Positions 1 to 64,000 of a stretch of 64,000 nucleotides of DNA are shown piece by piece. The position numbers and the translations under genes are program-made. Each line of letters begins with the position of its first letter. Positions within the stretch are counted from its first letter, which is position 1. Location of the stretch: NCBI RefSeq assembly GCF_028606985.1, contig NZ_CP117416.1, forward strand, positions 1,092,001 to 1,156,000, in the 5' to 3' direction. This DNA comes from Paenibacillus kyungheensis (GTDB lineage: Bacteria; Bacillota; Bacilli; Paenibacillales; Paenibacillaceae). The notes under the pieces were generated by a model. It was not told the DNA's origin. It made no database searches and was given only the letters and a program-made list of their open reading frames with translations.

Positions 1-913
1 TATAGGATCTTATCTATTTCCGTTTCAACGAACAGGTTATCCTGTTATTCGAGATGCATCTTCTATAGCAGTCGTTACATTACAATTACTTTGTTTGCTG
101 CAATGTGGACCTATTATTTTGGTTGGACAAAACTTCGCTTATCGTGATGGTTATCAGTATGCAGGAGGAATTGATTATATCAATCCTCGAAAAAAAATAG
201 ATCCTAACCAGTCTGAATATATTACAGATGTCTATGGAGGAACAGTAGCCACCAATCCTTCATTTAAGTCGATGAGAGACGAAATGTCTATCTATATTCG
301 TATGTTCAAAAAACAAAATGTAATTAACACTACTAAAGGAGGGGCAGCAATTGCAGGTGCTCCTTTTATAGAATTAAAAGAAGTTATTAAACACCAATTA
401 GTACCTTATACGATTGATGTAAATGCACTTAAAACACCGGAACCTGTATACAATCAAGATCATATTCCAGCAGCTATTCAACAATTGGAACAAGAACATC
501 AAAATATGAGTCAAGCTTTATTTGATATTCAGCGTATTTTTCTAGCAATGAATCAATATATTCGTTCCAACCAACATCAATTGCTAATAGAAAGTTTCTC
601 CACATTTGATAGTGCTTTTAATCAATGGCATAACAATCAATTTTCCAAAATATTTTTGATTCCAATGTGTCGTGTGTTTTATGAACGCTTGTATCAGCAT
701 GTAGAGAATATGCGCAAAGAACAACAACTCATTCTTAAAGCAGAAGCAATTTTGAATCATTATGGAGCATTTTTTGAACAAGTAAAGCAGAAATATACTC
801 AACTAATGCCTCAATATCAAGAATTGTTACAAAAATATCAAACTCAACCAAACAAAAAAATAGAGAATGAAACAATATCCAACATATATCCACATAGATC
901 ATTAAATATATAG
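1..913 (+). CDS. Maf-type flagellin glycosylation protein (DUF115/MptE-like), 5' end outside window
   Basis: The reading frame is open from the first bases of the window (codons begin at position 2) to the TAG at 911-913, giving 303 visible residues with no start, so this is the C-terminal part of a longer protein. Near its start it has a segment DASSIAVVTLQLL followed by CGPIILVGQNFAYRDG, which resembles the core of the Maf (motility accessory factor, DUF115) family, where a GGSVA-like loop precedes a conserved VGQDLA motif. Maf proteins transfer nonulosonic sugars to flagellin in the cytoplasm. The C-terminal ~170 residues are Gln-rich and helical, as is common in the long members of the family. 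It ends 39 bases before the S-layer-type gene. A flagellar locus probably lies upstream, but that is inference. The family call rests on motif recognition. Confidence 0.75.
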   Translation, partial: IGSYLFPFQRTGYPVIRDASSIAVVTLQLLCLLQCGPIILVGQNFAYRDGYQYAGGIDYINPRKKIDPNQSEYITDVYGGTVATNPSFKSMRDEMSIYIRMFKKQNVINTTKGGAAIAGAPFIELKEVIKHQLVPYTIDVNALKTPEPVYNQDHIPAAIQQLEQEHQNMSQALFDIQRIFLAMNQYIRSNQHQLLIESFSTFDSAFNQWHNNQFSKIFLIPMCRVFYERLYQHVENMRKEQQLILKAEAILNHYGAFFEQVKQKYTQLMPQYQELLQKYQTQPNKKIENETISNIYPHRSLNI

Positions 914-952
914 AAAAGCTTTTTACTTAGCATACAAAAGGGGAGCAAGAAC

Positions 953-3900
953 ATGGGAAGATTAAAAAGAAAAGTTCAGAAAACAAAATGGGAGAAATCA
1001 ACAAAAGCAATAGGTATCAGTCTTACACTTATTCAGATGACAAACATGTATACACCTATGATTTCTCAAGCGAGTGCAGCAATAGAATCAACAACTGAAT
1101 CTAATGCAGAGTCCGATCAGAATACCTCTGTTAATAATGATGTATATGGAGAATCGGATACTTCGAAACTTGCTATTCAAACGATGCAAGCTAATAGTTA
1201 TTCTGATATGTATATGGTGGATTATGCTCCACGCTATTCAGGATTAATGACACTTGAGCCAGTGCTTCAAATGGAATTTTCAAAAAATATCAAATTAGGC
1301 CAAGGTTCTATTCAAATTTATCGTACAGATAATGATCAATTAGTTGAAAATATTTCGATTTCCGGAAGTTATATGGAAGGTGCTACATATTCTTTTATAG
1401 ATCAACACACTATTCGTGTGACAACCAAGCAAGAATTAGCAGATAGCTTAGAATATTATATAAAAGTAGCCCCAGGTACTTTTGAAGATACAGATGGGAA
1501 TGATTTTTCAGGAATCAGTAGTCCTTACGCCTGGGTTATGCGTACGCCAGACTTTACAGCGCCAACAGCTAAAATGATCACAGATTACGGAAACGATCAT
1601 ACAGATGTATCCAAGTTGCGTCTAGGATTACAATTCAGTGAACGCGTGCGCTTAAACTATGGACAAATTCATATTTATCGATCTTCGGATGATATGGAAG
1701 TGGGCAGATTGTCATCCATTAATGGATCATTATCCGGTTTTAATATTTCAGGATACTCGGTTCATAGCGGAACAGGATTTGAATTTAAGTTGTCAAGTGG
1801 ATTGAGTAGTGAGGCTTATTACATCAATGTGGATTCGGGTCTATTTTCAGATGGAGTGGGCAATCCTTATGTAGGGATTCATGGTACATCACAATGGAAC
1901 TTCAGTATTGCAGAACAGGACTGGGAATCGCCTTATCTGGTCAACTATTCCCCACAGAAACAGATTGATACATTAAAGCCATACATGAGTATGCAATTTA
2001 ATGAAAATGTAAAATTTGGTCACGGCACGATTGGCATTTATCGCAGTAATGATGATTATGTAGTGCAAGAGTTTCAAGTGCATTCAGGTGTCACTTATAA
2101 TGGACAACTCATGATTAGTGGAGCGCTTGTTCAATTGCCTGTACCTTCTAACTTAGAAGAAAATACCCACTATTATGTGAAAGTGGATCCTTATGCTATT
2201 TACGATTTGGCAGATAATCCTTCGTCTGGTTATGCTATATTTCATCCAAAAGAAGCATGGACTTTTACAACACCAAATATCCATCCTTTAGAAGTGAATC
2301 ATTATGAATATCAAGATGGTCCAACAACGCATCTAATGATGCAATTTAGTAAATATATGCAGTTAAAAAAAGGTCATATCACTATCCATAGACAATGGGA
2401 TGGGATGCAAATCGCTTCTTTATCTCAATCAAGTGGATATATACTGTCTGGGTATGGAGCCACAGCTAGCATGAGTGGTGGTTCTATCGATATTGCATTT
2501 GTAGATGGAGAAGAAAGCGAATCGTATTTCGTGCTGATCGACTCTGGCGTTTTTGTCGATATGATCGGTCAACCATATGGTGGTATTCATAACGATACCG
2601 ATTGGAATTTTAGGATTGCAGGAGAAGATCAAAGAGCACCTTATTTGACACGGATTTGGCCTGAAGTCGGTCAGACGGTAGCTACATTACAGCCTAGAGT
2701 AAACCTCGAATTTAATGAGCCTGTGCAATTTGGGAATGGAAGTATCTCGATCTACCGTAGTTCTGATCATCAACTCGTCGAAAAAATTCAAGTCTTATCT
2801 GGATTCACTTCAAACGAGGAACATTCTTGGAGTGGCATAGCAATGGGTTTTGAATTGCCTAAAGCATTAGAAGAAAATACAGAGTACTATGTCAATATTG
2901 AAAAAGGAACAGTGGTCGACCGTTCAGGGAATGATTTTTCAGGGTTAACCAGTGACAATTGGTGGACATTTAAAACGCCAGATGTAACAGCACCTACAGC
3001 TAAAACAATCACAGATTATCGAGATGATAATACCGTCTTATCCAATTTGCGTTTAAGTTTACAATTTAGTGAACGTGTTCGATTAAAAGATGGATACATT
3101 CATGTTTATCGGGCTTCCGATAATCAGGAAGTTTTTAGACTCTCTTCAATTGATGGATTATTGTCCGGTTTCAATATTTCAGGATACTTTATTCATAGCG
3201 GAACAGGATTTGAATTTATGATGATGGGTCCATACACTAGCGACTCCTATTATATCAATGTCGATTCAGGTATGTTTGTTGATGAAGTAGGACATCCATA
3301 TGCAGGGATTCATGGTACATCACAATGGAACTTCAGTATTGCAGAACAGGACTGGGAATCGCCTTATCTGGTCAACTATTCCCCACAGAAACAGATTGAT
3401 ACATTAAAGCCATACATGAGTATGCAATTTAATGAAAATGTAAAATTTGGTCATGGCACGATTGGTATTTATCGGAGTATTAATGATTCTCTAGTGGAAG
3501 AATTCCAAGTGAATTCAGGTACGACTCACAATGGACAACTCATGATTAGTGGAGCGCTTGTTCAATTGCCTATGCTTTCTAACTTAGAAGAAAATACCCA
3601 CTATTATGTGAAAGTAGACCCTTATGCTATTTACGATTTGGCAGATAATCGTTCGTCCGGTTACGCCATATTTCATCCAAAAGAAGCATGGACTTTTACA
3701 ACACCGGATATCCATCCTTTAGAAGCGAACTATTACGAATATCAAGATGGCCCAACAACGCATCTAATGATGCAATTTAGTGAACCTGTGCAGTTAAAAA
3801 AAGGTCATATCACTATCCATAGACAATGGGATGGAACGCAAATCGCCTCGTTATCTCAATCAAGCGGATATATACTGTCTGGGTATGGAGCGACAGCTAG

Positions 3901-6370
3901 CATGAGTGGTGGTTCGATCGATATTGCATTTGTAGATGGTGAAGAAAGTGAATCGTATTTCGTGATGGTCGACTCGGGTGTATTTGTCGATATGATTGGT
4001 CAACCGTATAGTGGGATTCATAACGATACGGATTGGAATTTCACGATTGCAGGAGAAGATCAAAGAGCTCCTTATTTGACACGAGTAGAACCTCGTACTG
4101 GTCAAATGATGGAGACATTAAAGCCTAGACTACATCTTGATTTTAATGAGCGTGTGCAATTTGGGAATGGAAGCCTCTCTATCTACCGTAGTGATGACCA
4201 TCAACTTGTCGAAAAAATTCAAGTTTTATCTGGATTCACTTCAACCGAGGAACATTTTTGGAGTGGCATAGTAATGAGTTTTGAAATCCCAGAAGCATTA
4301 GAAGAAAATACCGAGTACTATGTAAACATTGAAGAGGGAACCGTAGTCGATCGTTCCGGAAATAGATTTTCAGGGTTGGTAAGTGACAATGGGTGGACAT
4401 TTAAAACACCAGATTTAACAGCACCGACAGCTAAAACGATTACAGATTATCACGATGGAAACAATGAGCTAATTAATCCATCTCTTCGTTTGGAATTTAG
4501 CGAGCGTGTACACATGAACTATGGACAAATTCATATTTACAGAGCTTCCGATAATGTGGAAGTCGGTCGACTCTCTTCAGTCGATGGAGTCTTATCTGGC
4601 TTTAATATTTCAGGATACTCGATCTATAGTGGCGCAGGTTTTGAATTTAAGTTCCAAGATGCAGAGAGCGGCGAACTTTATTACATTAATATTGATTCGG
4701 GTCTATTTGTAGATGAAGTAGGGCATCCATATGCAGGCATTTATGGAGATTCACATTGGAATTTCAGTATTGCAGATTATGAAGCCCCTTATATGATACG
4801 AATAGATCCTAGAATTGAAGTTGATCAATTGGATCCTAAATTAAATATAGAATTTAATGAATTTATCAAGTACGGAAATGGAAGTATCTCGATATATCGA
4901 AGCAATGACGATCAATTAATCGAAAAGATACCTGTTCTTTCTGGATCAACGTCTAGCGACTCTTTTTTCCACAGTGGTAGTGTAGTTAGCTTTGCATTAG
5001 CTAATCCATTGAATGAATATACAAAATATTATGTACAAATCAATAAAGGTACTTTTGTCGATGTAGCTGGTAATCCATTTGAAGGTCTAGATGATAAAAA
5101 TAGTTGGAACTTTATGGTTCATTCTCCGATATCGCCAGACTTAATTTCTAGTGGATACGGGTCGATCGCAGGATCAACAATTCGTAATTTACCAAATAAC
5201 CTGACAGTAGGTAAGTTCTTAGCTAATCTGAGGTATACCTTCAATGCAGAGGGTGAGGTACTAACAACTTCAGGAACCGTTTTAAATGAGGAGAGAATCA
5301 TCACATCGGGGATGAAATTAAATATTTGGTCACATTCTTCTGAAACAAAAAAAATATATTCACTAGAAGTAGGCAAACCAACATCCAGCAAATCCGACTC
5401 AGATAAAAAAACAGGGAATAATCAGCCGAGTACACCGGTTAGCTTTGCACCTGTGAATCCAGAATCATCACCTACGTCTGTACCTACAGCTACAGGTGGT
5501 AGTGGAGGAGCACAACCGCAAGCTACACCAACTAATTCGTCTACTAACGGTACACCATCTGTGCCAGCTAAGACCAATCCGTCGGCTGGAAATACCGTGC
5601 CTGTACTGACATCGAGTCCGAATGTACTTGTCATCGTAGCACCTGTTCAAGCAACAGCAGATACCGTGAGCTTACCAGCAAACAATCCATCTACGAATGC
5701 GCTTGTCTATTACTACGACAACAACTGGGATAAATGGATTGCAGTACCGACAACACGTGATAATACAGATTTGAAAGCAACTGTACCACAGGGAGCTTGG
5801 ACTTCAGTTATAGCTAATTCCAATATCGCTCAACCTCAAGATACGATAAATAGCTGGGCGAATAAAGATATCTTGAAGTTAATGAGTCTTGATATTGTAC
5901 AAGGTGATGCAACAGGTAGCTACAATCCACAACAAGCAGTAAATCGATATGAAATGGCAGTCATGCTTGCTAAAGTGCTACGTCTGGATATTCCGACAGT
6001 GTCTACGGCTTCTGTCACTACGGACAATAATGCAATGCCAGCATGGGCAGAACCATATGTCAGAGCAGTATCGGAACAAGGAATTATGGTAGGGGACAAT
6101 AATGGATTTAACGGAACACGTTCGATTACCCGTGAACAATTAGCAACGATGATCGGTAGAATGTTACCAGAATCTACAATATCTTCTACACCATCTGTAA
6201 CGTATAAAGATGCTAAAAAAGTATCTTCTTGGGCAACACAAGGTATCGAAAAAGTAAATGCACTGGGATTGATGAGTGGTTATCCAGATCAGACATTCCG
6301 TCCTAATCAGGAAGTCACTCGTGAAGAAATGGCTGCTGTATTATCAAAATTGGTCGATATTTTAAAATAG
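953..6370 (+). CDS. Giant SLH-anchored surface protein with about eleven Ig-like domains
   Basis: 1805 residues. The start is ATG behind GGGGAG. The N-terminus is a long basic signal peptide (about residues 1-43, ending near SQASAA). From about residue 85 to 1390 there are about eleven Ig-like modules of ~119 residues each, of the SbsA/Big_5 kind: each opens with an APY/APTA segment, has an xxFNExV/FSExV strand, then a GxISIYR strand, and closes with a YYVxIxxGxFxDxxGN turn and WxF. A different beta domain follows (about 1390-1470), then a Ser/Thr/Pro/Asn-rich linker with a short beta segment, and three SLH domains at the C-terminus (about 1620-1805; motifs NRYEMAVMLAKVL, TREQLATMIGRML and TREEMAAVLSKLV). 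SLH domains bind pyruvylated secondary cell-wall polymer, so the protein is predicted to sit on the cell surface as a long fibre-like adhesin or S-layer-associated protein. The domains are arranged in a higher-order repeat of four, described separately. Confidence 0.85.
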   Translation: MGRLKRKVQKTKWEKSTKAIGISLTLIQMTNMYTPMISQASAAIESTTESNAESDQNTSVNNDVYGESDTSKLAIQTMQANSYSDMYMVDYAPRYSGLMTLEPVLQMEFSKNIKLGQGSIQIYRTDNDQLVENISISGSYMEGATYSFIDQHTIRVTTKQELADSLEYYIKVAPGTFEDTDGNDFSGISSPYAWVMRTPDFTAPTAKMITDYGNDHTDVSKLRLGLQFSERVRLNYGQIHIYRSSDDMEVGRLSSINGSLSGFNISGYSVHSGTGFEFKLSSGLSSEAYYINVDSGLFSDGVGNPYVGIHGTSQWNFSIAEQDWESPYLVNYSPQKQIDTLKPYMSMQFNENVKFGHGTIGIYRSNDDYVVQEFQVHSGVTYNGQLMISGALVQLPVPSNLEENTHYYVKVDPYAIYDLADNPSSGYAIFHPKEAWTFTTPNIHPLEVNHYEYQDGPTTHLMMQFSKYMQLKKGHITIHRQWDGMQIASLSQSSGYILSGYGATASMSGGSIDIAFVDGEESESYFVLIDSGVFVDMIGQPYGGIHNDTDWNFRIAGEDQRAPYLTRIWPEVGQTVATLQPRVNLEFNEPVQFGNGSISIYRSSDHQLVEKIQVLSGFTSNEEHSWSGIAMGFELPKALEENTEYYVNIEKGTVVDRSGNDFSGLTSDNWWTFKTPDVTAPTAKTITDYRDDNTVLSNLRLSLQFSERVRLKDGYIHVYRASDNQEVFRLSSIDGLLSGFNISGYFIHSGTGFEFMMMGPYTSDSYYINVDSGMFVDEVGHPYAGIHGTSQWNFSIAEQDWESPYLVNYSPQKQIDTLKPYMSMQFNENVKFGHGTIGIYRSINDSLVEEFQVNSGTTHNGQLMISGALVQLPMLSNLEENTHYYVKVDPYAIYDLADNRSSGYAIFHPKEAWTFTTPDIHPLEANYYEYQDGPTTHLMMQFSEPVQLKKGHITIHRQWDGTQIASLSQSSGYILSGYGATASMSGGSIDIAFVDGEESESYFVMVDSGVFVDMIGQPYSGIHNDTDWNFTIAGEDQRAPYLTRVEPRTGQMMETLKPRLHLDFNERVQFGNGSLSIYRSDDHQLVEKIQVLSGFTSTEEHFWSGIVMSFEIPEALEENTEYYVNIEEGTVVDRSGNRFSGLVSDNGWTFKTPDLTAPTAKTITDYHDGNNELINPSLRLEFSERVHMNYGQIHIYRASDNVEVGRLSSVDGVLSGFNISGYSIYSGAGFEFKFQDAESGELYYINIDSGLFVDEVGHPYAGIYGDSHWNFSIADYEAPYMIRIDPRIEVDQLDPKLNIEFNEFIKYGNGSISIYRSNDDQLIEKIPVLSGSTSSDSFFHSGSVVSFALANPLNEYTKYYVQINKGTFVDVAGNPFEGLDDKNSWNFMVHSPISPDLISSGYGSIAGSTIRNLPNNLTVGKFLANLRYTFNAEGEVLTTSGTVLNEERIITSGMKLNIWSHSSETKKIYSLEVGKPTSSKSDSDKKTGNNQPSTPVSFAPVNPESSPTSVPTATGGSGGAQPQATPTNSSTNGTPSVPAKTNPSAGNTVPVLTSSPNVLVIVAPVQATADTVSLPANNPSTNALVYYYDNNWDKWIAVPTTRDNTDLKATVPQGAWTSVIANSNIAQPQDTINSWANKDILKLMSLDIVQGDATGSYNPQQAVNRYEMAVMLAKVLRLDIPTVSTASVTTDNNAMPAWAEPYVRAVSEQGIMVGDNNGFNGTRSITREQLATMIGRMLPESTISSTPSVTYKDAKKVSSWATQGIEKVNALGLMSGYPDQTFRPNQEVTREEMAAVLSKLVDILK
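1565..4790 (+). repeat. Intragenic tandem duplication, period 1431 nt (four Ig-like domains)
   Basis: Equivalent positions recur exactly 1431 nt (477 codons) apart: the ACAGCTAAAA of the APTAK motif is at 1565, 2996 and 4427. The blocks are about 1565-2995, 2996-4426 and a partial third from 4427. Each full block codes for four Ig-like domains in the order APTAK / DWESPY / IHPLE / DQRAPY. Parts are almost identical at DNA level, for example the stretch around 1890-2030 against 3321-3461, while other parts have diverged. This points to recent duplication or ongoing gene conversion. Confidence 0.9.
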
Positions 6371-6391
6371 ACCGCTCTTTTACTCGTAACA

Positions 6392-6428
6392 AAAATCTGT
6401 AGTGCCTATAGGTGCTACAGATTTTTTT
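6392..6428 (+). terminator. Rho-independent terminator of the SLH-Ig protein gene
   Basis: AAATCTGTAG and CTACAGATTT form a stem around TGCCTATAGGTG, followed by a run of T. It lies 22 bases after the stop codon. Confidence 0.9.
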
Positions 6429-6499
6429 ATGTACAGAAATACTTTCTTATCGTTATGAATAAAATAGAGAGAATTGCATCGTTATGGGCGTATATTTGT

Positions 6500-6535
6500 T
6501 ATAATTTAAACTATAATGACAATCTATAGTTTAAA
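6500..6535 (+). promoter_or_regulatory. Candidate -10 box with perfect 11-bp inverted repeat (operator)
   Basis: TATAAT lies at 6500-6505. It overlaps the left arm TTTAAACTATA (6505-6515) of a perfect inverted repeat whose right arm TATAGTTTAAA is at 6525-6535, with a 9-nt spacer. The repeat sits over the expected transcription start, 21 bases before the next gene, which is where a repressor would bind. No well-spaced -35 box is evident (TTGCAT at 6474-6479 is too far away). There is no T-run, so a terminator is unlikely. Confidence 0.5.
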
Positions 6536-6556
6536 GTCATAGAAAGGCTGTTTAGC

Positions 6557-7474
6557 ATGGCAAAATACCCGCAATGGTCTTATTCTCAATCTCGAGCAAA
6601 TATGTTCGATGAATGTTTACGCAAATATTATTTTCATTACTATGCTGCACATAATGGGTGGAGTGAAAAGTTAGGCTCAGACGAGCAAATACACGCTTAC
6701 CGTTTAAAGCAGTTACGTAATTTTTATTTATTGTTTGGTGATCTCGCTCACCGGATGTGTGAATCTGCGCTTCGGCAATGGGAAGAATCTCAAACAGCTC
6801 CAAGACAAGCATTTTTGTTAGAACAAATGCGCAAATTACTTAATGAAGCGTATATTCAATCTCAAGATGTAGAAGCCTGGATCAACAATCCCAAATACCA
6901 TACGATGCTTTCTGAAATATATTATGGTGACGATACGCTAAACAGCCGAATTGCTACGATTAAGCAACGGCAAGAAGAGTGTATACGGCATTTGTATGAC
7001 ACGCTCACATGGAAAGAAGTGACCCGGCGTGATATGAAGATTTTGGAAATCGAAAAATGGGATACGATGATATTGTTTGATACAAAAGTCTATGTAAAAA
7101 TGGATTTATTGTACCGCAAACCAGATGGTACAGTTGTGATTGTAGATTGGAAAACAGGACGTGAAGATGATTTCTCGGATCAGTTGTACTTATATGCCTC
7201 ATATGTACAAGAAAAATATAATATGCCGCTTGATAAAATCCAGATTCGTGTTGAATATCTGGTAACAGGCGAACATAAAGAGTACCGCATCACGACAGAA
7301 GATATCGGTAAAGTGGAACAAAGTATCGGTCGATATATTGAAGAAATGAAGTCTTGTTTAGATGATGATTACTACAATCGTCCCAAACCGGAATCCTTTT
7401 TTACCCCGATGCCTTCACAACGTAAATGCAAAGACTGCAATTTTCGCGAGATTTGCGAATTTAGAGCAGTATGA
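6557..7474 (+). CDS. PD-(D/E)XK superfamily nuclease-like protein with a predicted Fe-S cluster
   Basis: 305 residues. The protein looks like a stand-alone RecB-family nuclease domain. Around residues 175-220 it has DLLYRKPDG then VIVDWKTG and QLYLYA, which match the D...(D/E)XK...QxxxY core (Asp, Asp-X-Lys, Gln/Tyr). A Cys at residue 20 (DECLRKYYF) and a C-terminal CX2CX5C (Cys291, Cys294, Cys300) give the four-Cys pattern that binds a 4Fe-4S cluster in Cas4, AddB and Dna2-like nucleases. The length fits a Cas4-like or PDDEXK_1 protein, but there is no CRISPR locus here and no helicase partner. It is 30 bases upstream of a hybrid histidine kinase and may be cotranscribed with it. Substrate and role are unknown; a DNA repair role is inferred only from the fold. 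Confidence 0.75.
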   Translation: MAKYPQWSYSQSRANMFDECLRKYYFHYYAAHNGWSEKLGSDEQIHAYRLKQLRNFYLLFGDLAHRMCESALRQWEESQTAPRQAFLLEQMRKLLNEAYIQSQDVEAWINNPKYHTMLSEIYYGDDTLNSRIATIKQRQEECIRHLYDTLTWKEVTRRDMKILEIEKWDTMILFDTKVYVKMDLLYRKPDGTVVIVDWKTGREDDFSDQLYLYASYVQEKYNMPLDKIQIRVEYLVTGEHKEYRITTEDIGKVEQSIGRYIEEMKSCLDDDYYNRPKPESFFTPMPSQRKCKDCNFREICEFRAV

Positions 7475-7504
7475 ATTGATAAATGATTAAAGGAGGATGG
7501 GTTT

Positions 7505-10500
7505 GTGGTTAATGCTTCTTTCCCAGAAGAATCTGTACTGGCACATATGTATGCAAATATTCCCGAGGGTATTGCTATATTTTCTGCTCAAGGGATATGC
7601 ATACAAGCCAATCCTGCGTTGTGCCGAATATTAAAGTATGAAGAATCTGAACTACGAGATACATTAACTACATTGAAAGTAGCAGAAGAGTGGCTAGACC
7701 ATACCACAAACAGCACATTAGAAAAAGCAGAAAGACGCTGGATGAATGCAGATCATGTACCTGTTTGGTTGTCGTTACAAGTTTCTTATATTTTTGCTGA
7801 TAATACATCTACATTGCAATATGTGATGATGTATATCAATGTGGTTAAAGATCGAGAAGTAGAAGATTTACATTCGATGATTGTACGGAATTCTTCCAAT
7901 ATTATTTCTGTTAGTGAACCTGATGGTAATATCCAATATGTATCTCCATCGGTCAAAAAGATTCTGGGATATGAACCTTCTGAAATGGTATCTAAAATGC
8001 GAATGGAATATTACCACGAAGAAGACGCTCAAGAGATGCATCAACCGGGCAGTATGTATGCCGACGATAAAACATTTATTCGACGTGTGAAACATAAAGA
8101 CGGTCATTATATATGGTTAGAAATTTTCACACAGTTAATGCGAGATGACCTTGGCAACGTTGAAAAAGTATTGGCTATTGCTCAGGATGTAACCAAGCAA
8201 AAATCAGAAGAAGATATTATTGCTCATGCTCACCGTATGGCTTTATTAGGCGCCTGGAATTGGGATTTGCAAGAAAATATAATTTACTTTTCCAAAGATA
8301 TTCGGCGTATTTATGAAAAAAATGTACTATTGGTCGAGCAGAATCTAGATTCGTATTTGGCTGTGATTCATCCTGATGATGTAGAGCAAGTTAAACAATG
8401 TATCGAAAAAGCGATCCATCAGGAAACCAGTGAAGAAGCAAGGTACCGTATTCTATTACCGGGCAATATACAAAAAGTTATTCATGGATACTGGGAAGCT
8501 ATTGTCGATAAAGAAACGAAAAAACCTTTGCAATTAATCGGTCTTGCTCAAGATATTACAGAACATTATATGATCAGTGAACAGTTACGGGAAAGTGAAC
8601 AGAAGTATCGCATGATTACCGAACATTCATTGGATATGATCTCCCGTCACGCGGATGATGAGTATTCTACGTTTTTGTATGTATCTCCTGCCTGTCAGCT
8701 TATTCTGGGGTATGAAGCAGAACAACTGATAGGAAGCCCGGGATATAGTCATATTCATAAAGAAGATTTACCTTTATTTATTCATTTTCTACAAGGTGTA
8801 CGTGAACGTAAAAATGAGAAAGAAACTGTTGTATTTCGTTGTCGTCATCAGAAAGGGCATTATGTCTGGTTAGAAACGACAAGTCGATATATGTATAATC
8901 AGGACACCGATTCGTATAGTTATACAGCGGTATCAAGAGATATTACCGAACGTAAACATTTAGAAATGGTACTGCAAGATAATGAACATCGCTATCGTTC
9001 TTTATTTGAAAATAATCCTTCTGGAGTATGTGCTGTTGATTTGAAAGGTTATTTTATTTCTGTGAATAGCAGTCTCGAAGAGATTACAGGATATTCACGT
9101 TATGATTTGATCGGTCAATCAATACTGCCTCTATTTGAAGAAAATCAGATGGATCGGATTATTCATCATGCTAGACTAGCCAAAAAAGGAATCCCGCAGA
9201 CGTATGAGCTAAATGTATATCGTCAAGACGGTTCACTGTTTCCTGCGAATATTACTAATGTACCTATAGTAGCCAATGGTGAAGTAATTGGATTATATGG
9301 AATAGTCACAGAAATCACAGAATTAAAACAATATATTCATCAGATTGAGCGCCTTAGCAATGAACATTCATTGATTTTAAATGCGGTTTCTGAAGGCATT
9401 TTTAGTATTAATAGTGAAGGCAAAGGGATGTTTATTAACCATGCCGGTGCGATGATGTTAGGTCTGGATATTGAAGAGGAAGATATATTTGAGTCTGTTC
9501 GTTCCAATCAAATACGTAATTGGGGTATTCATGATGATGATGTACTTGGTGAAAATTCTTCGATTATTCAAGCGATTCGTCAAGGTAAGCCCAATCAAGA
9601 AGAAGAAACTGTATTTTGGAAAAAAGATGGTTCTAGCTTTATAGCGGCTTATCAGGTAACGCCTGTTATCGATCATGGAGAACAACGTGGTGCAGTGATT
9701 GTATTTCGCGATATTACTGGAGAAAAAGAGATTATTCGAGCAAAAGAATCAGCAGAACGTGCAGACCGCGCCAAATCTGAATTTTTGTCTGTCATGAGTC
9801 ATGAGTTACGTACACCAATGAACGGGATTATTGGGATGAGCGGATTGCTGGCTGATACAGAATTGGATGAACAACAGCAAGGGTATCTGGATATCGTATG
9901 TAATAGTAGTGAAACGCTACTGCATTTACTAAATGAAATTCTTGATTTTAGTAAAGTCGAAGCAGGCAAAATGACGCTGAATACAGAGCCATTTAACCTA
10001 CGAGCGATTTTGGATAATGTCAAAGAACTGTTCGCTTTTAAAGCCCAAGACAAACAGTTAGACTTCATCTTCAAAATAGAGGAATCGATACCGCAGTGGT
10101 TTGTAGGAGATGCAGGACGTATTCGTCAAGTGCTTGTCAATCTGGTGGGAAATGCGATTAAATTTACAGATACAGGTTCAATTACAGTACAGGTTCGTCC
10201 GTTAGAACGAGAAGAAGGACAATCCGCCACTTGTGAAGATACATGGCTTGAATTTTCAGTCAAAGATACAGGGATTGGTATTCCAGTTCATCAACAATCC
10301 CAGTTATTTCAACCTTTTTCCCAATTGCATCCTGTGTTAAACCGTAAATACGGCGGGACAGGACTAGGATTATCTATTTGTAAAAAGCTAGTCGAATTAA
10401 TGGGTGGAAGTATTGATGTAACCAGTGATGAGAATAGCGGTGCTGAATTTTATTTTGTGTTGAAATTAGAAGTTTCTTCGGAACTGAATGATCTGCCGGG

Positions 10501-11017
10501 TATGTCTTCGGCAAAAGAAGATATGCCACATCCTATCCAGAGAATAGAACCTGTAGTAGTGGTTCAAGATTATTATCCTATGCGTGTTCTGGTAGCAGAA
10601 GATTATGTTGCTAATCAAAAAGTACTGCTGGCAATGTTACACAAATACGGCTATGATCCTGATCTGGTTACCGATGGGCAACAGGCAGTTCAACAAGCTA
10701 TCGAACATCGATATGATCTTATCTTTATGGATGTACAGATGCCGGTGATCAATGGAATCGAAGCTACTCAACAGATTCATCAACATTATGCTCATGAAGA
10801 GATGCCAATTATTGTGGGGGTCACTGCTTTTGCTAGAAAAGAAGATCGGGAACGTTGTTTGACAGCAGGTATGCACGATTTTATTAGTAAGCCTGTGATC
10901 AATACCGATCTACAACGAGTGCTCGCTTATTGGAGTAATCATATTCATCATCGTCCTCATCATTCTTCGTCGCTGGCTGAATCGAATCATCTGTTAGAAA
11001 AAGATCACTACGAATAA
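7505..11017 (+). CDS. Multi-PAS hybrid sensor histidine kinase with receiver domain
   Basis: 1170 residues. The start is GTG behind AAAGGAGG. There are no membrane segments, so it is a cytoplasmic sensor. About six PAS domains fill residues ~10-745, several with clear PAC ends (for example ITERKHLE). A HisKA domain follows (SHELRTPMNGIIG, phospho-acceptor His766), then HATPase_c at about 865-985 (N box NLVGNAIKF, G box GTGLGLSICKKL), and a CheY-like receiver at about 1020-1140 with phospho-acceptor Asp1076 in LIFMDVQMP and a conserved Lys in the FISKPV motif. It would autophosphorylate on His and pass phosphate to its own receiver. No separate output regulator or HPt protein is encoded nearby, so the downstream path is unknown. 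It follows the PD-(D/E)XK gene by 30 bases. Confidence 0.9.
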   Translation: MVNASFPEESVLAHMYANIPEGIAIFSAQGICIQANPALCRILKYEESELRDTLTTLKVAEEWLDHTTNSTLEKAERRWMNADHVPVWLSLQVSYIFADNTSTLQYVMMYINVVKDREVEDLHSMIVRNSSNIISVSEPDGNIQYVSPSVKKILGYEPSEMVSKMRMEYYHEEDAQEMHQPGSMYADDKTFIRRVKHKDGHYIWLEIFTQLMRDDLGNVEKVLAIAQDVTKQKSEEDIIAHAHRMALLGAWNWDLQENIIYFSKDIRRIYEKNVLLVEQNLDSYLAVIHPDDVEQVKQCIEKAIHQETSEEARYRILLPGNIQKVIHGYWEAIVDKETKKPLQLIGLAQDITEHYMISEQLRESEQKYRMITEHSLDMISRHADDEYSTFLYVSPACQLILGYEAEQLIGSPGYSHIHKEDLPLFIHFLQGVRERKNEKETVVFRCRHQKGHYVWLETTSRYMYNQDTDSYSYTAVSRDITERKHLEMVLQDNEHRYRSLFENNPSGVCAVDLKGYFISVNSSLEEITGYSRYDLIGQSILPLFEENQMDRIIHHARLAKKGIPQTYELNVYRQDGSLFPANITNVPIVANGEVIGLYGIVTEITELKQYIHQIERLSNEHSLILNAVSEGIFSINSEGKGMFINHAGAMMLGLDIEEEDIFESVRSNQIRNWGIHDDDVLGENSSIIQAIRQGKPNQEEETVFWKKDGSSFIAAYQVTPVIDHGEQRGAVIVFRDITGEKEIIRAKESAERADRAKSEFLSVMSHELRTPMNGIIGMSGLLADTELDEQQQGYLDIVCNSSETLLHLLNEILDFSKVEAGKMTLNTEPFNLRAILDNVKELFAFKAQDKQLDFIFKIEESIPQWFVGDAGRIRQVLVNLVGNAIKFTDTGSITVQVRPLEREEGQSATCEDTWLEFSVKDTGIGIPVHQQSQLFQPFSQLHPVLNRKYGGTGLGLSICKKLVELMGGSIDVTSDENSGAEFYFVLKLEVSSELNDLPGMSSAKEDMPHPIQRIEPVVVVQDYYPMRVLVAEDYVANQKVLLAMLHKYGYDPDLVTDGQQAVQQAIEHRYDLIFMDVQMPVINGIEATQQIHQHYAHEEMPIIVGVTAFARKEDRERCLTAGMHDFISKPVINTDLQRVLAYWSNHIHHRPHHSSSLAESNHLLEKDHYE

Positions 11018-11032
11018 GTAACAGTTAATAAG

Positions 11033-11073
11033 AAAAGCGTATTTCCTCCCAAAAAGAAGAAATACGCTTTTTT
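11033..11073. terminator. Bidirectional terminator between convergent genes
   Basis: AAAAGCGTATTTC pairs with GAAATACGCTTTT. A T-run follows on the + strand, and the A-rich left flank serves the - strand gene that ends at 11089. Confidence 0.85.
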
Positions 11074-11088
11074 GTAATACAGTCTATA

Positions 11089-11568
11089 TTAAGATAAAGG
11101 ATCGACTTGAACCATAGATTGTTTGCCACTCACTTGAATACCTGTTTTGGCTTTTCCAGATGCTTGAAGATCACGCAACAATTCTTCAATAAGCGTTTTA
11201 GCTTTAGCTGATTCTTTGCTACCTTGTGTTTTGACCACAAGTAATACAGCATTATGCGATTGTAGAATACGTTCAGCCTGATTTTTTTTCGTTTCATAAT
11301 CATGATCTTCAATATTAGCAGTTAAGCGAATTTCTTTGATTTTAATAGGTTTATCACTTTTTTTAGATTGTTGTTTGTTTTGCTTGGCAGCTCCTGCTGA
11401 GATTAGCTGGCAAGGAGGCGGACTACTATATAAAGAAGTGCATACAAGATCAACTTTTAATTTTTTTGCCATTTGCAAAGCTTCGGCAGTAGGCACAATC
11501 CCCAAGTCTTCTCCATCGATTCCCGTTAAATGTACTTCTATCGCTTTGATTTTCTCATTTTTGATCAC
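11089..11568 (-). CDS. Translation initiation factor IF-3 paralogue
   Basis: 159 residues from a GTG at 11568, chosen because GGAGG lies 8 bases upstream; an upstream in-frame GTG at 11586 has no such site. The N-terminal half has IF-3 N-domain features (IKNEKIKAIEVHLTGIDGEDLGIVP, AEALQMAKK). The C-terminal half has KEIRLTANIEDHDYETKKNQAERIL, matching the IF-3 C-domain signature KEIRLxxxIxxHDxxxK. The expected region after PPVCKIMDYGK is altered (PPPCQLISAG), and the C-terminal part has lost much of the usual Arg/Lys-rich 30S-contact sequence. It stands alone, not next to rpmI-rplT as true infC does, so it is probably a second, diverged copy. Whether it binds 30S subunits is unknown. Confidence 0.8.
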   Translation of the reverse strand: MIKNEKIKAIEVHLTGIDGEDLGIVPTAEALQMAKKLKVDLVCTSLYSSPPPCQLISAGAAKQNKQQSKKSDKPIKIKEIRLTANIEDHDYETKKNQAERILQSHNAVLLVVKTQGSKESAKAKTLIEELLRDLQASGKAKTGIQVSGKQSMVQVDPLS

Positions 11569-11704
11569 TGTGTTATCCTCCAGCACCCTATTTATTGTTT
11601 ATACCTAGTATACAATATCATGAGTTGATGACGATATTGAGGTTTTACAAATATCGCTTTAACTGGGATAATAAAAAAGAATCTAATATCGAAAGGGGAA
11701 CATT

Positions 11705-13219
11705 ATGAAAAATAGAAAATGGGTTATTTTACCACTGGTTCTGCTTCTTGTTCTGTTGTCAGGTTGTCAGGCTGTAGGTAATTTAGACATTAACAGCGCA
11801 ATGGTTGGTGATCTCAAAGTCAAATCGATTGAATCCAAGCAATCCCTTGCAGTTCAATTAACATCTACTTCAACAGCTTCGGCACAAGAACGCCAACTAG
11901 CAACAGTGTTAAACGGTATGCAATTGAATATCGATCATGCCAAACTTCAAGATAATGGCAACGTTTCGATTGAAGGTGGTATCGCTTACAGTGGAATGAC
12001 GTTACCATTCCAAATGTTTATGGATACGAAAGGAGTTACGATTGCTCTATCTGGTGCGCAAAAGCCGTTATACATACCACTCACTACAGAAGAACAAATG
12101 GCTTTTTTACCTGGCAATCTAACTATGAATCAAATTGAAGATCAAGCAAAAGAGTTGATTACCAAATCAGCTAGCTTATTTTTCAAGCATGCACCTAATC
12201 CATCTAATGTAACCGTAGATTCGGTGACTCAAGAAGTATATGGTGAATCAGTGGATCTGACTCATTTACACATTGAGCTAACAGGTGAAGAATTTATCAC
12301 TTTGGTCAAACCATTTTTAACAAGTATTTCTACAGATGAAGCAGGCTGGCGTGATCTGTTAGCTACGTTATATGACTTTATCACTTATGCTGAATCACAA
12401 ATGAATGCTGATGAGAAACAAGCTATGGCTTATTTAACGTTAGATCAGACTAAAGAAGAATTTGTTGATGAATCGTATACAGAGGTTCAATCCTTTTTGA
12501 AAGATGTATTAGCTGAATATGATAAATATCTAAAAGAAGTATCAGCAGAGCCTGAATTCAAAACAGTTTTTGGTACAAATACTCGTCTATCCCTAGATCT
12601 TTATTTTGATAAAGATATGCATACTCGTAAGCAAATTGTAGACTTAACAGTGGCTTTGCCTAGTTCAGAATATATGCCTTACAGTATGTTCAATGTACAC
12701 ACAGAAAATGAAAATTGGAATGTGGACGGTAATATTGTAGCAGATCCAATTGCAACCCCAAATGGTGTGCTTGATATCACTTCAAAAGATTTGACACCAG
12801 GTGCATTCTTGCGTAGCTTTGATAAAACTTCACCTGTGTATTTGTTGTTACACGATGTAGCACACATTACCGAAAAATCGATCTATATTGATAAAGATCC
12901 ATCATATGCTTCTTACAATGTGATCACCAAAGATCGTGTGCTATTAATGTCTGTCAAAGAACTTGCTGAAGAGTTAGATGCCAAATTTACTTGGGACCCA
13001 GCGACTAAAAAAATCACATTAACAGATGATATTACTGGCGCTGTGACAACATTATCTTTGAATTCTAACAAAGCAATAACCGATGGCAAAACCAAAATAA
13101 TGACTCATAAAGTAGTTAAAATTAAAGGCGTAACTTATGTACCTGTACGTTCGGTAGCAGAGATTTTGGGAGCAACAGTAAAATCTGAATCTGCTTATAT
13201 TGTCGTAGAACGCAAATAA
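11705..13219 (+). CDS. Lipoprotein with C-terminal copper amine oxidase N-domain-like (stalk) domain
   Basis: 504 residues, with an AAAGGGGAAC ribosome site. The N-terminus is a lipoprotein signal (MKNRKWVILPLVLLLVLLSGC, lipobox LSGC at about residue 21), so it should be attached to the outer face of the membrane. The middle ~350 residues match no family I recognise. The last ~95 residues (LLMSVKELAEELDAKFTWDPATKKITL ... YVPVRSVAEILGATV) are the copper amine oxidase N-terminal-like domain common in Paenibacillus surface proteins, where it is thought to act as a binding or structural module, not an enzyme. It is probably monocistronic, with its own terminator. Confidence 0.8.
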   Translation: MKNRKWVILPLVLLLVLLSGCQAVGNLDINSAMVGDLKVKSIESKQSLAVQLTSTSTASAQERQLATVLNGMQLNIDHAKLQDNGNVSIEGGIAYSGMTLPFQMFMDTKGVTIALSGAQKPLYIPLTTEEQMAFLPGNLTMNQIEDQAKELITKSASLFFKHAPNPSNVTVDSVTQEVYGESVDLTHLHIELTGEEFITLVKPFLTSISTDEAGWRDLLATLYDFITYAESQMNADEKQAMAYLTLDQTKEEFVDESYTEVQSFLKDVLAEYDKYLKEVSAEPEFKTVFGTNTRLSLDLYFDKDMHTRKQIVDLTVALPSSEYMPYSMFNVHTENENWNVDGNIVADPIATPNGVLDITSKDLTPGAFLRSFDKTSPVYLLLHDVAHITEKSIYIDKDPSYASYNVITKDRVLLMSVKELAEELDAKFTWDPATKKITLTDDITGAVTTLSLNSNKAITDGKTKIMTHKVVKIKGVTYVPVRSVAEILGATVKSESAYIVVERK

Positions 13220-13242
13220 GATAATTAATACATTGTTATAAG

Positions 13243-13281
13243 AAAAAGGGTATTCTACAACATGTAGAATACCCTTTTTGC
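13243..13281 (+). terminator. Rho-independent terminator of lipoprotein gene
   Basis: AAGGGTATTCTAC pairs with GTAGAATACCCTT across AACAT, followed by T residues. Confidence 0.9.
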
Positions 13282-13821
13282 ATACCTCCATATGAGTCTA
13301 AAGAATCAAATACCTATTTTTTCCAAAAAAAGTATTGCTAAAGAAGATCAACTGATTATAGAATAAAGCGTCAACATCTTAATAAGTTAATTAGTAAAAA
13401 TTATTCTTATTTAGCAGTAATATACAAACTACATATTACCTTTATTAGACGTCGTAAGTACTACGTCCTATTTAGTAACGCCTTTATTTTTGTAGGTACG
13501 AAAGGGGGGTTAATTATAATTTAAGTCTAAAACATACACAATATTAATGAATTATACCTAGTAAAATTTTACTATAAAAACTTTTTTTATGATAAATGTG
13601 TCAAAGTTTGGAAAAACGGTTATTAACGATCTATGAATATGTAACTTAATTAGATGTCCATTGATGATTTTTGGGGGAACAAAGAAGTAGATTCTAAACA
13701 ACGACTGTACTCTATAGTGGCGCAGATTATCTTCTGTGTACTACCAGTATTCCGAAATAGATTATTTCTACATCTAGCCATCCCAACGCAAGACTAATAT
13801 TTTTAAAGGGGAGATTGACAA
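13282..13821. other. Gene-free AT-rich interval upstream of discoidin-domain gene
   Basis: About 540 bases with no supported reading frame. There is an imperfect palindrome at about 13447-13472 (TAGACGTCGTA / TACTACGTCCTA) and a G-run near 13505. The long stretch before the next start could be a leader RNA or distal promoter, but it matches no riboswitch consensus I know. Nothing else is supported. Confidence 0.4.
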
Positions 13822-14799
13822 ATGGGATTGCTTACATTGAAAAAAACGGGTGCAGTATTACTTGGTGCATTATTGATGGGGACTGTATATCAAGGTGGAA
13901 CAGCACATGCTTTGAATTACAGCAATGATGTAGTACCTGTATTGAGTTCAAATGCAGGAACAAATGGAACAGCAAGTGCAAGTTCGGAAGAAGCAGGTCA
14001 TGAAGCATGGAAAGCATTTGACGACAATTCCTCTCCAGAAAGTTCATGGAAAGCTCCAGCAAGTTCTTCTAATCAACTAATTTATCAATTTAATACGAAA
14101 AAAGTAATTACTCAATATACAGTGCAAGCAGATACGTATGATACATCTGAAGCACCAAAAAAATGGCAGTTGGCAGGGAAGATCGGTAAGAACTGGTTGG
14201 TAGTCGATGAGCAGATCAATCAGACTCATTGGAAATCAGGCGAGCAAAGAACATATACGATTGCAAATGATACTGCTTACACAGCGTATGCTTTGTTTAT
14301 CTCTTCGAATAACGGCGGCGGTCATGTAGCCGTTAGCGAATTGGAATTATATGAATTTGGAGATAATACCAATCTTGTTCCATTATCCAATGCAATGACA
14401 TCTTCGTCTGGTGGAGCATCTGCTTCTGCAAATGAAGATACAGCATGGAAAGCATTTGATCACAATACAGCATCAGATAGCTACTGGCAATCAGATGATG
14501 ACAATTTTATGGATGCTTCGCTTCAATATCGTTTTGAAAGTCCACAGGTAGTAAAAGGTTATTCAATTACATTGGCTAACAAAGCAACAGCTCCTGCGTT
14601 CTGGACACTTGTAGGTAGTAACGATGGTCAGCAGTGGGAAGAAGTATTGCATGATGTGAAATCTTCTTATCGTTGGGAAGTTGGTCAGAAAAAAGTCTAT
14701 GAAATCGACAATACTAAAGCTTACAAAACATACAAACTGATTTTTGATCGTAATTCAGGCCCATCTACAGTTGCTGTAAGTGAATTTGAATTATTTTAA
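13822..14799 (+). CDS. Secreted protein with two F5/8 type C (discoidin) domains
   Basis: 325 residues, with an AAAGGGGAGA ribosome site. There is a signal peptide (about 1-31, ending AHA). Two tandem discoidin-like domains follow, at about residues 35-175 and 185-325. Each contains the ASASSE/ASASANEDTAWKAFD opening, the W.S/YWQSD turn and a C-terminal VAVSELELY or VAVSEFELF strand. These domains bind carbohydrate or phospholipid and usually accompany glycosidases. Here there is no catalytic domain, so a free-standing carbohydrate-binding protein is likely (inference). The ligand cannot be read from the sequence. Confidence 0.85.
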   Translation: MGLLTLKKTGAVLLGALLMGTVYQGGTAHALNYSNDVVPVLSSNAGTNGTASASSEEAGHEAWKAFDDNSSPESSWKAPASSSNQLIYQFNTKKVITQYTVQADTYDTSEAPKKWQLAGKIGKNWLVVDEQINQTHWKSGEQRTYTIANDTAYTAYALFISSNNGGGHVAVSELELYEFGDNTNLVPLSNAMTSSSGGASASANEDTAWKAFDHNTASDSYWQSDDDNFMDASLQYRFESPQVVKGYSITLANKATAPAFWTLVGSNDGQQWEEVLHDVKSSYRWEVGQKKVYEIDNTKAYKTYKLIFDRNSGPSTVAVSEFELF

Positions 14800-14838
14800 A
14801 AGAATAAGTTATTGATCAAGATCAAATAGATTGAAATA

Positions 14839-14876
14839 AAAAGAAGTGATTCGCTTTTAGAATCATTTCTTTTTTT
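14839..14876 (+). terminator. Rho-independent terminator of discoidin gene
   Basis: AAAGAAGTGATTC pairs with GAATCATTTCTTT, followed by a T-run. Confidence 0.85.
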
Positions 14877-14980
14877 GTTCCAAAGCTTGTGAATGCTAAG
14901 AGTTCACTATTGTATTTAGCCTAACAAGTATGAGAGTATAGATGTGGTAAAAGCGCTATCATCGACAGGAGGGTAATTCA

Positions 14981-15961
14981 ATGACTAAAGTAATGCCACT
15001 GGCTAAGCGTGGAATTTCAAATAGCCGACTCGCACTAGGATGTATGCCGTTTGGTGGAGGTTGGGATACAGAACCTTTTACCGAGCAACATGTTAAAGAA
15101 GCAGAAGCTGCTGTTGAAGCTGCATTGTCGATCGGAATAACGATGTTTGATCATGCAGATATTTATACCCGGGGAAAAGCAGAACAGGTTTTTGGACGTG
15201 TATTGCAAGCTAGACCGGATCTACGAGAACAGATTGTGATTCAGTCCAAATGTGGTATTCAATTAGGTGAAGGTGATCTACCAGGTCGCTTTAACTTTTC
15301 AAAAGAACATATTCTAGATTCTGTAGATGGTAATTTAGAGCGATTGGGAATCGATTATTTGGATGTTTTGTTATTGCATCGTCCTGATCCTTTAGTAGAA
15401 CCAGAAGAAGTAGCAGAAGCTTTTGCCCGATTAAAATCGTCAGGCAAAGTACGTTATTTCGGTGTATCTAATATGAGCGCGTCTCAGATCAAATTTTTAC
15501 AACAAGCGATTCCAGATTCGTTTGCGGTCAATCAATTAGAAATGAGTCTAAATCATCTGCATTTTGTAGATCATGTTGTTCATGTGAACCAACAAGCAGG
15601 TACAGAAGTGAATTTTGCTGAAGGGTTGATGGAATATTGTCGTACAGAAGATATTCAACTGCAAGCTTGGAGTCCACTGGCACAAGGTAAATTCTCTGGA
15701 CGAGATATCAAAGATGAACCTGAACATATTCAAAAAACTGCTCAACTGGTACAACAAATGGCGGCTGATAAAGAAACAACAGCAGAAGCGATTGTACTGG
15801 GATGGTTAATGTATCACCCGGCGATGATTCAACCGATTATCGGTACATCCAATCCAGAGCGAATCAAAGCTTGTGCAGATGCAGAGCGTCAAGCCAGTCT
15901 AATGACGCGGGATGAATGGTATACGTTATATGTAAGTGCACGAGGAACATTGTTGCCTTAA
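14981..15961 (+). CDS. Aldo/keto reductase family oxidoreductase
   Basis: 326 residues, ATG with AGGAGGG upstream. It is a (beta/alpha)8 NADPH-dependent reductase. The family pattern is visible as FDHADIYTRGKAEQVFG (catalytic Asp and Tyr), VIQSKCG (catalytic Lys), LLLHRPDPL (His), FGVSNM, QLEMSLNHL, WSPLAQGKF and PIIGTSNPERI (coenzyme binding). It is closest in pattern to the YdhF-type group, which has VNQLEMSL at the substrate barrel. The substrate is unknown. It appears to be a single-gene unit between terminators. Confidence 0.9.
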   Translation: MTKVMPLAKRGISNSRLALGCMPFGGGWDTEPFTEQHVKEAEAAVEAALSIGITMFDHADIYTRGKAEQVFGRVLQARPDLREQIVIQSKCGIQLGEGDLPGRFNFSKEHILDSVDGNLERLGIDYLDVLLLHRPDPLVEPEEVAEAFARLKSSGKVRYFGVSNMSASQIKFLQQAIPDSFAVNQLEMSLNHLHFVDHVVHVNQQAGTEVNFAEGLMEYCRTEDIQLQAWSPLAQGKFSGRDIKDEPEHIQKTAQLVQQMAADKETTAEAIVLGWLMYHPAMIQPIIGTSNPERIKACADAERQASLMTRDEWYTLYVSARGTLLP

Positions 15962-15982
15962 ATGTAGTAGAAGTGTGTAAAT

Positions 15983-16030
15983 ATAAGCGCTGTAATGTTG
16001 TCCATATCCGGATATCACTACAGCGCTTAT
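15983..16030. terminator. Stem-loop between convergent genes
   Basis: ATAAGCGCTGTA pairs with TACAGCGCTTAT across a 24-base loop. T-tracts are weak on both sides, so termination is likely but not certain. Confidence 0.6.
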
Positions 16031-16043
16031 TTGCTGTAGATGA

Positions 16044-16757
16044 TCAATCAGGAAATTGAACGTTGCCGGCTACAATATAAGGGCTAGATGTAGCTTCGCT
16101 AGGCAATGGTTGTAAGGTATCGGTTACGACTTTGCCGCGAATATCGGTGATACGTACTTTTAAAGGCTGATTGCCCAGTTGTTCACCGACAAAATGGTTA
16201 TAATCTGTTTTGGGCAAGCTGATCCATTGACCTGCTTTTGAATATTCAAATTTCATCACAGGGTATTTGTGATTACGAACTTGAATAGCTGCCCACCATT
16301 GACTGCTTCCTTCTTTGATCCGGTAGCTAAAATTACCTGTAATTGGCGCTTTAACTACTTTCCACTGAATATCAATTTTTCCTTTAGACATATCTCCGAT
16401 TGCTGCAAACGCATTTGGAGATAAATCCAATGCTCCGTTAGCTCCTTCAGGATAAAGATCGGTGACATAGACAGTGGTTTTGCCGAGTGGGCCTTGCACT
16501 TCCAGATAAGCGCCTGCAAGTGCTGCTTTGACACCGCCGTAATTCATCTGTGTCGGATTAAGTGCTGTAATTTTGGCATTAGCAGGAATAGGATCAAGTA
16601 AAACAGCTCCACCCGAGTATCCTGATCCTGTGTAAGTGGCATACCCTTTATATGTATCGTTCCATGCTGCTGAAGCAGGCAAAGCAAACACTAATAGACC
16701 GAGTAGTATCAACATGCTTGCTGTACTCCATTTACGTGTACTGTGTTTTGATTTCAC
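16044..16757 (-). CDS. Bacterial expansin (EXLX1/YoaJ-like)
   Basis: 237 residues with a signal peptide of about 30 residues (ASA/AWN). Domain D1 (double-psi barrel, about 32-130) has GYATYTG (Thr41) and VTDLYPEGANGALDLSP, giving Asp100, Tyr102, Glu104 and Asp111. Domain D2 (about 135-237) has SSQWWAAIQVRNH (Trp154, Trp155) and KTDYNHF (Tyr186). These are the residues known in Bacillus subtilis EXLX1 for wall-loosening (Asp71, Tyr73, Glu75, Asp82) and cellulose binding (Trp125, Trp126, Tyr157). The protein is predicted to be secreted, and to loosen plant or bacterial wall polymers without hydrolysis. GH12, pectate lyase and pectinacetylesterase-like genes in the same window support a role in plant colonisation (inference). 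Confidence 0.92.
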   Translation of the reverse strand: MKSKHSTRKWSTASMLILLGLLVFALPASAAWNDTYKGYATYTGSGYSGGAVLLDPIPANAKITALNPTQMNYGGVKAALAGAYLEVQGPLGKTTVYVTDLYPEGANGALDLSPNAFAAIGDMSKGKIDIQWKVVKAPITGNFSYRIKEGSSQWWAAIQVRNHKYPVMKFEYSKAGQWISLPKTDYNHFVGEQLGNQPLKVRITDIRGKVVTDTLQPLPSEATSSPYIVAGNVQFPD

Positions 16758-17014
16758 ATGTATTCCTCCTTAAAAAGTTTTGATACCTATAAATATTAAT
16801 TTTAACTATAGATATCGTTATGTTCTTGATAAATATACTATATATTCCATAAGGTTACAAATAAAAAGAGAGATAAAAATAACGAACACAATACAAATAG
16901 GAACATCATTATTATAAATATGATTATTTTACATTTAAATGGATTTATTTTTACCATTTTATGATACTTTAAATGAAGAATAGACTTTTATTGATGAAAT
17001 GGGGAATATAATGT

Positions 17015-20000
17015 ATGGCTCATTGGAAAAAGAAAATAAGTATAGGTATCTCTGCAAGTGTATTAGTTACTTCACTCTGGTCAGGTCTTCCGGTTAATGA
17101 GCAGATTGCTTCAGCCACCGAAACTAGTGAACATCTATCCAACTCCATGGTCAACGTCACCTCTTCTCCGCTAGCCAGCCGTTCTATAGTTCAGAATGTC
17201 AGTCAAGATGTGTATACAACGATGCCGATCACCGATGTACGCAGTCAGTCTTTGAGCAGTACAGTCTCTACACGTGGAATTATTACGTATCGGGAAGATA
17301 CAGGTAATGGATATAGCAATTTGTATATTCAAGATGGAAGCGCAGGCATTGTTATACGCGGGCAAAATGTATCGGGCATCGAAGGGCAAGAAGTCGAAGT
17401 TCAGGGTACATTAACAGCTTACAAAGCACTTTTACAAATCGAAGCATCTGCAAGCGCAGTCCATATTACTAATTCTACGATCCAGCTACCTGTTGCCCGG
17501 ATAGTAAATGGTACGGATTTTGTAACAGGTAATACATATGAAGCTCAATTGATCAGTGTGCCTAACGTGACCGTTGTTAGCAAAAGCGGCAGTAATTACA
17601 CTGTCAAAGATGCAAAAGGGACTTTTATTATTTATACCTCTAATCCATGGTTAGAAGTAGGTCAGACGTATACTCATATCACAGGAGTTATGTCTCGTTA
17701 TAACAATACGTTTGAATTGATTCCACGTACTCTCAAAGATATAGAAGGAGGTACACCTCCTGTTATCGAGCCTCCATTACAGTTACGTATTCATGATATT
17801 CAAGGCGCGGCTCAACGTTCTCCTTATGAAGGGAAAGAAGTAGCGCAAGTTGAAGGAATCGTCACAATGGTCAAAGGCAAAACAAGTTTTTATCTGCAAG
17901 AAGCCGATGATCAAGTGGATAGTGATGAAGGCACATCTGAAGGTATATTAGTCTATCGTTCTGCGCATGGTCTAAAAGTAGGCGATAAAGTAAGTGTCGA
18001 TGGCAGTATTAAAGAATACCAAGAATTAGGGTATGCCGATGCGGCTGATCTGACGACGACTGAAATTGTCGCTTCAGCAATTCGTCTACAAGCATCCAAT
18101 CAACCATTGCCTGCTCCAACAATCATTGGTGAACAAGGTCGTGCTATTCCTGATCAGATTGCTAGTAGTGATGGATTAGCTGAATATGATGCTAATCGTT
18201 ATAGTATCGACTTTTATGAAAGTCTGGAAGGTATGCGTATACAGTTAAATGATGCTTCTATTATCGGGCCATACACGTATGAGATTCCGGTCACTGTCGA
18301 TCTGAAATCTTCTCCACTAGTCACTCCGGCAGGAGGGCTTGTTATCGATCATAATCAATGGAATGCTAAAAGGTTATTAATTAGTGCTAAGCCTACCCAG
18401 ACTGTAAGTACGGGTGATCAATTTGCAGGAGCATTACATGGCATCATGAGTTACAGCTATAGTAATTTTAAAATATTACCTGAAGGAACATTGCCACCTA
18501 TTATCGATCATGGGTTACAACGTGAAGTATCCACTTTGCAAAATGGAAGTAAACAATTAACGATTGCTTCCTTTAATGTAGAGAACTTCTGGGATAATCC
18601 TAAAGATAAAGAAAAAACAACACGCATTGCAGACGATGTAGTGAATCATCTTCGTAATCCTGATATTTTGGGACTGATGGAAGTACAGGATAACAATGGT
18701 GAGACTAACGATGGAACAACAGATGCAAGTCAGAGCTTTGCAGCATTAATTAAAGATATCCAGCTTGCAGGTGGCCCGACATACCAATATGCCAGTATCG
18801 CTCCACAAGATCAACAAGATGGAGGCGCACCAGGCGGTAATATTCGTGTAGGATTTTTGTATAATCCAGCACGTGTGAGTCTGCCTGTAGCTACCAACGG
18901 CGCAGGTGATTCAGTAACAGCAACAACGTATGGTGCGAATGGACTGACCTACAACCCGGGACGAATCGCACCGACAGAAGAAGCTTTTGCAAATTCGCGC
19001 AAATCGTTGGCGGCACAATTTGTATTTAACGGAGAATCTGTTATCGTTATTGCCAATCATTTCAACTCTAAAGGTGGAGATCAGGCGTTATATGGCAGTA
19101 TTCAACCACCTGTACGTAGTAGTGAAATTCAACGTGCGAAGCAAGCGACATTGTTGAATCAATTTGTCAAACAGACATTATCTCAAAATAGTCAGGCTAA
19201 TGTTGTATTATTAGGAGATTTTAACGATTTTCAATTTTCGAATACGATTAATGTTCTGAAAGGACAAGAATTAACCAATCTGGTCGATACATTGCCTGCT
19301 AATGAACGTTACTCTTATGTATATGAAGGAAATTCGCAGACATTGGATCATATTCTGATGACAGCCAATATCGCTAATCGGGCTCAATTGGATATTGTGC
19401 ATATCAATTCTGATTTTATGGAAGCAGATGGACGAGTGAGCGATCATGATCCATTGTTAGCTAGAATTGATTTTGCCAAAAAAGATTCAGACGATGATTC
19501 TGGAACAAGACCGGGTTCACAAAATGGTAACGGAAATAATAGTGGCGGTGGATCAAGCCCGACAACCAATCTTCCTACAGATCCTTCATCTGTGCCTGCA
19601 CTTCCGACAGTACCTGTATATGAAGGAGTATCTAGCAATGGTACAGTAGCTAGCTGGACACTGCCTGTTGTATCCAATAGTAACTCTGATCATGCAGTGA
19701 TTGCGTCTAGCACAGTAACACCAGCTATATTGCAAGAAATAATGGCTCGTGCTGAAGGAGCACATACTTTACGTCTTTCTTTACCTGAAGTTCCAGATGC
19801 TACTCTATATCAACTGCAATGGGATGCTTCGGTACAACAATCGTTCACCGGACAAACAGCGATAGATCGTCTAATCGTATCTACGCCTATAGGCACTTAT
19901 GAACTGCCTGTCTCTACAATCCAAAAAGAGACCTTATCTTCTAATCAAAAGCTCGTTCTTGATCTAGCTAGTGCTCCAATGGCGATCACTCAAGCCAAAC

Positions 20001-20845
20001 AAGCAGGTTATGATGTACGTACAGCTGTCGATTTTGACTGGTACATGTTAGATGATCAGAATCAGAAGCGTTCTATTCCGTATTTTGATCAATATGTTAA
20101 ACGTTCGGTGATCAGTCCAAATACAAATCCAACAGATCGTCTAGCAGTAGTTCGTGCCGAGCCAAATAGTAATGGCAATATTTCGTATATCCCCGTTCCT
20201 TTTACTATTTCTAACGGAGCGGTTACGATCTATAGTCGTAGCAATAGTACGTATCTGGTATTAGATCGCAATGAGCCTTTATTAACTGATATATCGGGTC
20301 ACTGGGGACAAGCAGATATTCAACAGTTTGCTGACCGAATGATTGTCACAGGGACAGGTCAAAATCGATTTGAACCTGCTCGTACGATTACACGTGCAGA
20401 ACTGGCTACTTTATTAACCAGAACATTAGGTTTGGCAGAACGTTCACCATCAGACTCAGTTTCTTCATTTGCTGATGTGAAAGCTACAGCATGGTATAAC
20501 AATTCAGTACGTACCGCTGTCGAAGTAGGATTGATGTTGGGAGATGCTAACGGTACGTTCCGTCCACAAGCGGCAGTTACACGTGAAGAGTTAGCAGTGA
20601 TTTTGCAGCGGACATTATCATTAATTGATCAGAATCAGGCTACAGTAACCTCTGAACCTGCGATTTCGTTTAGCGATGCGAAGCAAGCTTCTTCATGGTC
20701 GCGTTCTGCGATTCAATATGTGAGTGCTACCGGAATATTAAAAGGAAATGCTTTAAAACAATTCCAACCAAAGGAAAAGCTTACACGAGTTGAGAGCATT
20801 GTCGCATTAAGTCGCATATTGCAGAAAATAAATGATGCTAATTAA
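17015..20845 (+). CDS. SLH-anchored extracellular nuclease (endonuclease/exonuclease/phosphatase family)
   Basis: 1276 residues. The signal peptide is about 1-35 (ending IASATE). Two OB-fold-like nucleic-acid-binding regions (about 65-245 and 255-345) are of the kind found in YhcR-type secreted nucleases. The catalytic endonuclease/exonuclease/phosphatase domain (about 510-825) shows TIASFNVENFWD (Asn), LGLMEVQDNNG (Glu), VIANHFNSK, LLGDFNDF (Asp, Asn), LDHILM and VSDHDPLLARIDF (Asp-His). After a Ser/Gly/Pro linker and a beta-rich segment, three SLH domains (about 1090-1276; TRAELATLL, TREELAVIL, TRVESIVAL) tether it to the cell wall. It should degrade extracellular DNA or RNA at the surface, for nutrient scavenging or biofilm turnover (inference). 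The start is ATG with GGGGAA upstream. Confidence 0.88.
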   Translation: MAHWKKKISIGISASVLVTSLWSGLPVNEQIASATETSEHLSNSMVNVTSSPLASRSIVQNVSQDVYTTMPITDVRSQSLSSTVSTRGIITYREDTGNGYSNLYIQDGSAGIVIRGQNVSGIEGQEVEVQGTLTAYKALLQIEASASAVHITNSTIQLPVARIVNGTDFVTGNTYEAQLISVPNVTVVSKSGSNYTVKDAKGTFIIYTSNPWLEVGQTYTHITGVMSRYNNTFELIPRTLKDIEGGTPPVIEPPLQLRIHDIQGAAQRSPYEGKEVAQVEGIVTMVKGKTSFYLQEADDQVDSDEGTSEGILVYRSAHGLKVGDKVSVDGSIKEYQELGYADAADLTTTEIVASAIRLQASNQPLPAPTIIGEQGRAIPDQIASSDGLAEYDANRYSIDFYESLEGMRIQLNDASIIGPYTYEIPVTVDLKSSPLVTPAGGLVIDHNQWNAKRLLISAKPTQTVSTGDQFAGALHGIMSYSYSNFKILPEGTLPPIIDHGLQREVSTLQNGSKQLTIASFNVENFWDNPKDKEKTTRIADDVVNHLRNPDILGLMEVQDNNGETNDGTTDASQSFAALIKDIQLAGGPTYQYASIAPQDQQDGGAPGGNIRVGFLYNPARVSLPVATNGAGDSVTATTYGANGLTYNPGRIAPTEEAFANSRKSLAAQFVFNGESVIVIANHFNSKGGDQALYGSIQPPVRSSEIQRAKQATLLNQFVKQTLSQNSQANVVLLGDFNDFQFSNTINVLKGQELTNLVDTLPANERYSYVYEGNSQTLDHILMTANIANRAQLDIVHINSDFMEADGRVSDHDPLLARIDFAKKDSDDDSGTRPGSQNGNGNNSGGGSSPTTNLPTDPSSVPALPTVPVYEGVSSNGTVASWTLPVVSNSNSDHAVIASSTVTPAILQEIMARAEGAHTLRLSLPEVPDATLYQLQWDASVQQSFTGQTAIDRLIVSTPIGTYELPVSTIQKETLSSNQKLVLDLASAPMAITQAKQAGYDVRTAVDFDWYMLDDQNQKRSIPYFDQYVKRSVISPNTNPTDRLAVVRAEPNSNGNISYIPVPFTISNGAVTIYSRSNSTYLVLDRNEPLLTDISGHWGQADIQQFADRMIVTGTGQNRFEPARTITRAELATLLTRTLGLAERSPSDSVSSFADVKATAWYNNSVRTAVEVGLMLGDANGTFRPQAAVTREELAVILQRTLSLIDQNQATVTSEPAISFSDAKQASSWSRSAIQYVSATGILKGNALKQFQPKEKLTRVESIVALSRILQKINDAN

Positions 20846-20987
20846 AATTAAAAATGCTATAAAATAGGAATATATGTTCTTTTAATGGTATAAATATACT
20901 AAATGGTAACAGAAAAATAGGTTTTGTAACCAAAATGTAATATATTATTTTTGAATTTTTTTACCAATTTAATTTTAGAAAAAAAAG

Positions 20988-21030
20988 AAAAAATCTGCAT
21001 TCACGCCAAAAGTGAGAATGCAGATTTTTT
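20988..21030 (+). terminator. Rho-independent terminator of extracellular nuclease gene
   Basis: AAAAATCTGCATTC pairs with GAATGCAGATTTTT, ending in a T-run. Confidence 0.85.
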
Positions 21031-21284
21031 CGCGTGGTTATAAGGTTTTGGGAATAAATTATAGTTATAATTAAAAAAATATAAATTGAGAATCAGTCAA
21101 AACATGATCGTACCAACACTATTTGATATTAGCTAATTATCTAAACTTTTTTTCATAATTGGAAAATTTATCATGTAAATTCTGCTTTTTAAATATATAA
21201 TGTACTTAGCTGATTAATGTTATTCAAAACGAATAACTTTTGGGTACATGTTATGAAAGAGGTTTGGAAGGCAGGGGAAACCGG
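21031..21284 (+). promoter_or_regulatory. Leader/promoter region of the lasso peptide cluster
   Basis: AT-rich, with no gene. TATAAT at 21196-21201 is a candidate -10 box; the -35 is not convincing. A perfect 7-bp inverted repeat (GTTATTC / GAATAAC, 5-base spacer) at 21219-21237 sits just after the likely transcription start and could be an operator. The interval from the previous stop (20846) to here otherwise contains only the terminator. Confidence 0.45.
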
Positions 21285-22556
21285 ATGATTGAAAGAAATG
21301 GTAACAAACTCATCTTTCTTCTCTGTGTGCCACGTAGTGGTAGCTCGCTCGCAACCGTGATGCTACAAAATCACACACGCATTTATGCGGCACAAGAAAT
21401 GTGGTTTCTTATGAGTCTATATGATTTGAAGAAGCCAGAGAAGCGTGCATACGGTGGAACAGCTATTCTAAATCAATTCTTTGATGGTGTTCTGCCTGAA
21501 AGTGTATATGATGAGGCATGTCGTAGCTTTGGAATGAATGTCTATAATGGATTATTATCTACAAGTGAAGCAGATATGGTTGTAGACAAATCACCACGCT
21601 ACTATTATCTTCTTGAATTTTTGGATCGTTTATTCCCGCAATCCAAGCGGATCGGATTATTTCGTAATCCTTTGGATGTAGCGGCTTCTTATAAAAAAGT
21701 AAATCAGCGATCTGCACCGAATTTTAATTTGGCAGATCAGCTAAATGACCCGTCGTTGAATATGAAGATGGTCGATATCACTGTCGGATTATTCCGTTAT
21801 CATCAATATTTTTCACAAAGCAACAACAATGCTTTCTGGTTGAAGTATGAACAAATGGCTGCACATCCAGAAGAACAGATGCAGAAGGTATGTGAATTTC
21901 TAGATATTTCGTACGAAGAAGGAATCGAAAAGTATGGAGATTATATGGATTCTGCCAAGTCGGAACTGTTCTATAGCATGGGTGTAGGTGATCCATATCT
22001 CAGTGAACACCGTACACCACATATGAAGTCTATCGGTAACTGGCGTACCATGCTAGACCATCGGGAAATCGAAGCTTACTGCCGTATACTAGGTGCGAGA
22101 CTATTCCGCGAGCTAGGATATGGAGCAGAGCTTGAAGAGGCACAGCGTCTAACAGGCGTTGTGTTTGAGGAGGAGCCAGACATGAAGTGGATTGAAGCCA
22201 AAACGAAGCAGTTCGCCGAGGCTACCGGCTGTCGCTGGGAACCGGAGTATAAGATGCAATCGGCTGTTCTACCTGAAACTTCACCAGAAGTTGCAAGTGC
22301 GCTGTCTCAAGAATCAAAAGAAAAAGCCGAAGCTGATGAATTGCTACGTATGCGAATGACATTACGTTCTTTGGAAAAGCGAATGGAGCAACATTATATC
22401 GAACGTGATCGTCTCCATCAAGAAAGTGAACGTCTACGTAAAGAAGTAAAAGATATGAAACAAAAAATGAACAAAATTAAATCATTGATTCCGTTTAACC
22501 GTTCACTCGGGCGCGTATTTAATGCTTATCTTGTTCGTAAAGGCGTCGAAAAATGA
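21285..22556 (+). CDS. PAPS-dependent sulfotransferase of the lasso peptide cluster
   Basis: 423 residues from ATG 21285, preceded by AGGGGA; a longer frame from TTG 21240 lacks a good ribosome site. The 5'-phosphosulfate loop is VPRSGSSL (residues 15-22). The 3'-phosphate motif is FRNPLDVAASY (126-136; Arg127, Ser135). These are the two PAPS-binding signatures of Sulfotransfer_3-type enzymes. The C-terminal ~100 residues (about 320-405) are a Glu/Arg/Lys-rich coiled coil, an addition that could mediate contact with the other enzymes. Its stop overlaps the cyclase start (ATGA), so the two are translationally coupled. An APS kinase gene stands at the other end of the cluster. Sulfation of the lasso peptide is therefore a plausible but unproven function. 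Confidence 0.85.
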   Translation: MIERNGNKLIFLLCVPRSGSSLATVMLQNHTRIYAAQEMWFLMSLYDLKKPEKRAYGGTAILNQFFDGVLPESVYDEACRSFGMNVYNGLLSTSEADMVVDKSPRYYYLLEFLDRLFPQSKRIGLFRNPLDVAASYKKVNQRSAPNFNLADQLNDPSLNMKMVDITVGLFRYHQYFSQSNNNAFWLKYEQMAAHPEEQMQKVCEFLDISYEEGIEKYGDYMDSAKSELFYSMGVGDPYLSEHRTPHMKSIGNWRTMLDHREIEAYCRILGARLFRELGYGAELEEAQRLTGVVFEEEPDMKWIEAKTKQFAEATGCRWEPEYKMQSAVLPETSPEVASALSQESKEKAEADELLRMRMTLRSLEKRMEQHYIERDRLHQESERLRKEVKDMKQKMNKIKSLIPFNRSLGRVFNAYLVRKGVEK

Positions 22557-24496
22557 GTACGATTGTAGGGATTTGGAATTTTCAACGTCAAAGCTCGGAA
22601 ACACTCGCACTTCAAGGTCAACGATTAATGAAAAAGATGCGACATTATCCTTCGGATGCTTCTGCTGTATGGCAAGATGAAGATATGTTTGTAGGCTGTC
22701 ATGATCGTTGGATTACCGAGGAATCAGTCAATCAAGTCGTTCCTTATCATGATCCGATCAGTGGTCTTGTGATTACAGCAGATGCGATTATTGATAATCG
22801 AGAAGAACTATTTGAAGCGCTCGGGATTAACCGCGCTGAAGGTAGTCAACTGTCAGATGTCTTACTGATTTTAAAAGCGTATCAAAAGTGGGGAGAATAT
22901 ACTCCCAAATATTTAATTGGTGATTTTGCTTTTATGATCTGGGATACGAAAAAGCATCAGCTTTATGGTGCACGAGACTGGTCAGGCAATCGAACCCTTT
23001 ACTATTATCACACCTCTTCTCAATTTGCATTTTCGACATTGATGGAGCCTTTATTTCAGACAGGTGATATTCAGAAAAAAATGAGTACTCCCTGGATGGC
23101 CGAATTTCTGACTATGGCTGGTATGACAGAATCTTTGGATATTAAAGGTACCGTATATGAAGATATTCTACAGTTGCCTCCTGCACACGCTATTATCCTC
23201 ACAGAGCAGCATAGTCATATATTCCAGTATGGTACGTTATTGCCAGAAGAACCGCTTCGACTTCGCTCGAACGGAGAATATGAAGAAGCTTTTCGTGATG
23301 TTTTTACTCAAGCCGTAAAATCTAAAGTGCGAACCCGGCTAGGAGTAGCATCAACGTTAAGTGGTGGACTAGATTCCGGCGCTGTTGTTAGTTACGCATC
23401 CAAAATTTTGGCAGAGCAGGGCAAGTCTTTACAGACCTATAGTTATGTACCGATTGCCGGCTTTGATGATTGGACGTCCGCAACCTTAGTGCCTGATGAG
23501 CGTCCATATATCGAGGAAACGTTAAAATATATTGGTAATGTTCAGGGGAATTATCTTGATTTTGCCGATCGTAATCCTTTGACAGAAGTAGATTCATGGT
23601 TAGACTTTTTGGAAATGCCATACAAATATTTTGAAAATTCATTTTGGATTAGAGGGATATTTGAACAAGCTCAACAACAAGGTGCAGGTGTTTTGCTAAC
23701 AGGAGCTAGAGGTAATTTTACCATCTCATGGGGACCTGCATTAGATTATTATGCAGTGCTTCTCAAAAAGTTCCAATGGACTAAATTATATCGTGAACTA
23801 AAATTGTATGGTCACAAAACAGGTGTAGGGCGTTCCCGGTTATTACCGATCATTCATAGCAAAGCTTTTCCGAAATGGAATCAGGCTGCTGCTTCAAAAG
23901 AAAGACCGAATCCATTGGTCTGGATCAATGCCGATATGGCGCGTCAGACCGGTATGGTGGAACGCGTAAAACAACAGGAAGAATGGTTAGTCGGTCGTGA
24001 AGTTCAAAATGCTTTTGACGTTAGACTAGAAAAATTTAAAAATCTAGCAATTGCGAACAAAAATGGAGCAATGACTTCTAAAATTTCTGAACACTATGGT
24101 GTTTGGGAACGTGATCCGACAAGCGATGCACGTGTAGTCCGATTCTGCCTTTCGATTCCTGTGGGACAATATGTACAGGACGGTATGGATCGCGCATTAA
24201 TCAGACGGGCTACTGCTGGTGATTTGCCTGATAAAGTAAGATTGAATCAAAAAGTGAGAGGCATGCAGCCCGCAGATTGGGTACAACGGATGCAACCTCA
24301 GTGGTCTTCCTTTACAGAAGAGCTTAGAGATTTATGTAAAGATCCTAAAGTGGCAGCATGGATGAATACGACTACGATTATGAAGGCTTTAGAAAAGATA
24401 GGCGAACATCCTGAAGCCAATGCAGCAGCCCATCCGGCTACCCGTATGCTGATGAGAAGCTTGATTGTTGGGCGCTTCATCCGCAACTTAGCATAG
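22553..24496 (+). CDS. Lasso peptide cyclase (asparagine synthetase homologue)
   Basis: 647 residues. The N-terminal region (about 1-210) is a class II glutamine amidotransferase fold without the nucleophilic Cys2 (it begins MSTIVGIWNF), as is usual for lasso cyclases, which do not use glutamine. The synthetase domain has the pyrophosphate loop STLSGGLDSGAVVS (residues 268-280). It adenylates the side-chain carboxylate of the ring Asp, and the core N-terminus then attacks to form the macrolactam. It overlaps the sulfotransferase gene by 4 bases and is followed after 33 bases by three precursor genes. Cyclase placed upstream of the precursors is an unusual order compared with the simple A-C-B arrangement. 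Confidence 0.93.
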   Translation: MSTIVGIWNFQRQSSETLALQGQRLMKKMRHYPSDASAVWQDEDMFVGCHDRWITEESVNQVVPYHDPISGLVITADAIIDNREELFEALGINRAEGSQLSDVLLILKAYQKWGEYTPKYLIGDFAFMIWDTKKHQLYGARDWSGNRTLYYYHTSSQFAFSTLMEPLFQTGDIQKKMSTPWMAEFLTMAGMTESLDIKGTVYEDILQLPPAHAIILTEQHSHIFQYGTLLPEEPLRLRSNGEYEEAFRDVFTQAVKSKVRTRLGVASTLSGGLDSGAVVSYASKILAEQGKSLQTYSYVPIAGFDDWTSATLVPDERPYIEETLKYIGNVQGNYLDFADRNPLTEVDSWLDFLEMPYKYFENSFWIRGIFEQAQQQGAGVLLTGARGNFTISWGPALDYYAVLLKKFQWTKLYRELKLYGHKTGVGRSRLLPIIHSKAFPKWNQAAASKERPNPLVWINADMARQTGMVERVKQQEEWLVGREVQNAFDVRLEKFKNLAIANKNGAMTSKISEHYGVWERDPTSDARVVRFCLSIPVGQYVQDGMDRALIRRATAGDLPDKVRLNQKVRGMQPADWVQRMQPQWSSFTEELRDLCKDPKVAAWMNTTTIMKALEKIGEHPEANAAAHPATRMLMRSLIVGRFIRNLA

Positions 24497-24529
24497 CAAC
24501 GAATATTATTTTACAGAGGAGGTGAAAAC

Positions 24530-24664
24530 ATGAACAAAGAAAAAATGCAATGGCAGGCTCCAACATTGGAAGTTTTAGATGTCAATGAAACAATGGCAGG
24601 TATTGGTTGGAGACAAATTGACTGGGTATCTGATCAAGACGCTGATTTGTACAACCCTAGCTGA
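24530..24664 (+). CDS. Lasso peptide precursor 1
   Basis: 44 codons, ATG behind GAGGAGGTGAAAAC. The leader (residues 1-22) carries the RRE-recognition pattern WQAPTLEVLD and ends NETM, placing Thr at the -2 position required for leader cleavage. The predicted core is 22 residues: ring AGIGWRQID (Ala1 amine to Asp9 side chain, nine-membered) and tail WVSDQDADLYNPS. The C-terminal Ser is the residue phosphorylated by HPr-kinase-like enzymes in paeninodin-type peptides. It differs from the other two copies in ring residues Trp5-Arg6. Confidence 0.93.
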   Translation: MNKEKMQWQAPTLEVLDVNETMAGIGWRQIDWVSDQDADLYNPS

Positions 24665-24708
24665 GGCATTTTTTAAAACGAAATTAACATTCAAAGGAGG
24701 TTATATTA

Positions 24709-24843
24709 ATGAACCAAGAGAAAATGCAATGGCAGACTCCAACGCTAGAAGTTTTGGATGTTAACGAAACAATGGCAGGTATCGGTTATAAGCAAATTGA
24801 CTGGGTATCTGATCAAGATGCTGATTTGTACAACCCTAGCTGA
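24709..24843 (+). CDS. Lasso peptide precursor 2
   Basis: 44 codons with an AAAGGAGG ribosome site. The leader is almost identical to precursor 1 (WQTPTLEVLD, ...NETM). The core has ring AGIGYKQID and tail WVSDQDADLYNPS. Compared with copy 1, only Trp5 to Tyr and Arg6 to Lys change in the core, which conserves aromatic and basic character. Confidence 0.93.
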   Translation: MNQEKMQWQTPTLEVLDVNETMAGIGYKQIDWVSDQDADLYNPS

Positions 24844-24890
24844 GCATTTAACATAACGATTCACCATTCTACTATAAGGAGGCTACTATA

Positions 24891-25025
24891 ATGAAAGAAC
24901 AAAAAATGCAATGGCAGACTCCAACATTGGAAGTTTTAGATGTCAACGAAACAATGGCAGGTATTGGTTACAAGCAAATTGACTGGGTATCTGAGCAAGA
25001 CGCTGATCTATATAACCCTAGCTGA
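24891..25025 (+). CDS. Lasso peptide precursor 3
   Basis: 44 codons with a TAAGGAGG ribosome site. The core has ring AGIGYKQID and tail WVSEQDADLYNPS, so it differs from copy 2 only by Asp13 to Glu. It is followed by a strong hairpin before the tailoring and processing genes. Confidence 0.93.
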   Translation: MKEQKMQWQTPTLEVLDVNETMAGIGYKQIDWVSEQDADLYNPS

Positions 25026-25067
25026 GTATTGTAAGCAGCACTGGGATAGAAAAGCACGCAATTGTTC

Positions 25068-25107
25068 AGAAAGTCCTTATACGAGTTAGTATAGGGACTT
25101 TCTGTTT
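25068..25107 (+). terminator. Hairpin between precursor genes and processing genes (attenuator)
   Basis: AGAAAGTCC with ATAC pairs with GTAT and GGACTTTCT around GAGTTA, followed by GTTTTAAT. Hairpins at this position in lasso operons are thought to terminate partly or protect the abundant precursor mRNA. The T-tract is short, so partial read-through is likely. Confidence 0.75.
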
Positions 25108-25170
25108 TAATAAAAGCAATCCTTTGAATAATATTCGGAGAAAGCAGAGTCATAGGCTCTATGGGAGGTA

Positions 25171-26145
25171 ATGACCATTTTTACCGTAAATAAAACTATG
25201 CATAAGACGATTTATCAAGCATTTGGGTTACGTTTTGAAAGTGAGATATTGTTGTCGGAATTGTTGCAACGCCAAGATATTGAAGAAGCTGATGTGAAAA
25301 TCGAATTTCAGGATTTATCTGAATGGAGATCTGTTGTTAATACACGCGAAAATAATTTTACGATGCAATCTATTGGATTTGTGTTTGAAATTCCAGATAC
25401 CGCTTTGTTTTGTATTCAAGAAGGCAAACGGATTATGATCCATCCGTTGCACGATGCGAATATAGACAAAATTCGTCTATATGTGTTGGGAACTTGCATG
25501 GGCGTATTGTTGTTACAACGTGGAATTTTGCCTTTACATGGAAGTGCAGTCGTAATTAATAATAAAGCATATGCGTTTGTCGGAGAATCAGGTGCAGGTA
25601 AATCTACACTTGCCTCTACTTTTGTACAATCTGGATTTGAATTACTAAGTGATGATGTTATCGCTGTAAGCTATGAAAATGGAGAGCCTGTTGTCCATCC
25701 TGCATATCCACAGCAAAAGTTATGGAAAGAAAGTTTAGACCTTTTTGGAATGTCAGAAGAGCAGTTCAAACCTCTTCATGATGAAGTCAGCAAATTTGCT
25801 ATTCCTGTTACCAAGCAATTTCGCAATCAGACCGTTCCTTTAGCAGGCGTATTTGAACTTGTCAAAATGGATAGCGAATATGTAGTTATGCGTGAAATGA
25901 ATCGTTTGGAAAGATTACATGCGATGATGCTACACACGTATCGTGGTGCTTTGATTCCAAGATTAGGGCTCAAACAATGGCATTTCTCAAGTGCAGCCGC
26001 TTTAGCAGGAGAGTTATTTGCTTTACAAATTTTACGTCCGACTTCTGGGTTTACAGCGCCAGAATTAATGAATCAGATTATGAGAAAAGTGCAACAAGAA
26101 GAAATGCAAGAGGATACAATCTATTCTACAAAACATTTCAACTGA
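25171..26145 (+). CDS. Lasso peptide tailoring kinase (HPr kinase-like)
   Basis: 324 residues. The fold is like HPr kinase/PEP-carboxykinase: LHGSAV (122-127), Walker A VGESGAGKST (137-146), LLSDDV (158-163) and a later cluster of basic residues. Homologues in paeninodin-type clusters (PadeK, ThcoK) phosphorylate the C-terminal Ser of the precursor before maturation; all three precursors here end in Ser. The start at 25171 is very close to its GGGAGG (2 bases); ATG at 25198 is an alternative but is 29 bases away. The gene lies 64 bases after the hairpin and 26 bases before the RRE gene. Confidence 0.9.
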   Translation: MTIFTVNKTMHKTIYQAFGLRFESEILLSELLQRQDIEEADVKIEFQDLSEWRSVVNTRENNFTMQSIGFVFEIPDTALFCIQEGKRIMIHPLHDANIDKIRLYVLGTCMGVLLLQRGILPLHGSAVVINNKAYAFVGESGAGKSTLASTFVQSGFELLSDDVIAVSYENGEPVVHPAYPQQKLWKESLDLFGMSEEQFKPLHDEVSKFAIPVTKQFRNQTVPLAGVFELVKMDSEYVVMREMNRLERLHAMMLHTYRGALIPRLGLKQWHFSSAAALAGELFALQILRPTSGFTAPELMNQIMRKVQQEEMQEDTIYSTKHFN

Positions 26146-26171
26146 AAATCAGATCAAAGGAGAGAATGTGA

Positions 26172-26486
26172 ATGAATACAAGCTTAATCGGACCCGATCA
26201 GGTCATTGAACAAAATAAACAATATATTGCTAGTGATATGAATGGCGAAACGGTAATGATGAACGTAGAATCTGGCAAATACTATAATTTGGGTATGGTC
26301 GGTGGACGAATCTGGGAGCTTAGTTCTTCTCCTGTATCTGTGCAAAATATTGTCAATACGTTAGTAGCTGAATACGATGTATCGTATGAAGTGTGTCTGG
26401 AGCAAGTTAGTGAATTTGCCGGACAAATGTTTAAAGAAGGTCTGATTGAAGTGGCTCCTGAACAGGATGGGCTTCGTGTGGACTAA
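26172..26486 (+). CDS. PqqD-like RRE protein (lasso B1)
   Basis: 104 residues, ATG behind AAAGGAGAG. It is a stand-alone RiPP recognition element: DMNGETVMMNVESGKYYNLGMVGGRIWELSSSPVSVQNIVNTL and VCLEQVSEFAGQMFKEGLIEV are typical of PqqD-fold proteins, which bind the leader by adding a beta strand. It would deliver the precursor to the leader peptidase and perhaps to the kinase. Its 3' end overlaps the next gene. Confidence 0.92.
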   Translation: MNTSLIGPDQVIEQNKQYIASDMNGETVMMNVESGKYYNLGMVGGRIWELSSSPVSVQNIVNTLVAEYDVSYEVCLEQVSEFAGQMFKEGLIEVAPEQDGLRVD

Positions 26487-26916
26487 GATCGCCAAATTCC
26501 GTAGTACCCCGATGCCTATGCGTAAATTAATGCTAGAAGCGTTAGTATATTTAGCGTGGGCTCGCTTTTTGAAAATGTTACCTTTTGCCAAAGTATCTCC
26601 GACACTAGGTTCTTATATGGAAGAGACTTCGTATGATCTAAACAGAGATCAGAAATGGCAAGGGGTACAGGTCTCAAGAGCATTGCATCGTGTAAGCGGG
26701 CATGTCTTCTGGGAAACGGAATGTATGGTGATGGGAATGGCAGCCATGAAAATGTTAGCAAGGCGTAAAGTGCCAAGCACTTTGTATCTGGGGATGCGTC
26801 GCAATCGGGCGGGTAAAGTAGCTGCACATGCGTGGGTTAGAAGTGGTGCTTTTTATGTTACAGGAGCAGAAGAAATTGAACAGTATACGGTAGTGGGGAA
26901 ATTTGCTAAAAACTAG
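26446..26916 (+). CDS. Lasso leader peptidase (transglutaminase-like, B2)
   Basis: 156 residues if it starts at TTG 26446 (AAGAAGG 5 bases upstream); ATG 26467 is the alternative (149 residues). It is a small cysteine-protease-fold protein with Cys93 (ETECMVMGMAAMKML) and His128 (AAHAWV), the catalytic pair of the transglutaminase-like family. The third catalytic residue is not obvious in the GAEEIEQY tail. It cuts the leader after the -1 residue so the cyclase can use the new N-terminus. It overlaps the RRE gene by 20-41 bases. Confidence 0.9.
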   Translation: MKWLLNRMGFVWTKIAKFRSTPMPMRKLMLEALVYLAWARFLKMLPFAKVSPTLGSYMEETSYDLNRDQKWQGVQVSRALHRVSGHVFWETECMVMGMAAMKMLARRKVPSTLYLGMRRNRAGKVAAHAWVRSGAFYVTGAEEIEQYTVVGKFAKN

Positions 26917-26925
26917 CATGAATAC

Positions 26926-26975
26926 AAAGTATACTATTCCACTCGGTTAATACTAGAGTAACATGTATATACTTT
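26926..26975. repeat. Intergenic inverted repeat before the nucleotidyltransferase gene
   Basis: AAAGTATA (26926-26933) and TATACTTT (26968-26975) are a perfect 8-bp inverted repeat, with an inner ACTC/GAGT pair. It could be a processing or pausing hairpin between the maturation genes and the next gene. There is no T-run. Confidence 0.4.
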
Positions 26976-27054
26976 AATGGATCTGAAAATCACTGAATGA
27001 ACGCTATAAACTGAACACATGATCAACATCAGTTTATATCCAAAGGAGTTCGGT

Positions 27055-28254
27055 ATGAATATAGATTGGGATTTAGACGTGCAGGATTTTCCTGTGGAAT
27101 TAAAATGTTTACTTGAACTGATGGCAGTAGATACAGATACTCCATCTGCAATCGATTGGTCGAATCATCGAATCAACTGGCAACAATTTTATTCACTAAC
27201 AAGGCATCATCGGGTGTACCCTACTATTCATGAACAATTTAGTGCAGAGCCTTTGTCTCAAGCACCAAAAGGGATGGTACAACAGCTTAGTGTTGATTAT
27301 AGTCGCAATGCACTGATTATGCTGCAATTAAGCGGTAAAATGGCGCAGGTTAGTGAAGCTTTGGATCAACAAGGTATCTATGCTTTGCAATTAAAAGGCC
27401 CGGCATTAGCAGAATTTCTTTATGGAAGTCTATCGCGCCGTACTTCTAAAGATTTGGATATTTTGGTTCATCCCGATCAGATTGAACAAGCAGAACAAGT
27501 ATTAGAGCAGTTAGGATATATCAAAACACAAGAAGTCTCTCGAATCGTAAGCGATTGGAAATGGCGTCAAAATCATGAATCATTTACTCATGCGACTACT
27601 GGAATAGAAATTGAATTACACTGGCGTTTGAATGGAGATGCAGGCGCGGAACCTAGTTTTTATGAATTATGGAGTCGTCGTCAGACATTAGAATTTGCAG
27701 GAACCAATGTGTATATGTTGGGCAAAGAAGATTTGATGTTTTATCTTACAGCACATGGTGCTCGGCATGCATGGTTTCGTTTGCGCTGGTTAGCGGATAT
27801 TGATCGCCTTGCACGTATGGAGCTCGACTGGGACAAGTTAACCGCTTTACTACGTCGTTACAAATGCACACATTTAGTCGGTCAGGCATTAATTTTGTCT
27901 GCTGCTATGCTTAATACACCGATTTCTCGGGAAATGGCTTTGTTGATGAGTACAGATCGTCCACAGGATCTGGCGCGTCGTGTCCTGATTTTTATTCGTG
28001 AACAAGTCAGCTTATGCCCTGAACCGGAAAGTGAAATACTGGCTCAGATTTATCGTAATTATCTTTTTTCTTTACGAACACCTGGACAGAAGGCGATTTT
28101 TTTAGCTCGGAAAATGGTGCCGGATACATGGGATACACAGACGCTTCCGTTACCTAAATCGCTACGCTTTCTCTATTATCCTTTACATCCATTTTTATTA
28201 TTACATCGTCGTATTCAAAGACGAGCTGCTTTGGAACGGGAGGTGGGTCAGTGA
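27055..28254 (+). CDS. Nucleotidyltransferase-family tailoring protein (NTP_transf_5-like)
   Basis: 399 residues from ATG 27055, with AAAGGAG 6 bases upstream. An upstream in-frame ATG (27019) has no site. The Pol-beta-like core is LKGPALAEFLYGS then KDLDILV (Asp133, Asp135), followed by the helical HGARHAWFRLRWLADIDRL segment typical of this uncharacterised family (PF14907). A relative in the pseudomycoidin lasso cluster has been reported to act on the phosphorylated C-terminal Ser. A sugar- or nucleotide-transfer step after the kinase is therefore plausible here. It overlaps the ABC transporter by 4 bases. Confidence 0.85.
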   Translation: MNIDWDLDVQDFPVELKCLLELMAVDTDTPSAIDWSNHRINWQQFYSLTRHHRVYPTIHEQFSAEPLSQAPKGMVQQLSVDYSRNALIMLQLSGKMAQVSEALDQQGIYALQLKGPALAEFLYGSLSRRTSKDLDILVHPDQIEQAEQVLEQLGYIKTQEVSRIVSDWKWRQNHESFTHATTGIEIELHWRLNGDAGAEPSFYELWSRRQTLEFAGTNVYMLGKEDLMFYLTAHGARHAWFRLRWLADIDRLARMELDWDKLTALLRRYKCTHLVGQALILSAAMLNTPISREMALLMSTDRPQDLARRVLIFIREQVSLCPEPESEILAQIYRNYLFSLRTPGQKAIFLARKMVPDTWDTQTLPLPKSLRFLYYPLHPFLLLHRRIQRRAALEREVGQ

Positions 28255-30047
28255 ATGCTATCAGCGCTTATATGCGACAACTGCATGACTTCGCGGGCAA
28301 GCGCCTTTATATCTACGTATTCCTGATGTTGATGATTAGCTGTCTGGATGGATTAAGTATTTATTTACTTGTTCCGTTGCTTAGTCTGGTTGGGTTATTT
28401 GGAACACAGGGTTCAATGCCTATGGCTTGGTTATTTGAGCCGTTGCAGCGTATTCCAGCGAGTATGACATTATTTGTGGTACTTGGCATGTACAGTGTAT
28501 TGATGATTGTACAGGGATTAATCCAGCGTAAACAGGCTGTAATGGGAACAGAGATTCAGCAAGGATTTGTTAATAATTTGAGAATTCGTACGTATCGTTC
28601 GATTTTGCGTGCGAATTGGACCTTCTTTTTACGTAAACGCAAATCAGACTTAAGTCATGTACTTACTTCAGAATTAGCGCGTGTGAGTCAAGGAACCAAT
28701 CTAGTGATGCAATTATCTACATCCTTTATTTTTATGGTGATCCAAATCGCATTTGCGATGGTATTATCGGTACAAATGACCTTATTAGTGATTGTCGGTG
28801 GGGTGTTGTTAACGCTGTACTCACGTAAATTTGTACGACGTGCCAAACAGATGGGGGATCGAACTACCTTTTTATCACAAGAGTATTTTTCAGGGATGCA
28901 AGAACATTTAAGTGGAATCAAAGATATCAAAAGCAATATGTTAGAAGCTTCGCATTTTGAATGGTTTAGAAGTATGTGTGGCAAGTTAGAAAAAAATGCG
29001 ATTCAATTGGTTCGTTTGAATTCAGGAACTCAATTTATTTATAAAATCATTTCGGTTGTATTTATTATTATGTTTGTCGTCTTGTCAGCTCAAGTGTTCA
29101 AATTACAACCAGAGCGTTCTATATTGATTATTTTGATTTTTGCTCGCTTATGGCCTAGATTTGGCGGTATTCAATCTTCACTAGAGTATATTGGTGCGCT
29201 TGTTCCTGCTTTCCATGCGGTAACAGCATTACAAGAAGAATGCGATCAAGCAGAAGAATCTTACAAAGCAGTAGCACCCGGTCAAGTAAAAACAGTTCAT
29301 ATGACCAAGGGACTTAGCTGTGAAAATGTATCTTTCCGCTATCTAGAAGATCAAGGTAATGCGCTGAACAATATCAATCTATTTATTCCTATCGGTAAAA
29401 TGACAGCGATTGTAGGACGTTCAGGAGCAGGAAAAAGTACGCTGATTGATCTATTAATGGGACTGATGGAACCGCAAGAAGGTAAAGTCACTGTAGATGG
29501 AGAGACATTAACCGGTGAACGTTTGCAGACATGGCGTAATTCGATCGGATACGTTTCGCAAGAACCTTTCTTATTCCATAGCAGTATTCGTGAAAATCTG
29601 TTACTAGTTGATCCACGTGCGAAAGAAGAGCAGTTATGGGAAGCCTTATCTTTTGCAGCATGTGAAGATTTTGTCCGCAAATTGCCTGAAGGATTAGATA
29701 CTGTAATCGGTGATCGTGGTGTGCGTCTATCTGGAGGAGAACGTCAACGGATTGTACTGGCACGAGCAATTCTGCGTCAACCGGAAGTACTGATACTGGA
29801 TGAAGCAACCAGTTCACTAGATAGTGAGAATGAAGCGAAGATTCAAGCAGCGATAGAGAAGCTCAAAGGTAAAATGACTTTGATCGTGATTGCTCACCGT
29901 TTATCTACGATCCGTGATGCTGATCAAGTGGTCGTATTGGATCAAGGACAGATCGTGCAACAAGGTGAATTTGGAGCGCTATCTCGCGAAACCAAAGGCA
30001 CATTCCATCAATTATTAACCAAACAAACGGCTCTACAGAATGCTTAA
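28251..30047 (+). CDS. ABC transporter (membrane + ATPase), lasso peptide exporter/immunity
   Basis: 598 residues. The N-terminal ~310 residues form a six-helix exporter membrane domain. The C-terminal ATPase has Walker A VGRSGAGKST, Q loop, signature RLSGGERQRI, Walker B VLILDEATSSLD and the H switch IVIAHRLST. There is no N-terminal C39 peptidase, in keeping with the separate B2 leader peptidase. Such transporters export the mature lasso peptide and give self-protection. It is the last gene of the + strand operon. Confidence 0.92.
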   Translation: MNAISAYMRQLHDFAGKRLYIYVFLMLMISCLDGLSIYLLVPLLSLVGLFGTQGSMPMAWLFEPLQRIPASMTLFVVLGMYSVLMIVQGLIQRKQAVMGTEIQQGFVNNLRIRTYRSILRANWTFFLRKRKSDLSHVLTSELARVSQGTNLVMQLSTSFIFMVIQIAFAMVLSVQMTLLVIVGGVLLTLYSRKFVRRAKQMGDRTTFLSQEYFSGMQEHLSGIKDIKSNMLEASHFEWFRSMCGKLEKNAIQLVRLNSGTQFIYKIISVVFIIMFVVLSAQVFKLQPERSILIILIFARLWPRFGGIQSSLEYIGALVPAFHAVTALQEECDQAEESYKAVAPGQVKTVHMTKGLSCENVSFRYLEDQGNALNNINLFIPIGKMTAIVGRSGAGKSTLIDLLMGLMEPQEGKVTVDGETLTGERLQTWRNSIGYVSQEPFLFHSSIRENLLLVDPRAKEEQLWEALSFAACEDFVRKLPEGLDTVIGDRGVRLSGGERQRIVLARAILRQPEVLILDEATSSLDSENEAKIQAAIEKLKGKMTLIVIAHRLSTIRDADQVVVLDQGQIVQQGEFGALSRETKGTFHQLLTKQTALQNA

Positions 30048-30115
30048 TACTCACTATTCCAACACTGGAAAAGTAGAGGCTAAGTCACTGTACAGCCGTT
30101 TTTCTTTTGGATTAA

Positions 30116-30712
30116 TTAAAGTGTCCGTTGATCTAATTTAGCCATTACTTTAGCGACACATTGTTCTACAGACTGGTGTTCCGTATCTAGCGTTAATTCA
30201 GGTTGTTGAGGAGCCTCATAAGGAGCACTAACCCCTGTGAAGTTCGGAATCTGACCTGCACGAGCTTTTTTGTATAATCCTTTAGGATCACGCTCTTCAC
30301 AAGCAGAAAGGGAACAATCAATATACACTTCAATAAAATCGCCTTCATCAAATAAATCACGCACCATTTGCCGATCTTGAGCATGAGGAGAAATAAAAGC
30401 AGCAATCACTATCGTACCTGCATCGATAAATAATTTGGCAACTTCTCCGATACGACGCAGATTTTCTTTGCGATCTTGCTCTGAAAATCCGAGGTCACGA
30501 TTGAGTCCATGACGAATATTATCTCCATCAAGTACATAACAAGCACGCTCACGTGCGAATAATTCTTTTTCCAGCGCAAATGCGAGTGTAGATTTCCCTG
30601 AACCGGAAAGCCCTGTTAACCAGATAACTACACTGCGTTGTCCGTATCGTTGCTCACGTTCTTTGCGTGTGATATTGGAAGACTGCCAGGTGATATTTCG
30701 TGAAGATTCCAT
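30116..30712 (-). CDS. cysC: Adenylylsulfate (APS) kinase
   Basis: 198 residues from ATG 30712, preceded by AAGGGG; ATG 30748 upstream lacks a site. The usual CysC length is about 200. The P-loop is [15 protein letters not shown] (Walker A 34-42), with [34 protein letters not shown] and FISPHAQDR characteristic of APS kinase. It converts APS to PAPS, the sulfate donor for sulfotransferases. No ATP sulfurylase or PAPS reductase gene is next to it. Instead it converges on the lasso cluster that contains a sulfotransferase, which suggests a dedicated PAPS supply (inference). General sulfate assimilation is the alternative. Confidence 0.92.
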
Positions 30713-30885
30713 TTGAATTGAGCCCCTTTGCTGACAATATGTATTCATTCAATTATATCAGCAATTGGGTTAAATCTCTAAGCGACTTTATTAATAGTCA
30801 TAAGATACAGGAACTTGAATAAGGAAGTTTTATTATGGGAGAAGAGAGAGGATCGTTGAGTGATTTTTTGTATGTATACCGCTAA

Positions 30886-30916
30886 GTAAGAAAGTCATTT
30901 GAGATCACTTTCTTAC
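30886..30916. terminator. Stem-loop downstream of the riboswitch-controlled gene
   Basis: GTAAGAAAGT pairs perfectly with ACTTTCTTAC around an 11-base loop, just after the stop codon of the - strand gene. Neither side has a long T-run, so it may be a 3' protective hairpin more than a terminator. Confidence 0.55.
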
Positions 30917-30924
30917 CCGCGATA

Positions 30925-31812
30925 TTAATGCTGTAGTATTTTGCCCCAGCCTACATAATCATGCATAGCGATTCCAGCAAAAGAAGAATGAGTAGATGCT
31001 TGTGTAGTCACCTGACTCAACGCTGTAGTCAGTGCATCTGCTCCTTTGCCATAAAAGCTAATATGATCGCCTTCAGCAGATGGATTCGTTTCCACACCGA
31101 TATACATATTTTTACCTGCATGATCGGCTTCACTTAATTGGGCTTGAGCTACATCATAGATAGCTGCTCCTGAATCTCGATATGCCATTACTGTTAATGA
31201 ATCATATTGATCGATCATCCATTGACTGAGTGTAGAATGATCATCAGGCGTATTTAATGTGTACAACCAGAAAGGAATATCTGCACTAGCGGATAGATGG
31301 AGCGCTTGAGCAGTGGTTGTAATCATCTGTACACTACGTTGCCATTGTGCAATGATAGTCGCTTGTTCTGTTGTCCAATTTGGAAGCAAATAAGGCTCAA
31401 TATCGATATGAATCCCACTAAATTGCTCTGTAGCCGAAGAGGCTTGTTGATACGAAGTAATCCATTGCAACGTATCTTGCAACTTGTGTCGATACTGATC
31501 CAATGCCCAGGAAGGAGCACCATCCAAAGCTTCAACGGTAATATGCTGTGCAGAAGCGGCTGCGATAAAACGTTGATACTGCGAAATATCCAGATCTCTA
31601 TTGATTTGCAGGTAGATCATATTAATCTGTTGTGAAGCGGCAAACTGTAAAATATCTGCTGTCGAATTTACGATAAGCGTTGTATTCCACAACCATGTTG
31701 CTTTTTGAATTGATTGCGCATGAATCGATTTCATATTGCTAACTCCTAGCAAAAGACAAATCATTACACTCATTAGACCTATTTTATAAACAAAAGACAT
31801 CATCGTATTCAT
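30925..31812 (-). CDS. Secreted TIM-barrel glycosidase-like protein under c-di-GMP riboswitch control
   Basis: 295 residues. There is a signal peptide (about 1-32, ending IHAQS). The body looks like a TIM barrel: WLWNT at the first strand, INMIYLQIN, ITVEALDG, then GIHIDIEPYLLP (a D-x-E-like strand-4 motif as in GH18-related folds), SADIPFWLY, SLTVMAYRDSG, MYIGVETNP and FAGIAMHDYVGW. I do not recognise a specific family. Activity on a polysaccharide or glycan is inferred from the DIE motif. The start ATG lies 11 bases after a Shine-Dalgarno sequence held in a hairpin loop, downstream of a c-di-GMP-I aptamer, so expression should follow the motile/sessile signal. Confidence 0.75.
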   Translation of the reverse strand: MNTMMSFVYKIGLMSVMICLLLGVSNMKSIHAQSIQKATWLWNTTLIVNSTADILQFAASQQINMIYLQINRDLDISQYQRFIAAASAQHITVEALDGAPSWALDQYRHKLQDTLQWITSYQQASSATEQFSGIHIDIEPYLLPNWTTEQATIIAQWQRSVQMITTTAQALHLSASADIPFWLYTLNTPDDHSTLSQWMIDQYDSLTVMAYRDSGAAIYDVAQAQLSEADHAGKNMYIGVETNPSAEGDHISFYGKGADALTTALSQVTTQASTHSSFAGIAMHDYVGWGKILQH

Positions 31813-31813
31813 G

Positions 31814-31837
31814 ATGAATCGGACTCCTTCGATTCAT
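31814..31837 (-). promoter_or_regulatory. Ribosome-site-sequestering hairpin (expression platform)
   Basis: On the - strand, ATGAATCG and CGATTCAT form a perfect 8-bp stem whose 8-base loop contains AAGGAG. The start codon follows after one more base. An overlapping competing stem (ATACC / GGTAT) lies just upstream, next to the aptamer, so ligand binding could switch between them. Confidence 0.7.
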
Positions 31838-31852
31838 ACCGCATCAGGTATT

Positions 31853-31942
31853 CCTCGGTAACCGGCTGTCATGACATGCCCTACAATTCATGTGTTAGAC
31901 CCTTTGGCTTTGCGTCTTTACTTTTCAGTAAATTTGCCTGAT
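31853..31942 (-). ncRNA. Cyclic di-GMP-I (GEMM-I) riboswitch aptamer
   Basis: On the - strand the order of conserved elements is CAGGCAAA, a short TTTAC/GTAAA stem capped by a GAAA-type loop, GACGCAAAGCC, AGGGTCTA, a second stem, then CAGCCGGTTACCGA. These match the GEMM-I consensus (GGCAAACC...GAAA...GACGCAAAGCC...GGUAGC-GGUUACCG), including the tetraloop and the bases that contact c-di-GMP. It lies about 40 bases upstream of the start codon. Confidence 0.88.
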
Positions 31943-32047
31943 TAAATATGAGATTAGATAGACTTACACATGTACTGTATAAAAAGGTTGTACACAATGT
32001 TTATCGGTTGCTTAAAGTTACTTGTGAATAGGTAACTAACTTCACAA

Positions 32048-32083
32048 CAAAAAAGCCATTATCTACATCAGAGATAATGGCTT
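32048..32083 (-). terminator. Terminator of the cyclophilin gene
   Basis: AAGCCATTATCT pairs with AGATAATGGCTT. Read on the - strand, a T-run follows. Confidence 0.88.
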
Positions 32084-32093
32084 GGAATACATC

Positions 32094-32882
32094 TTATTTT
32101 ACTTTCTCAGGCTCAGGATAAGTAACCCCTTTAGTATCTACAGTTACCTTTTTCATAACAGCAGGAGTATTAGGCTTGTCTTGTCCATCTCTTGGAAGAT
32201 TGACAATCTCATCGACAGCATCCATACCGCTAGTCACTTTACCAAATGCTGCATATTCTCCATCCAATTGAGGAGAGTCAGCTACCATAATAAAGAATTG
32301 GGAACCGCCGGAATTAGGATCAGCAGCACGTGCCATCGAAAGAACACCACGTGTATGTTTTAGATCATTTTGTACATTGTTGGACTTGAATTCACCTGCA
32401 ATGCTGTAGCCAGGTCCACCTGTACCTGCACCATCAGGATCGCCACCTTGAATCATAAATTCAGGAATGACGCGGTGGAAAGTTAAACCGTCATAGAATC
32501 CTGATTTCACCAAAGCAATAAAGTTATTCACTGTATTTGGAGCAGCTTTGGGGAACAATTCAATTTCGATCTTTTTACCATTTTCCATTTCTATCGTGAC
32601 GATAGGGTCATTGGCTTGTTTGAAATCAGCAGAATTGTCTGTTGCTGAAGCTTCTTCAGTTGTGCCTGTTGTTGCTGAGCTGTCTGTACCTGTCGATTCG
32701 GTTGTAGAACCGGATTGGTCAGTTGAGGTACTTGTTGAGGTGCTTTCAGTCGTTGTACCTGAAGTGCCTGTTTGTCCGGTGCTGGAACTGCTTGTTCCAT
32801 TGTTACCACAGCCTGCAATAATCAAAAATAGCGCTGTGAAGATAAGCAAAAAGGCTACATTTTTACGTGATTGACGCAACAT
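32094..32882 (-). CDS. Cyclophilin-type peptidyl-prolyl cis-trans isomerase lipoprotein
   Basis: 262 residues from ATG 32882; ATG 32894 directly abuts the AAAGGAG site and is less likely. It has a lipoprotein signal with lipobox IAGC, then a ~60-residue Ser/Thr/Gly/Glu-rich linker. The cyclophilin domain (about 95-262) shows [48 protein letters not shown] and [15 protein letters not shown]. The PPIase active-site Arg, Phe and Gln are present. It would assist folding of exported proteins at the outer face of the membrane. Confidence 0.92.
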
Positions 32883-33029
32883 CTGAATATCCATCTCCTT
32901 TGAGGTCGTTTATAGTGCTCAATGATCGCTTGTGAATCAGCAATTCTTAGTATAAAACGTCTACAGAACAAGATACAAGTTTGGATAAGACCATCTCTAT
33001 TACCTTTGACGCGAGGTTTTATCTTCATG

Positions 33030-33959
33030 TTATAAATGATGAGACAAAGCAATAACAGCAGTAATCGTAAATACATTCACTAATGTAGACACTAAGACCG
33101 TTTGAGCAGCAAAGTCAGGTTCATTCCGGTACTCTTCTGCCAGAATCGATGTATTCACACCTGTAGGCATCGCAGACGCGATCAGCAGTGCTTGTGCAGG
33201 AATGCCATGAATACCTAATACATAGATCAGTAGAAGCCCGATAGCAGGCCCTGCGAATAAGCGTAACGCCATACTTAGATAAATGTCTTTGCGATATAAG
33301 CGTAGCGGATACTTTACAATCTGTGCACCAAGCGTGATTAGCGCAATTGCCACCATTGATTGTTGAGCATACGTTAACGGTTGAGCCAGAATCACTGGCA
33401 AAGGAATCGCAAACGCATGCATAACCAGACCCAGTAACAGCGCATACGGTACAGGCATTTTCAGAAATCCAACAATCACGCTTCGATAATTACCGTTGAG
33501 TCGTGATCCTTGAATCGAAATGACTCCATACGTAAAAGTGAGTAGACTTTGAAGCGACATAATCAATGCTTGCATAGAAGCAGCCAGTGGATCGCCTTTA
33601 AAGACTAGATCGTTAATAGGTAAACCATAGTTACCCGAGTTATCGAGCATAATACTGTTGTTAAAAGCGGCTTTTTTCCCTTTGGTATATCCCATCACTT
33701 TGGAAGTGGCTGATCCTAAAATATACAAGATCAATACATACAAAGCATAGAAAAAGATAACACTTCCAAGTAATTGAGCAGACATATCGGAATGATAGAG
33801 ACTCATAAAAACAGCCGCAGGTGTAATACAGTAAAAGTTGATTTTGGCGAGTGTATACAGATCCAACTGGAAAACACGCTGTAATATGGACCCGACCGCA
33901 ATCAAAACAAAAATCGGTAGAACCACACTGTACAAAATCGTAAAAATCAATCTCTCCAC
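33030..33959 (-). CDS. AEC family (auxin efflux carrier-like) transporter
   Basis: 309 residues, GTG start, with a weak ribosome site. About ten membrane segments occur in two halves, as usual in the family, with FYCITPAAVFMSLY near the N-terminus, NSGNYGLPIN in the middle (the typical N-xG-x-P crossover) and ASAMPTGVNTSILAEEY near the C-terminus. Such carriers move small organic acids or similar anions; the substrate cannot be predicted. It ends about 150 bases upstream of the cyclophilin gene on the same strand. Confidence 0.88.
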   Translation of the reverse strand: MERLIFTILYSVVLPIFVLIAVGSILQRVFQLDLYTLAKINFYCITPAAVFMSLYHSDMSAQLLGSVIFFYALYVLILYILGSATSKVMGYTKGKKAAFNNSIMLDNSGNYGLPINDLVFKGDPLAASMQALIMSLQSLLTFTYGVISIQGSRLNGNYRSVIVGFLKMPVPYALLLGLVMHAFAIPLPVILAQPLTYAQQSMVAIALITLGAQIVKYPLRLYRKDIYLSMALRLFAGPAIGLLLIYVLGIHGIPAQALLIASAMPTGVNTSILAEEYRNEPDFAAQTVLVSTLVNVFTITAVIALSHHL

Positions 33960-33993
33960 TTCTTTCTTTAATCATTCATTTGGATCTTTTCAT

Positions 33994-35967
33994 TTATGAA
34001 AGATCATCATTATGTTTAGGTTTATCGGGTGAAGCAGGTGGTACATCAGCAGAACGGTTATCTAATGGTTCAGTTGAAGATTCATAAGAACGTTCAGGAT
34101 TGTTCGTTGGTATATTAGCTTCTAGTGGTGGCTCTTGTGATGGAGGTTGTCCATTGTTATCCCGGCGTTTGTAAAATAAACGCGATAATCCCAGTCCAAC
34201 CACACCTAATATAATAAACAAGATCGCCCGTACGCCAATCGAAATATCTGGAAGATCGATAAAAATAATTTTGAGTAAGGTGAAAAAGATAAACAATATT
34301 CCGATAATCCGCAATTTGGATTTCTGAACAACCATACCGATCACAATAATGAGAATCGCATAGATAATCCATGCACTGGAAAGACTCAGATGGCGTACAT
34401 CAGCATTTTGGAATCGGGAAGCAACGTGTACCAATTGACTAAGGTAGGTCAATCCCAGAATCGCTTCTGCCCACATCAAAATATAACGTTTGCGATACAG
34501 TGAGCCATAGACTTTATCTTCTGAATGTACCCATTTTCCAATAATCTGATAGATTGCTGGAATTGTAATGAGTAAGATTAACCAGTTAAAAGCAGATGCA
34601 GACCAGAAACGTTCGATCGGAACAAATAATGTCGCTAACAGTGCATACGCATATACAATACAAGCGAGAACCAATTGTAATTTGTTACGGAATCGAAGAG
34701 CCAATAAGAACGCTAGTGTACCTTCGACCAAAATAACAGCCATACGAGCAGGGAAATTCGGAATCATATTCAATAACAAAAACCAACCAAAGATCGCCAT
34801 AGCAGGATAAGCAATGCCGACAGGAGTACGCTTTTGAATACCGGAAGCATACAAGATGCTATACATCAGCGACAAAATAGCAATCATCCAACGTGCGCCT
34901 GTCTCACTACCATCGAGATAGTAAATGGTAAGCCATCCGCCCACAAAGGCGAAGCTGGTAAAAAGAACACCTAGTTGCATACTAGTACTGCGCTTTTTCC
35001 ATAATACAGAAATCGCTAAAATGACAGCATGTTGAATCAAAACAGCTACTACATTTTGTACAGAGAAGCCATACCAGATCATACTTAGTCCAAGCGTAAT
35101 ATGTAGTAAAGCAAATGCCAGGATATAACTGACCCGGAATGAATATTTCATCGCTACCACTAACATGACTGCTGAGAAAATCGTTTCAAATCCAGCAAAT
35201 ATCCATAGATTTGGATCATCAGGAGCAATCAATACAGGCGCAAGATAACCTGCGATCAACGTGATCCCAACAATCGATTGAGAACGCTGACTTAATGCTA
35301 TATACACTCCAAATACAAGTGCACCGATATACAGTAAAAATGCAAAGATAAACGGAAGCAAGTCATACAACAGATACGATGCAACAATCGACAAAATTAA
35401 AATCGCAATCGATCCGCCTAATAACACTTTGCCCAGTGCGGGTCGTTCTTTACTGACCTCACGTTCCCCGAGCCAGTATAATACAGCTGCTACCAGTACG
35501 CCGAGAATACAACGAATCGGTTCAGACAAATAGCCTGCTTTGACCACAGCTATAAATCCCCACACAATCCCGAGAATCAATACAACGATAAAAACACGCG
35601 GCAACCATACACGCGCAATCAGATGTTCCCAGTCTTTGGGTGGCTTGGGAACAGGCGGTGTGTAAGGCGCTTGTACAGGTGGGCGCTGTGCACCAGCAAA
35701 TGGTCCTGACTGTGGCTGCGCTTGCGGTCTAGCGTTGTAATTTCCTTTCGGTGGCGGTGCATTCACATAAGCATCTTGCCAGTTCGATGTTGGCGGAGGC
35801 GGAGTGAAAGGTGAGCCAGATGGTGGGGGCGGAGCTGTTCGATTAGGAGATACGGGTGGAGGCGAAGCCTGTCTTCGTTGCATTTCTAGTTGCTTCAATT
35901 CAGCGACTTCGCGTTCAAGCCTGAGAATACGCTGTTCCAGTTGTTCTACTTTATCGTTATGATCCAC
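33994..35967 (-). CDS. DUF2339 multi-span membrane protein
   Basis: 657 residues from GTG 35967, with AAAGGAG 11 bases upstream; an in-frame ATG at 36003 has no site. The N-terminal ~30 residues are a Glu/Leu coiled coil (EQRILRLEREVAELKQ), followed by a Pro-rich linker to about residue 105. More than 15 membrane segments then occupy most of the protein, and the last ~60 residues are hydrophilic. This is the DUF2339 layout (coiled coil, proline linker, membrane channel-like body). The function of the family is unknown. It lies 34 bases upstream of the AEC gene and is probably cotranscribed with it. Confidence 0.85.
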   Translation of the reverse strand: MDHNDKVEQLEQRILRLEREVAELKQLEMQRRQASPPPVSPNRTAPPPPSGSPFTPPPPTSNWQDAYVNAPPPKGNYNARPQAQPQSGPFAGAQRPPVQAPYTPPVPKPPKDWEHLIARVWLPRVFIVVLILGIVWGFIAVVKAGYLSEPIRCILGVLVAAVLYWLGEREVSKERPALGKVLLGGSIAILILSIVASYLLYDLLPFIFAFLLYIGALVFGVYIALSQRSQSIVGITLIAGYLAPVLIAPDDPNLWIFAGFETIFSAVMLVVAMKYSFRVSYILAFALLHITLGLSMIWYGFSVQNVVAVLIQHAVILAISVLWKKRSTSMQLGVLFTSFAFVGGWLTIYYLDGSETGARWMIAILSLMYSILYASGIQKRTPVGIAYPAMAIFGWFLLLNMIPNFPARMAVILVEGTLAFLLALRFRNKLQLVLACIVYAYALLATLFVPIERFWSASAFNWLILLITIPAIYQIIGKWVHSEDKVYGSLYRKRYILMWAEAILGLTYLSQLVHVASRFQNADVRHLSLSSAWIIYAILIIVIGMVVQKSKLRIIGILFIFFTLLKIIFIDLPDISIGVRAILFIILGVVGLGLSRLFYKRRDNNGQPPSQEPPLEANIPTNNPERSYESSTEPLDNRSADVPPASPDKPKHNDDLS

Positions 35968-36099
35968 AGCAATAGACACTCCTTTACAAATGATTTGATT
36001 CACAAATTATACCATAAGCTGTAAAGGTAGAAGATGGATTTACAGGCTATAAAGCGATATATTTAAGATAGCAACTTAAAATAGTAAGGGTGTGACCTT

Positions 36100-36795
36100 T
36101 TGAATAAATGGTTAAATACGATTTTGTTATTGATCGCCTCAGCGGTATTGACACGATTGATCCCTTTTTCATCGTTATTTCGTAATTTGAACACGATGAT
36201 TCATGAATTTGGACATGCTATGATTACGTTAATTACATCCGGTCAGGTCAGTAGTATAGAGCTGAATGCAGACCATAGTGGAGTGACATATACGACGATA
36301 AGTTCTATGTGGAGCGGACTTCCGATCGGATTAGCAGGATATATGGGTTCTTCGATATTTGTGATTGTTTTATTTTATCTGTATCACAAACGCAAGCAAA
36401 AAGAAGGCATTGTGTTAACAGGCATTATTGCGCTGATTATGTTGATATTATATGTGCATCATGGATTCGGTCTGTACTGGTTAATCGGATTTGTGATTGT
36501 TAGTGGTGTCATGGTGATTGCGCCCGAATGGTTACGTAATGGTTATTATTTGTTGATTCTGTTTTTGACACTAGAAGAATCGGTACTATCCTCGATTACG
36601 ATTCTGTGGCTTAGTATTACTAGCCCTGCTGGAGCTGGAGATGCCGCTGGACTAGCGCAACAATTCGGGATTCCTGCTGTATTATGGGGTGTGCTTTTTG
36701 CAGGCTTTTCATTGTGGTGTGCACACCGTTCTCTTCAATTATTTTGGCGTAAACGAAAACCACCGGTATACCGAGCAGGAGGAGCGCGCAGATGA
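36100..36795 (+). CDS. M50B-like membrane protein (site-2 protease-like)
   Basis: 231 residues, TTG start with AAGGGTG upstream. There are about six membrane segments. The zinc motif HEFGH (in TMIHEFGHAMITL) is at about residue 36, as in the PF13398 peptidase_M50B group; the second metal motif is not evident, so protease activity is uncertain. Its stop overlaps the start of the next gene (ATGA), so translation is coupled. Confidence 0.8.
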   Translation: MNKWLNTILLLIASAVLTRLIPFSSLFRNLNTMIHEFGHAMITLITSGQVSSIELNADHSGVTYTTISSMWSGLPIGLAGYMGSSIFVIVLFYLYHKRKQKEGIVLTGIIALIMLILYVHHGFGLYWLIGFVIVSGVMVIAPEWLRNGYYLLILFLTLEESVLSSITILWLSITSPAGAGDAAGLAQQFGIPAVLWGVLFAGFSLWCAHRSLQLFWRKRKPPVYRAGGARR

Positions 36796-38156
36796 GTACA
36801 CCGCTACAGCGTAATCGTCCGTGGGCGATGCATGGCGCAAGTATACAGATCGATCCGTTATTTCCGTATTATGCTAATCGATCCCCGCAAAGTATCGCTG
36901 ACGAATTAGCGCTTGCTGGATACCGAACAGTTCATTATTTTGTTGTGAATGAGCAACAGGTCGATATCGCACTGGTAGAAGCATTGCAACAGCGAGAAAT
37001 AGCAGTATGGGCGCTTGTACTAGGAAATGGCACATTCAGTGTAGAACTTGCGCCTAAAGAATGGTCGTCCTGGCGGATGGAATTGCTCAAGCCGATCAAT
37101 GATGGATTTGAGCGCTTTTCTCACTTTTCAACCGAATATATTCAATGGAAAAAAGAAGTGATCGCTTATCTGGTAGCAAATGTTCCTTTCGATGGAATTG
37201 AGATTGCAGAACCTTATTTTCCAGAATGGAACGGAATCGAACGCGGAGTATATGGAGATATTGGACCGCTTGCACAGCAAGCTTTTCTCGACAAATACGG
37301 AATGGATATGCCCAACTTTACCCGTTCTTCCGCGGCTAATTATTATACAAAAATTCCTTATATTTATGAGCGCTGGGTTGATATGCGTGTAGAAGCAGTC
37401 AATGGATTAATTCATGAAATTATTAATGGCGAGCATGGAGCGAGAGATGTGCGCCCGGATATTAAAGTAGCTACATGGTCATTAGCTGTACGCGATCCTG
37501 AAGCCACTCAAAAGCTACGTGAATGGCAAGGGCTGGATGCGCTGGCGATGATCGATCTGGTCAAGCCTGATATGCATATTTTGCAGACGCATTGGCCGGA
37601 TTGGATGAAGCGTGGTCTACCCTCTAACTATATTCGAGATTATGAAAGTATAGCTGCACCGATCCGAGCATTACATCCCAAATTACCTCTTGGTATTCAA
37701 GCAGATATCGGCTCCAAATCCAGTATGATCAAAGGAAGACGTTGGATAGATGAACTGGAACATCATGCCTATGCGCTTGGATATCAGAGCTGGACCGCTT
37801 ATGAATACCATATTGGTGGGTATATGTATGCAGAGCCTCCTTTACCTTCATCGGGTCTTCGTATAGCACCTGATGAAGTGATGATTATTTATAATAAGCG
37901 GATTGATCCACAATCTATTGGTACGGTTACGTTATATCCAGCGATCGGATTGGGTAAATCATATGAGTTGAAAGTCAGTCAATCGGCTGTAGATGGCAAT
38001 CGGTTATTTTTGCGATTCACGAGGTCGTTACCGAATACCTCTTTTCAATTAGAGATCAAAGATGTGAGTGATACCCCTGATCTATGGTTACTGAAAGGCA
38101 AAAAGGCGAATCGTACACCGCGCAAAACAAAAGTATTCATCGTACAGGAAGAGTAA
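36792..38156 (+). CDS. Cytoplasmic TIM-barrel glycosidase-like protein, family unknown
   Basis: 454 residues with no signal peptide. The N-terminal ~360 residues look like a (beta/alpha)8 barrel: GYRTVHYFVV, IAVWALVL, FDGIEIAEPYFPEW (a strand-4 Glu), IKVATWSLAV, DMHILQTHW, LPLGIQADIG and YQSWTAYEYHIGGY. The C-terminal ~95 residues look like an all-beta domain. The layout resembles GH-like proteins of the putative glycosyl hydrolase or DUF families, but I cannot name one. It is the middle gene of a three-gene operon with the M50B-like and esterase-like proteins, so the three may act on the same envelope component (inference). Confidence 0.6.
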   Translation: MSTPLQRNRPWAMHGASIQIDPLFPYYANRSPQSIADELALAGYRTVHYFVVNEQQVDIALVEALQQREIAVWALVLGNGTFSVELAPKEWSSWRMELLKPINDGFERFSHFSTEYIQWKKEVIAYLVANVPFDGIEIAEPYFPEWNGIERGVYGDIGPLAQQAFLDKYGMDMPNFTRSSAANYYTKIPYIYERWVDMRVEAVNGLIHEIINGEHGARDVRPDIKVATWSLAVRDPEATQKLREWQGLDALAMIDLVKPDMHILQTHWPDWMKRGLPSNYIRDYESIAAPIRALHPKLPLGIQADIGSKSSMIKGRRWIDELEHHAYALGYQSWTAYEYHIGGYMYAEPPLPSSGLRIAPDEVMIIYNKRIDPQSIGTVTLYPAIGLGKSYELKVSQSAVDGNRLFLRFTRSLPNTSFQLEIKDVSDTPDLWLLKGKKANRTPRKTKVFIVQEE

Positions 38157-38176
38157 GCGGGAAAAGAGGAATCGAA

Positions 38177-39343
38177 ATGGTGTTGACTACCATTGAATGG
38201 TTGATTATTGTAGCGGTTGTTGTCGTTGTTATTCTATTTGTTATTAAGCGTCCTACTCGTGTAGTCAGCTTTGCTGAATCGCCATTGTATAAATGGAATC
38301 GGGTAGATCTAAGCGGTATTGTAGTAGCGGGAGATGGCTCACCTTATTACCTGCTAACCAAGCGTGGCAAAAGTAAAAATGTAGTCGTTTATTTTTCCGG
38401 TGGAGGGATTAGCTGGGATCGCAATACCGCTTCCAAGCCATTCGGATTGCGTACCTTATTGCATAATCGGGAGTTAGGTTATTATTTTGCCAATATTCCT
38501 TTTTACAAAACCGATCTGTTAGGCGGTATGCTGGATAATCATCGTGAAGATAATCCTTTTTACGATTGGACAATTGTCTATATTCCTTATGCGACAGGAG
38601 ACTTCCATATTGGCAACAATAAAGTAAAGTATAAAGGAAAAGGTAAAATTCATTTTACAGCTCATTACAGTGGTAGACCAAATACGCTAAAAGGATTAGA
38701 TTGGTTATTCGATCATATTACTGAACCGGATAAATTATTTATCGCAGGAGCTAGTGCAGGCGGATTTGGATCAGCATTCTGGGCTCCTCATATTGCAGAA
38801 CATTATCCGCATGCCCAAATCTATCATTATGCAGATGGTTCTTATTTATCGTCTCATCAGTGGCATCATATTATTGATGAAGTGTGGCAATCCAAATTTG
38901 AGCAGCATTTCGGCTATCCGATCGAAGAAGATATTATTGCAGCGGCATTTCGTTACAATGCACAGAAGCTTCCAGCGAATACGATCTTGCTACAATCCAA
39001 TACGTTATATGATAAAGTCTTACCTTCCTATGAAGCTGTACTGAATCAGCAGACAATCGGATTAGTGAGTGGAGACGATGTTATGACGCAGAGCTGGTCT
39101 CAAGGTATGCTTGATTCTGCCGGACAACTGGATCAAGAGTTAGACAATTATTATTACTTTGTGACCGATTATGGGGTGGGTACGAAGAAACGAAGTACAC
39201 CGCATACTCTATCACCATCACGCGTTTTTTACACTGCTGAAGAAAGTGGTGTGAAATTAAGCCGTTGGTTGGGAGACATTATTAACAAAGATAAACTGTA
39301 TTCTGTAGGAAAAGAATTTGTAGAATCTCCTATGGGCAAATAA
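38177..39343 (+). CDS. Pectinacetylesterase/NOTUM-like hydrolase, membrane anchored
   Basis: 388 residues from ATG 38177, with AGAGGAA 8 bases upstream; longer in-frame starts lie inside the previous gene. One N-terminal membrane segment (about residues 4-22) is followed by an extracytoplasmic alpha/beta hydrolase domain. It contains VVVYFSGGGISWD (oxyanion region), YATGDFHIG and the nucleophile motif FIAGASAGGFGS, all typical of the PF03283 pectinacetylesterase family, with a late His in STPHTL as the likely catalytic base. It may remove acyl groups from a polysaccharide or wall polymer. It is the third gene of the operon and has its own terminator. Confidence 0.8.
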   Translation: MVLTTIEWLIIVAVVVVVILFVIKRPTRVVSFAESPLYKWNRVDLSGIVVAGDGSPYYLLTKRGKSKNVVVYFSGGGISWDRNTASKPFGLRTLLHNRELGYYFANIPFYKTDLLGGMLDNHREDNPFYDWTIVYIPYATGDFHIGNNKVKYKGKGKIHFTAHYSGRPNTLKGLDWLFDHITEPDKLFIAGASAGGFGSAFWAPHIAEHYPHAQIYHYADGSYLSSHQWHHIIDEVWQSKFEQHFGYPIEEDIIAAAFRYNAQKLPANTILLQSNTLYDKVLPSYEAVLNQQTIGLVSGDDVMTQSWSQGMLDSAGQLDQELDNYYYFVTDYGVGTKKRSTPHTLSPSRVFYTAEESGVKLSRWLGDIINKDKLYSVGKEFVESPMGK

Positions 39344-39347
39344 ACTC

Positions 39348-39382
39348 AAAAGCGCTGAACATCAGGTTCAACGCTTTTTTTA
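39348..39382 (+). terminator. Terminator of the M50B/TIM/esterase operon
   Basis: AAAAGCG and TGAAC pair with GTTCA and CGCTTTT around ATCAG (one bulge), followed by a T-run. Confidence 0.85.
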
Positions 39383-39453
39383 TTATCAATCCACATCAAA
39401 ACGGGTAAACTAACAATAACCCTATACTCTGGAGAAAATAAGGATGTGACCGT

Positions 39454-41523
39454 ATGCTACATTCATTAACTGCTATAGACAATTATCGTAATCTTGGTTA
39501 TTTATCTACCGATAATCCATATCTCTGGCTACATTATTTGGTATCCGCTGAAGAACGGATTGTGAATCTAGAACGTGTAACGACTTTGCAAGAATTAAGC
39601 AATGCCAATCCTGTACTGGATTATGTAGAACGTACATTACGCATTCTGGATCAATTGCGAGTATCGTACTGGCAAAAAGAGCTGATCGAAGAAGTGCTGA
39701 TATGGTCTGAAACAGCCAAAGGCGGAACGATGCGTGAACGGATACGCTGGCAAGAACAAGGCATTAATTTATTTGTACATAATGAAGGCTCGGCAGAATT
39801 GTATATGCATGCTTCTGCTGATCCACAGCAAGAACGTACTCAATTAGTGACTACGTTGATTCGGACACATGGACTAATCGGTCAATGTCTGCGTGGAGAA
39901 GTACCTTTTGCAGAAAATGTCCCGTTAACTGATCAAGTCAGTCATGGCGTTTTATCACCAGAAGAAATGAAAACGACTTTACTGATACTGAACCGTTGTA
40001 TTATAGAAGCCGTTTCGTCAGAATTATGGCAACAAGTACAAGATGATGTGCTTGCATTGATCCAACCGATTGTCTATCAAGAGCAACCTTTAGATTGGAC
40101 AACCGAAGATCGGATACTGCGCTTACGGGCTGCCAGTATTCATAAAGGAGAAAATACAGTTGAAAGTCTACACCAACTGAATGCACAGATTAATCTAGAG
40201 CAATCTTTTGCATTGCTTGACCATCAGACGTTCTGGTATGTAGAAGCCGCATTACAAGATTTCTCTTTTGAAGAGTTTGCCAAAATATTCACATTGATCA
40301 GTCATATCGTTCCTAAAGATGTACGCCATATCAGTTTTGAACGATTAATGAATACGATGTATTACGATTATAAAGGCATCAAAAAAGTAAATGTCTACAA
40401 AAAAAGAATGATTGAGAAAGTGTTGGCAGAGTGCTCTTGGGATCAATTATCTACAGGCACATGGGGACAAGATAGTCCGCATTTGAGTTATGAATGTGTG
40501 CAAGAGCCTCATATTGCGGATACAGTCTTTTTTAACTTTGTTTTTTCACCAGCGGCAGAGAAATTAATTGAATTCTGTATCGAAGCAGAAAAGTCACCGC
40601 TATACGAGAAAGCTGTCTTGTTATTATTTGATCTATTTGGATTACGGCGTGATGCTTATGATCGTTTTCATAATGAAGAAAGTTATCTTGAAATGATGAA
40701 TCAGACGGTCGATTATAAGCGTATATTGCTCCGTTATATAGTCGGCGAGACGATTATAGATATCGGACCAGGTGGCGGTGTGATGCTAGACTTGATCGAA
40801 GAAGAATGGTCGGATAAACGTGCGATCGGTATCGATATTTCGGAAAATGTGATCGAAGCTTTACAACGTAAAAAGCAATTAGAAGGTCGCTCGTGGGAAG
40901 TAATGAAAGGCGATGCGCTAGCATTACGAGAAATTGTTGAACCTGGCAGTGTGGATAGTGTGTTATTTTCGTCGATTTTACATGAGTTATATTCATACGT
41001 TCCATTTAACGGGCATAAGTTCAATCTGGAAACGGTCGCTGCGGCTTTATCCAGTGCGTATGATGTTCTTTCTACAGGTGGACGCATTATTATTCGGGAT
41101 GGCATTATGACCGAACCGACAGGGCAGAAGCGCCGCATTCAGTTTTTGCAAGATGATGGTCTGTCCGCATTAGAACGATATGCTCAAGATTTTGTCGGTC
41201 GTTCGATTGAGTATGAAGTGACAGGAGAGCAAGAAGTGATGATGCTTGTAAATGATGCGATGGAATTTCTATATACGTACACATGGGGAGAAGAAGCTTA
41301 TGTGCATGAAGTACAGGAGCAGTTCGGGTATATGACACCTTCTCAATATCGTACTTTTATCGAGCAGACTTTAGGAGCACAAGCACATATTGTTCATTTA
41401 GAATCTTTTTTACAAGCCGGTTATACCGAAGCATTACAACCAAAAGTAAACATAACAGATGAGTGGGGCGAATCTGTTCCTTTGCCAGATAGTACCTGTA
41501 TTATCGTGATTGAAAAAACCTAA
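39454..41523 (+). CDS. Class I SAM-dependent methyltransferase with long N-terminal extension
   Basis: 689 residues. The methyltransferase domain lies at about 425-590: motif I TIIDIGPGGGVMLDLI, post-I acidic AIGIDISENVIEAL, then MKGDALAL, SVDSVLFSSILHELYSY and GGRIIIRDG. The ~420-residue N-terminal part and ~100-residue C-terminal part match no domain I recognise. The length is well above that of a simple methyltransferase, which suggests the extra parts select a large substrate. It is a single gene between two terminators. The substrate is unknown. Confidence 0.78.
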   Translation: MLHSLTAIDNYRNLGYLSTDNPYLWLHYLVSAEERIVNLERVTTLQELSNANPVLDYVERTLRILDQLRVSYWQKELIEEVLIWSETAKGGTMRERIRWQEQGINLFVHNEGSAELYMHASADPQQERTQLVTTLIRTHGLIGQCLRGEVPFAENVPLTDQVSHGVLSPEEMKTTLLILNRCIIEAVSSELWQQVQDDVLALIQPIVYQEQPLDWTTEDRILRLRAASIHKGENTVESLHQLNAQINLEQSFALLDHQTFWYVEAALQDFSFEEFAKIFTLISHIVPKDVRHISFERLMNTMYYDYKGIKKVNVYKKRMIEKVLAECSWDQLSTGTWGQDSPHLSYECVQEPHIADTVFFNFVFSPAAEKLIEFCIEAEKSPLYEKAVLLLFDLFGLRRDAYDRFHNEESYLEMMNQTVDYKRILLRYIVGETIIDIGPGGGVMLDLIEEEWSDKRAIGIDISENVIEALQRKKQLEGRSWEVMKGDALALREIVEPGSVDSVLFSSILHELYSYVPFNGHKFNLETVAAALSSAYDVLSTGGRIIIRDGIMTEPTGQKRRIQFLQDDGLSALERYAQDFVGRSIEYEVTGEQEVMMLVNDAMEFLYTYTWGEEAYVHEVQEQFGYMTPSQYRTFIEQTLGAQAHIVHLESFLQAGYTEALQPKVNITDEWGESVPLPDSTCIIVIEKT

Positions 41524-41532
41524 TATACAATC

Positions 41533-41576
41533 AAAAAGAACCTTTCCTGTAATCAATAAGGAAAAGGTTCTTTTTG
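41533..41576. terminator. Bidirectional terminator
   Basis: AAAAAGAACCTTTCC pairs with GGAAAAGGTTCTTTTT (small bulge) between convergent genes, with A- and T-rich flanks. Confidence 0.88.
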
Positions 41577-41587
41577 GTGTATAGACT

Positions 41588-41797
41588 CTATTCTATTTCA
41601 GGTTTATCTTTGTCTTCTTCATGACGTGGTAATTCATTATCATGCGGAAGCTCGTTATCGATCACTCTTTTTTGAATTTCATCCGGTGCTGAATCGGGAA
41701 AAGAATCTTCTTTGAACAATCCAAATTCATCATCATTATCGCGTTCAGTCACCAGGTTTTTCTTTTCTTTATCCTGATCTTTATCATGAGTACTCAT
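41588..41797 (-). CDS. Small acidic hydrophilic protein, unknown
   Basis: 69 residues, ATG behind AAGGAGGAATCTACG. Extremely charged (Asp, Glu and Lys rich), with no hydrophobic core and therefore likely disordered. There are two NELP(R/H) repeats (DNELPHDNELPRHEE). It lies 24 bases downstream of a second acidic protein gene on the same strand. No family is recognised. A stress or spore-associated role is possible but not shown. Confidence 0.6.
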   Translation of the reverse strand: MSTHDKDQDKEKKNLVTERDNDDEFGLFKEDSFPDSAPDEIQKRVIDNELPHDNELPRHEEDKDKPEIE

Positions 41798-41821
41798 CGT
41801 AGATTCCTCCTTGTTACTATC

Positions 41822-42313
41822 TTAACGTCCGTAACGGTCTGGTTCGTCTTCGCCTGTTGATCCGTTTAAGATATCCGTTCCATGTGCATCTTGATCTTCT
41901 AAAGGGACAGCCGCCGGATCGACAGGAGTCTCTCCATCTAACAGATCAGCATCTGGAATGTCTGGGAACTCATCATCCATCGTAACATCTTCCAAATCTG
42001 TAAGTGGATCGCTATTCAAGTCGTTTCCTGTATCAATCGGCGTCTCAGCTACATCTAGATCAATACTGTATGGAGACACGTCATGCTCATCTTCAAGTTC
42101 TGCATTAGCTTCACGTACAGCCACATCTTCACTTGTAATTGGTTGAATACCTTCTTCATCACGCATCGTAGGATTAATAATATCTAGATCGTTTTCAGGA
42201 ATCGTACGCAATTCATCTTCTACATCCGAAGTGACAGGTTCAGTCGTCCGGTATCTATTGTATTCCTGCGCCGCAGCATCTCTATTATCATCAAATGGTT
42301 TGTTCATTATCAT
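41822..42313 (-). CDS. Acidic low-complexity protein, unknown
   Basis: 163 residues; ATG 42313 or ATG 42307, both just after AAGGGAG. It is strongly acidic (Asp, Glu and Pro rich), soluble and predicted disordered, with repeated D-(L/I)-(D/E) patches and no Cys or Trp. It is probably cotranscribed with the 69-residue acidic protein. It shares style but no clear alignment with the 85-residue acidic protein at 44608. Confidence 0.6.
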   Translation of the reverse strand: MIMNKPFDDNRDAAAQEYNRYRTTEPVTSDVEDELRTIPENDLDIINPTMRDEEGIQPITSEDVAVREANAELEDEHDVSPYSIDLDVAETPIDTGNDLNSDPLTDLEDVTMDDEFPDIPDADLLDGETPVDPAAVPLEDQDAHGTDILNGSTGEDEPDRYGR

Positions 42314-42523
42314 TCATCTCCCTTAACGTTATAAATATATCTATTTTGAATTCACGTATTGATTTGGCTTACATGTACTTTACCCGAATTTATAATATTG
42401 CAATCGCTCTCTTATAAATTGTTATTCATTCCTTATAAAAGATAATGAATTTGGAGAATAGGTTAAACAAGAGTAGAATGTAAGATATTTAAGCGGTGTG
42501 ATGGAAAGGACGTGCAGGCATAA

Positions 42524-43762
42524 GTGGTAGCTATCGAGAACTTTTCATGGAAACGGAATTTAGTTGTACTGTGGTTAGGAGTCTTTTTTTGTAGTACAGC
42601 GTACTCTATCTCTATCCCATTTCTACCTATTTTTCTAAAAGCCGATCTGGGCGTAACAAGCAATTTAGAGATATGGTCAGGGATTGCGTTTGGGATTACT
42701 TTTTTGGCGAGTGCGTTAATTTCACCATTCTGGGGATCATTATCGGATAAATACGGACGGAAACCGATGCTGATTCGTTCAGGTTTTAGTCTAGCGGCTC
42801 TATACTTGATTAATTATTTTGTAACAGACCCTTATTTATTTTTGGTGGTGCGTATTTTTCAAGGATTGCTTGCAGGGTTTGTACCAGCATCGATTGCTCT
42901 TGTCGGCACCAACACACCGGAAAATAAAACCGGTTATGCACTGGGAGTCATGGCAACCTCAGGCGCAACAGGTACGATTATAGGCCCGCTGATTGGCGGA
43001 GTTGTGAGTTATTATTTTGGTAATCGCAATACATTTTTATTTTCAGCAGCAATTGTATTGATCGCAGCTCTTATCGCTACCTTTTGGGCAAAAGAACATA
43101 ATTTTAATCGTTCAGCTAAGCGTTCTCATGTTCGTGATGATCTCAAGCAAGCCGCAGGGAATCCTATATTTGTAGCGCTATTGATATTGGCGGGCATCAG
43201 CACCTTTTCAATTATGATTTTGGAACCGCTGATTACGATCTATGTACAAAGTTTGGGAGTATCGAACAATAATGCTTCATTAAGTTCAGGAATTGTGTTC
43301 TCCGCTGTCGGTGTAGCTACATTAATTATGGCTCCACGCTGGGGTAAAGTAGGTGGTAAAATAGGATACGGTAAAATCTTATTTATCGGCTTATTAGGAA
43401 GCGGTATCGGAAATCTGTTACAATTTTTCTTTACGAGTATCTGGGGATTTGGTATATTGCGATTTGCGTATGGATTATTTTATGCGGCAGTATTACCATC
43501 GATCAATGCTTTAATTGTCAAAGTCACACCGTCTGATTTTCGCGGTAGAGCTTTTGGATTGAATCAATCTGCTTCCCAGATCGCTACGATGGCAGGGCCG
43601 ATTATCGGTGGTCTGCTCGGACACTGGATTGATATTCGCTGGGTGTTTGTGATCAATGGGGTTATGTTATTGATCTGCGCGCTTTTTGTGAAGCGACGTA
43701 GTTGGGAAATTCCTGTACTGGAGAATTCCTCTGAATCAATTGGTAAAGTACCTCATTCATAA
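42524..43762 (+). CDS. MFS transporter, multidrug-efflux type
   Basis: 412 residues, GTG start with AAAGGAC some distance upstream, so the exact start is uncertain. Twelve membrane segments are visible. The loop 2-3 motif is GSLSDKYGRKPML (motif A) and the motif C antiporter signature is GATGTIIGPLIGG. The pattern resembles the MdtG/YfmO-like drug-proton antiporters. The substrate cannot be predicted. Confidence 0.88.
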   Translation: MVAIENFSWKRNLVVLWLGVFFCSTAYSISIPFLPIFLKADLGVTSNLEIWSGIAFGITFLASALISPFWGSLSDKYGRKPMLIRSGFSLAALYLINYFVTDPYLFLVVRIFQGLLAGFVPASIALVGTNTPENKTGYALGVMATSGATGTIIGPLIGGVVSYYFGNRNTFLFSAAIVLIAALIATFWAKEHNFNRSAKRSHVRDDLKQAAGNPIFVALLILAGISTFSIMILEPLITIYVQSLGVSNNNASLSSGIVFSAVGVATLIMAPRWGKVGGKIGYGKILFIGLLGSGIGNLLQFFFTSIWGFGILRFAYGLFYAAVLPSINALIVKVTPSDFRGRAFGLNQSASQIATMAGPIIGGLLGHWIDIRWVFVINGVMLLICALFVKRRSWEIPVLENSSESIGKVPHS

Positions 43763-43842
43763 ATACAATTAAGTTCACACAGAGGAACAGAATACTACAA
43801 TCTAAATCAATAGTAATGATGGAATACAATATGGAGGTCTGT

Positions 43843-44511
43843 ATGGCAAAGTCAAAATATTATGTAGTATGGGAAGGGCATCGTCCAGGAATCTATACCT
43901 CTTGGGCAGATTGTCAGCAACATACTAATGGATACAAAGATGCTAAATATAAATCATATGAAACGCTTGCTGAAGCTGAAAAAGTATATGCAGAAGGCTG
44001 GAAAAAGCACTGGGGACAGGGCAAAAGTATTTCTTCTAGCAGCTCAACTAGCGGTAATAGTTATAATAAGCGTACTTCGTCTTCAGCCACCATTTCTAAA
44101 GATCTAATAGACTACGATAGTATATCAGTAGATGTAGGCACACGTGGTAATCCGGGGCCTGTAGAATATCAGGGAGTGGATACACAGACAGGTAAAGTCA
44201 TCTTCACTTGTGGCCCGATTGCCAAAGGAACAAATAATCTAGGGGAATTTCTAGCGATTGTTCACGCGCTTGCTTATCTGCATCGTCAAGGTAGTAGCAA
44301 AACAATCTATAGTGATTCTGCTAATGCGCTGAAATGGGTAAAGCAAAAAAAGGCAGTCTCTACACTGATTCGTGATGAATCTACCGCTGAGATTTGGAAT
44401 TTGGTGGATCGTGCAGAACAATGGCTACGTACACATAAGTATGATAATAAGATTTTGAAATGGGAAACAAAAAGCTGGGGCGAGATCAAAGCCGATTATG
44501 GACGCAAATAG
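43843..44511 (+). CDS. Ribonuclease H with N-terminal viroplasmin domain
   Basis: 222 residues from ATG 43843, with GGAGG 5 bases upstream; upstream in-frame ATG codons lack a site. The N-terminal viroplasmin/RNase H1 N-domain (about 1-50: KYYVVWEGHRPGIYTSWADC) binds RNA-DNA hybrid. After a Ser-rich linker, the RNase H domain (about 87-222) has SVDVGTRGNPGP (Asp), NNLGEFLAIVHAL (Glu), IYSDSANALKW (Asp) and EIKADYGRK (Asp), the four carboxylates of the active site. It cleaves RNA in RNA-DNA hybrids. Confidence 0.93.
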   Translation: MAKSKYYVVWEGHRPGIYTSWADCQQHTNGYKDAKYKSYETLAEAEKVYAEGWKKHWGQGKSISSSSSTSGNSYNKRTSSSATISKDLIDYDSISVDVGTRGNPGPVEYQGVDTQTGKVIFTCGPIAKGTNNLGEFLAIVHALAYLHRQGSSKTIYSDSANALKWVKQKKAVSTLIRDESTAEIWNLVDRAEQWLRTHKYDNKILKWETKSWGEIKADYGRK

Positions 44512-44534
44512 GATCAGAATAATAAAAAAACATC

Positions 44535-44581
44535 AAAAAGATACCTGTTTTCACAATATGTGCGAAAACAGGTATCTTTTT
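44535..44581. terminator. Bidirectional terminator
   Basis: AAAAAGATACCTGTTTTC pairs perfectly with GAAAACAGGTATCTTTTT. Confidence 0.9.
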
Positions 44582-44607
44582 GTATGAATGATAGGGGTTA
44601 ACCTATA

Positions 44608-44865
44608 TTATTCTTCTTGCTTATCATTGCTGATATGAGCTGCATCTGATTCAGGATCTTCTGGATCAGCACTTGGATGCGGACCTGCATCTTCTTCATC
44701 AGCAAGCTGTCCAAACAAAGGATTATCCATCTTTTCCGGTAAAATCACAGCCTTTTTAGCATCTTCAGGCAGTTCTTCTTCGGTATTTGTTTGGGAATCT
44801 TCATCATTTAAAATCGTGTTGCGTGTCTTCCAAAATACGTCATCGTAATGTTTGTCGTCTGTCAT
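44608..44865 (-). CDS. Small acidic protein, unknown
   Basis: 85 residues, ATG behind GGAGGGATTTACTA. Acidic and probably disordered in the C-terminal half (Asp, Glu, Pro), with a more ordered N-terminus (HYDDVFWKTRNTI). It is convergent with the RNase H gene. No family is recognised. Confidence 0.6.
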   Translation of the reverse strand: MTDDKHYDDVFWKTRNTILNDEDSQTNTEEELPEDAKKAVILPEKMDNPLFGQLADEEDAGPHPSADPEDPESDAAHISNDKQEE

Positions 44866-45204
44866 TAGTAAATCCCTCCAATACGTCCGTATATCAATAG
44901 TGCTTACCCTAGTCTGTCGCTGACCAAACGGTATCGGTATTATTTTATAAATAAAAGTTCATTATTTATTAGTCATTTGTATCCTATATCAACAACTGAA
45001 GCATAATGTAAATATACGTGAAGTAATATAGAATAATATGCAAAATCAGTCGATAGAGCAAGCATTTTGAAATGTTTTGTAGATGGTGTATCATTGTAAA
45101 ATTAATAGTATCTCTGAAGTAAGAGAGCAAGTATAATAGATAAAGGTGGGTATATTTTCCAAACGAATATGTATTACATAGTTTATTTATAATGAGGTGC
45201 TGAA
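44866..45204. other. AT-rich divergent intergenic region
   Basis: About 340 bases between two divergent genes, which should hold their promoters. I see no convincing paired -35/-10 boxes, repeats or structured RNA. Confidence 0.4.
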
Positions 45205-47100
45205 ATGAAGATTCTGTCCAAAGCCTTAATCGGGGTTTTAATCGCAGTTATAGTGGTCGTCTTGGCGTTATCTTTATTTTCAACTCAAAGTGAAAAACGA
45301 ACAGGTCATTCTATTAATTACTGGCAAATTAAATGGCAATCGCAAAATACGTTAACATCCAAACCATGGGATAGTGATCAAGATAGCCCCTGGATTTCAT
45401 CTGAAATTATGAAAGATGGCAAACCGGTGAATAGTTCATCAGCATGGATTCGTATTCCTTTGCCTGAATTATCGTGGAATACAGCCGGTGTATTGATTCC
45501 GGAACTGAATGGTAAGCATATTATTGTGTATTTGGATCAAGATAAGATTTTTGAATCGAAACGTAGTTATGCCTATGAACAAAATCAATTGTTATTACCA
45601 CTAACCAAACAAGATTCTTACAAGTTGCTGTATATCTGGGTAGAATCGGCGCGCGAACAGATTAGTCTGAAGCAAGGCATTATGGTTGGCGATTATCAAG
45701 ATATGTTGATTTCTTATGTTAGCTCGGATCTGATTGATGTGGTACTGGGTAGTGCTTGTATTTTTATCTCTCTGGTCATGGTGATCTGTTCTGTATTTTT
45801 ACGACGAGATCAATTAAGAATGTGGCTTAGTCTAGCAGCCATTATTCTTTCTCTTGGCATATTAGTGGTAACTTACTCGCCATTTTTGTTTACTTTTTAC
45901 CCGACTTATTACAAATTGTATTCGGTTTTACTCGATTTGAGCTTATTTATCTTATTACCTGCGTTGCTTTACTTTTTTGAATGTGTGTTTGGTAGTGGTT
46001 ACAAAGGCATCATTACTAAAATGAAAAAAATCCAATACGCCTATTCGTTTATCTGTGTAATGGCAATGATTTTTAACATTTTAACAAATGAACGATACTT
46101 TGCAGTCTACTACTTTATTTCTGTCAAAACATTAGGTATTCTGTTAATTCTTCAATTATTGATTTTGATGGTCGTAGCAGTAACGTATGCTTTTCGCAAA
46201 AACAAAGATGCAATCTTATTCGCTTCCGGCTTTTCTATTTTCGCTTTAATCAGCGGGGGAGAATTAACATGGTTTTATATTCAAGCTGGAAGTTATAGTG
46301 TAACCCTCTGGAAATGGGGCGTAATGATCTTTGTGATTTCACTAATATCTGTGATGGCAAGACGATTTGCTCAAAATCATCAACAGATGGTGCTCTACTC
46401 CAGTCGCTTAGAATTATTTAACAATGAACTTCAGCGCTCAGAAAAAATGGACATTATCAGCGAACTTGCCGCTTCTGTAGCTCATGAAGTACGCAATCCG
46501 TTACAAGTGACACGTGGATTTTTGCAATTGTTACAAATGAATACAGATGATAAAGGACGAGAGCATCTCAAGATTGCCTTAGAAGAACTCGACCGCGCAT
46601 CAGCGATTATTACAGACTTTTTAACATTTGCCAAACCTGAATTTGATAAAGTTAATACACTTAATTTGGCACAAGAATTCCAACATATCGAAGGGATTAT
46701 GCGACCACTTGCTACATTAGCAGGAGGAACGATCACTATGAATATCCCTGAAAATATTGATATCCGGGGCAATTCTTCCAAGTTCAAGCAAGCTTTAATT
46801 AATATTGTGAAAAATAGTATAGAAGCTTTACCTGAAGAAGGTAAGATTCATATCTGGGCAGAACAAAATGACAAAGAAATTGAAATTCATATTCAAGATA
46901 ACGGAAGTGGTATGACAGAAGAAGAGTTAAAACGATTAGGAGAACCATACTTTTCGAATAAAACCAAAGGAACAGGCCTGGGGCTGATGGTGACTTTTCG
47001 CATTATAGAAGCACTCGGGGGAGTATTAGAATTTAAAAGTAAAAAGAATGTAGGCACAGAAGCTGTTATTCATCTTCCAGCAGCGGACCCGCAAGTCTAA
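45205..47100 (+). CDS. 7TM-type membrane sensor histidine kinase
   Basis: 631 residues. There is an N-terminal membrane segment (about 7-25), an extracytoplasmic beta-rich domain (about 28-165) and then about seven membrane segments (about 175-395), the 7TMR-DISM-like layout. The HisKA domain has SVAHEVRNPLQVTRGF (phospho-acceptor His427). HATPase_c has NIVKNSIEAL, IQDNGSGMTEEEL and GTGLGLMVTFRI. No response regulator gene is adjacent. It converges on the NHLP peptide/ComQ-like pair, so it is worth testing as a receptor for that peptide. However, it uses a HisKA domain, unlike ComP (HisKA_3), so any link is inference. Confidence 0.88.
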   Translation: MKILSKALIGVLIAVIVVVLALSLFSTQSEKRTGHSINYWQIKWQSQNTLTSKPWDSDQDSPWISSEIMKDGKPVNSSSAWIRIPLPELSWNTAGVLIPELNGKHIIVYLDQDKIFESKRSYAYEQNQLLLPLTKQDSYKLLYIWVESAREQISLKQGIMVGDYQDMLISYVSSDLIDVVLGSACIFISLVMVICSVFLRRDQLRMWLSLAAIILSLGILVVTYSPFLFTFYPTYYKLYSVLLDLSLFILLPALLYFFECVFGSGYKGIITKMKKIQYAYSFICVMAMIFNILTNERYFAVYYFISVKTLGILLILQLLILMVVAVTYAFRKNKDAILFASGFSIFALISGGELTWFYIQAGSYSVTLWKWGVMIFVISLISVMARRFAQNHQQMVLYSSRLELFNNELQRSEKMDIISELAASVAHEVRNPLQVTRGFLQLLQMNTDDKGREHLKIALEELDRASAIITDFLTFAKPEFDKVNTLNLAQEFQHIEGIMRPLATLAGGTITMNIPENIDIRGNSSKFKQALINIVKNSIEALPEEGKIHIWAEQNDKEIEIHIQDNGSGMTEEELKRLGEPYFSNKTKGTGLGLMVTFRIIEALGGVLEFKSKKNVGTEAVIHLPAADPQV

Positions 47101-47195
47101 GGGGTTCGCTGCCAGAAGGTTGTAACAGTTTTTTTGTGTACGATTGTATGACATGTATAAGTATAGAAAACCATATTAACAATACAAGGGGAATA

Positions 47196-47438
47196 TTACC
47201 AACCAGCGTCAACTTTCACTTTAGCGTCAGCCATCATAGATGAAGGCTTTGGAGGAATTACCAGATAGAATTCATCGCTTTTTTCTTCAACTGTTTTGAG
47301 TTGCACATGTTCTGGAAAAGAAATACCCAAGACATCTTTCAATGCTGATTTTGGATCGGTTTTTAACATCTCCATAAAACTAGGGTCTTCCCACGCCTTT
47401 TGAATAACTTGTGCTTGAAAAATAGCTTGGCTGGACAT
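47196..47438 (-). CDS. NHLP-type leader peptide precursor ending in Gly-Trp
   Basis: 80 residues, ATG with GGGAGG 9 bases upstream. The bulk matches the nitrile-hydratase-like leader of NHLP RiPP precursors: AQVIQKAWEDPSFMEMLKTDPKSAL, then LGISFPEHVQLKTVEE and EFYLVIPPKP. There is no GG cleavage motif. After the PPKP element only about 15 residues remain (SSMMADAKVKVDAGW), so the core must be very short and ends in Trp. The gene is 65 bases downstream of a ComQ-like isoprenoid enzyme, on the same strand. ComX pheromones are prenylated on a Trp near the C-terminus by ComQ, so prenylation of this Trp is a natural hypothesis. No LanM, YcaO or radical-SAM enzyme is nearby. Confidence 0.82.
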   Translation of the reverse strand: MSSQAIFQAQVIQKAWEDPSFMEMLKTDPKSALKDVLGISFPEHVQLKTVEEKSDEFYLVIPPKPSSMMADAKVKVDAGW

Positions 47439-47503
47439 ATTAATCTTCCTCCCTTAAATGGTTATAATTACCTATTCAGTGTATCATGTCTAATTCTAAA
47501 AAT

Positions 47504-48526
47504 CTATGAAGATGTAAGGTCTTTTTGAATAAAGTATAGTAAGCTTCCCTGTAAAAGGGTATTTCGAGCTTCATGGATAGAGGTGGCTGCTTCATGCAAT
47601 TGCTCAATTAAATAATTCCGAAATGCAATTAAAGAGTCGGATACAAACAATGAAGGATCACTGGTAAAAGAAGATTGTGCATACTGAGCATACCGACGAA
47701 TAACTTCTTGATCATAGATCGCTTGCTGCACTTGTACCGCAGTAACTTTATCTGAAAATAAAGCTTGATGATGCTCGACTGCCTCATAGCGAATAAAAGC
47801 GAGCAAGCAATTGTAATTGCGTTCGATCATATCTTCTTGCCAATCGCTAAGATCATCATTCATTTGTAATACAATCAAAGCTTGATCCAATTGTTGTAAT
47901 AGATCAGGTAACATATACATACAGTCCAATTGAAGCAACATCGCAATTAAAGAAATCTTCAATGGACTCACTTTACTTGCAATTTGTTGTGGTTGTTCAA
48001 ACAAATAATCGGCATCGGCTTCATTGTATACAGCGCTTGCCCACTCGGCTAAAAACTGCTTATAGTATTGCCAGAACGAAGAGTTGTTACCTAGATTTTC
48101 TCCACAGATACTTACAAATTCATTCCAGAATAACTGACTAAGCGGGATCAGATCATGTAATTGATCTGTTGATAAATTAGGTGTATCCATAAGATCATCT
48201 TGAATAAAAAAATGAAGCATACAAAAAATATTAGCAACACCCATACGATGCGATAATTCAGGCAACGATTGCAGGTGAAGGGAAGAAACAGTAGCTGAAG
48301 AGGGATGACTCACTGCTTTAGCCGTATGAACTTGAATCGTTTCGGCTATCCAGAAAGGTAACAAATAACAGACATAATTTTTGGTGCTATGTTTTTGTCG
48401 GATATCAAATTTGTCTAGATAGGCTAATCCTAATTCATGTAGTGGCTTTGGAAAATGGGCTACTTTTTGCTTCGCTTCCTCAAAGACAGCATCTAATTGA
48501 AGTTCAAATGGTTTTAACCAAAGCAT
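47504..48526 (-). CDS. ComQ-like class 1 isoprenoid biosynthesis enzyme (polyprenyl synthetase fold)
   Basis: 340 residues, ATG with GAGGAG 9 bases upstream. All-alpha. The first Asp-rich motif is HFFIQDDLMDTP (about residue 110) and the second is MNDDLSDWQED (about 230), matching the two metal-diphosphate motifs of trans-prenyltransferase-fold enzymes and of ComQ. The rest is too divergent for a housekeeping farnesyl or geranylgeranyl diphosphate synthase, and no other isoprenoid genes are near. The next gene on the strand codes for a small peptide with a C-terminal Trp. A peptide prenyltransferase is therefore the favoured role; a terpene synthase is the alternative. Confidence 0.75.
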   Translation of the reverse strand: MLWLKPFELQLDAVFEEAKQKVAHFPKPLHELGLAYLDKFDIRQKHSTKNYVCYLLPFWIAETIQVHTAKAVSHPSSATVSSLHLQSLPELSHRMGVANIFCMLHFFIQDDLMDTPNLSTDQLHDLIPLSQLFWNEFVSICGENLGNNSSFWQYYKQFLAEWASAVYNEADADYLFEQPQQIASKVSPLKISLIAMLLQLDCMYMLPDLLQQLDQALIVLQMNDDLSDWQEDMIERNYNCLLAFIRYEAVEHHQALFSDKVTAVQVQQAIYDQEVIRRYAQYAQSSFTSDPSLFVSDSLIAFRNYLIEQLHEAATSIHEARNTLLQGSLLYFIQKDLTSS

Positions 48527-48809
48527 TAGCTTCCACTCCTCAAATTCTTATATAAGCAAAGAACTTTTTACAGGTAGTATACGACATCATTTGAATATAT
48601 TGGATGTTCATGTGTTATTATATCGAACTTTATACACGTTGACTAACAAAATTATCAATAATACATGTATGATATTGTCGAAAATCATACATATAGCCTG
48701 AGTAGATAGACATATTCATAAAGATAAAAAATAAATTGCTAGGGAATAGATACAAAAAGTGAATACCGCTCGTCTTTCTTATAGCTGCAGCGGAAAGGAG
48801 CATGACAAC

Positions 48810-49316
48810 ATGGACATTCCGGAACCGGAACAATTTCAACAGATATTTTATGAACATTATCCAATCGTCAAACGTAAACTTCATGCATTATTACGTGACG
48901 AAGCTATAGCCGATGATCTGGCACAGGAAGTCTTTCTCCGTCTATATCGCAATCCACCCGATGATCCGCAAGCGATAGGGGCTTGGCTACACAGAGTTCT
49001 GACCCGGATTGCTTATGATTATATGGATAAAAAGGCAAGAGAACGCCGACTGCAAAATAAACAAGAACAATACTATGATCTTCAACACTCTCCACCTTCG
49101 GGTGAGGATATCGTGATACAGCAAATGGAACAAGAAGAGGTACAAGAATGGCTGGAACAATTACCTCAACGGGATAGGCAAGCTTTACTCATGAAATACT
49201 CGGGTTACAGTTACGCAGAGATCGCTGAAGAACTTCAATTAAAGCAACCTATTGTCGGTACATTACTACATCGGGCAACCAATAAATTACGTAAAAAAAT
49301 GCTACGGTCTACGTAA
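48810..49316 (+). CDS. ECF-type RNA polymerase sigma factor
   Basis: 168 residues from ATG 48810, with AAAGGAG 9 bases upstream. Region 2 (about 10-75) has DDLAQEVFLRLYRNPPD and AWLHRVLTRIAYDYMDKK. Region 4 (about 110-165) has LPQRDRQALLMKYSGYSYAEIAEEL then VGTLLHRATNKLRKKM, the -35-binding helix-turn-helix. It is followed after 25 bases by an anti-sigma-like membrane protein and an ABC transporter, giving a self-contained envelope-stress module. The target promoter is unknown. Confidence 0.92.
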   Translation: MDIPEPEQFQQIFYEHYPIVKRKLHALLRDEAIADDLAQEVFLRLYRNPPDDPQAIGAWLHRVLTRIAYDYMDKKARERRLQNKQEQYYDLQHSPPSGEDIVIQQMEQEEVQEWLEQLPQRDRQALLMKYSGYSYAEIAEELQLKQPIVGTLLHRATNKLRKKMLRST

Positions 49317-49341
49317 ATAAAGAGCAAAAGGAGGAATAGAC

Positions 49342-50490
49342 GTGAGCAAGTTTCCACAAGACCCTAATAACATCCATCCTACAGGGCCAGCAGATTCATC
49401 GAATGCCACAGATGAAGCATGGGCAAAATTAAAAAGCCAGCTTGTTAATGAAACGCCACATTCTAACTGGGAAAAATGGGCCAATGAACCGCATTTATTT
49501 CAAATTGATGATCCATCATCACAACCACAACAATCTCAAAGGAGTGCAATTACTATGAAAAAATCTAATGAAGAACAATCATATACTTCATCAACAGAAA
49601 CAGAACCAACCGTTAAGCGTCGTCGTAAAATGAGTTCCGCTCGCAAAAGATGGACAACAGGTATTGCTGCGTGTGTGGTCGCTGGAGCAGTGATAGCTAC
49701 TCCATTTGGCAATAATGCAATGGCTGCCTTATTGGATCAATTCCGTGTACAGACGTTAACAGCTGTAGATAGTCAGCAATTGTCCGATATGTTCGATCAA
49801 TACAAAAGTAAAAATGAATTAGGGGAAATGGAAAGTCGGTTCGGAACATTTAATTCAACGTATGGCAAACTAGAAGGGGAATTTAGTCCTTCCAAAGCAG
49901 CAGCGTTATTAAATTACACATTAATGAAAGAAGCTGCTCAAGATGATAAAGAATCGGTACAAGTACAAAGTTCAAGAACAGAGACATTAATTATGAATGT
50001 CGATGAGGTTAACAAAGCGATCCAAAGTCTTGGAGGGAAAGAATTGTTACCTCAATCGCTGAACAATACTCCGATTACTATGTATTTCCCGGAAAGCATT
50101 TACTACACGATGTTTAAAGGTGAAGATATAGCATCTTTAACCCAAACTAAAGTTCCAACGGTCCAATTTGATGCTTCTGTTTCTACAGATGAAGTATTTA
50201 AAGCGATTGCTGATCTGCCATTCTTGCCGCAATCACTTAAAGACTCATTGCAAAGCGATAAAATTATTAACGGTTCATTGCCATTACCTATTGAATCAGG
50301 CGGTAAAACGGAACGTGTGACTATCGCAGGAGAACCTGTTTTGATCTCAGTGTATACAGATAATGAGAATCCAACATCTTATAGTGGAACATGGATTCAT
50401 AATGGAGAATTATTTACATTGGATGGTGGAAGTGCCTATACCACATACGAATCGTTTACAAAAGAAATCGAGAAGTTGATTCAATCATGA
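49342..50490 (+). CDS. Anti-sigma-factor-like membrane protein
   Basis: 382 residues, GTG behind AAAGGAGG. The cytoplasmic N-terminus (about 1-110) is hydrophilic and begins with a DEAWAKLKSQL helix. There is one membrane segment (about 113-133: WTTGIAACVVAGAVIATPFGNNAMAALL), then a ~245-residue extracytoplasmic domain. No Zn-binding HxxxCxxC motif is seen. The position directly after the sigma gene suggests it holds the sigma factor at the membrane. It overlaps the ABC ATPase start by 4 bases. Confidence 0.75.
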   Translation: MSKFPQDPNNIHPTGPADSSNATDEAWAKLKSQLVNETPHSNWEKWANEPHLFQIDDPSSQPQQSQRSAITMKKSNEEQSYTSSTETEPTVKRRRKMSSARKRWTTGIAACVVAGAVIATPFGNNAMAALLDQFRVQTLTAVDSQQLSDMFDQYKSKNELGEMESRFGTFNSTYGKLEGEFSPSKAAALLNYTLMKEAAQDDKESVQVQSSRTETLIMNVDEVNKAIQSLGGKELLPQSLNNTPITMYFPESIYYTMFKGEDIASLTQTKVPTVQFDASVSTDEVFKAIADLPFLPQSLKDSLQSDKIINGSLPLPIESGGKTERVTIAGEPVLISVYTDNENPTSYSGTWIHNGELFTLDGGSAYTTYESFTKEIEKLIQS

Positions 50491-51467
50491 GTACAGTAGC
50501 GATCGATATTCAGCAATTAACAAAAGAATATGATAATGGTCGTGGTTGTCGCAATGTAACGATTAGTGTGGGAGAAGGGGAAGCCTTTGGCTTCCTCGGT
50601 CCCAATGGCGCAGGGAAAAGTACACTGGTCAAAATGTTAGTTGGATTAACAGCACCCACTTCAGGAAGTGCTACATTATTTGGTGATCCTATTGGTTCTT
50701 TAGAAGCCAAGCGACATATCGGTTATCTACCCGAGCTGTATCGTTACCAAGAATGGTTAACCGGTGAAGAAGTTGTTCGGTTGCATAGTCGTCTGTGTGG
50801 AATGGATCAGAGTACAATTAAGCCGCGAATCAAGCAATTGTTAGATCAAGTAGGTATCGGTAAGCGTGGAACAGACAGAGTCAAACATTATTCTAAAGGG
50901 ATGCAACAACGTCTAGGGATGGCTTGCGCATTAGTCAATGATCCACCTATTTTATTTCTCGATGAACCTTCTTCAGCTTTAGATCCGATTGGACGCTTAG
51001 AAGTACGTGAACTGCTTAAAAATTTAAAAAATGAAGGTAAAACGATCTTTTTAAATTCTCATTTGTTAGAAGAAGTAGAAAGTCTATGTGAACGCATAGC
51101 ACTACTGAATAATGGACAGATTTTGCGTCATGGACAAGTCAGTCAGGTCTTGTATACTCAGACCAAATGGAGATTCAAAGTAGGTGGATTCACACCGGAG
51201 ATTCTACCGTGGTTAAGCGAGACTAGCGGTATTTCGATAGAGCGATATGCTACACCAACGATATCATCTGCAACGACCACACTGCCTGTAGGACAAGAGA
51301 CCGTCTGGTTAGAAGCAACGATAGATAACGAAGAGCAGATTGGTTGGTTGAATACTTTAATCGTGAATCAAGGAATGACCTTATACAATGTAGAACCAGT
51401 CAAAGAAAAATTAGAAGAATGGTTTATGGATGCCGTATCCGGGCTAAGTCACAGGGGGGAGCAATAA
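50487..51467 (+). CDS. ABC transporter ATP-binding protein
   Basis: 326 residues. Walker A is GPNGAGKSTLVKML, the signature is YSKGMQQRLGMA, Walker B is PILFLDEPSSALDP and the H-loop is LNSHLLEEVE. The CcmA/NatA/BcrA-like type has a ~100-residue C-terminal extension. It pairs with the membrane protein that begins at its stop codon (TAATG) and is coupled to the anti-sigma-like gene upstream. Likely roles are antibiotic or peptide efflux. Confidence 0.92.
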   Translation: MSTVAIDIQQLTKEYDNGRGCRNVTISVGEGEAFGFLGPNGAGKSTLVKMLVGLTAPTSGSATLFGDPIGSLEAKRHIGYLPELYRYQEWLTGEEVVRLHSRLCGMDQSTIKPRIKQLLDQVGIGKRGTDRVKHYSKGMQQRLGMACALVNDPPILFLDEPSSALDPIGRLEVRELLKNLKNEGKTIFLNSHLLEEVESLCERIALLNNGQILRHGQVSQVLYTQTKWRFKVGGFTPEILPWLSETSGISIERYATPTISSATTTLPVGQETVWLEATIDNEEQIGWLNTLIVNQGMTLYNVEPVKEKLEEWFMDAVSGLSHRGEQ

Positions 51468-52336
51468 TGACAACAGTGATTGGTATGACCTGGAAAGAAT
51501 TATTACGTAAAAAAGTGCTAATGATGACGCTGATTATGACAGTGTTATTTATTGTTGTTTTCTCATTTATCGCTCAAATCTTAGGTAAATCATCAGATGG
51601 CATTCCCAACCATGATTTAATTGCTCAATTTATGAATGGAGCTTCTATTTTGACCTTAGGTTTCTTTTTCGGAAGTTTTATTTTAGCTTTTTTAATTATT
51701 TTTAGTTCGTTTTCTTCGATCTCTGGAGAAGCCGAAGTGAGTATGATGCAAGCGATGTTAACTCGCCCCATTTTGCGTTGGAAATGGTATGTAGGGCGCT
51801 GGTTAGGGTATACGTTATTTGGTATCATCTATGCTTTATTTTTGTATATTTCAATTGTTATTATTGCAAATATCTTTGCGACTGTACCGCAGACTTTGAT
51901 TGTACATATACAATCGTTTTTATTATTTGCACTAACTGTACCTGTTCTGGTCACCGTTACTTTTTTGGGAGCTACCTTTTTTTCGGCACTAGGAAATGGT
52001 GTATTTATGACGATGTTATATGGAGCAGGTTGGTTAGGCGGTATGGTAGAGAAATTATCTAGTAGCCTTGACATGAAGCCAGAAGTGGCACGTTCTCTGT
52101 ATAATATTACAGGCATGATTTCATTAGCGATGCCTGCAGATGCTATTCAACGTAAAATGTTAGCTGTTTTGTTAAATGTAGAACAGTTGACAGGTATGTT
52201 TAATATTGATGAGCAAATGAGAGGTCGTATGGGGGTAGGGCAAGTTCCTTCAACAGCTTTTATTATCTATACTTTAATCTACACGATTATTTTATTTTTC
52301 TGGGGGATGCGTCGCTTTTATAAAAAAGATTTTTAA
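51467..52336 (+). CDS. ABC transporter permease (ABC-2 type)
   Basis: 289 residues from ATG 51467 (overlapping the ATPase stop by one base, with GGGGGGAG upstream). Six membrane segments, with a longer extracellular loop after the first and a SMMQAMLTRPILRWKWYVGRWLG segment typical of ABC-2/NatB-like permeases. It is the last gene of the sigma/anti-sigma/ABC operon, which ends at a strong hairpin. Confidence 0.88.
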   Translation: MTTVIGMTWKELLRKKVLMMTLIMTVLFIVVFSFIAQILGKSSDGIPNHDLIAQFMNGASILTLGFFFGSFILAFLIIFSSFSSISGEAEVSMMQAMLTRPILRWKWYVGRWLGYTLFGIIYALFLYISIVIIANIFATVPQTLIVHIQSFLLFALTVPVLVTVTFLGATFFSALGNGVFMTMLYGAGWLGGMVEKLSSSLDMKPEVARSLYNITGMISLAMPADAIQRKMLAVLLNVEQLTGMFNIDEQMRGRMGVGQVPSTAFIIYTLIYTIILFFWGMRRFYKKDF

Positions 52337-52364
52337 ATGATTGTGTATATCGCTCTATGTCTAT

Positions 52365-52413
52365 AAAACGTTCTTCTATACGCAATTACGCGTTTAACAA
52401 GAACGTTTTTATT
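52365..52413 (+). terminator. Terminator of the sigma/ABC operon
   Basis: AAAACGTTCTT pairs with AAGAACGTTTT across a 23-base loop, then T residues. Confidence 0.8.
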
Positions 52414-52492
52414 TTAGAAATGATACTAACCATAGAATATGGTAAAATGTTCAAGATGAAATGTGTAAGTAGAGCAAGGAGATGAATGTATT

Positions 52493-52936
52493 ATGAAACA
52501 CCAATTTGTATTGGATGCTAATTGGCAGGGTGGACGTAATAGCGAAGGAACGATCGAGTCAGGCAATCTCAAAACAGCGATCTCCATTCCGCAACCTATG
52601 GGCGGACCAGGTATAGGTACTAATCCTGATGAGATGTTATTAGGGGCAGCCGCAACTTGTTATATTATTACACTTGCAGCGATGCTTGAACGTTCCAATA
52701 TTACTGTTGCACGTCTGACGATGAAGTCTGAAGGTATTGTAGATGTGACCAATAATATTTTTACGTATGAACAATTGATTCATCGACCTGAAATTGTATT
52801 AAGTGCCGAATCAGCCGATCAAGTTGAAAAAGCAACTGTACTTGCACACAAAGCAGAGCAGTCTTGTATGATCTCACGTGCGATTGCTGGTAATGTGACG
52901 ATCACGACTCAACCGTTAATTAGTATTGCTGACTAA
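52493..52936 (+). CDS. OsmC family protein
   Basis: 147 residues, ATG with AAGGAGATG upstream. The OsmC/Ohr-like fold is shown by GPGIGTNPDEMLLGAAATCYIITLAAML (first Cys on the central helix) and AEQSCMISRAIAGNVTI (second Cys). These two cysteines form the peroxidatic pair. It resembles the SACOL1771-type subgroup and probably reduces organic peroxides. A short gap (39 bases) separates it from the cupin gene. Confidence 0.88.
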   Translation: MKHQFVLDANWQGGRNSEGTIESGNLKTAISIPQPMGGPGIGTNPDEMLLGAAATCYIITLAAMLERSNITVARLTMKSEGIVDVTNNIFTYEQLIHRPEIVLSAESADQVEKATVLAHKAEQSCMISRAIAGNVTITTQPLISIAD

Positions 52937-52975
52937 GTAAACACTCCAAACTCTGAGGAAAGAAGGTCATGATAC

Positions 52976-53434
52976 ATGGGAACCAAATTACCTTTATCAC
53001 CATTAGTTAAATTGCTAGATATGAATGAACACCGCGAAGGCGGTTGGTATAAAGAAATGTGGAAAGCTTCTTTTGAAATTCCAAAAGATATTTTACCAGA
53101 ACAATATTCAGGACCGCGTTTCTCAGCAACATCGATCTATTTTATACTGCATGGTGATGAAATCTCTGATTGGCATGTTGTTCACTCTGATGAGTTGTGG
53201 TTGATTCATTCCGGTAGCCCGCTAGAATTAACGCTAGGTGGTAAAGGCGATCAACCGGTAGAAGGCAAAAAAATGATTTTGGGTATGGATATCGAAGCTG
53301 GACAGACACCACAAGTATTGATTCCAGCAGGAGAATGGCAAATGGCTAGACCACTTGGTAATGATCCTGTCTTTGTATCATGTGTGGTTGCACCGGGGTT
53401 CCATTACGATGATTTCAAATTGATTGAACGCTAG
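52976..53434 (+). CDS. Cupin-fold protein (DUF985 type)
   Basis: 152 residues, ATG with GAAAGAAGG upstream. The DUF985 pattern is clear: GGWYKEMWKAS, FSATSIYFILHGDEISDWHVVHSDELWLIHSGSPLEL, VLIPAGEWQMARP and VSCVVAPGFHYDDFKLIER. It is a single-domain beta barrel with likely metal-binding His residues. The function of the family is unknown. It overlaps neither neighbour and is 11 bases from the next gene. Confidence 0.88.
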   Translation: MGTKLPLSPLVKLLDMNEHREGGWYKEMWKASFEIPKDILPEQYSGPRFSATSIYFILHGDEISDWHVVHSDELWLIHSGSPLELTLGGKGDQPVEGKKMILGMDIEAGQTPQVLIPAGEWQMARPLGNDPVFVSCVVAPGFHYDDFKLIER

Positions 53435-53445
53435 GATCAAATGAG

Positions 53446-53748
53446 ATGACATGGTATACGTTTGGACAAATGATCGCTAGTATTCGTGTGGGTCAAAAAG
53501 CCAGTACTATGGATGGAGCACGTATTATCATGCGTACAACCAAAGGCATCATTTGGTTCAATGGTAGAGAGCAAGGACAATACGTCCAAATCAAAGATTA
53601 TTTGTTTTCCGACTTATGGCATATGTACGAAGATGAAGAAGGATTGATCTCTTCTTCCGAGCGTGAGCAGTATGAACAGCATGAATATGAAATGATCGAA
53701 AATCAATACATGGAATGGTGGACTGAACGTAAACAGTCCTTAAAGTAA
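53446..53748 (+). CDS. Hypothetical protein, 100 residues
   Basis: Starts at ATG 53446, 11 bases after the cupin gene, with a weak ribosome site, so translation is probably coupled to upstream genes. The N-terminus is beta-rich (YTFGQMIASIRVGQKASTMDGARIIMRTTKGIIWF) and the C-terminus is an acidic and aromatic helix (YEQHEYEMIENQYMEWWTERKQ). There is no signal peptide or membrane segment. No family is recognised. Confidence 0.65.
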   Translation: MTWYTFGQMIASIRVGQKASTMDGARIIMRTTKGIIWFNGREQGQYVQIKDYLFSDLWHMYEDEEGLISSSEREQYEQHEYEMIENQYMEWWTERKQSLK

Positions 53749-53785
53749 GCTATTTCTATAAATTGTATAGTCTAGTTATCCAAAA

Positions 53786-53828
53786 AAAGGTCCTGAATAG
53801 CATTTACAGTGCTGACAGGACCTTTATT
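53786..53828 (+). terminator. Terminator after the OsmC/cupin/hypothetical operon
   Basis: AAAGGTCCTG pairs with CAGGACCTTT, with an extra inner AGCA/TGCT pairing, followed by ATTTAT. The ~220 bases from here to 54047 hold no gene that I can support. Confidence 0.75.
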
Positions 53829-54047
53829 TATAGATTTATTCAGTCCGCTACGTTACAATAAATAAAGGTATCTTTTCCATAAATTAATAGTCCGGTTTTG
53901 TGGAAATAAGGTGTAGTCCTATGCGGTTCATGGTATGATACTAAAAAAAGAATCGAATTTTGTCGATATTCGGGCATTTAGATTTTTAATACGGCTAAAA
54001 GGCATGGAGCAAGTGCGGCTGATATAGATGGGGGTTAATTTCCTAAA

Positions 54048-55784
54048 ATGAAACAACGTAAGAGCCTGGTACCCAAACCTTTTCCGGTGACTGTATATAT
54101 TTTGGCTGTTATGACAGTTGTGTTGATTATTGTGAATACTACCTATTATGTAACAACACGAAAAGCATTGATTTCGGTCCAAGAACAAAATATGCGTGCA
54201 ATCACTGATCAGATTAGATCATCTATCAAATTATCTCAAAGTGGAGAAGCTTTTGTAGAGGACTTGATAGGCGAGAACCTGAGAATGGCAGCTCAAGCTG
54301 CACAGTCTAAGATTGGGTCAGACATGAATGAAGTTACCAATCAACAACTTGCTGAAGTGAGCAAAGAAGTAGGTGTAGATCGGATTACACTGTTAGCTCC
54401 TTCAGGTAATAATATTGTTCCTATACGTTCTTCAGACCCTAATGAATTATCGGTGAAAGAAGAATGGCGAGCAGATTGGCTTAAAGCGGTTCAAGAATTG
54501 CTTGCTCGCAAAACGCCTACTGTTGATATTGGACAGAAGCTACCTGATTATTGGGGAGCGCCTATGATCTCCAAAGTAGATAATGCTAACTCTGCTGGTG
54601 AAAAGTGGGGTTATTACTACGATGGCAAAACGAATTATGTGATAAATGTCTATACGAATGATAAGTCTGTGCGAGAATTTCAAGAAAAAACAGGCGTAGA
54701 AGCGATTATTCGTGAAATCCTGAATGGTGAGCGTAGTCGTCAGACATTAGGGATTGCTATTTTTAATCCGCCTATCTTTCTCGATCAAGCGAATCAATTC
54801 AATTCGCATGGTGTGATCTGGTACTCTGATAATGAGACATTGTATAACGATTACTCTTATAAGAGTGCTACCGACAAAACAAATATTAAGCAAGTTAATA
54901 AATCAGGGAATACCATATCCATTACAGATGAATTTGATAATGTCCCTGTGCTCAAAACGTTTATACCGGTAGAGTTAACGTATCCTGCTATTATAACGGT
55001 CGTATCGGATTTGACAGAAGTTCAGCAGACACTTAATGAACAATTGATCCGATTAACACTGACGATTTCTGCTTGTTCAATCGCTATTATTGCGTTGGTA
55101 TTAGGATTGATCACTATTCTGAATCGTCGCACCGAAGCAGCAGCGCAAAGTGTGCAAAATGTCTATTTGGAAAATATAGACGCCCTTTTTAACTCGATCA
55201 AAGAACAACGTCATGATTTCAACAACCATGTGAATACGATTCAATTATTGGTGAAAATGAAAAAATATGACGACTTATCGACGTATACCGCTGAACTGGT
55301 AGGGGAATCGATTGCGATGAATCAGATTATCAATATCAATCTGCCTGCATTATCTGCATTGATTCAAGCCAAAACCACACAAGCGTATGACCGTCGAATC
55401 AAGTTCGAATATGATATCAGTAATCTCAAATCGGTTCAATTTGGGACAGTGAAATCGACAGAACTGGTTAAGATTGTTAGTAATCTAATTGATAATGCTT
55501 TTGATGCTGTGAGCGAAACCGACAAACCGGATAAAATGGTCAAAGTGACCGGACGTGTTCGCGGAGAACAGTTAACCTTCACAGTTGGAAATAATGGCAA
55601 TCCGATTCCCGAAAAATTAAAACAACAAATTTTCGAAGCAGGATTTAGTACTAAGCCGCTTAATCGCAAAAATTCAGGGTTAGGTCTGGCGATAGTACAG
55701 AAAATTTTGTCCAAACATCGGGGTATTATTCGGGTTGAAAGTGATGAAGAATGGACAGAGTTCTCTGTTCGTTTACCACTTTAA
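54048..55784 (+). CDS. Membrane sensor histidine kinase, Spo0B/CitA-type
   Basis: 578 residues. There are two membrane segments (about 13-36 and 335-360) enclosing a ~300-residue extracytoplasmic domain that looks like a double-Cache sensor. The dimerisation helix has KEQRHDFNNHVNTIQ (phospho-acceptor His389), the RHDFxNH form of the Spo0B_a/CitA/DcuS family. HATPase_c follows, with NLIDNAFDAV, VGNNGNPIPEKL, FEAGFSTK and NSGLGLAIVQKIL. No response regulator gene is adjacent. The ligand is unknown. Such kinases often sense organic acids or peptides. Confidence 0.88.
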   Translation: MKQRKSLVPKPFPVTVYILAVMTVVLIIVNTTYYVTTRKALISVQEQNMRAITDQIRSSIKLSQSGEAFVEDLIGENLRMAAQAAQSKIGSDMNEVTNQQLAEVSKEVGVDRITLLAPSGNNIVPIRSSDPNELSVKEEWRADWLKAVQELLARKTPTVDIGQKLPDYWGAPMISKVDNANSAGEKWGYYYDGKTNYVINVYTNDKSVREFQEKTGVEAIIREILNGERSRQTLGIAIFNPPIFLDQANQFNSHGVIWYSDNETLYNDYSYKSATDKTNIKQVNKSGNTISITDEFDNVPVLKTFIPVELTYPAIITVVSDLTEVQQTLNEQLIRLTLTISACSIAIIALVLGLITILNRRTEAAAQSVQNVYLENIDALFNSIKEQRHDFNNHVNTIQLLVKMKKYDDLSTYTAELVGESIAMNQIININLPALSALIQAKTTQAYDRRIKFEYDISNLKSVQFGTVKSTELVKIVSNLIDNAFDAVSETDKPDKMVKVTGRVRGEQLTFTVGNNGNPIPEKLKQQIFEAGFSTKPLNRKNSGLGLAIVQKILSKHRGIIRVESDEEWTEFSVRLPL

Positions 55785-55878
55785 TTCTAAAGTATGCCAT
55801 GCAAGACGTGGATCAAGTGAATCTTTATAATCATGCTCTATATGTTCGTAACATATGGAGATAAGCTGATAACAGCAC

Positions 55879-55929
55879 AAATAAAACCGCTACATTCTCT
55901 GTCACAAGAGAACATAGCGGTTTTATTTA
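55879..55929. terminator. Bidirectional terminator
   Basis: AAATAAAACCGCTA with TTCTC pairs with GAGAA and TAGCGGTTTTATTT, between convergent genes. Confidence 0.9.
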
Positions 55930-55931
55930 TT

Positions 55932-57134
55932 TTAAGAATCTTGAGGCAATGTGGATTGTGGTCTGGAAGCATGAGTGCGTATCGAATGTTTCCCTTTTTT
56001 GCCTGCTGATCCGGTTAACCATTGTCCTCCCGGTAAGCGAGAGAGTCCGCTCGTTAGTGCGATAGCTGTAGGAGCTACAATCATAAAGGTAAGGATTGTG
56101 AGCACAAGATTCAGTCCAGGCGTTGTGATCTGGCGGGTAAAGTAAGACACGCCCATCAATATCAGGGCATGAGATAGATAACCACCAAAGGAGTAACGTC
56201 CACACCACTGAAGAAAGCGAACCATGACACCTTTTCGTTCTACAAGGTACAAAGCTAATCCGTACATCAACAACATATGACTCACGACTGCCAAAAAGGT
56301 AGTCGGTTTGAGATATGTCGATACATTTAGATTAATAGCTACAGGATCAAAGCGTAACAGATCATAACCTAACCAGATATACATAATCAAAAATGATACA
56401 GCCGTCCAGGGCAGTATTTTGATGATCATCGCTCTCCAACGCTGAATTGCAGAACCACAGATTCCACCCAAGACAAAATAAAAAAAATAAAAGATAAATT
56501 CGCTAGTACGATGATCTAAAATAATTTTCCAGATCCCCTGTACATTCCACGTAGGCATAGCATAATAACATAACCACATTAACCAGCCATAGATGATTCC
56601 GATGACGATTAACATAATAACGATATGTCGCTTTTGCTCGTGTGGTGAGCGATTTTCCAATAATCGTGTTTGAAATTGCTTACCAAGCCAGCGGAAAAGT
56701 GGGAATAACAGATAAAATTGAAAAATCATAATCACAAACCAGAGATGATATCCATTGGTAGGTGCGAATAATTGCTGTACAATATCTTGCAAACTATCTG
56801 CTCGAAGCAATGGCGCGTTAAATATCCACTGCATGACGATCCAGTAAATGATTGTCCATACAACAAAAGGAACATAGATATCGCCAATCCGTCTAAAGAT
56901 AACCGAACGGTATTTGCGTCCATCTCCATATTGATAAAATAAAATAGCCCCGGCTAAAAAGACAAACGTTAACGTACCAAATCGTGTAAAATGATAAAGC
57001 ATACCTAACATTATCGAATCAGCTTGTATACTGCCACTTCGATAAATATATTCACCAATCGAATGTTGCATCACGACCGCCAAAAAGGCAAACCCACGTA
57101 GCAATGCCCATTCATTGATCCGTTCTCTAGACAT
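55932..57134 (-). CDS. Acyltransferase 3 family membrane protein
   Basis: 400 residues, ATG with TGAGGTG upstream. About ten membrane segments. The N-terminal motif is RINEWALLRGFAFLAVVMQHSIGEY (the conserved R...H of OatA/acyltransferase-3 proteins), and FLAGAILFYQYG is also present. These enzymes O-acylate polysaccharides or other surface molecules. It is monocistronic. The substrate is not predictable. Confidence 0.88.
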   Translation of the reverse strand: MSRERINEWALLRGFAFLAVVMQHSIGEYIYRSGSIQADSIMLGMLYHFTRFGTLTFVFLAGAILFYQYGDGRKYRSVIFRRIGDIYVPFVVWTIIYWIVMQWIFNAPLLRADSLQDIVQQLFAPTNGYHLWFVIMIFQFYLLFPLFRWLGKQFQTRLLENRSPHEQKRHIVIMLIVIGIIYGWLMWLCYYAMPTWNVQGIWKIILDHRTSEFIFYFFYFVLGGICGSAIQRWRAMIIKILPWTAVSFLIMYIWLGYDLLRFDPVAINLNVSTYLKPTTFLAVVSHMLLMYGLALYLVERKGVMVRFLQWCGRYSFGGYLSHALILMGVSYFTRQITTPGLNLVLTILTFMIVAPTAIALTSGLSRLPGGQWLTGSAGKKGKHSIRTHASRPQSTLPQDS

Positions 57135-57248
57135 ATATTCACCTCAATCATCCATAACCATTCTTTACACTAGTAAAGCAGTATATCAGACAATTGTTAA
57201 TAGAAGATGAATTATATTTGTTTTATTATCAACAGATGTCGACTAAAA

Positions 57249-57282
57249 AAAGACCTTCCTTGAAAGAAAAGGAAGGTCTTTG
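57249..57282 (-). terminator. Terminator of the GH12 gene
   Basis: AAAGACCTTCC and GGAAGGTCTTT form the stem. Read on the - strand, a T-run follows. Confidence 0.88.
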
Positions 57283-57302
57283 AAGTATATGGTAATCGAA
57301 TG

Positions 57303-58100
57303 TTATTGTACCGCTACATTCCATTTCGAAAAATTAATTTGACCATCGCCACCGAATATTTCTGTACCAAATTCAACACTACTTACATATTTCGTATTTG
57401 CCATCCATTTTTTGCTGTTTACCAGATAGTCGGTAAAGTTTTTCACATTCAATGAAGCACTAGAGACATTAGAAGTACGTACAAAAGAGAATACATTCCA
57501 TCCTTTGCCATTCCCAGCATCAAGCCAACCTTTGTGTACTTTCCAGCTACTGCCGCCGATCGTGACGGTCTCAACATAAGAACCAAGTGGTCCTGCATTC
57601 GTATTATTCAACCAGATCATTACTTCATCGGTAGGTGTAGAATCCCAACTAGCTTTGTTCGTATTGTGGAACCAGATATCATAAGCCGCGTTATACGTTC
57701 CGTCTGCTTTGATAGAATACGCTACATTGGTATTGATATTTTTATTGTCGGAAAGTCGAGTAGGGAAACCACTACCCGGTGTATATCCTTCTGTCCAATG
57801 CCATCCGCTAACAAGTGATGGATACGCTTTGACAGAAGATGTAGTGCTTGGCCAGTGCCATACCCAGCCTAGATCGGTATCACTGTTATGATAGACTGTT
57901 TGCCACCATCCTTGAACCGTATCCTGACCCCACACATTGTTAAATACATAGTACTTATTGTTAGCAAAATTGAGCTTATCATAGGCTGTAGATGAGGAAG
58001 CGGCTGAAGCCTGAAGCGGTAAAACCATAACCAAAGATAATACAACCGTGAATACCAAAAAACGAGACCCTAGACGATGACGAATCCATTGAGTAACCAT
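57303..58100 (-). CDS. Glycoside hydrolase family 12 beta-glucanase (endoglucanase/xyloglucanase)
   Basis: 265 residues, with an AAGGAGGACATTT ribosome site. The signal peptide is about 1-33 (ASA/ASS). The GH12 jelly roll is shown by YVFNNVWG, GWHW, AYDIWFHN, DEVMIWLN (Glu, nucleophile) and VSSVEFGTEIFGGDG (Glu, acid/base). It hydrolyses beta-1,4-glucan or xyloglucan outside the cell. There is no carbohydrate-binding module. It is a single gene with its own terminator. Confidence 0.93.
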   Translation of the reverse strand: MVTQWIRHRLGSRFLVFTVVLSLVMVLPLQASAASSSTAYDKLNFANNKYYVFNNVWGQDTVQGWWQTVYHNSDTDLGWVWHWPSTTSSVKAYPSLVSGWHWTEGYTPGSGFPTRLSDNKNINTNVAYSIKADGTYNAAYDIWFHNTNKASWDSTPTDEVMIWLNNTNAGPLGSYVETVTIGGSSWKVHKGWLDAGNGKGWNVFSFVRTSNVSSASLNVKNFTDYLVNSKKWMANTKYVSSVEFGTEIFGGDGQINFSKWNVAVQ

Positions 58101-58235
58101 AAATGTCCTCCTTGAATAATGGGATTAGTGTGCTGTACACTGACCCGATTATACCAGTCATTTTATGGAATTATAACCATTTCCGACTATAATGATATGT
58201 CATATAAATATGTTGAAATGCGTTATTTTTGTACC

Positions 58236-58286
58236 AAAATAGGTCTTTATATAACCCTGAAAAGCTTGTGTCTATAGACCTATTTT
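58236..58286. repeat. Perfect 11-bp inverted repeat upstream of a small peptide gene
   Basis: AAAATAGGTCT (58236-58246) and AGACCTATTTT (58276-58286) are perfect complements separated by 29 bases. They end 12 bases upstream of a strong -35 box. The repeat could be a regulator site for the small gene, or for the divergent GH12 gene. Confidence 0.6.
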
Positions 58287-58298
58287 CCAAATATGGAA

Positions 58299-58328
58299 TT
58301 GACAATGTCAAAATATACCGAGTATGAT
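58299..58328 (+). promoter_or_regulatory. SigA-type promoter of the small peptide gene
   Basis: TTGACA (58299-58304), an 18-base spacer, then TATGAT (58323-58328). The start of transcription would be near 58335, 29 bases before the ATG. Confidence 0.75.
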
Positions 58329-58363
58329 GGCTATATTATAAACAAGGAAGGAGGTTGAAGGAC

Positions 58364-58513
58364 ATGATTTTACGCAACGATATGAATATTCAGAACCCGT
58401 ATCAGCCGGATCAGCATATTGATCTAGGATTACAAGATGAACGTAATATCAACTGCTGCTTGAAAACTTCATACACTTGCTTCATGTTCTTCAATCTCTT
58501 ACGGACGACATAA
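58364..58513 (+). CDS. Small Cys-containing peptide, 49 residues, unknown
   Basis: ATG behind GGAAGGAGG, preceded by a clear promoter and followed by a terminator at 58708, so the transcription unit is complete. The N-terminal ~28 residues are hydrophilic and acidic (MILRNDMNIQNPYQPDQHID...). The C-terminal part begins INCCLKTSYTC and continues FMFFNLLRTT, with three Cys, four Thr/Ser and a hydrophobic end. A charged first half and a Cys/Thr-rich second half resemble a RiPP precursor, but no modifying enzyme is next to it and I recognise no family. It could also be a small regulatory or toxin-like peptide. Confidence 0.55.
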   Translation: MILRNDMNIQNPYQPDQHIDLGLQDERNINCCLKTSYTCFMFFNLLRTT

Positions 58514-58707
58514 ACTGCAATACGGAAATAAAAGCTTAGTTTATATTGGAACAGTTACTTTATACATAATTGTGTATATTCAATGCTAACTAGCTAAATA
58601 ATTTCCAGTTCAATCTGTGCCATGATCAAATTAGGCACCGAATTAAATATGCAGGGTTTATTGGATAGCAAATAGTGCCGTTACACCTATTTGCCTCATA
58701 AACCACC

Positions 58708-58743
58708 AGCCGCAGACCGTATACAGGGGTCCGCGGCTTTTTT
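58708..58743 (+). terminator. Terminator of the small peptide gene
   Basis: AGCCGC and GACC pair with GGTC and GCGGCT, followed by a T-run. A smaller perfect repeat CAAATAG / CTATTTG lies just upstream (58669-58693). Confidence 0.9.
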
Positions 58744-59309
58744 ATGTCTTTAACATCCATAAAGTTTATAAAAAGGATTTTAATACCTTTTTCTAATCAG
58801 TGTAAATCACTAAGTACAACATATTAATGTAACCCAAATAAATCAAAATCATGAAATAAAACCATTTCAATATTGAATACGTCTTACTAATGAAATATAT
58901 CTCTAACAGACATATTCAATTCAAATGAACCTTTTCAACATATAGAACTAATAGCTATAGACGATAACTATAAATCGAATAACAAGCTTAAAATGCACTA
59001 TTCCATATCAGCAAATAAATTAAAAATAAGATCGTCAAAAAATATCATAAGCAAGAAATTATAGAACAAGCAATTATAAAAAAAGGATATTTGTAGCTCA
59101 CTGATATTCATCAACACAACACTGATATCCAAACACCAAACATCAATAAAAATGAAAAGATAAAACACAAATACAAATTACAAAATCAAAATAACCACCC
59201 ATCAAAGCAGTAATCTAATTGCTGCATCTCCTCCAAAAGGAGAAAATAAATAACTCTTTAACTTATCGTTTTTACCTAAAAGAAAAAGTACCATCCAGCA
59301 CAGAGCGAA
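58744..59309. other. Gene-free, very AT-rich interval
   Basis: About 570 bases with no reading frame of credible length, ribosome site or structured element that I can support. The composition is visibly poorer in G+C than the neighbouring genes. Confidence 0.4.
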
Positions 59310-59470
59310 AGAAATAAAATGGATTCTGAAAGAGCGCAGCGCTCGCCTTAAGCGCTTGGCAATAAAAGCGCTATACATTCAAATGAAACTATGATTTTTG
59401 CAAAGCAAAATATCTTACCATTATCAAGGGATTCCATTTCAACAGCGACGACAAGAACCATTTTATTTCT
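59310..59470. repeat. Large inverted-repeat element (structured RNA or MITE-like repeat)
   Basis: The ends are a perfect 13-bp inverted repeat: AGAAATAAAATGG (59310-59322) and CCATTTTATTTCT (59458-59470). This extends inwards with TTCT/AGAA after one bulged base. Inside are GAGCGCAGCGCTC (59332-59344) and a hairpin AGCGCTT / AAGCGCT (59351-59372). The whole could fold as a closed multi-branch structure. It has no reading frame and no obvious target-site duplication. It lies 78 bases upstream of the RNA-repair operon. Confidence 0.6.
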
Positions 59471-59548
59471 GTAGCGGTCATTGTCTAATCCAAAAAAACG
59501 TAAAGTGAATTTTCACCCATCCCCTTCATATGAAAGGAGTGATCGATC

Positions 59549-60355
59549 ATGCCCGTTACTCAAGCCATGACTTCTATCATTCAGACTGAATTAAAACGTA
59601 TTGAACAAGAACAACAAGTTCGTATTTTATATGCTTGCGAATCCGGTAGTCGCGCATGGGGATTTCCTTCTCAAGATAGCGACTATGATGTGCGCTTTAT
59701 TTATGTTCATCCTCCAGAATGGTATTTGTCGATTTTCAACAGGCGCGACGTTATCGAATACCCGATTAATGAGCAGTTAGATATTAACGGTTGGGACTTG
59801 CGTAAAGCACTGAATTTGTTCCGCAAATCCAATCCACCATTATTGGAATGGTTACATTCCCCTATTCTATATGCTGAAAATGGTTCACTTGCTGAGCGAA
59901 TTCGAAACGTATCACCAAACCATTTTTCTCCTCGTTCGTGCATGTATCATTACCTGCATATGGCGAAAGGGAACTTCCGTGGTTACTTGCAAGGCGATAC
60001 CGTCAAAATCAAAAAGTATTTTTACGTTTTGCGTCCGATACTGGCTTGTCTGTGGATCGATGAAAAAGGAACGATGCCACCGGTAAGCTTTGATGAGTTG
60101 ATTGACGAAATGTTGCCACCGGGGCAACTTCGTAGTGATATCGATCAACTACTGACTCGTAAAAAAGCAGGCGAAGAATTTCATTTAGAACAACAGATTC
60201 CATCGATCCAGAACTTTTTAACCGATATGATCGATATTTTAGAACAACAAGTCGTGCATATGCCTACTTCTGAACAACTGCAAGATGAGCTATTAGATCA
60301 GTTGTTTCGGGAAACACTGCAATATGCGTATCCAAACGAAGTTTCGCTTTTGTAA
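59549..60355 (+). CDS. RlaP-type nucleotidyltransferase (RNA repair)
   Basis: 268 residues, ATG with AAAGGAG 9 bases upstream. A Pol-beta-fold nucleotidyltransferase: CESGSRAWGFPSQDSDYDVRFIYV (GS motif 33-34, Asp45-x-Asp47), then NGWDLRKALNLFRKSNPPLLEWLHSPILY, and HYLHMAKGNFRGYLQG. This is the PF10127 (RlaP) pattern, a family noted for sitting next to RtcB ligases. It would add or transfer nucleotides at RNA ends before ligation (inference from family context). It is followed by rtcB after a 73-base gap. Confidence 0.88.
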   Translation: MPVTQAMTSIIQTELKRIEQEQQVRILYACESGSRAWGFPSQDSDYDVRFIYVHPPEWYLSIFNRRDVIEYPINEQLDINGWDLRKALNLFRKSNPPLLEWLHSPILYAENGSLAERIRNVSPNHFSPRSCMYHYLHMAKGNFRGYLQGDTVKIKKYFYVLRPILACLWIDEKGTMPPVSFDELIDEMLPPGQLRSDIDQLLTRKKAGEEFHLEQQIPSIQNFLTDMIDILEQQVVHMPTSEQLQDELLDQLFRETLQYAYPNEVSLL

Positions 60356-60428
60356 GCAGACTCGTTTACAATAATAAAGAAGCCTCTCTAAACATAGAGG
60401 GGCTGAATTGAAAGAGGTTTTACCGATT

Positions 60429-61862
60429 ATGAGTACTCCAATATCATCTTCTTATATTCATGAAGTAAAACTTCCTGCGGGAAGTGTACATGTCTATGCC
60501 AATCCAGAATTATTTGCAGGATTGGATTATAAAGTATTTAATATGGCTAATAATAATTTACAAATCCCGGGTATTCAGTATATGGGATATACACCTGATG
60601 TGCATGTGGGCATCGGCACATGTATTGGCACAACTGCGGTCTGGGATGCAAGTGCTGGTTATGTATCGCCTTCGATCGTAGGTAGCGATATCGGCTGTGG
60701 TATGCGTGTTCATCTGACGAATTTGCATCGGGATGATCTGCAAGATGTAAAATTACGCCGTAAATTAGTCAAAGCTATCGAAAAATATTTACCGATGGAA
60801 TCCCAGCAACGAGGACATTTTGCAGATTTACGATTAGAACATGTCGTACGCAAAGGATTACATGGTCTACCGGGCAAATATGTACCGGATAGCTATACAC
60901 CGAAAAAATCGACATCTCTGACTCATGTAGAAGAAAGCCGTTTTTCTTTTGATGAAGAAGTGTTAAATGGTGTTCGAGATCAGACATGGGGTAGAGCGCA
61001 TCGTCAACTAGGCACACTTGGTGGTGGCAATCACTTTGCAGAGATTCAGGCGCTTGAAATTGATGAAGAAAACCGTCATATCGCTGAAGCATGGGGCATG
61101 AGTGACGGACAAATTGTTGTGATGATTCATTCTGGCTCACGTTCATGGGGCGGAAGTGTTAGTCAGGAAAGCAATCGTGTGATGCTTTCTCAGATGCAAC
61201 GATTGGGATTAGGAACAGCTGATCCTAGACTGGCTTTTCTACCTTTATCTCATCCTGAAGGTCAGTATTATGTGAATATGATGTATTCGGCGCTGAACTA
61301 TGCTACAGTGAATCGTCATCTGATCGCTTATAGTATTCGTGAAGCGTTCCGTGATGTATTCGGTCGTTCCTGTGAAATGCGTACATTGTATGATCTAATG
61401 CACAATTATGCGTGGGCAGAAGAGCGTGAAGAAGGAGCTGTATTTATTCATCGTAAAGGAGCCACTCGTGCTCTTCCAGCTGGTCATGCAGGTAATCCGA
61501 AGCCTTATCTCGCTACAGGTCATCCCGCATTGATCCCAGGTTCGATGGGCACTTCATCGTATATTATGGTAGGGCAGCCCGGTGGATACGATAACTATTA
61601 TTCGATCTGTCATGGTGCAGGACGTGCACGTTCTCGGTCAGCGACCAAAAAATTAGTGACTGTCGATCAATTTGCCAGTTCGCTTCAAGTCGGTACAGCC
61701 GATGAGATCGTCGTTAATCAGCGTTCACTGGAATCGATATTAGATGAGTCACCACAAGCATATAAAGATGTAGATCAGATTATTGAAAGTGTTACAGGAG
61801 CAGGACTTGCTTCTGTAGTCGCTAAATGTAAGCCGCTTGCGGCAATCAAGGGGGCTAAATGA
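60429..61862 (+). CDS. rtcB: RNA-splicing ligase RtcB
   Basis: 477 residues from ATG 60429, with AAAGAGG upstream; an in-frame TTG at 60408 precedes the site. Metal-binding and catalytic motifs are present: VGSDIGCGMRVHL (Cys), LGTLGGGNHFAEIQ (His), VVMIHSGSRSWGG (His), and YSICHGAGRARSRS with the His (near residue 395) that is guanylylated. It joins 2',3'-cyclic phosphate or 3'-phosphate ends to 5'-OH ends using GTP and Mn(II). RtcB in bacteria repairs cleaved tRNA or rRNA. The AAA ATPase gene starts directly after its stop codon. No archease gene is seen. Confidence 0.95.
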   Translation: MSTPISSSYIHEVKLPAGSVHVYANPELFAGLDYKVFNMANNNLQIPGIQYMGYTPDVHVGIGTCIGTTAVWDASAGYVSPSIVGSDIGCGMRVHLTNLHRDDLQDVKLRRKLVKAIEKYLPMESQQRGHFADLRLEHVVRKGLHGLPGKYVPDSYTPKKSTSLTHVEESRFSFDEEVLNGVRDQTWGRAHRQLGTLGGGNHFAEIQALEIDEENRHIAEAWGMSDGQIVVMIHSGSRSWGGSVSQESNRVMLSQMQRLGLGTADPRLAFLPLSHPEGQYYVNMMYSALNYATVNRHLIAYSIREAFRDVFGRSCEMRTLYDLMHNYAWAEEREEGAVFIHRKGATRALPAGHAGNPKPYLATGHPALIPGSMGTSSYIMVGQPGGYDNYYSICHGAGRARSRSATKKLVTVDQFASSLQVGTADEIVVNQRSLESILDESPQAYKDVDQIIESVTGAGLASVVAKCKPLAAIKGAK

Positions 61863-63191
61863 ATGGATTCACTTTTTCAGACAAGTCATACTAACGTGGA
61901 ACCGATCGATAGTGAAAACACTCCTGAAGCGATTGTGATTTATACAAAAGATGAACAGAAATTACCTACCGAATATGCAGATTATGCTCGGGTGATTAAA
62001 GGAATTGAAGAATCGTTAACAGCGCGTTATGGAGTGACTTATAAATTATATTCCAGCAGTGATCCGAATACCGAATATTGGGAATTACTTGACGAAGATT
62101 TGCGTCATAGTAGCACCGATGTAGAGCATGTTATTCGTATCTATGATCGATTGGAAGAACGTACTTTTGTCTATGATGGAGATCGTACAGAACCTGATTA
62201 TTGTGTACATCCTTCAGTGATGAATAATGTATTTGCGTATGCGCAAGCAGGTGTAGCATTGGCACGTATGCCGGTATTCCGTCCGCATGGAGTCAGCAGT
62301 GAAGATCTTGTTTTTGCAACAAGTGATGAATCGTTATTGAAATTTCTAGGGGATGTGCGTGTACGTCAGCGGGAGCAAAGTTTGCGTCGTGTGACGGTGT
62401 TTACAGATACACGTCATGGCATCAATCGCCAAATGGAACCGGTGAGTCGTGCCGTTTCACGCGATGATGTGATTATGGCTCCAGAGATCAAACAAGATAT
62501 TTATCGTTCGTTAGATCGCTTTTTTGCAGAAGATCGTTCTTTTTACAAAACGTATGATATTCCGTATAAACGTGGTATTTTACTATACGGGCATCCCGGT
62601 AATGGTAAAACAACACTGGTAAAATCGATTGCTGGTAGTGTACCGGGACCTGTCGCGTACTGGCAGATTACAGAGTATACAAGCAGTGAATCGATCGAAG
62701 AAGTGTTCGATGCGGCTGTGCGTATGACCCCGATGGTGCTTGTGATCGAAGATATCGACTCGATGCCCAAAGATGCACGTTCGTTCTTTTTGAATACATT
62801 GGATGGAGCGACTTCCAAAGAAGGTGTATTTTTGATCGGAACGACTAACTATCCTGAAAAAATCGATCCCGGTTTGATGAATCGTGCGGGACGTTTTGAT
62901 CGCGCTTATGAGATTATTTTGCCTGATGAGAAATTACGTGCAGAATTCTTTTATCGCAAACGTCTGCATGAATTTGCAGGAGACGATATAGTGCAGGAAA
63001 CAGCCAAGTTAACAGAAGGATTTACTTTTGCTCAACTGGGCGAATTGTATATCTCGGCAGCATTGCACTGGCATGAAGATGGTCAATTGGATATGAAAGA
63101 ATTGATTCAAGGACTTCGCGGTGAATTGGATAAAAGTCGCAAAGGTGTATGGCTTCATAATGGTGAAGGTCGAGTCGGTTTTCATTTCTAA
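61863..63191 (+). CDS. AAA-family ATPase of the RNA-repair operon
   Basis: 442 residues; the ATG directly follows the rtcB stop (TGAATG), with GGGGG upstream. An N-terminal ~200-residue domain is unfamiliar. The AAA module has Walker A GHPGNGKT (243-250), Walker B VLVIEDIDS (about 296-304), sensor 1 GTTNYP and Arg finger GLMNRAGRFDRAYE, and resembles the Bcs1/FtsH type. It probably remodels or loads a repair complex (inference). Association of AAA ATPases with RlaP and RtcB is known only from gene context, and its partner role is untested here. Confidence 0.85.
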   Translation: MDSLFQTSHTNVEPIDSENTPEAIVIYTKDEQKLPTEYADYARVIKGIEESLTARYGVTYKLYSSSDPNTEYWELLDEDLRHSSTDVEHVIRIYDRLEERTFVYDGDRTEPDYCVHPSVMNNVFAYAQAGVALARMPVFRPHGVSSEDLVFATSDESLLKFLGDVRVRQREQSLRRVTVFTDTRHGINRQMEPVSRAVSRDDVIMAPEIKQDIYRSLDRFFAEDRSFYKTYDIPYKRGILLYGHPGNGKTTLVKSIAGSVPGPVAYWQITEYTSSESIEEVFDAAVRMTPMVLVIEDIDSMPKDARSFFLNTLDGATSKEGVFLIGTTNYPEKIDPGLMNRAGRFDRAYEIILPDEKLRAEFFYRKRLHEFAGDDIVQETAKLTEGFTFAQLGELYISAALHWHEDGQLDMKELIQGLRGELDKSRKGVWLHNGEGRVGFHF

Positions 63192-63235
63192 GTAGCCTAT
63201 GATGATCGTAATAACGTTCTCTAATGATTGTTTTA

Positions 63236-63283
63236 TAAAAGGATTGGAAAAGTAGAGTTTTTTACTTTTCTAGTCCTTTTTTT
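63236..63283 (+). terminator. Terminator of the RNA-repair operon
   Basis: AAAAGGA(CT)-type arms around an AAAAGTA / TACTTTT stem: AAAAGGATTGGAAAAGTA pairs with TACTTTTCTAGTCCTTTT with mismatches, then T residues. Confidence 0.85.
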
Positions 63284-63583
63284 GTGTGCTTAGCAAAAGT
63301 AATATATATGATTTACTACTAAATAGAAAAATATGAAATTTTCGGTATTATTATATGTAATTATTAGATTAAATAATCTATTTCTTATTAGATGCGATAT
63401 GAAAATAGAATCATAAAATACATCGTTAATCGTATATGGAATAAAAATACATAGAAATATATAATTGGATACATCGCAAAACAGTAACAGAAGATTAGCG
63501 ATAGAAAGGAGTATCGTTCAGTAAAAGGCTTGGGAATCTAAAGGGTAGAGCGATCACAATATAATCATTCAGGAGGGTATACA
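63284..63583. other. AT-rich upstream region of the pectate lyase gene
   Basis: About 300 bases with no gene. The last 100 bases include CGATA/TATCG around GAAAGGAG (63500-63517), perhaps a leader structure. I see no match to a known riboswitch and no clear promoter. Confidence 0.35.
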
Positions 63584-64000
63584 ATGATCAAAAGAAGTAA
63601 AACATCTTTCGCAGGGATGACGATGTCTTTCCTTAGTGTAATCATGTTATCCACATTGTTGTTTCCGGGACTCACAATGAGTTATACACATGCAGCATCA
63701 ACAGGTGGATATGCTACTACAACAGGTTCAAATGAAGCCGCTATAACAGTAACGACACTTGCTGAGTTGAAAAATGCATTTAATGCAGGTAAACATCATA
63801 TTGTGATCAAAGGCAATATTTATGGTGGAGCCAAGCCATTAACACTTACGTTTGCTACAACCAATTGGAATAATACAACGATCGAAGGGGCAAGCGGTGG
63901 AGGAGCAGTATTACAAAATATTCAGTTAAAATTTAGTGGCGAAAATCTTCCAGCAGGAACAAATATCGAAAATGTAGTGATCAAAAATATTACGTTCTAC
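63584..64000 (+). CDS. Pectate lyase-like secreted protein, 3' end outside window
   Basis: 139 codons visible, ATG behind AGGAGGG. The signal peptide is about 1-43 (ending YTHA/ASTGG). The mature N-terminus contains TVTTLAELKNAFNAGKHHIVIKGNIYGG, NNTTIEGASGGGAVLQNIQLKF and NVVIKNITFY, the parallel beta-helix pattern of polysaccharide lyase family 1 pectate lyases (T.EL..A.....I.I.G.I, T..G, N.I.RN..F). It would cleave polygalacturonate by beta-elimination with Ca2+. The catalytic region lies beyond the window end. Confidence 0.82.
   Translation, partial: MIKRSKTSFAGMTMSFLSVIMLSTLLFPGLTMSYTHAASTGGYATTTGSNEAAITVTTLAELKNAFNAGKHHIVIKGNIYGGAKPLTLTFATTNWNNTTIEGASGGGAVLQNIQLKFSGENLPAGTNIENVVIKNITFY

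Follow-up and report, generated by a model that had tools for sequence, protein, structure and literature searches.

The locus at 47196–48526 of the window (here, the whole stretch of 64,000 nucleotides of Paenibacillus kyungheensis DNA that was analysed) raises the question of whether a putative isoprenoid enzyme modifies the small peptide encoded beside it, and what a peptide modified in this way would do. The earlier note had read the pair as a candidate new prenylated peptide system. The features that bear on this question are the following.

45205–47100, plus strand: palP-like gene for a membrane histidine kinase of 631 aa, tail to tail with palX
47080–47112, no strand assigned: strong stem-loop, a possible palP terminator, overlapping the end of palP and followed by T-rich plus-strand DNA
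47196–47438, minus strand: palX-like gene for an NHLP-type precursor of 80 aa with a C-terminal Trp, ending …KVKVDAGW
47504–48526, minus strand: palQ-like gene for a putative tryptophan prenyltransferase of 340 aa, trans-isoprenyl-diphosphate-synthase-like
48617–48645, minus strand: sigma-A-like promoter match TAGTCA-17-TATAAT upstream of palQ (10/12 matches)
48676–48682, plus strand: TGTCGAA Spo0A box about 150 nt upstream of palQ, a lone 7-mer in one genome and weak

The arrangement of the pair is as first described, with the enzyme gene followed on the minus strand by the NHLP peptide gene across a 65-nt gap (47439–47503). The leader is of the NHLP type (TIGR03793, E 5.3e-16, 58.2 bits against a cut-off of 50.9), and the palX product also matches Pfam NHase_alpha (39.3 bits, cut-off 27.2). 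Both Asp-rich motifs attributed to the enzyme, QDDLMD and NDDLSDWQED, are present in the 340-aa open frame on the minus strand, where they place a FARM (DDLMD) at residues 110–114, Gln221, and a SARM-like DDLSDWQED at 224–232. The claim of an all-alpha protein agrees with the predicted structure, which contains helices only (pLDDT 93.0, pTM 0.91), and the enzyme has the trans-IDS (isoprenoid synthase) fold. Searches of the enzyme against Pfam, NCBIfam and PDB sequences gave no meaningful match (two PDB matches, at E 0.48 and 0.52, are at the level of chance), and Foldseek returned nothing for the model at E ≤ 0.001; a ComQ structure is not among the structure-search matches listed, which excludes nothing. 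Among the neighbours in 44–52 kb, Pfam scans of the kinase, the enzyme, the sigma factor and one ORF of 85 aa gave no LanM, radical SAM or YcaO match; the remaining ORFs were judged by eye. The promoter match is no evidence of function, because six such sites occur in the region against 7.9 in shuffles.

The chemistry has a precedent. In vitro, the Paenibacillus alvei enzyme PalQ attaches prenyl groups from C5 to C15 to the Trp that ends its NHLP substrate PalX, and it is inactive if residues follow that Trp; the PalQ/PalX cluster, histidine kinase included, is reported there as conserved in various Paenibacillus (PMC10853753, Miyata, Ito and Fujinami 2023). The description of the pair as a new system thus fails, since an NHLP leader with a Trp prenyltransferase, in a cluster with a histidine kinase, had been published in 2023 (PMC10853753). 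The window locus shares with PalQ/PalX/PalP a Trp-ended NHLP precursor, a trans-IDS-like prenyltransferase, a cluster kinase and the conserved Asp and Gln residues. It differs in the peptide core, …KVKVDAGW being unrelated to DNVRRFFW, and in the enzyme, which is 33% identical to the P. alvei-like PalQ of genome G273 with the FARM, Gln and SARM residues kept: D110/D114, Q221 and D224/D228 in the window are spaced like D89/D93, Q197 and D200/D204 in the G273 enzyme. The P. alvei kinase was compared through G273 (locus L188) only. At that locus the P. alvei-like palX frame diverges from the published PalX beyond DNVRRF, and the published core DNVRRFFW, searched as a degenerate DNA pattern, was found in none of 19 genomes of one related genus. 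A closer homologue of the window enzyme, 81% identical, lies on a Paenibacillus nuruki contig.

The Gln ahead of the SARM is found in all 152 enzymes from the sampled loci described below. It also precedes the SARM in ChrPC and Ord1, trans-IDS-like or related Trp-prenylating enzymes, of which ChrPC differs in its internal Trp target and cyclase domain and Ord1 in taking free Trp as substrate, according to the part of PMC13290415 drawn on here. Judged by homology to PalQ/PalX, the earlier proposal that the enzyme prenylates the C-terminal Trp appears right, and we consider it very probable that the window enzyme acts on its neighbouring peptide in this way. The NHLP domain of the peptide would dock on the trans-IDS-like enzyme, the Trp would enter the active site near the conserved Gln and receive, at indole C3, a prenyl group from the host pool, closing to a pyrroloindole; the P. 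alvei in-vitro case leaves little doubt, by homology, about this step as a whole. Counting somewhat against it are the identity to PalQ of about a third, the family members whose peptides continue past the Trp (below) and the want of a Foldseek match at the threshold given above.

The likeness to ComQ that the earlier note drew is one of fold class, chemistry and gene order, and ComQ and PalQ are placed in a common fold superfamily (PMC10853753). With ComQ/ComX/ComP/ComA the window locus would share Trp prenylation, and it has an enzyme adjoining its peptide and a neighbouring membrane kinase. It differs in its NHLP leader, in a convergent kinase with a KinB-type HisKA core (PF00512), where ComP carries HisKA_3, and in having no ComA-like regulator. 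ComQXPA loci consist of four adjacent genes on the same strand, response regulator included; here the kinase is convergent and no response regulator adjoins, and membership was rejected on these grounds. Indeed, this genome has no response-regulator gene at the locus, the nearest such domains being in a hybrid kinase at 7505–11017 of the window and others beyond the window.

Enzyme and NHLP peptide occur together, in identical order and strand, in 16/16 genomes of the window's genus, so the pairing is not due to chance. Across 394 Paenibacillaceae genomes, the enzyme profile matched 326 (E up to 0.001; mostly a single enzyme per genome) and the NHLP model 337. When the genome lists were compared by eye, 11 genomes carried NHLP only and none the enzyme only. 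A class-wide draw of 398 genomes gave the enzyme in 36, namely 35 Paenibacillaceae and one genome from another family of the same order (G688), in which the peptide converges on a kinase and the enzyme is divergent.

Loci were sampled from 156 of the 394 family genomes, one locus each. Sixteen came from the genus and the other 140 were hand-chosen among matches with printed coordinates, which biases them to higher scores; the stretches mostly reach about 4.5 kb to each side and leave out NHLP copies elsewhere in the same genomes. Homologues of palX, palQ and palP recur in 156, 152 and 152 of these loci, respectively. The other window neighbours and the ORFs of nine further loci served as queries in the same way, and 37 loci is the most in which any of them recurs. 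Among the window neighbours, the ABC ATPase has homologues in 28 loci, the MFS gene in 16 and the ECF sigma factor in 7, six of the latter inside the genus. The window has an ECF sigma factor, a further ORF and an ABC transporter at 48813–52336, divergent from palQ; this sigma-factor/ABC block is not a constant part of the locus, because sigma homologues occur in only 7/156 loci. No exporter or protease gene recurs with palX among the ORFs tested.

The enzyme is missing from the sampled stretch at four of the 156 loci: in G041, G023 and G049 it sits on another contig, and in G051 about 4 kb off, beside a second peptide and kinase. On those other contigs, the enzymes of G049 (L335) and G023 (L337) are directly convergent with a KinB-like kinase and no NHLP peptide was detected in the gap, the palX of each genome facing a different kinase on a different contig, and the enzyme of G041 (L336) has neither kinase nor NHLP neighbour.

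Every one of the 165 peptides at the 156 sampled loci has a Trp within its last seven residues. Among 19 NHLP-like ORFs, mostly weak, from the 11 enzyme-less genomes (G125, G222, G262, G277, G283, G284, G291, G297, G330, G354 and G393), none has, and no enzyme lies in those stretches; this control is modest because NHLP scored above the model cut-off in only 3/11 genomes. The check that the earlier note had proposed, whether the Trp is conserved only beside the enzyme, thus came out in its favour as far as sampled (165/165 against 0/19), with a limited control. These data also bear on the reading that the enzyme is a free terpene synthase or an isoprenyl diphosphate synthase and the NHLP gene an unrelated neighbour. 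We rejected it in view of the enzyme–peptide co-occurrence (326/394 genomes, none with the enzyme only) and the invariant Trp of the sampled peptides. The window's genome has two other polyprenyl synthases (PF00348), and the Gln common to all sampled enzymes marks Trp-modifying relatives (PMC13290415); we hold this reading to be highly improbable.

The position of the Trp is less uniform. It is terminal in 112 of the 165 peptides and is followed by one residue in 33, two in 8, four in 10, five in 1 and six in 1 (G273). Within the genus, EPAAMW followed by four residues occurs in 10/16 genomes, and peptides with one or two residues past the Trp are found in other genera. The PalQ/PalX family is therefore not uniform, because 53/165 peptides carry one to six residues past the Trp, unlike what P. 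alvei PalQ requires. At one locus (L196, genome G312) a single enzyme gene is followed by five tandem palX-like peptides, each with one residue past the Trp.

Differences among the enzymes accompany the position of the Trp. The comparison covered 151 enzymes, with L234, which has both kinds of peptide, set aside, and L223, a 149-residue stretch, omitted from the tree and the Trp-position counts. The FARM is DDxxD in 107/107 enzymes paired only with terminal-Trp peptides; in the 43 paired with non-terminal Trp it is DExxD in 21, DAxxD in 1, DKxxD in 1 and DDxxD in 20. Position 107 is His in 28/43 of the latter and in 0/107 of the former. These 43 cases are not independent and reflect few events, because they are confined to few clades; on a quick tree with many weak forks, the Trp position changes label eight times.

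Two explanations offer themselves: like ComQ, the non-terminal-Trp enzymes take a Trp inside the peptide, or the tail is removed beforehand by a protease. Were trimming general, every PalQ would act on a C-terminal Trp, as the P. alvei enzyme requires (PMC10853753); the altered FARM (23/43) and His107 that accompany a non-terminal Trp speak against this, and we rather doubt it, while granting it a fair share of the probability.

The earlier note was silent on the convergent kinase at 45205–47100, which gives the locus its third gene. PalP consists of an N-terminal hydrophobic segment, some 140 residues, about six further hydrophobic segments and a KinB-type HisKA/HATPase core. HisKA (PF00512) and HATPase_c score above the Pfam cut-off and a 7TMR-DISM match below it; the best NCBIfam models, AtoS (170.4 bits) and KinD (151.4), are both far below cut-off. 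Among solved structures, the core is closest to KinB of Geobacillus stearothermophilus (PDB 3d36; 197.8 bits, next 101.9), and over about 220 residues of the catalytic half the identity is 46%; PalP differs from it in the large N-terminal sensor part of its 631 aa. The region 47070–47150 folds as RNA at -31.7 kcal/mol (z -4.35), and the stem-loop at 47080–47112 was not reported by a consensus terminator scan.

A search of the window's own genome with the KinB core placed PalP first of 37 matches (200.1 bits against 123.8 for the next). Across the 16 genus genomes, the best kinase belongs to this locus in 12 and lies about 14 kb away on the same contig in the other four (G002, G004, G007, G015); these best kinases score 173–206 bits and any other kinase at most 124.6. 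The intervening stretch in G002 holds genes that by eye resemble sugar ABC transporters and a LacI-type regulator. Over the sampled loci, a convergent KinB-like kinase lies within 400 nt of the peptide in 149/156, and at three others the kinase is upstream of the enzyme. In each of the four loci whose enzyme lies apart from the peptide (G041, G023, G049, G051), a kinase is still found opposite the peptide (4/4).

The kinase is not confined to genomes with the enzyme. A long KinB-like kinase (open frame of 600–700 aa, at least 170 bits) occurs in at least 32/68 enzyme-less genomes, so it either has an independent role or went on sensing once the signal had disappeared. Many relatives also have short KinB-like kinases (about 420 aa), with scores equal or better in enzyme-less ones; because they score equally well, PalP may be a paralogue of KinB.

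A possible link to sporulation comes from TGTCGAA, which we take to be the Spo0A-box consensus. In 52/148 loci it is present in the 300 nt that precede the kinase, against at most 14 in 200 letter permutations, and before other genes of the same stretches in 51/544 cases; these counts are not independent because the loci are related. With the first Met of the open frame as kinase start, 41/66 kinase-upstream boxes sit 39–95 nt before the assumed start. Before palQ the enrichment is weak (17/151, against at most 15 in 200 permutations). A box in the window's own palP promoter was considered and rejected: there is no TGNCGAA in the 300 nt upstream, and within the genus the box is nearly absent before palP, appearing at one locus (L039).

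How, then, might the three genes work together? After prenylation, proteolytic cleavage behind the NHLP domain would free a short prenylated peptide that ends in Trp and exits the cell, a step of cleavage and release that we regard as likely. The convergent KinB-type membrane kinase could then sense the peptide and feed the Spo0F–Spo0B–Spo0A relay, giving a ComQ–ComX–ComP-like working with its output to the sporulation pathway. Gene order, the kinship of the kinase and the Spo0A boxes suggest this last step; the absence of TGNCGAA before the window palP, the retention of the kinase in enzyme-less genomes and the lack of a recurring exporter or protease gene among the ORFs tested count against it, and on balance we place it close to even, on the lower side. 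Slightly further below even, we would put the wider proposal that in most Paenibacillaceae prenylated PalX is the ligand of a KinB-type kinase that passes cell density to the Spo0A relay, with Spo0A feedback on palP in many lineages and with the enzymes of two clades having moved, in addition, to an internal Trp and an altered FARM.

One review states that the sporulation kinases of B. subtilis have no homologues in P. polymyxa, which counts against the sensing step; it describes Kin1377 and Kin1038 of that species as sporulation kinases, and Kin1377 rescues sporulation of a B. subtilis kinA kinB mutant (PMC6429003). KinA–E are termed highly conserved in Paenibacillus (PMC12826061), and eight P. 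polymyxa strains are reported to lack comQXPA and a kinB gene to be present in P. polymyxa (PMC6052121). A published tie of the PalQ/PalX pair to KinB or sporulation did not appear among the papers listed for the open-access literature, a scope outside which most subscription papers fall.

The prenylated peptide could instead be a secreted membrane-active or antimicrobial lipopeptide with no signalling role, the kinase sensing stress or merely regulating it. Prenylation by PalQ boosted antimicrobial peptides in engineered tests, as reported in the part of PMC13290415 drawn on, and retention of the long kinase by at least 32 enzyme-less genomes is as expected on such a reading. The peptide core varies far more than the leader does (0.85 against 0.42 in mean pairwise difference, 144 loci), which fits a pheromone and equally an antimicrobial. 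Against a purely antimicrobial role stand the constancy of the kinase (149/156 loci, where other tested ORFs reach at most 37) and the 4/4 loci at which the peptide faces a kinase although the enzyme does not adjoin. Bacteriocins, moreover, are not normally present as widely as in 326/394 genomes, mostly with a single enzyme, and we find this alternative unlikely. Sequence co-variation counts against the signalling reading. Over 144 of the 156 loci, the peptide core and kinase sensor showed no co-variation beyond relatedness (partial rank correlations of 0.11–0.20, against 0.22 for the catalytic domain), and their co-evolution was rejected for want of a specific signal.

Enzyme and peptide are thus an ordinary example of a pairing, and of an enzyme class, already in print, the pairing only recently; together with the kinase they make a good candidate for a locus in which a prenylated peptide signals to a KinB-type kinase. 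Relative to the portion of PMC10853753 drawn on, the present analysis adds the family counts, natural peptides with residues past the Trp and the finding that the kinase is akin to KinB. Because it occurs in 326/394 genomes of a spore-forming family and is tied to a KinB-type kinase, the system is a candidate cell–cell signal for sporulation or biofilm decisions. If the signalling reading is true, a KinB-type kinase gains a chemical input. Independently of signalling, the 152 enzyme loci offer natural enzyme–substrate pairs that differ in Trp position and would be useful for peptide lipidation tools.

Elsewhere in the window, 21240–30748 holds a lasso-peptide-like cluster, a candidate for a sulfated and/or phosphorylated lasso peptide. 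Its genes include an asparagine synthase, an HPr-kinase-like protein (below cut-off), Transglut_core3 and NTP_transf_5, and three similar tandem 44-aa ORFs (24530, 24709, 24891) resemble precursors. A sulfotransferase lies immediately upstream, and downstream there is an APS kinase on the opposite strand; an ABC exporter was recognised by eye.
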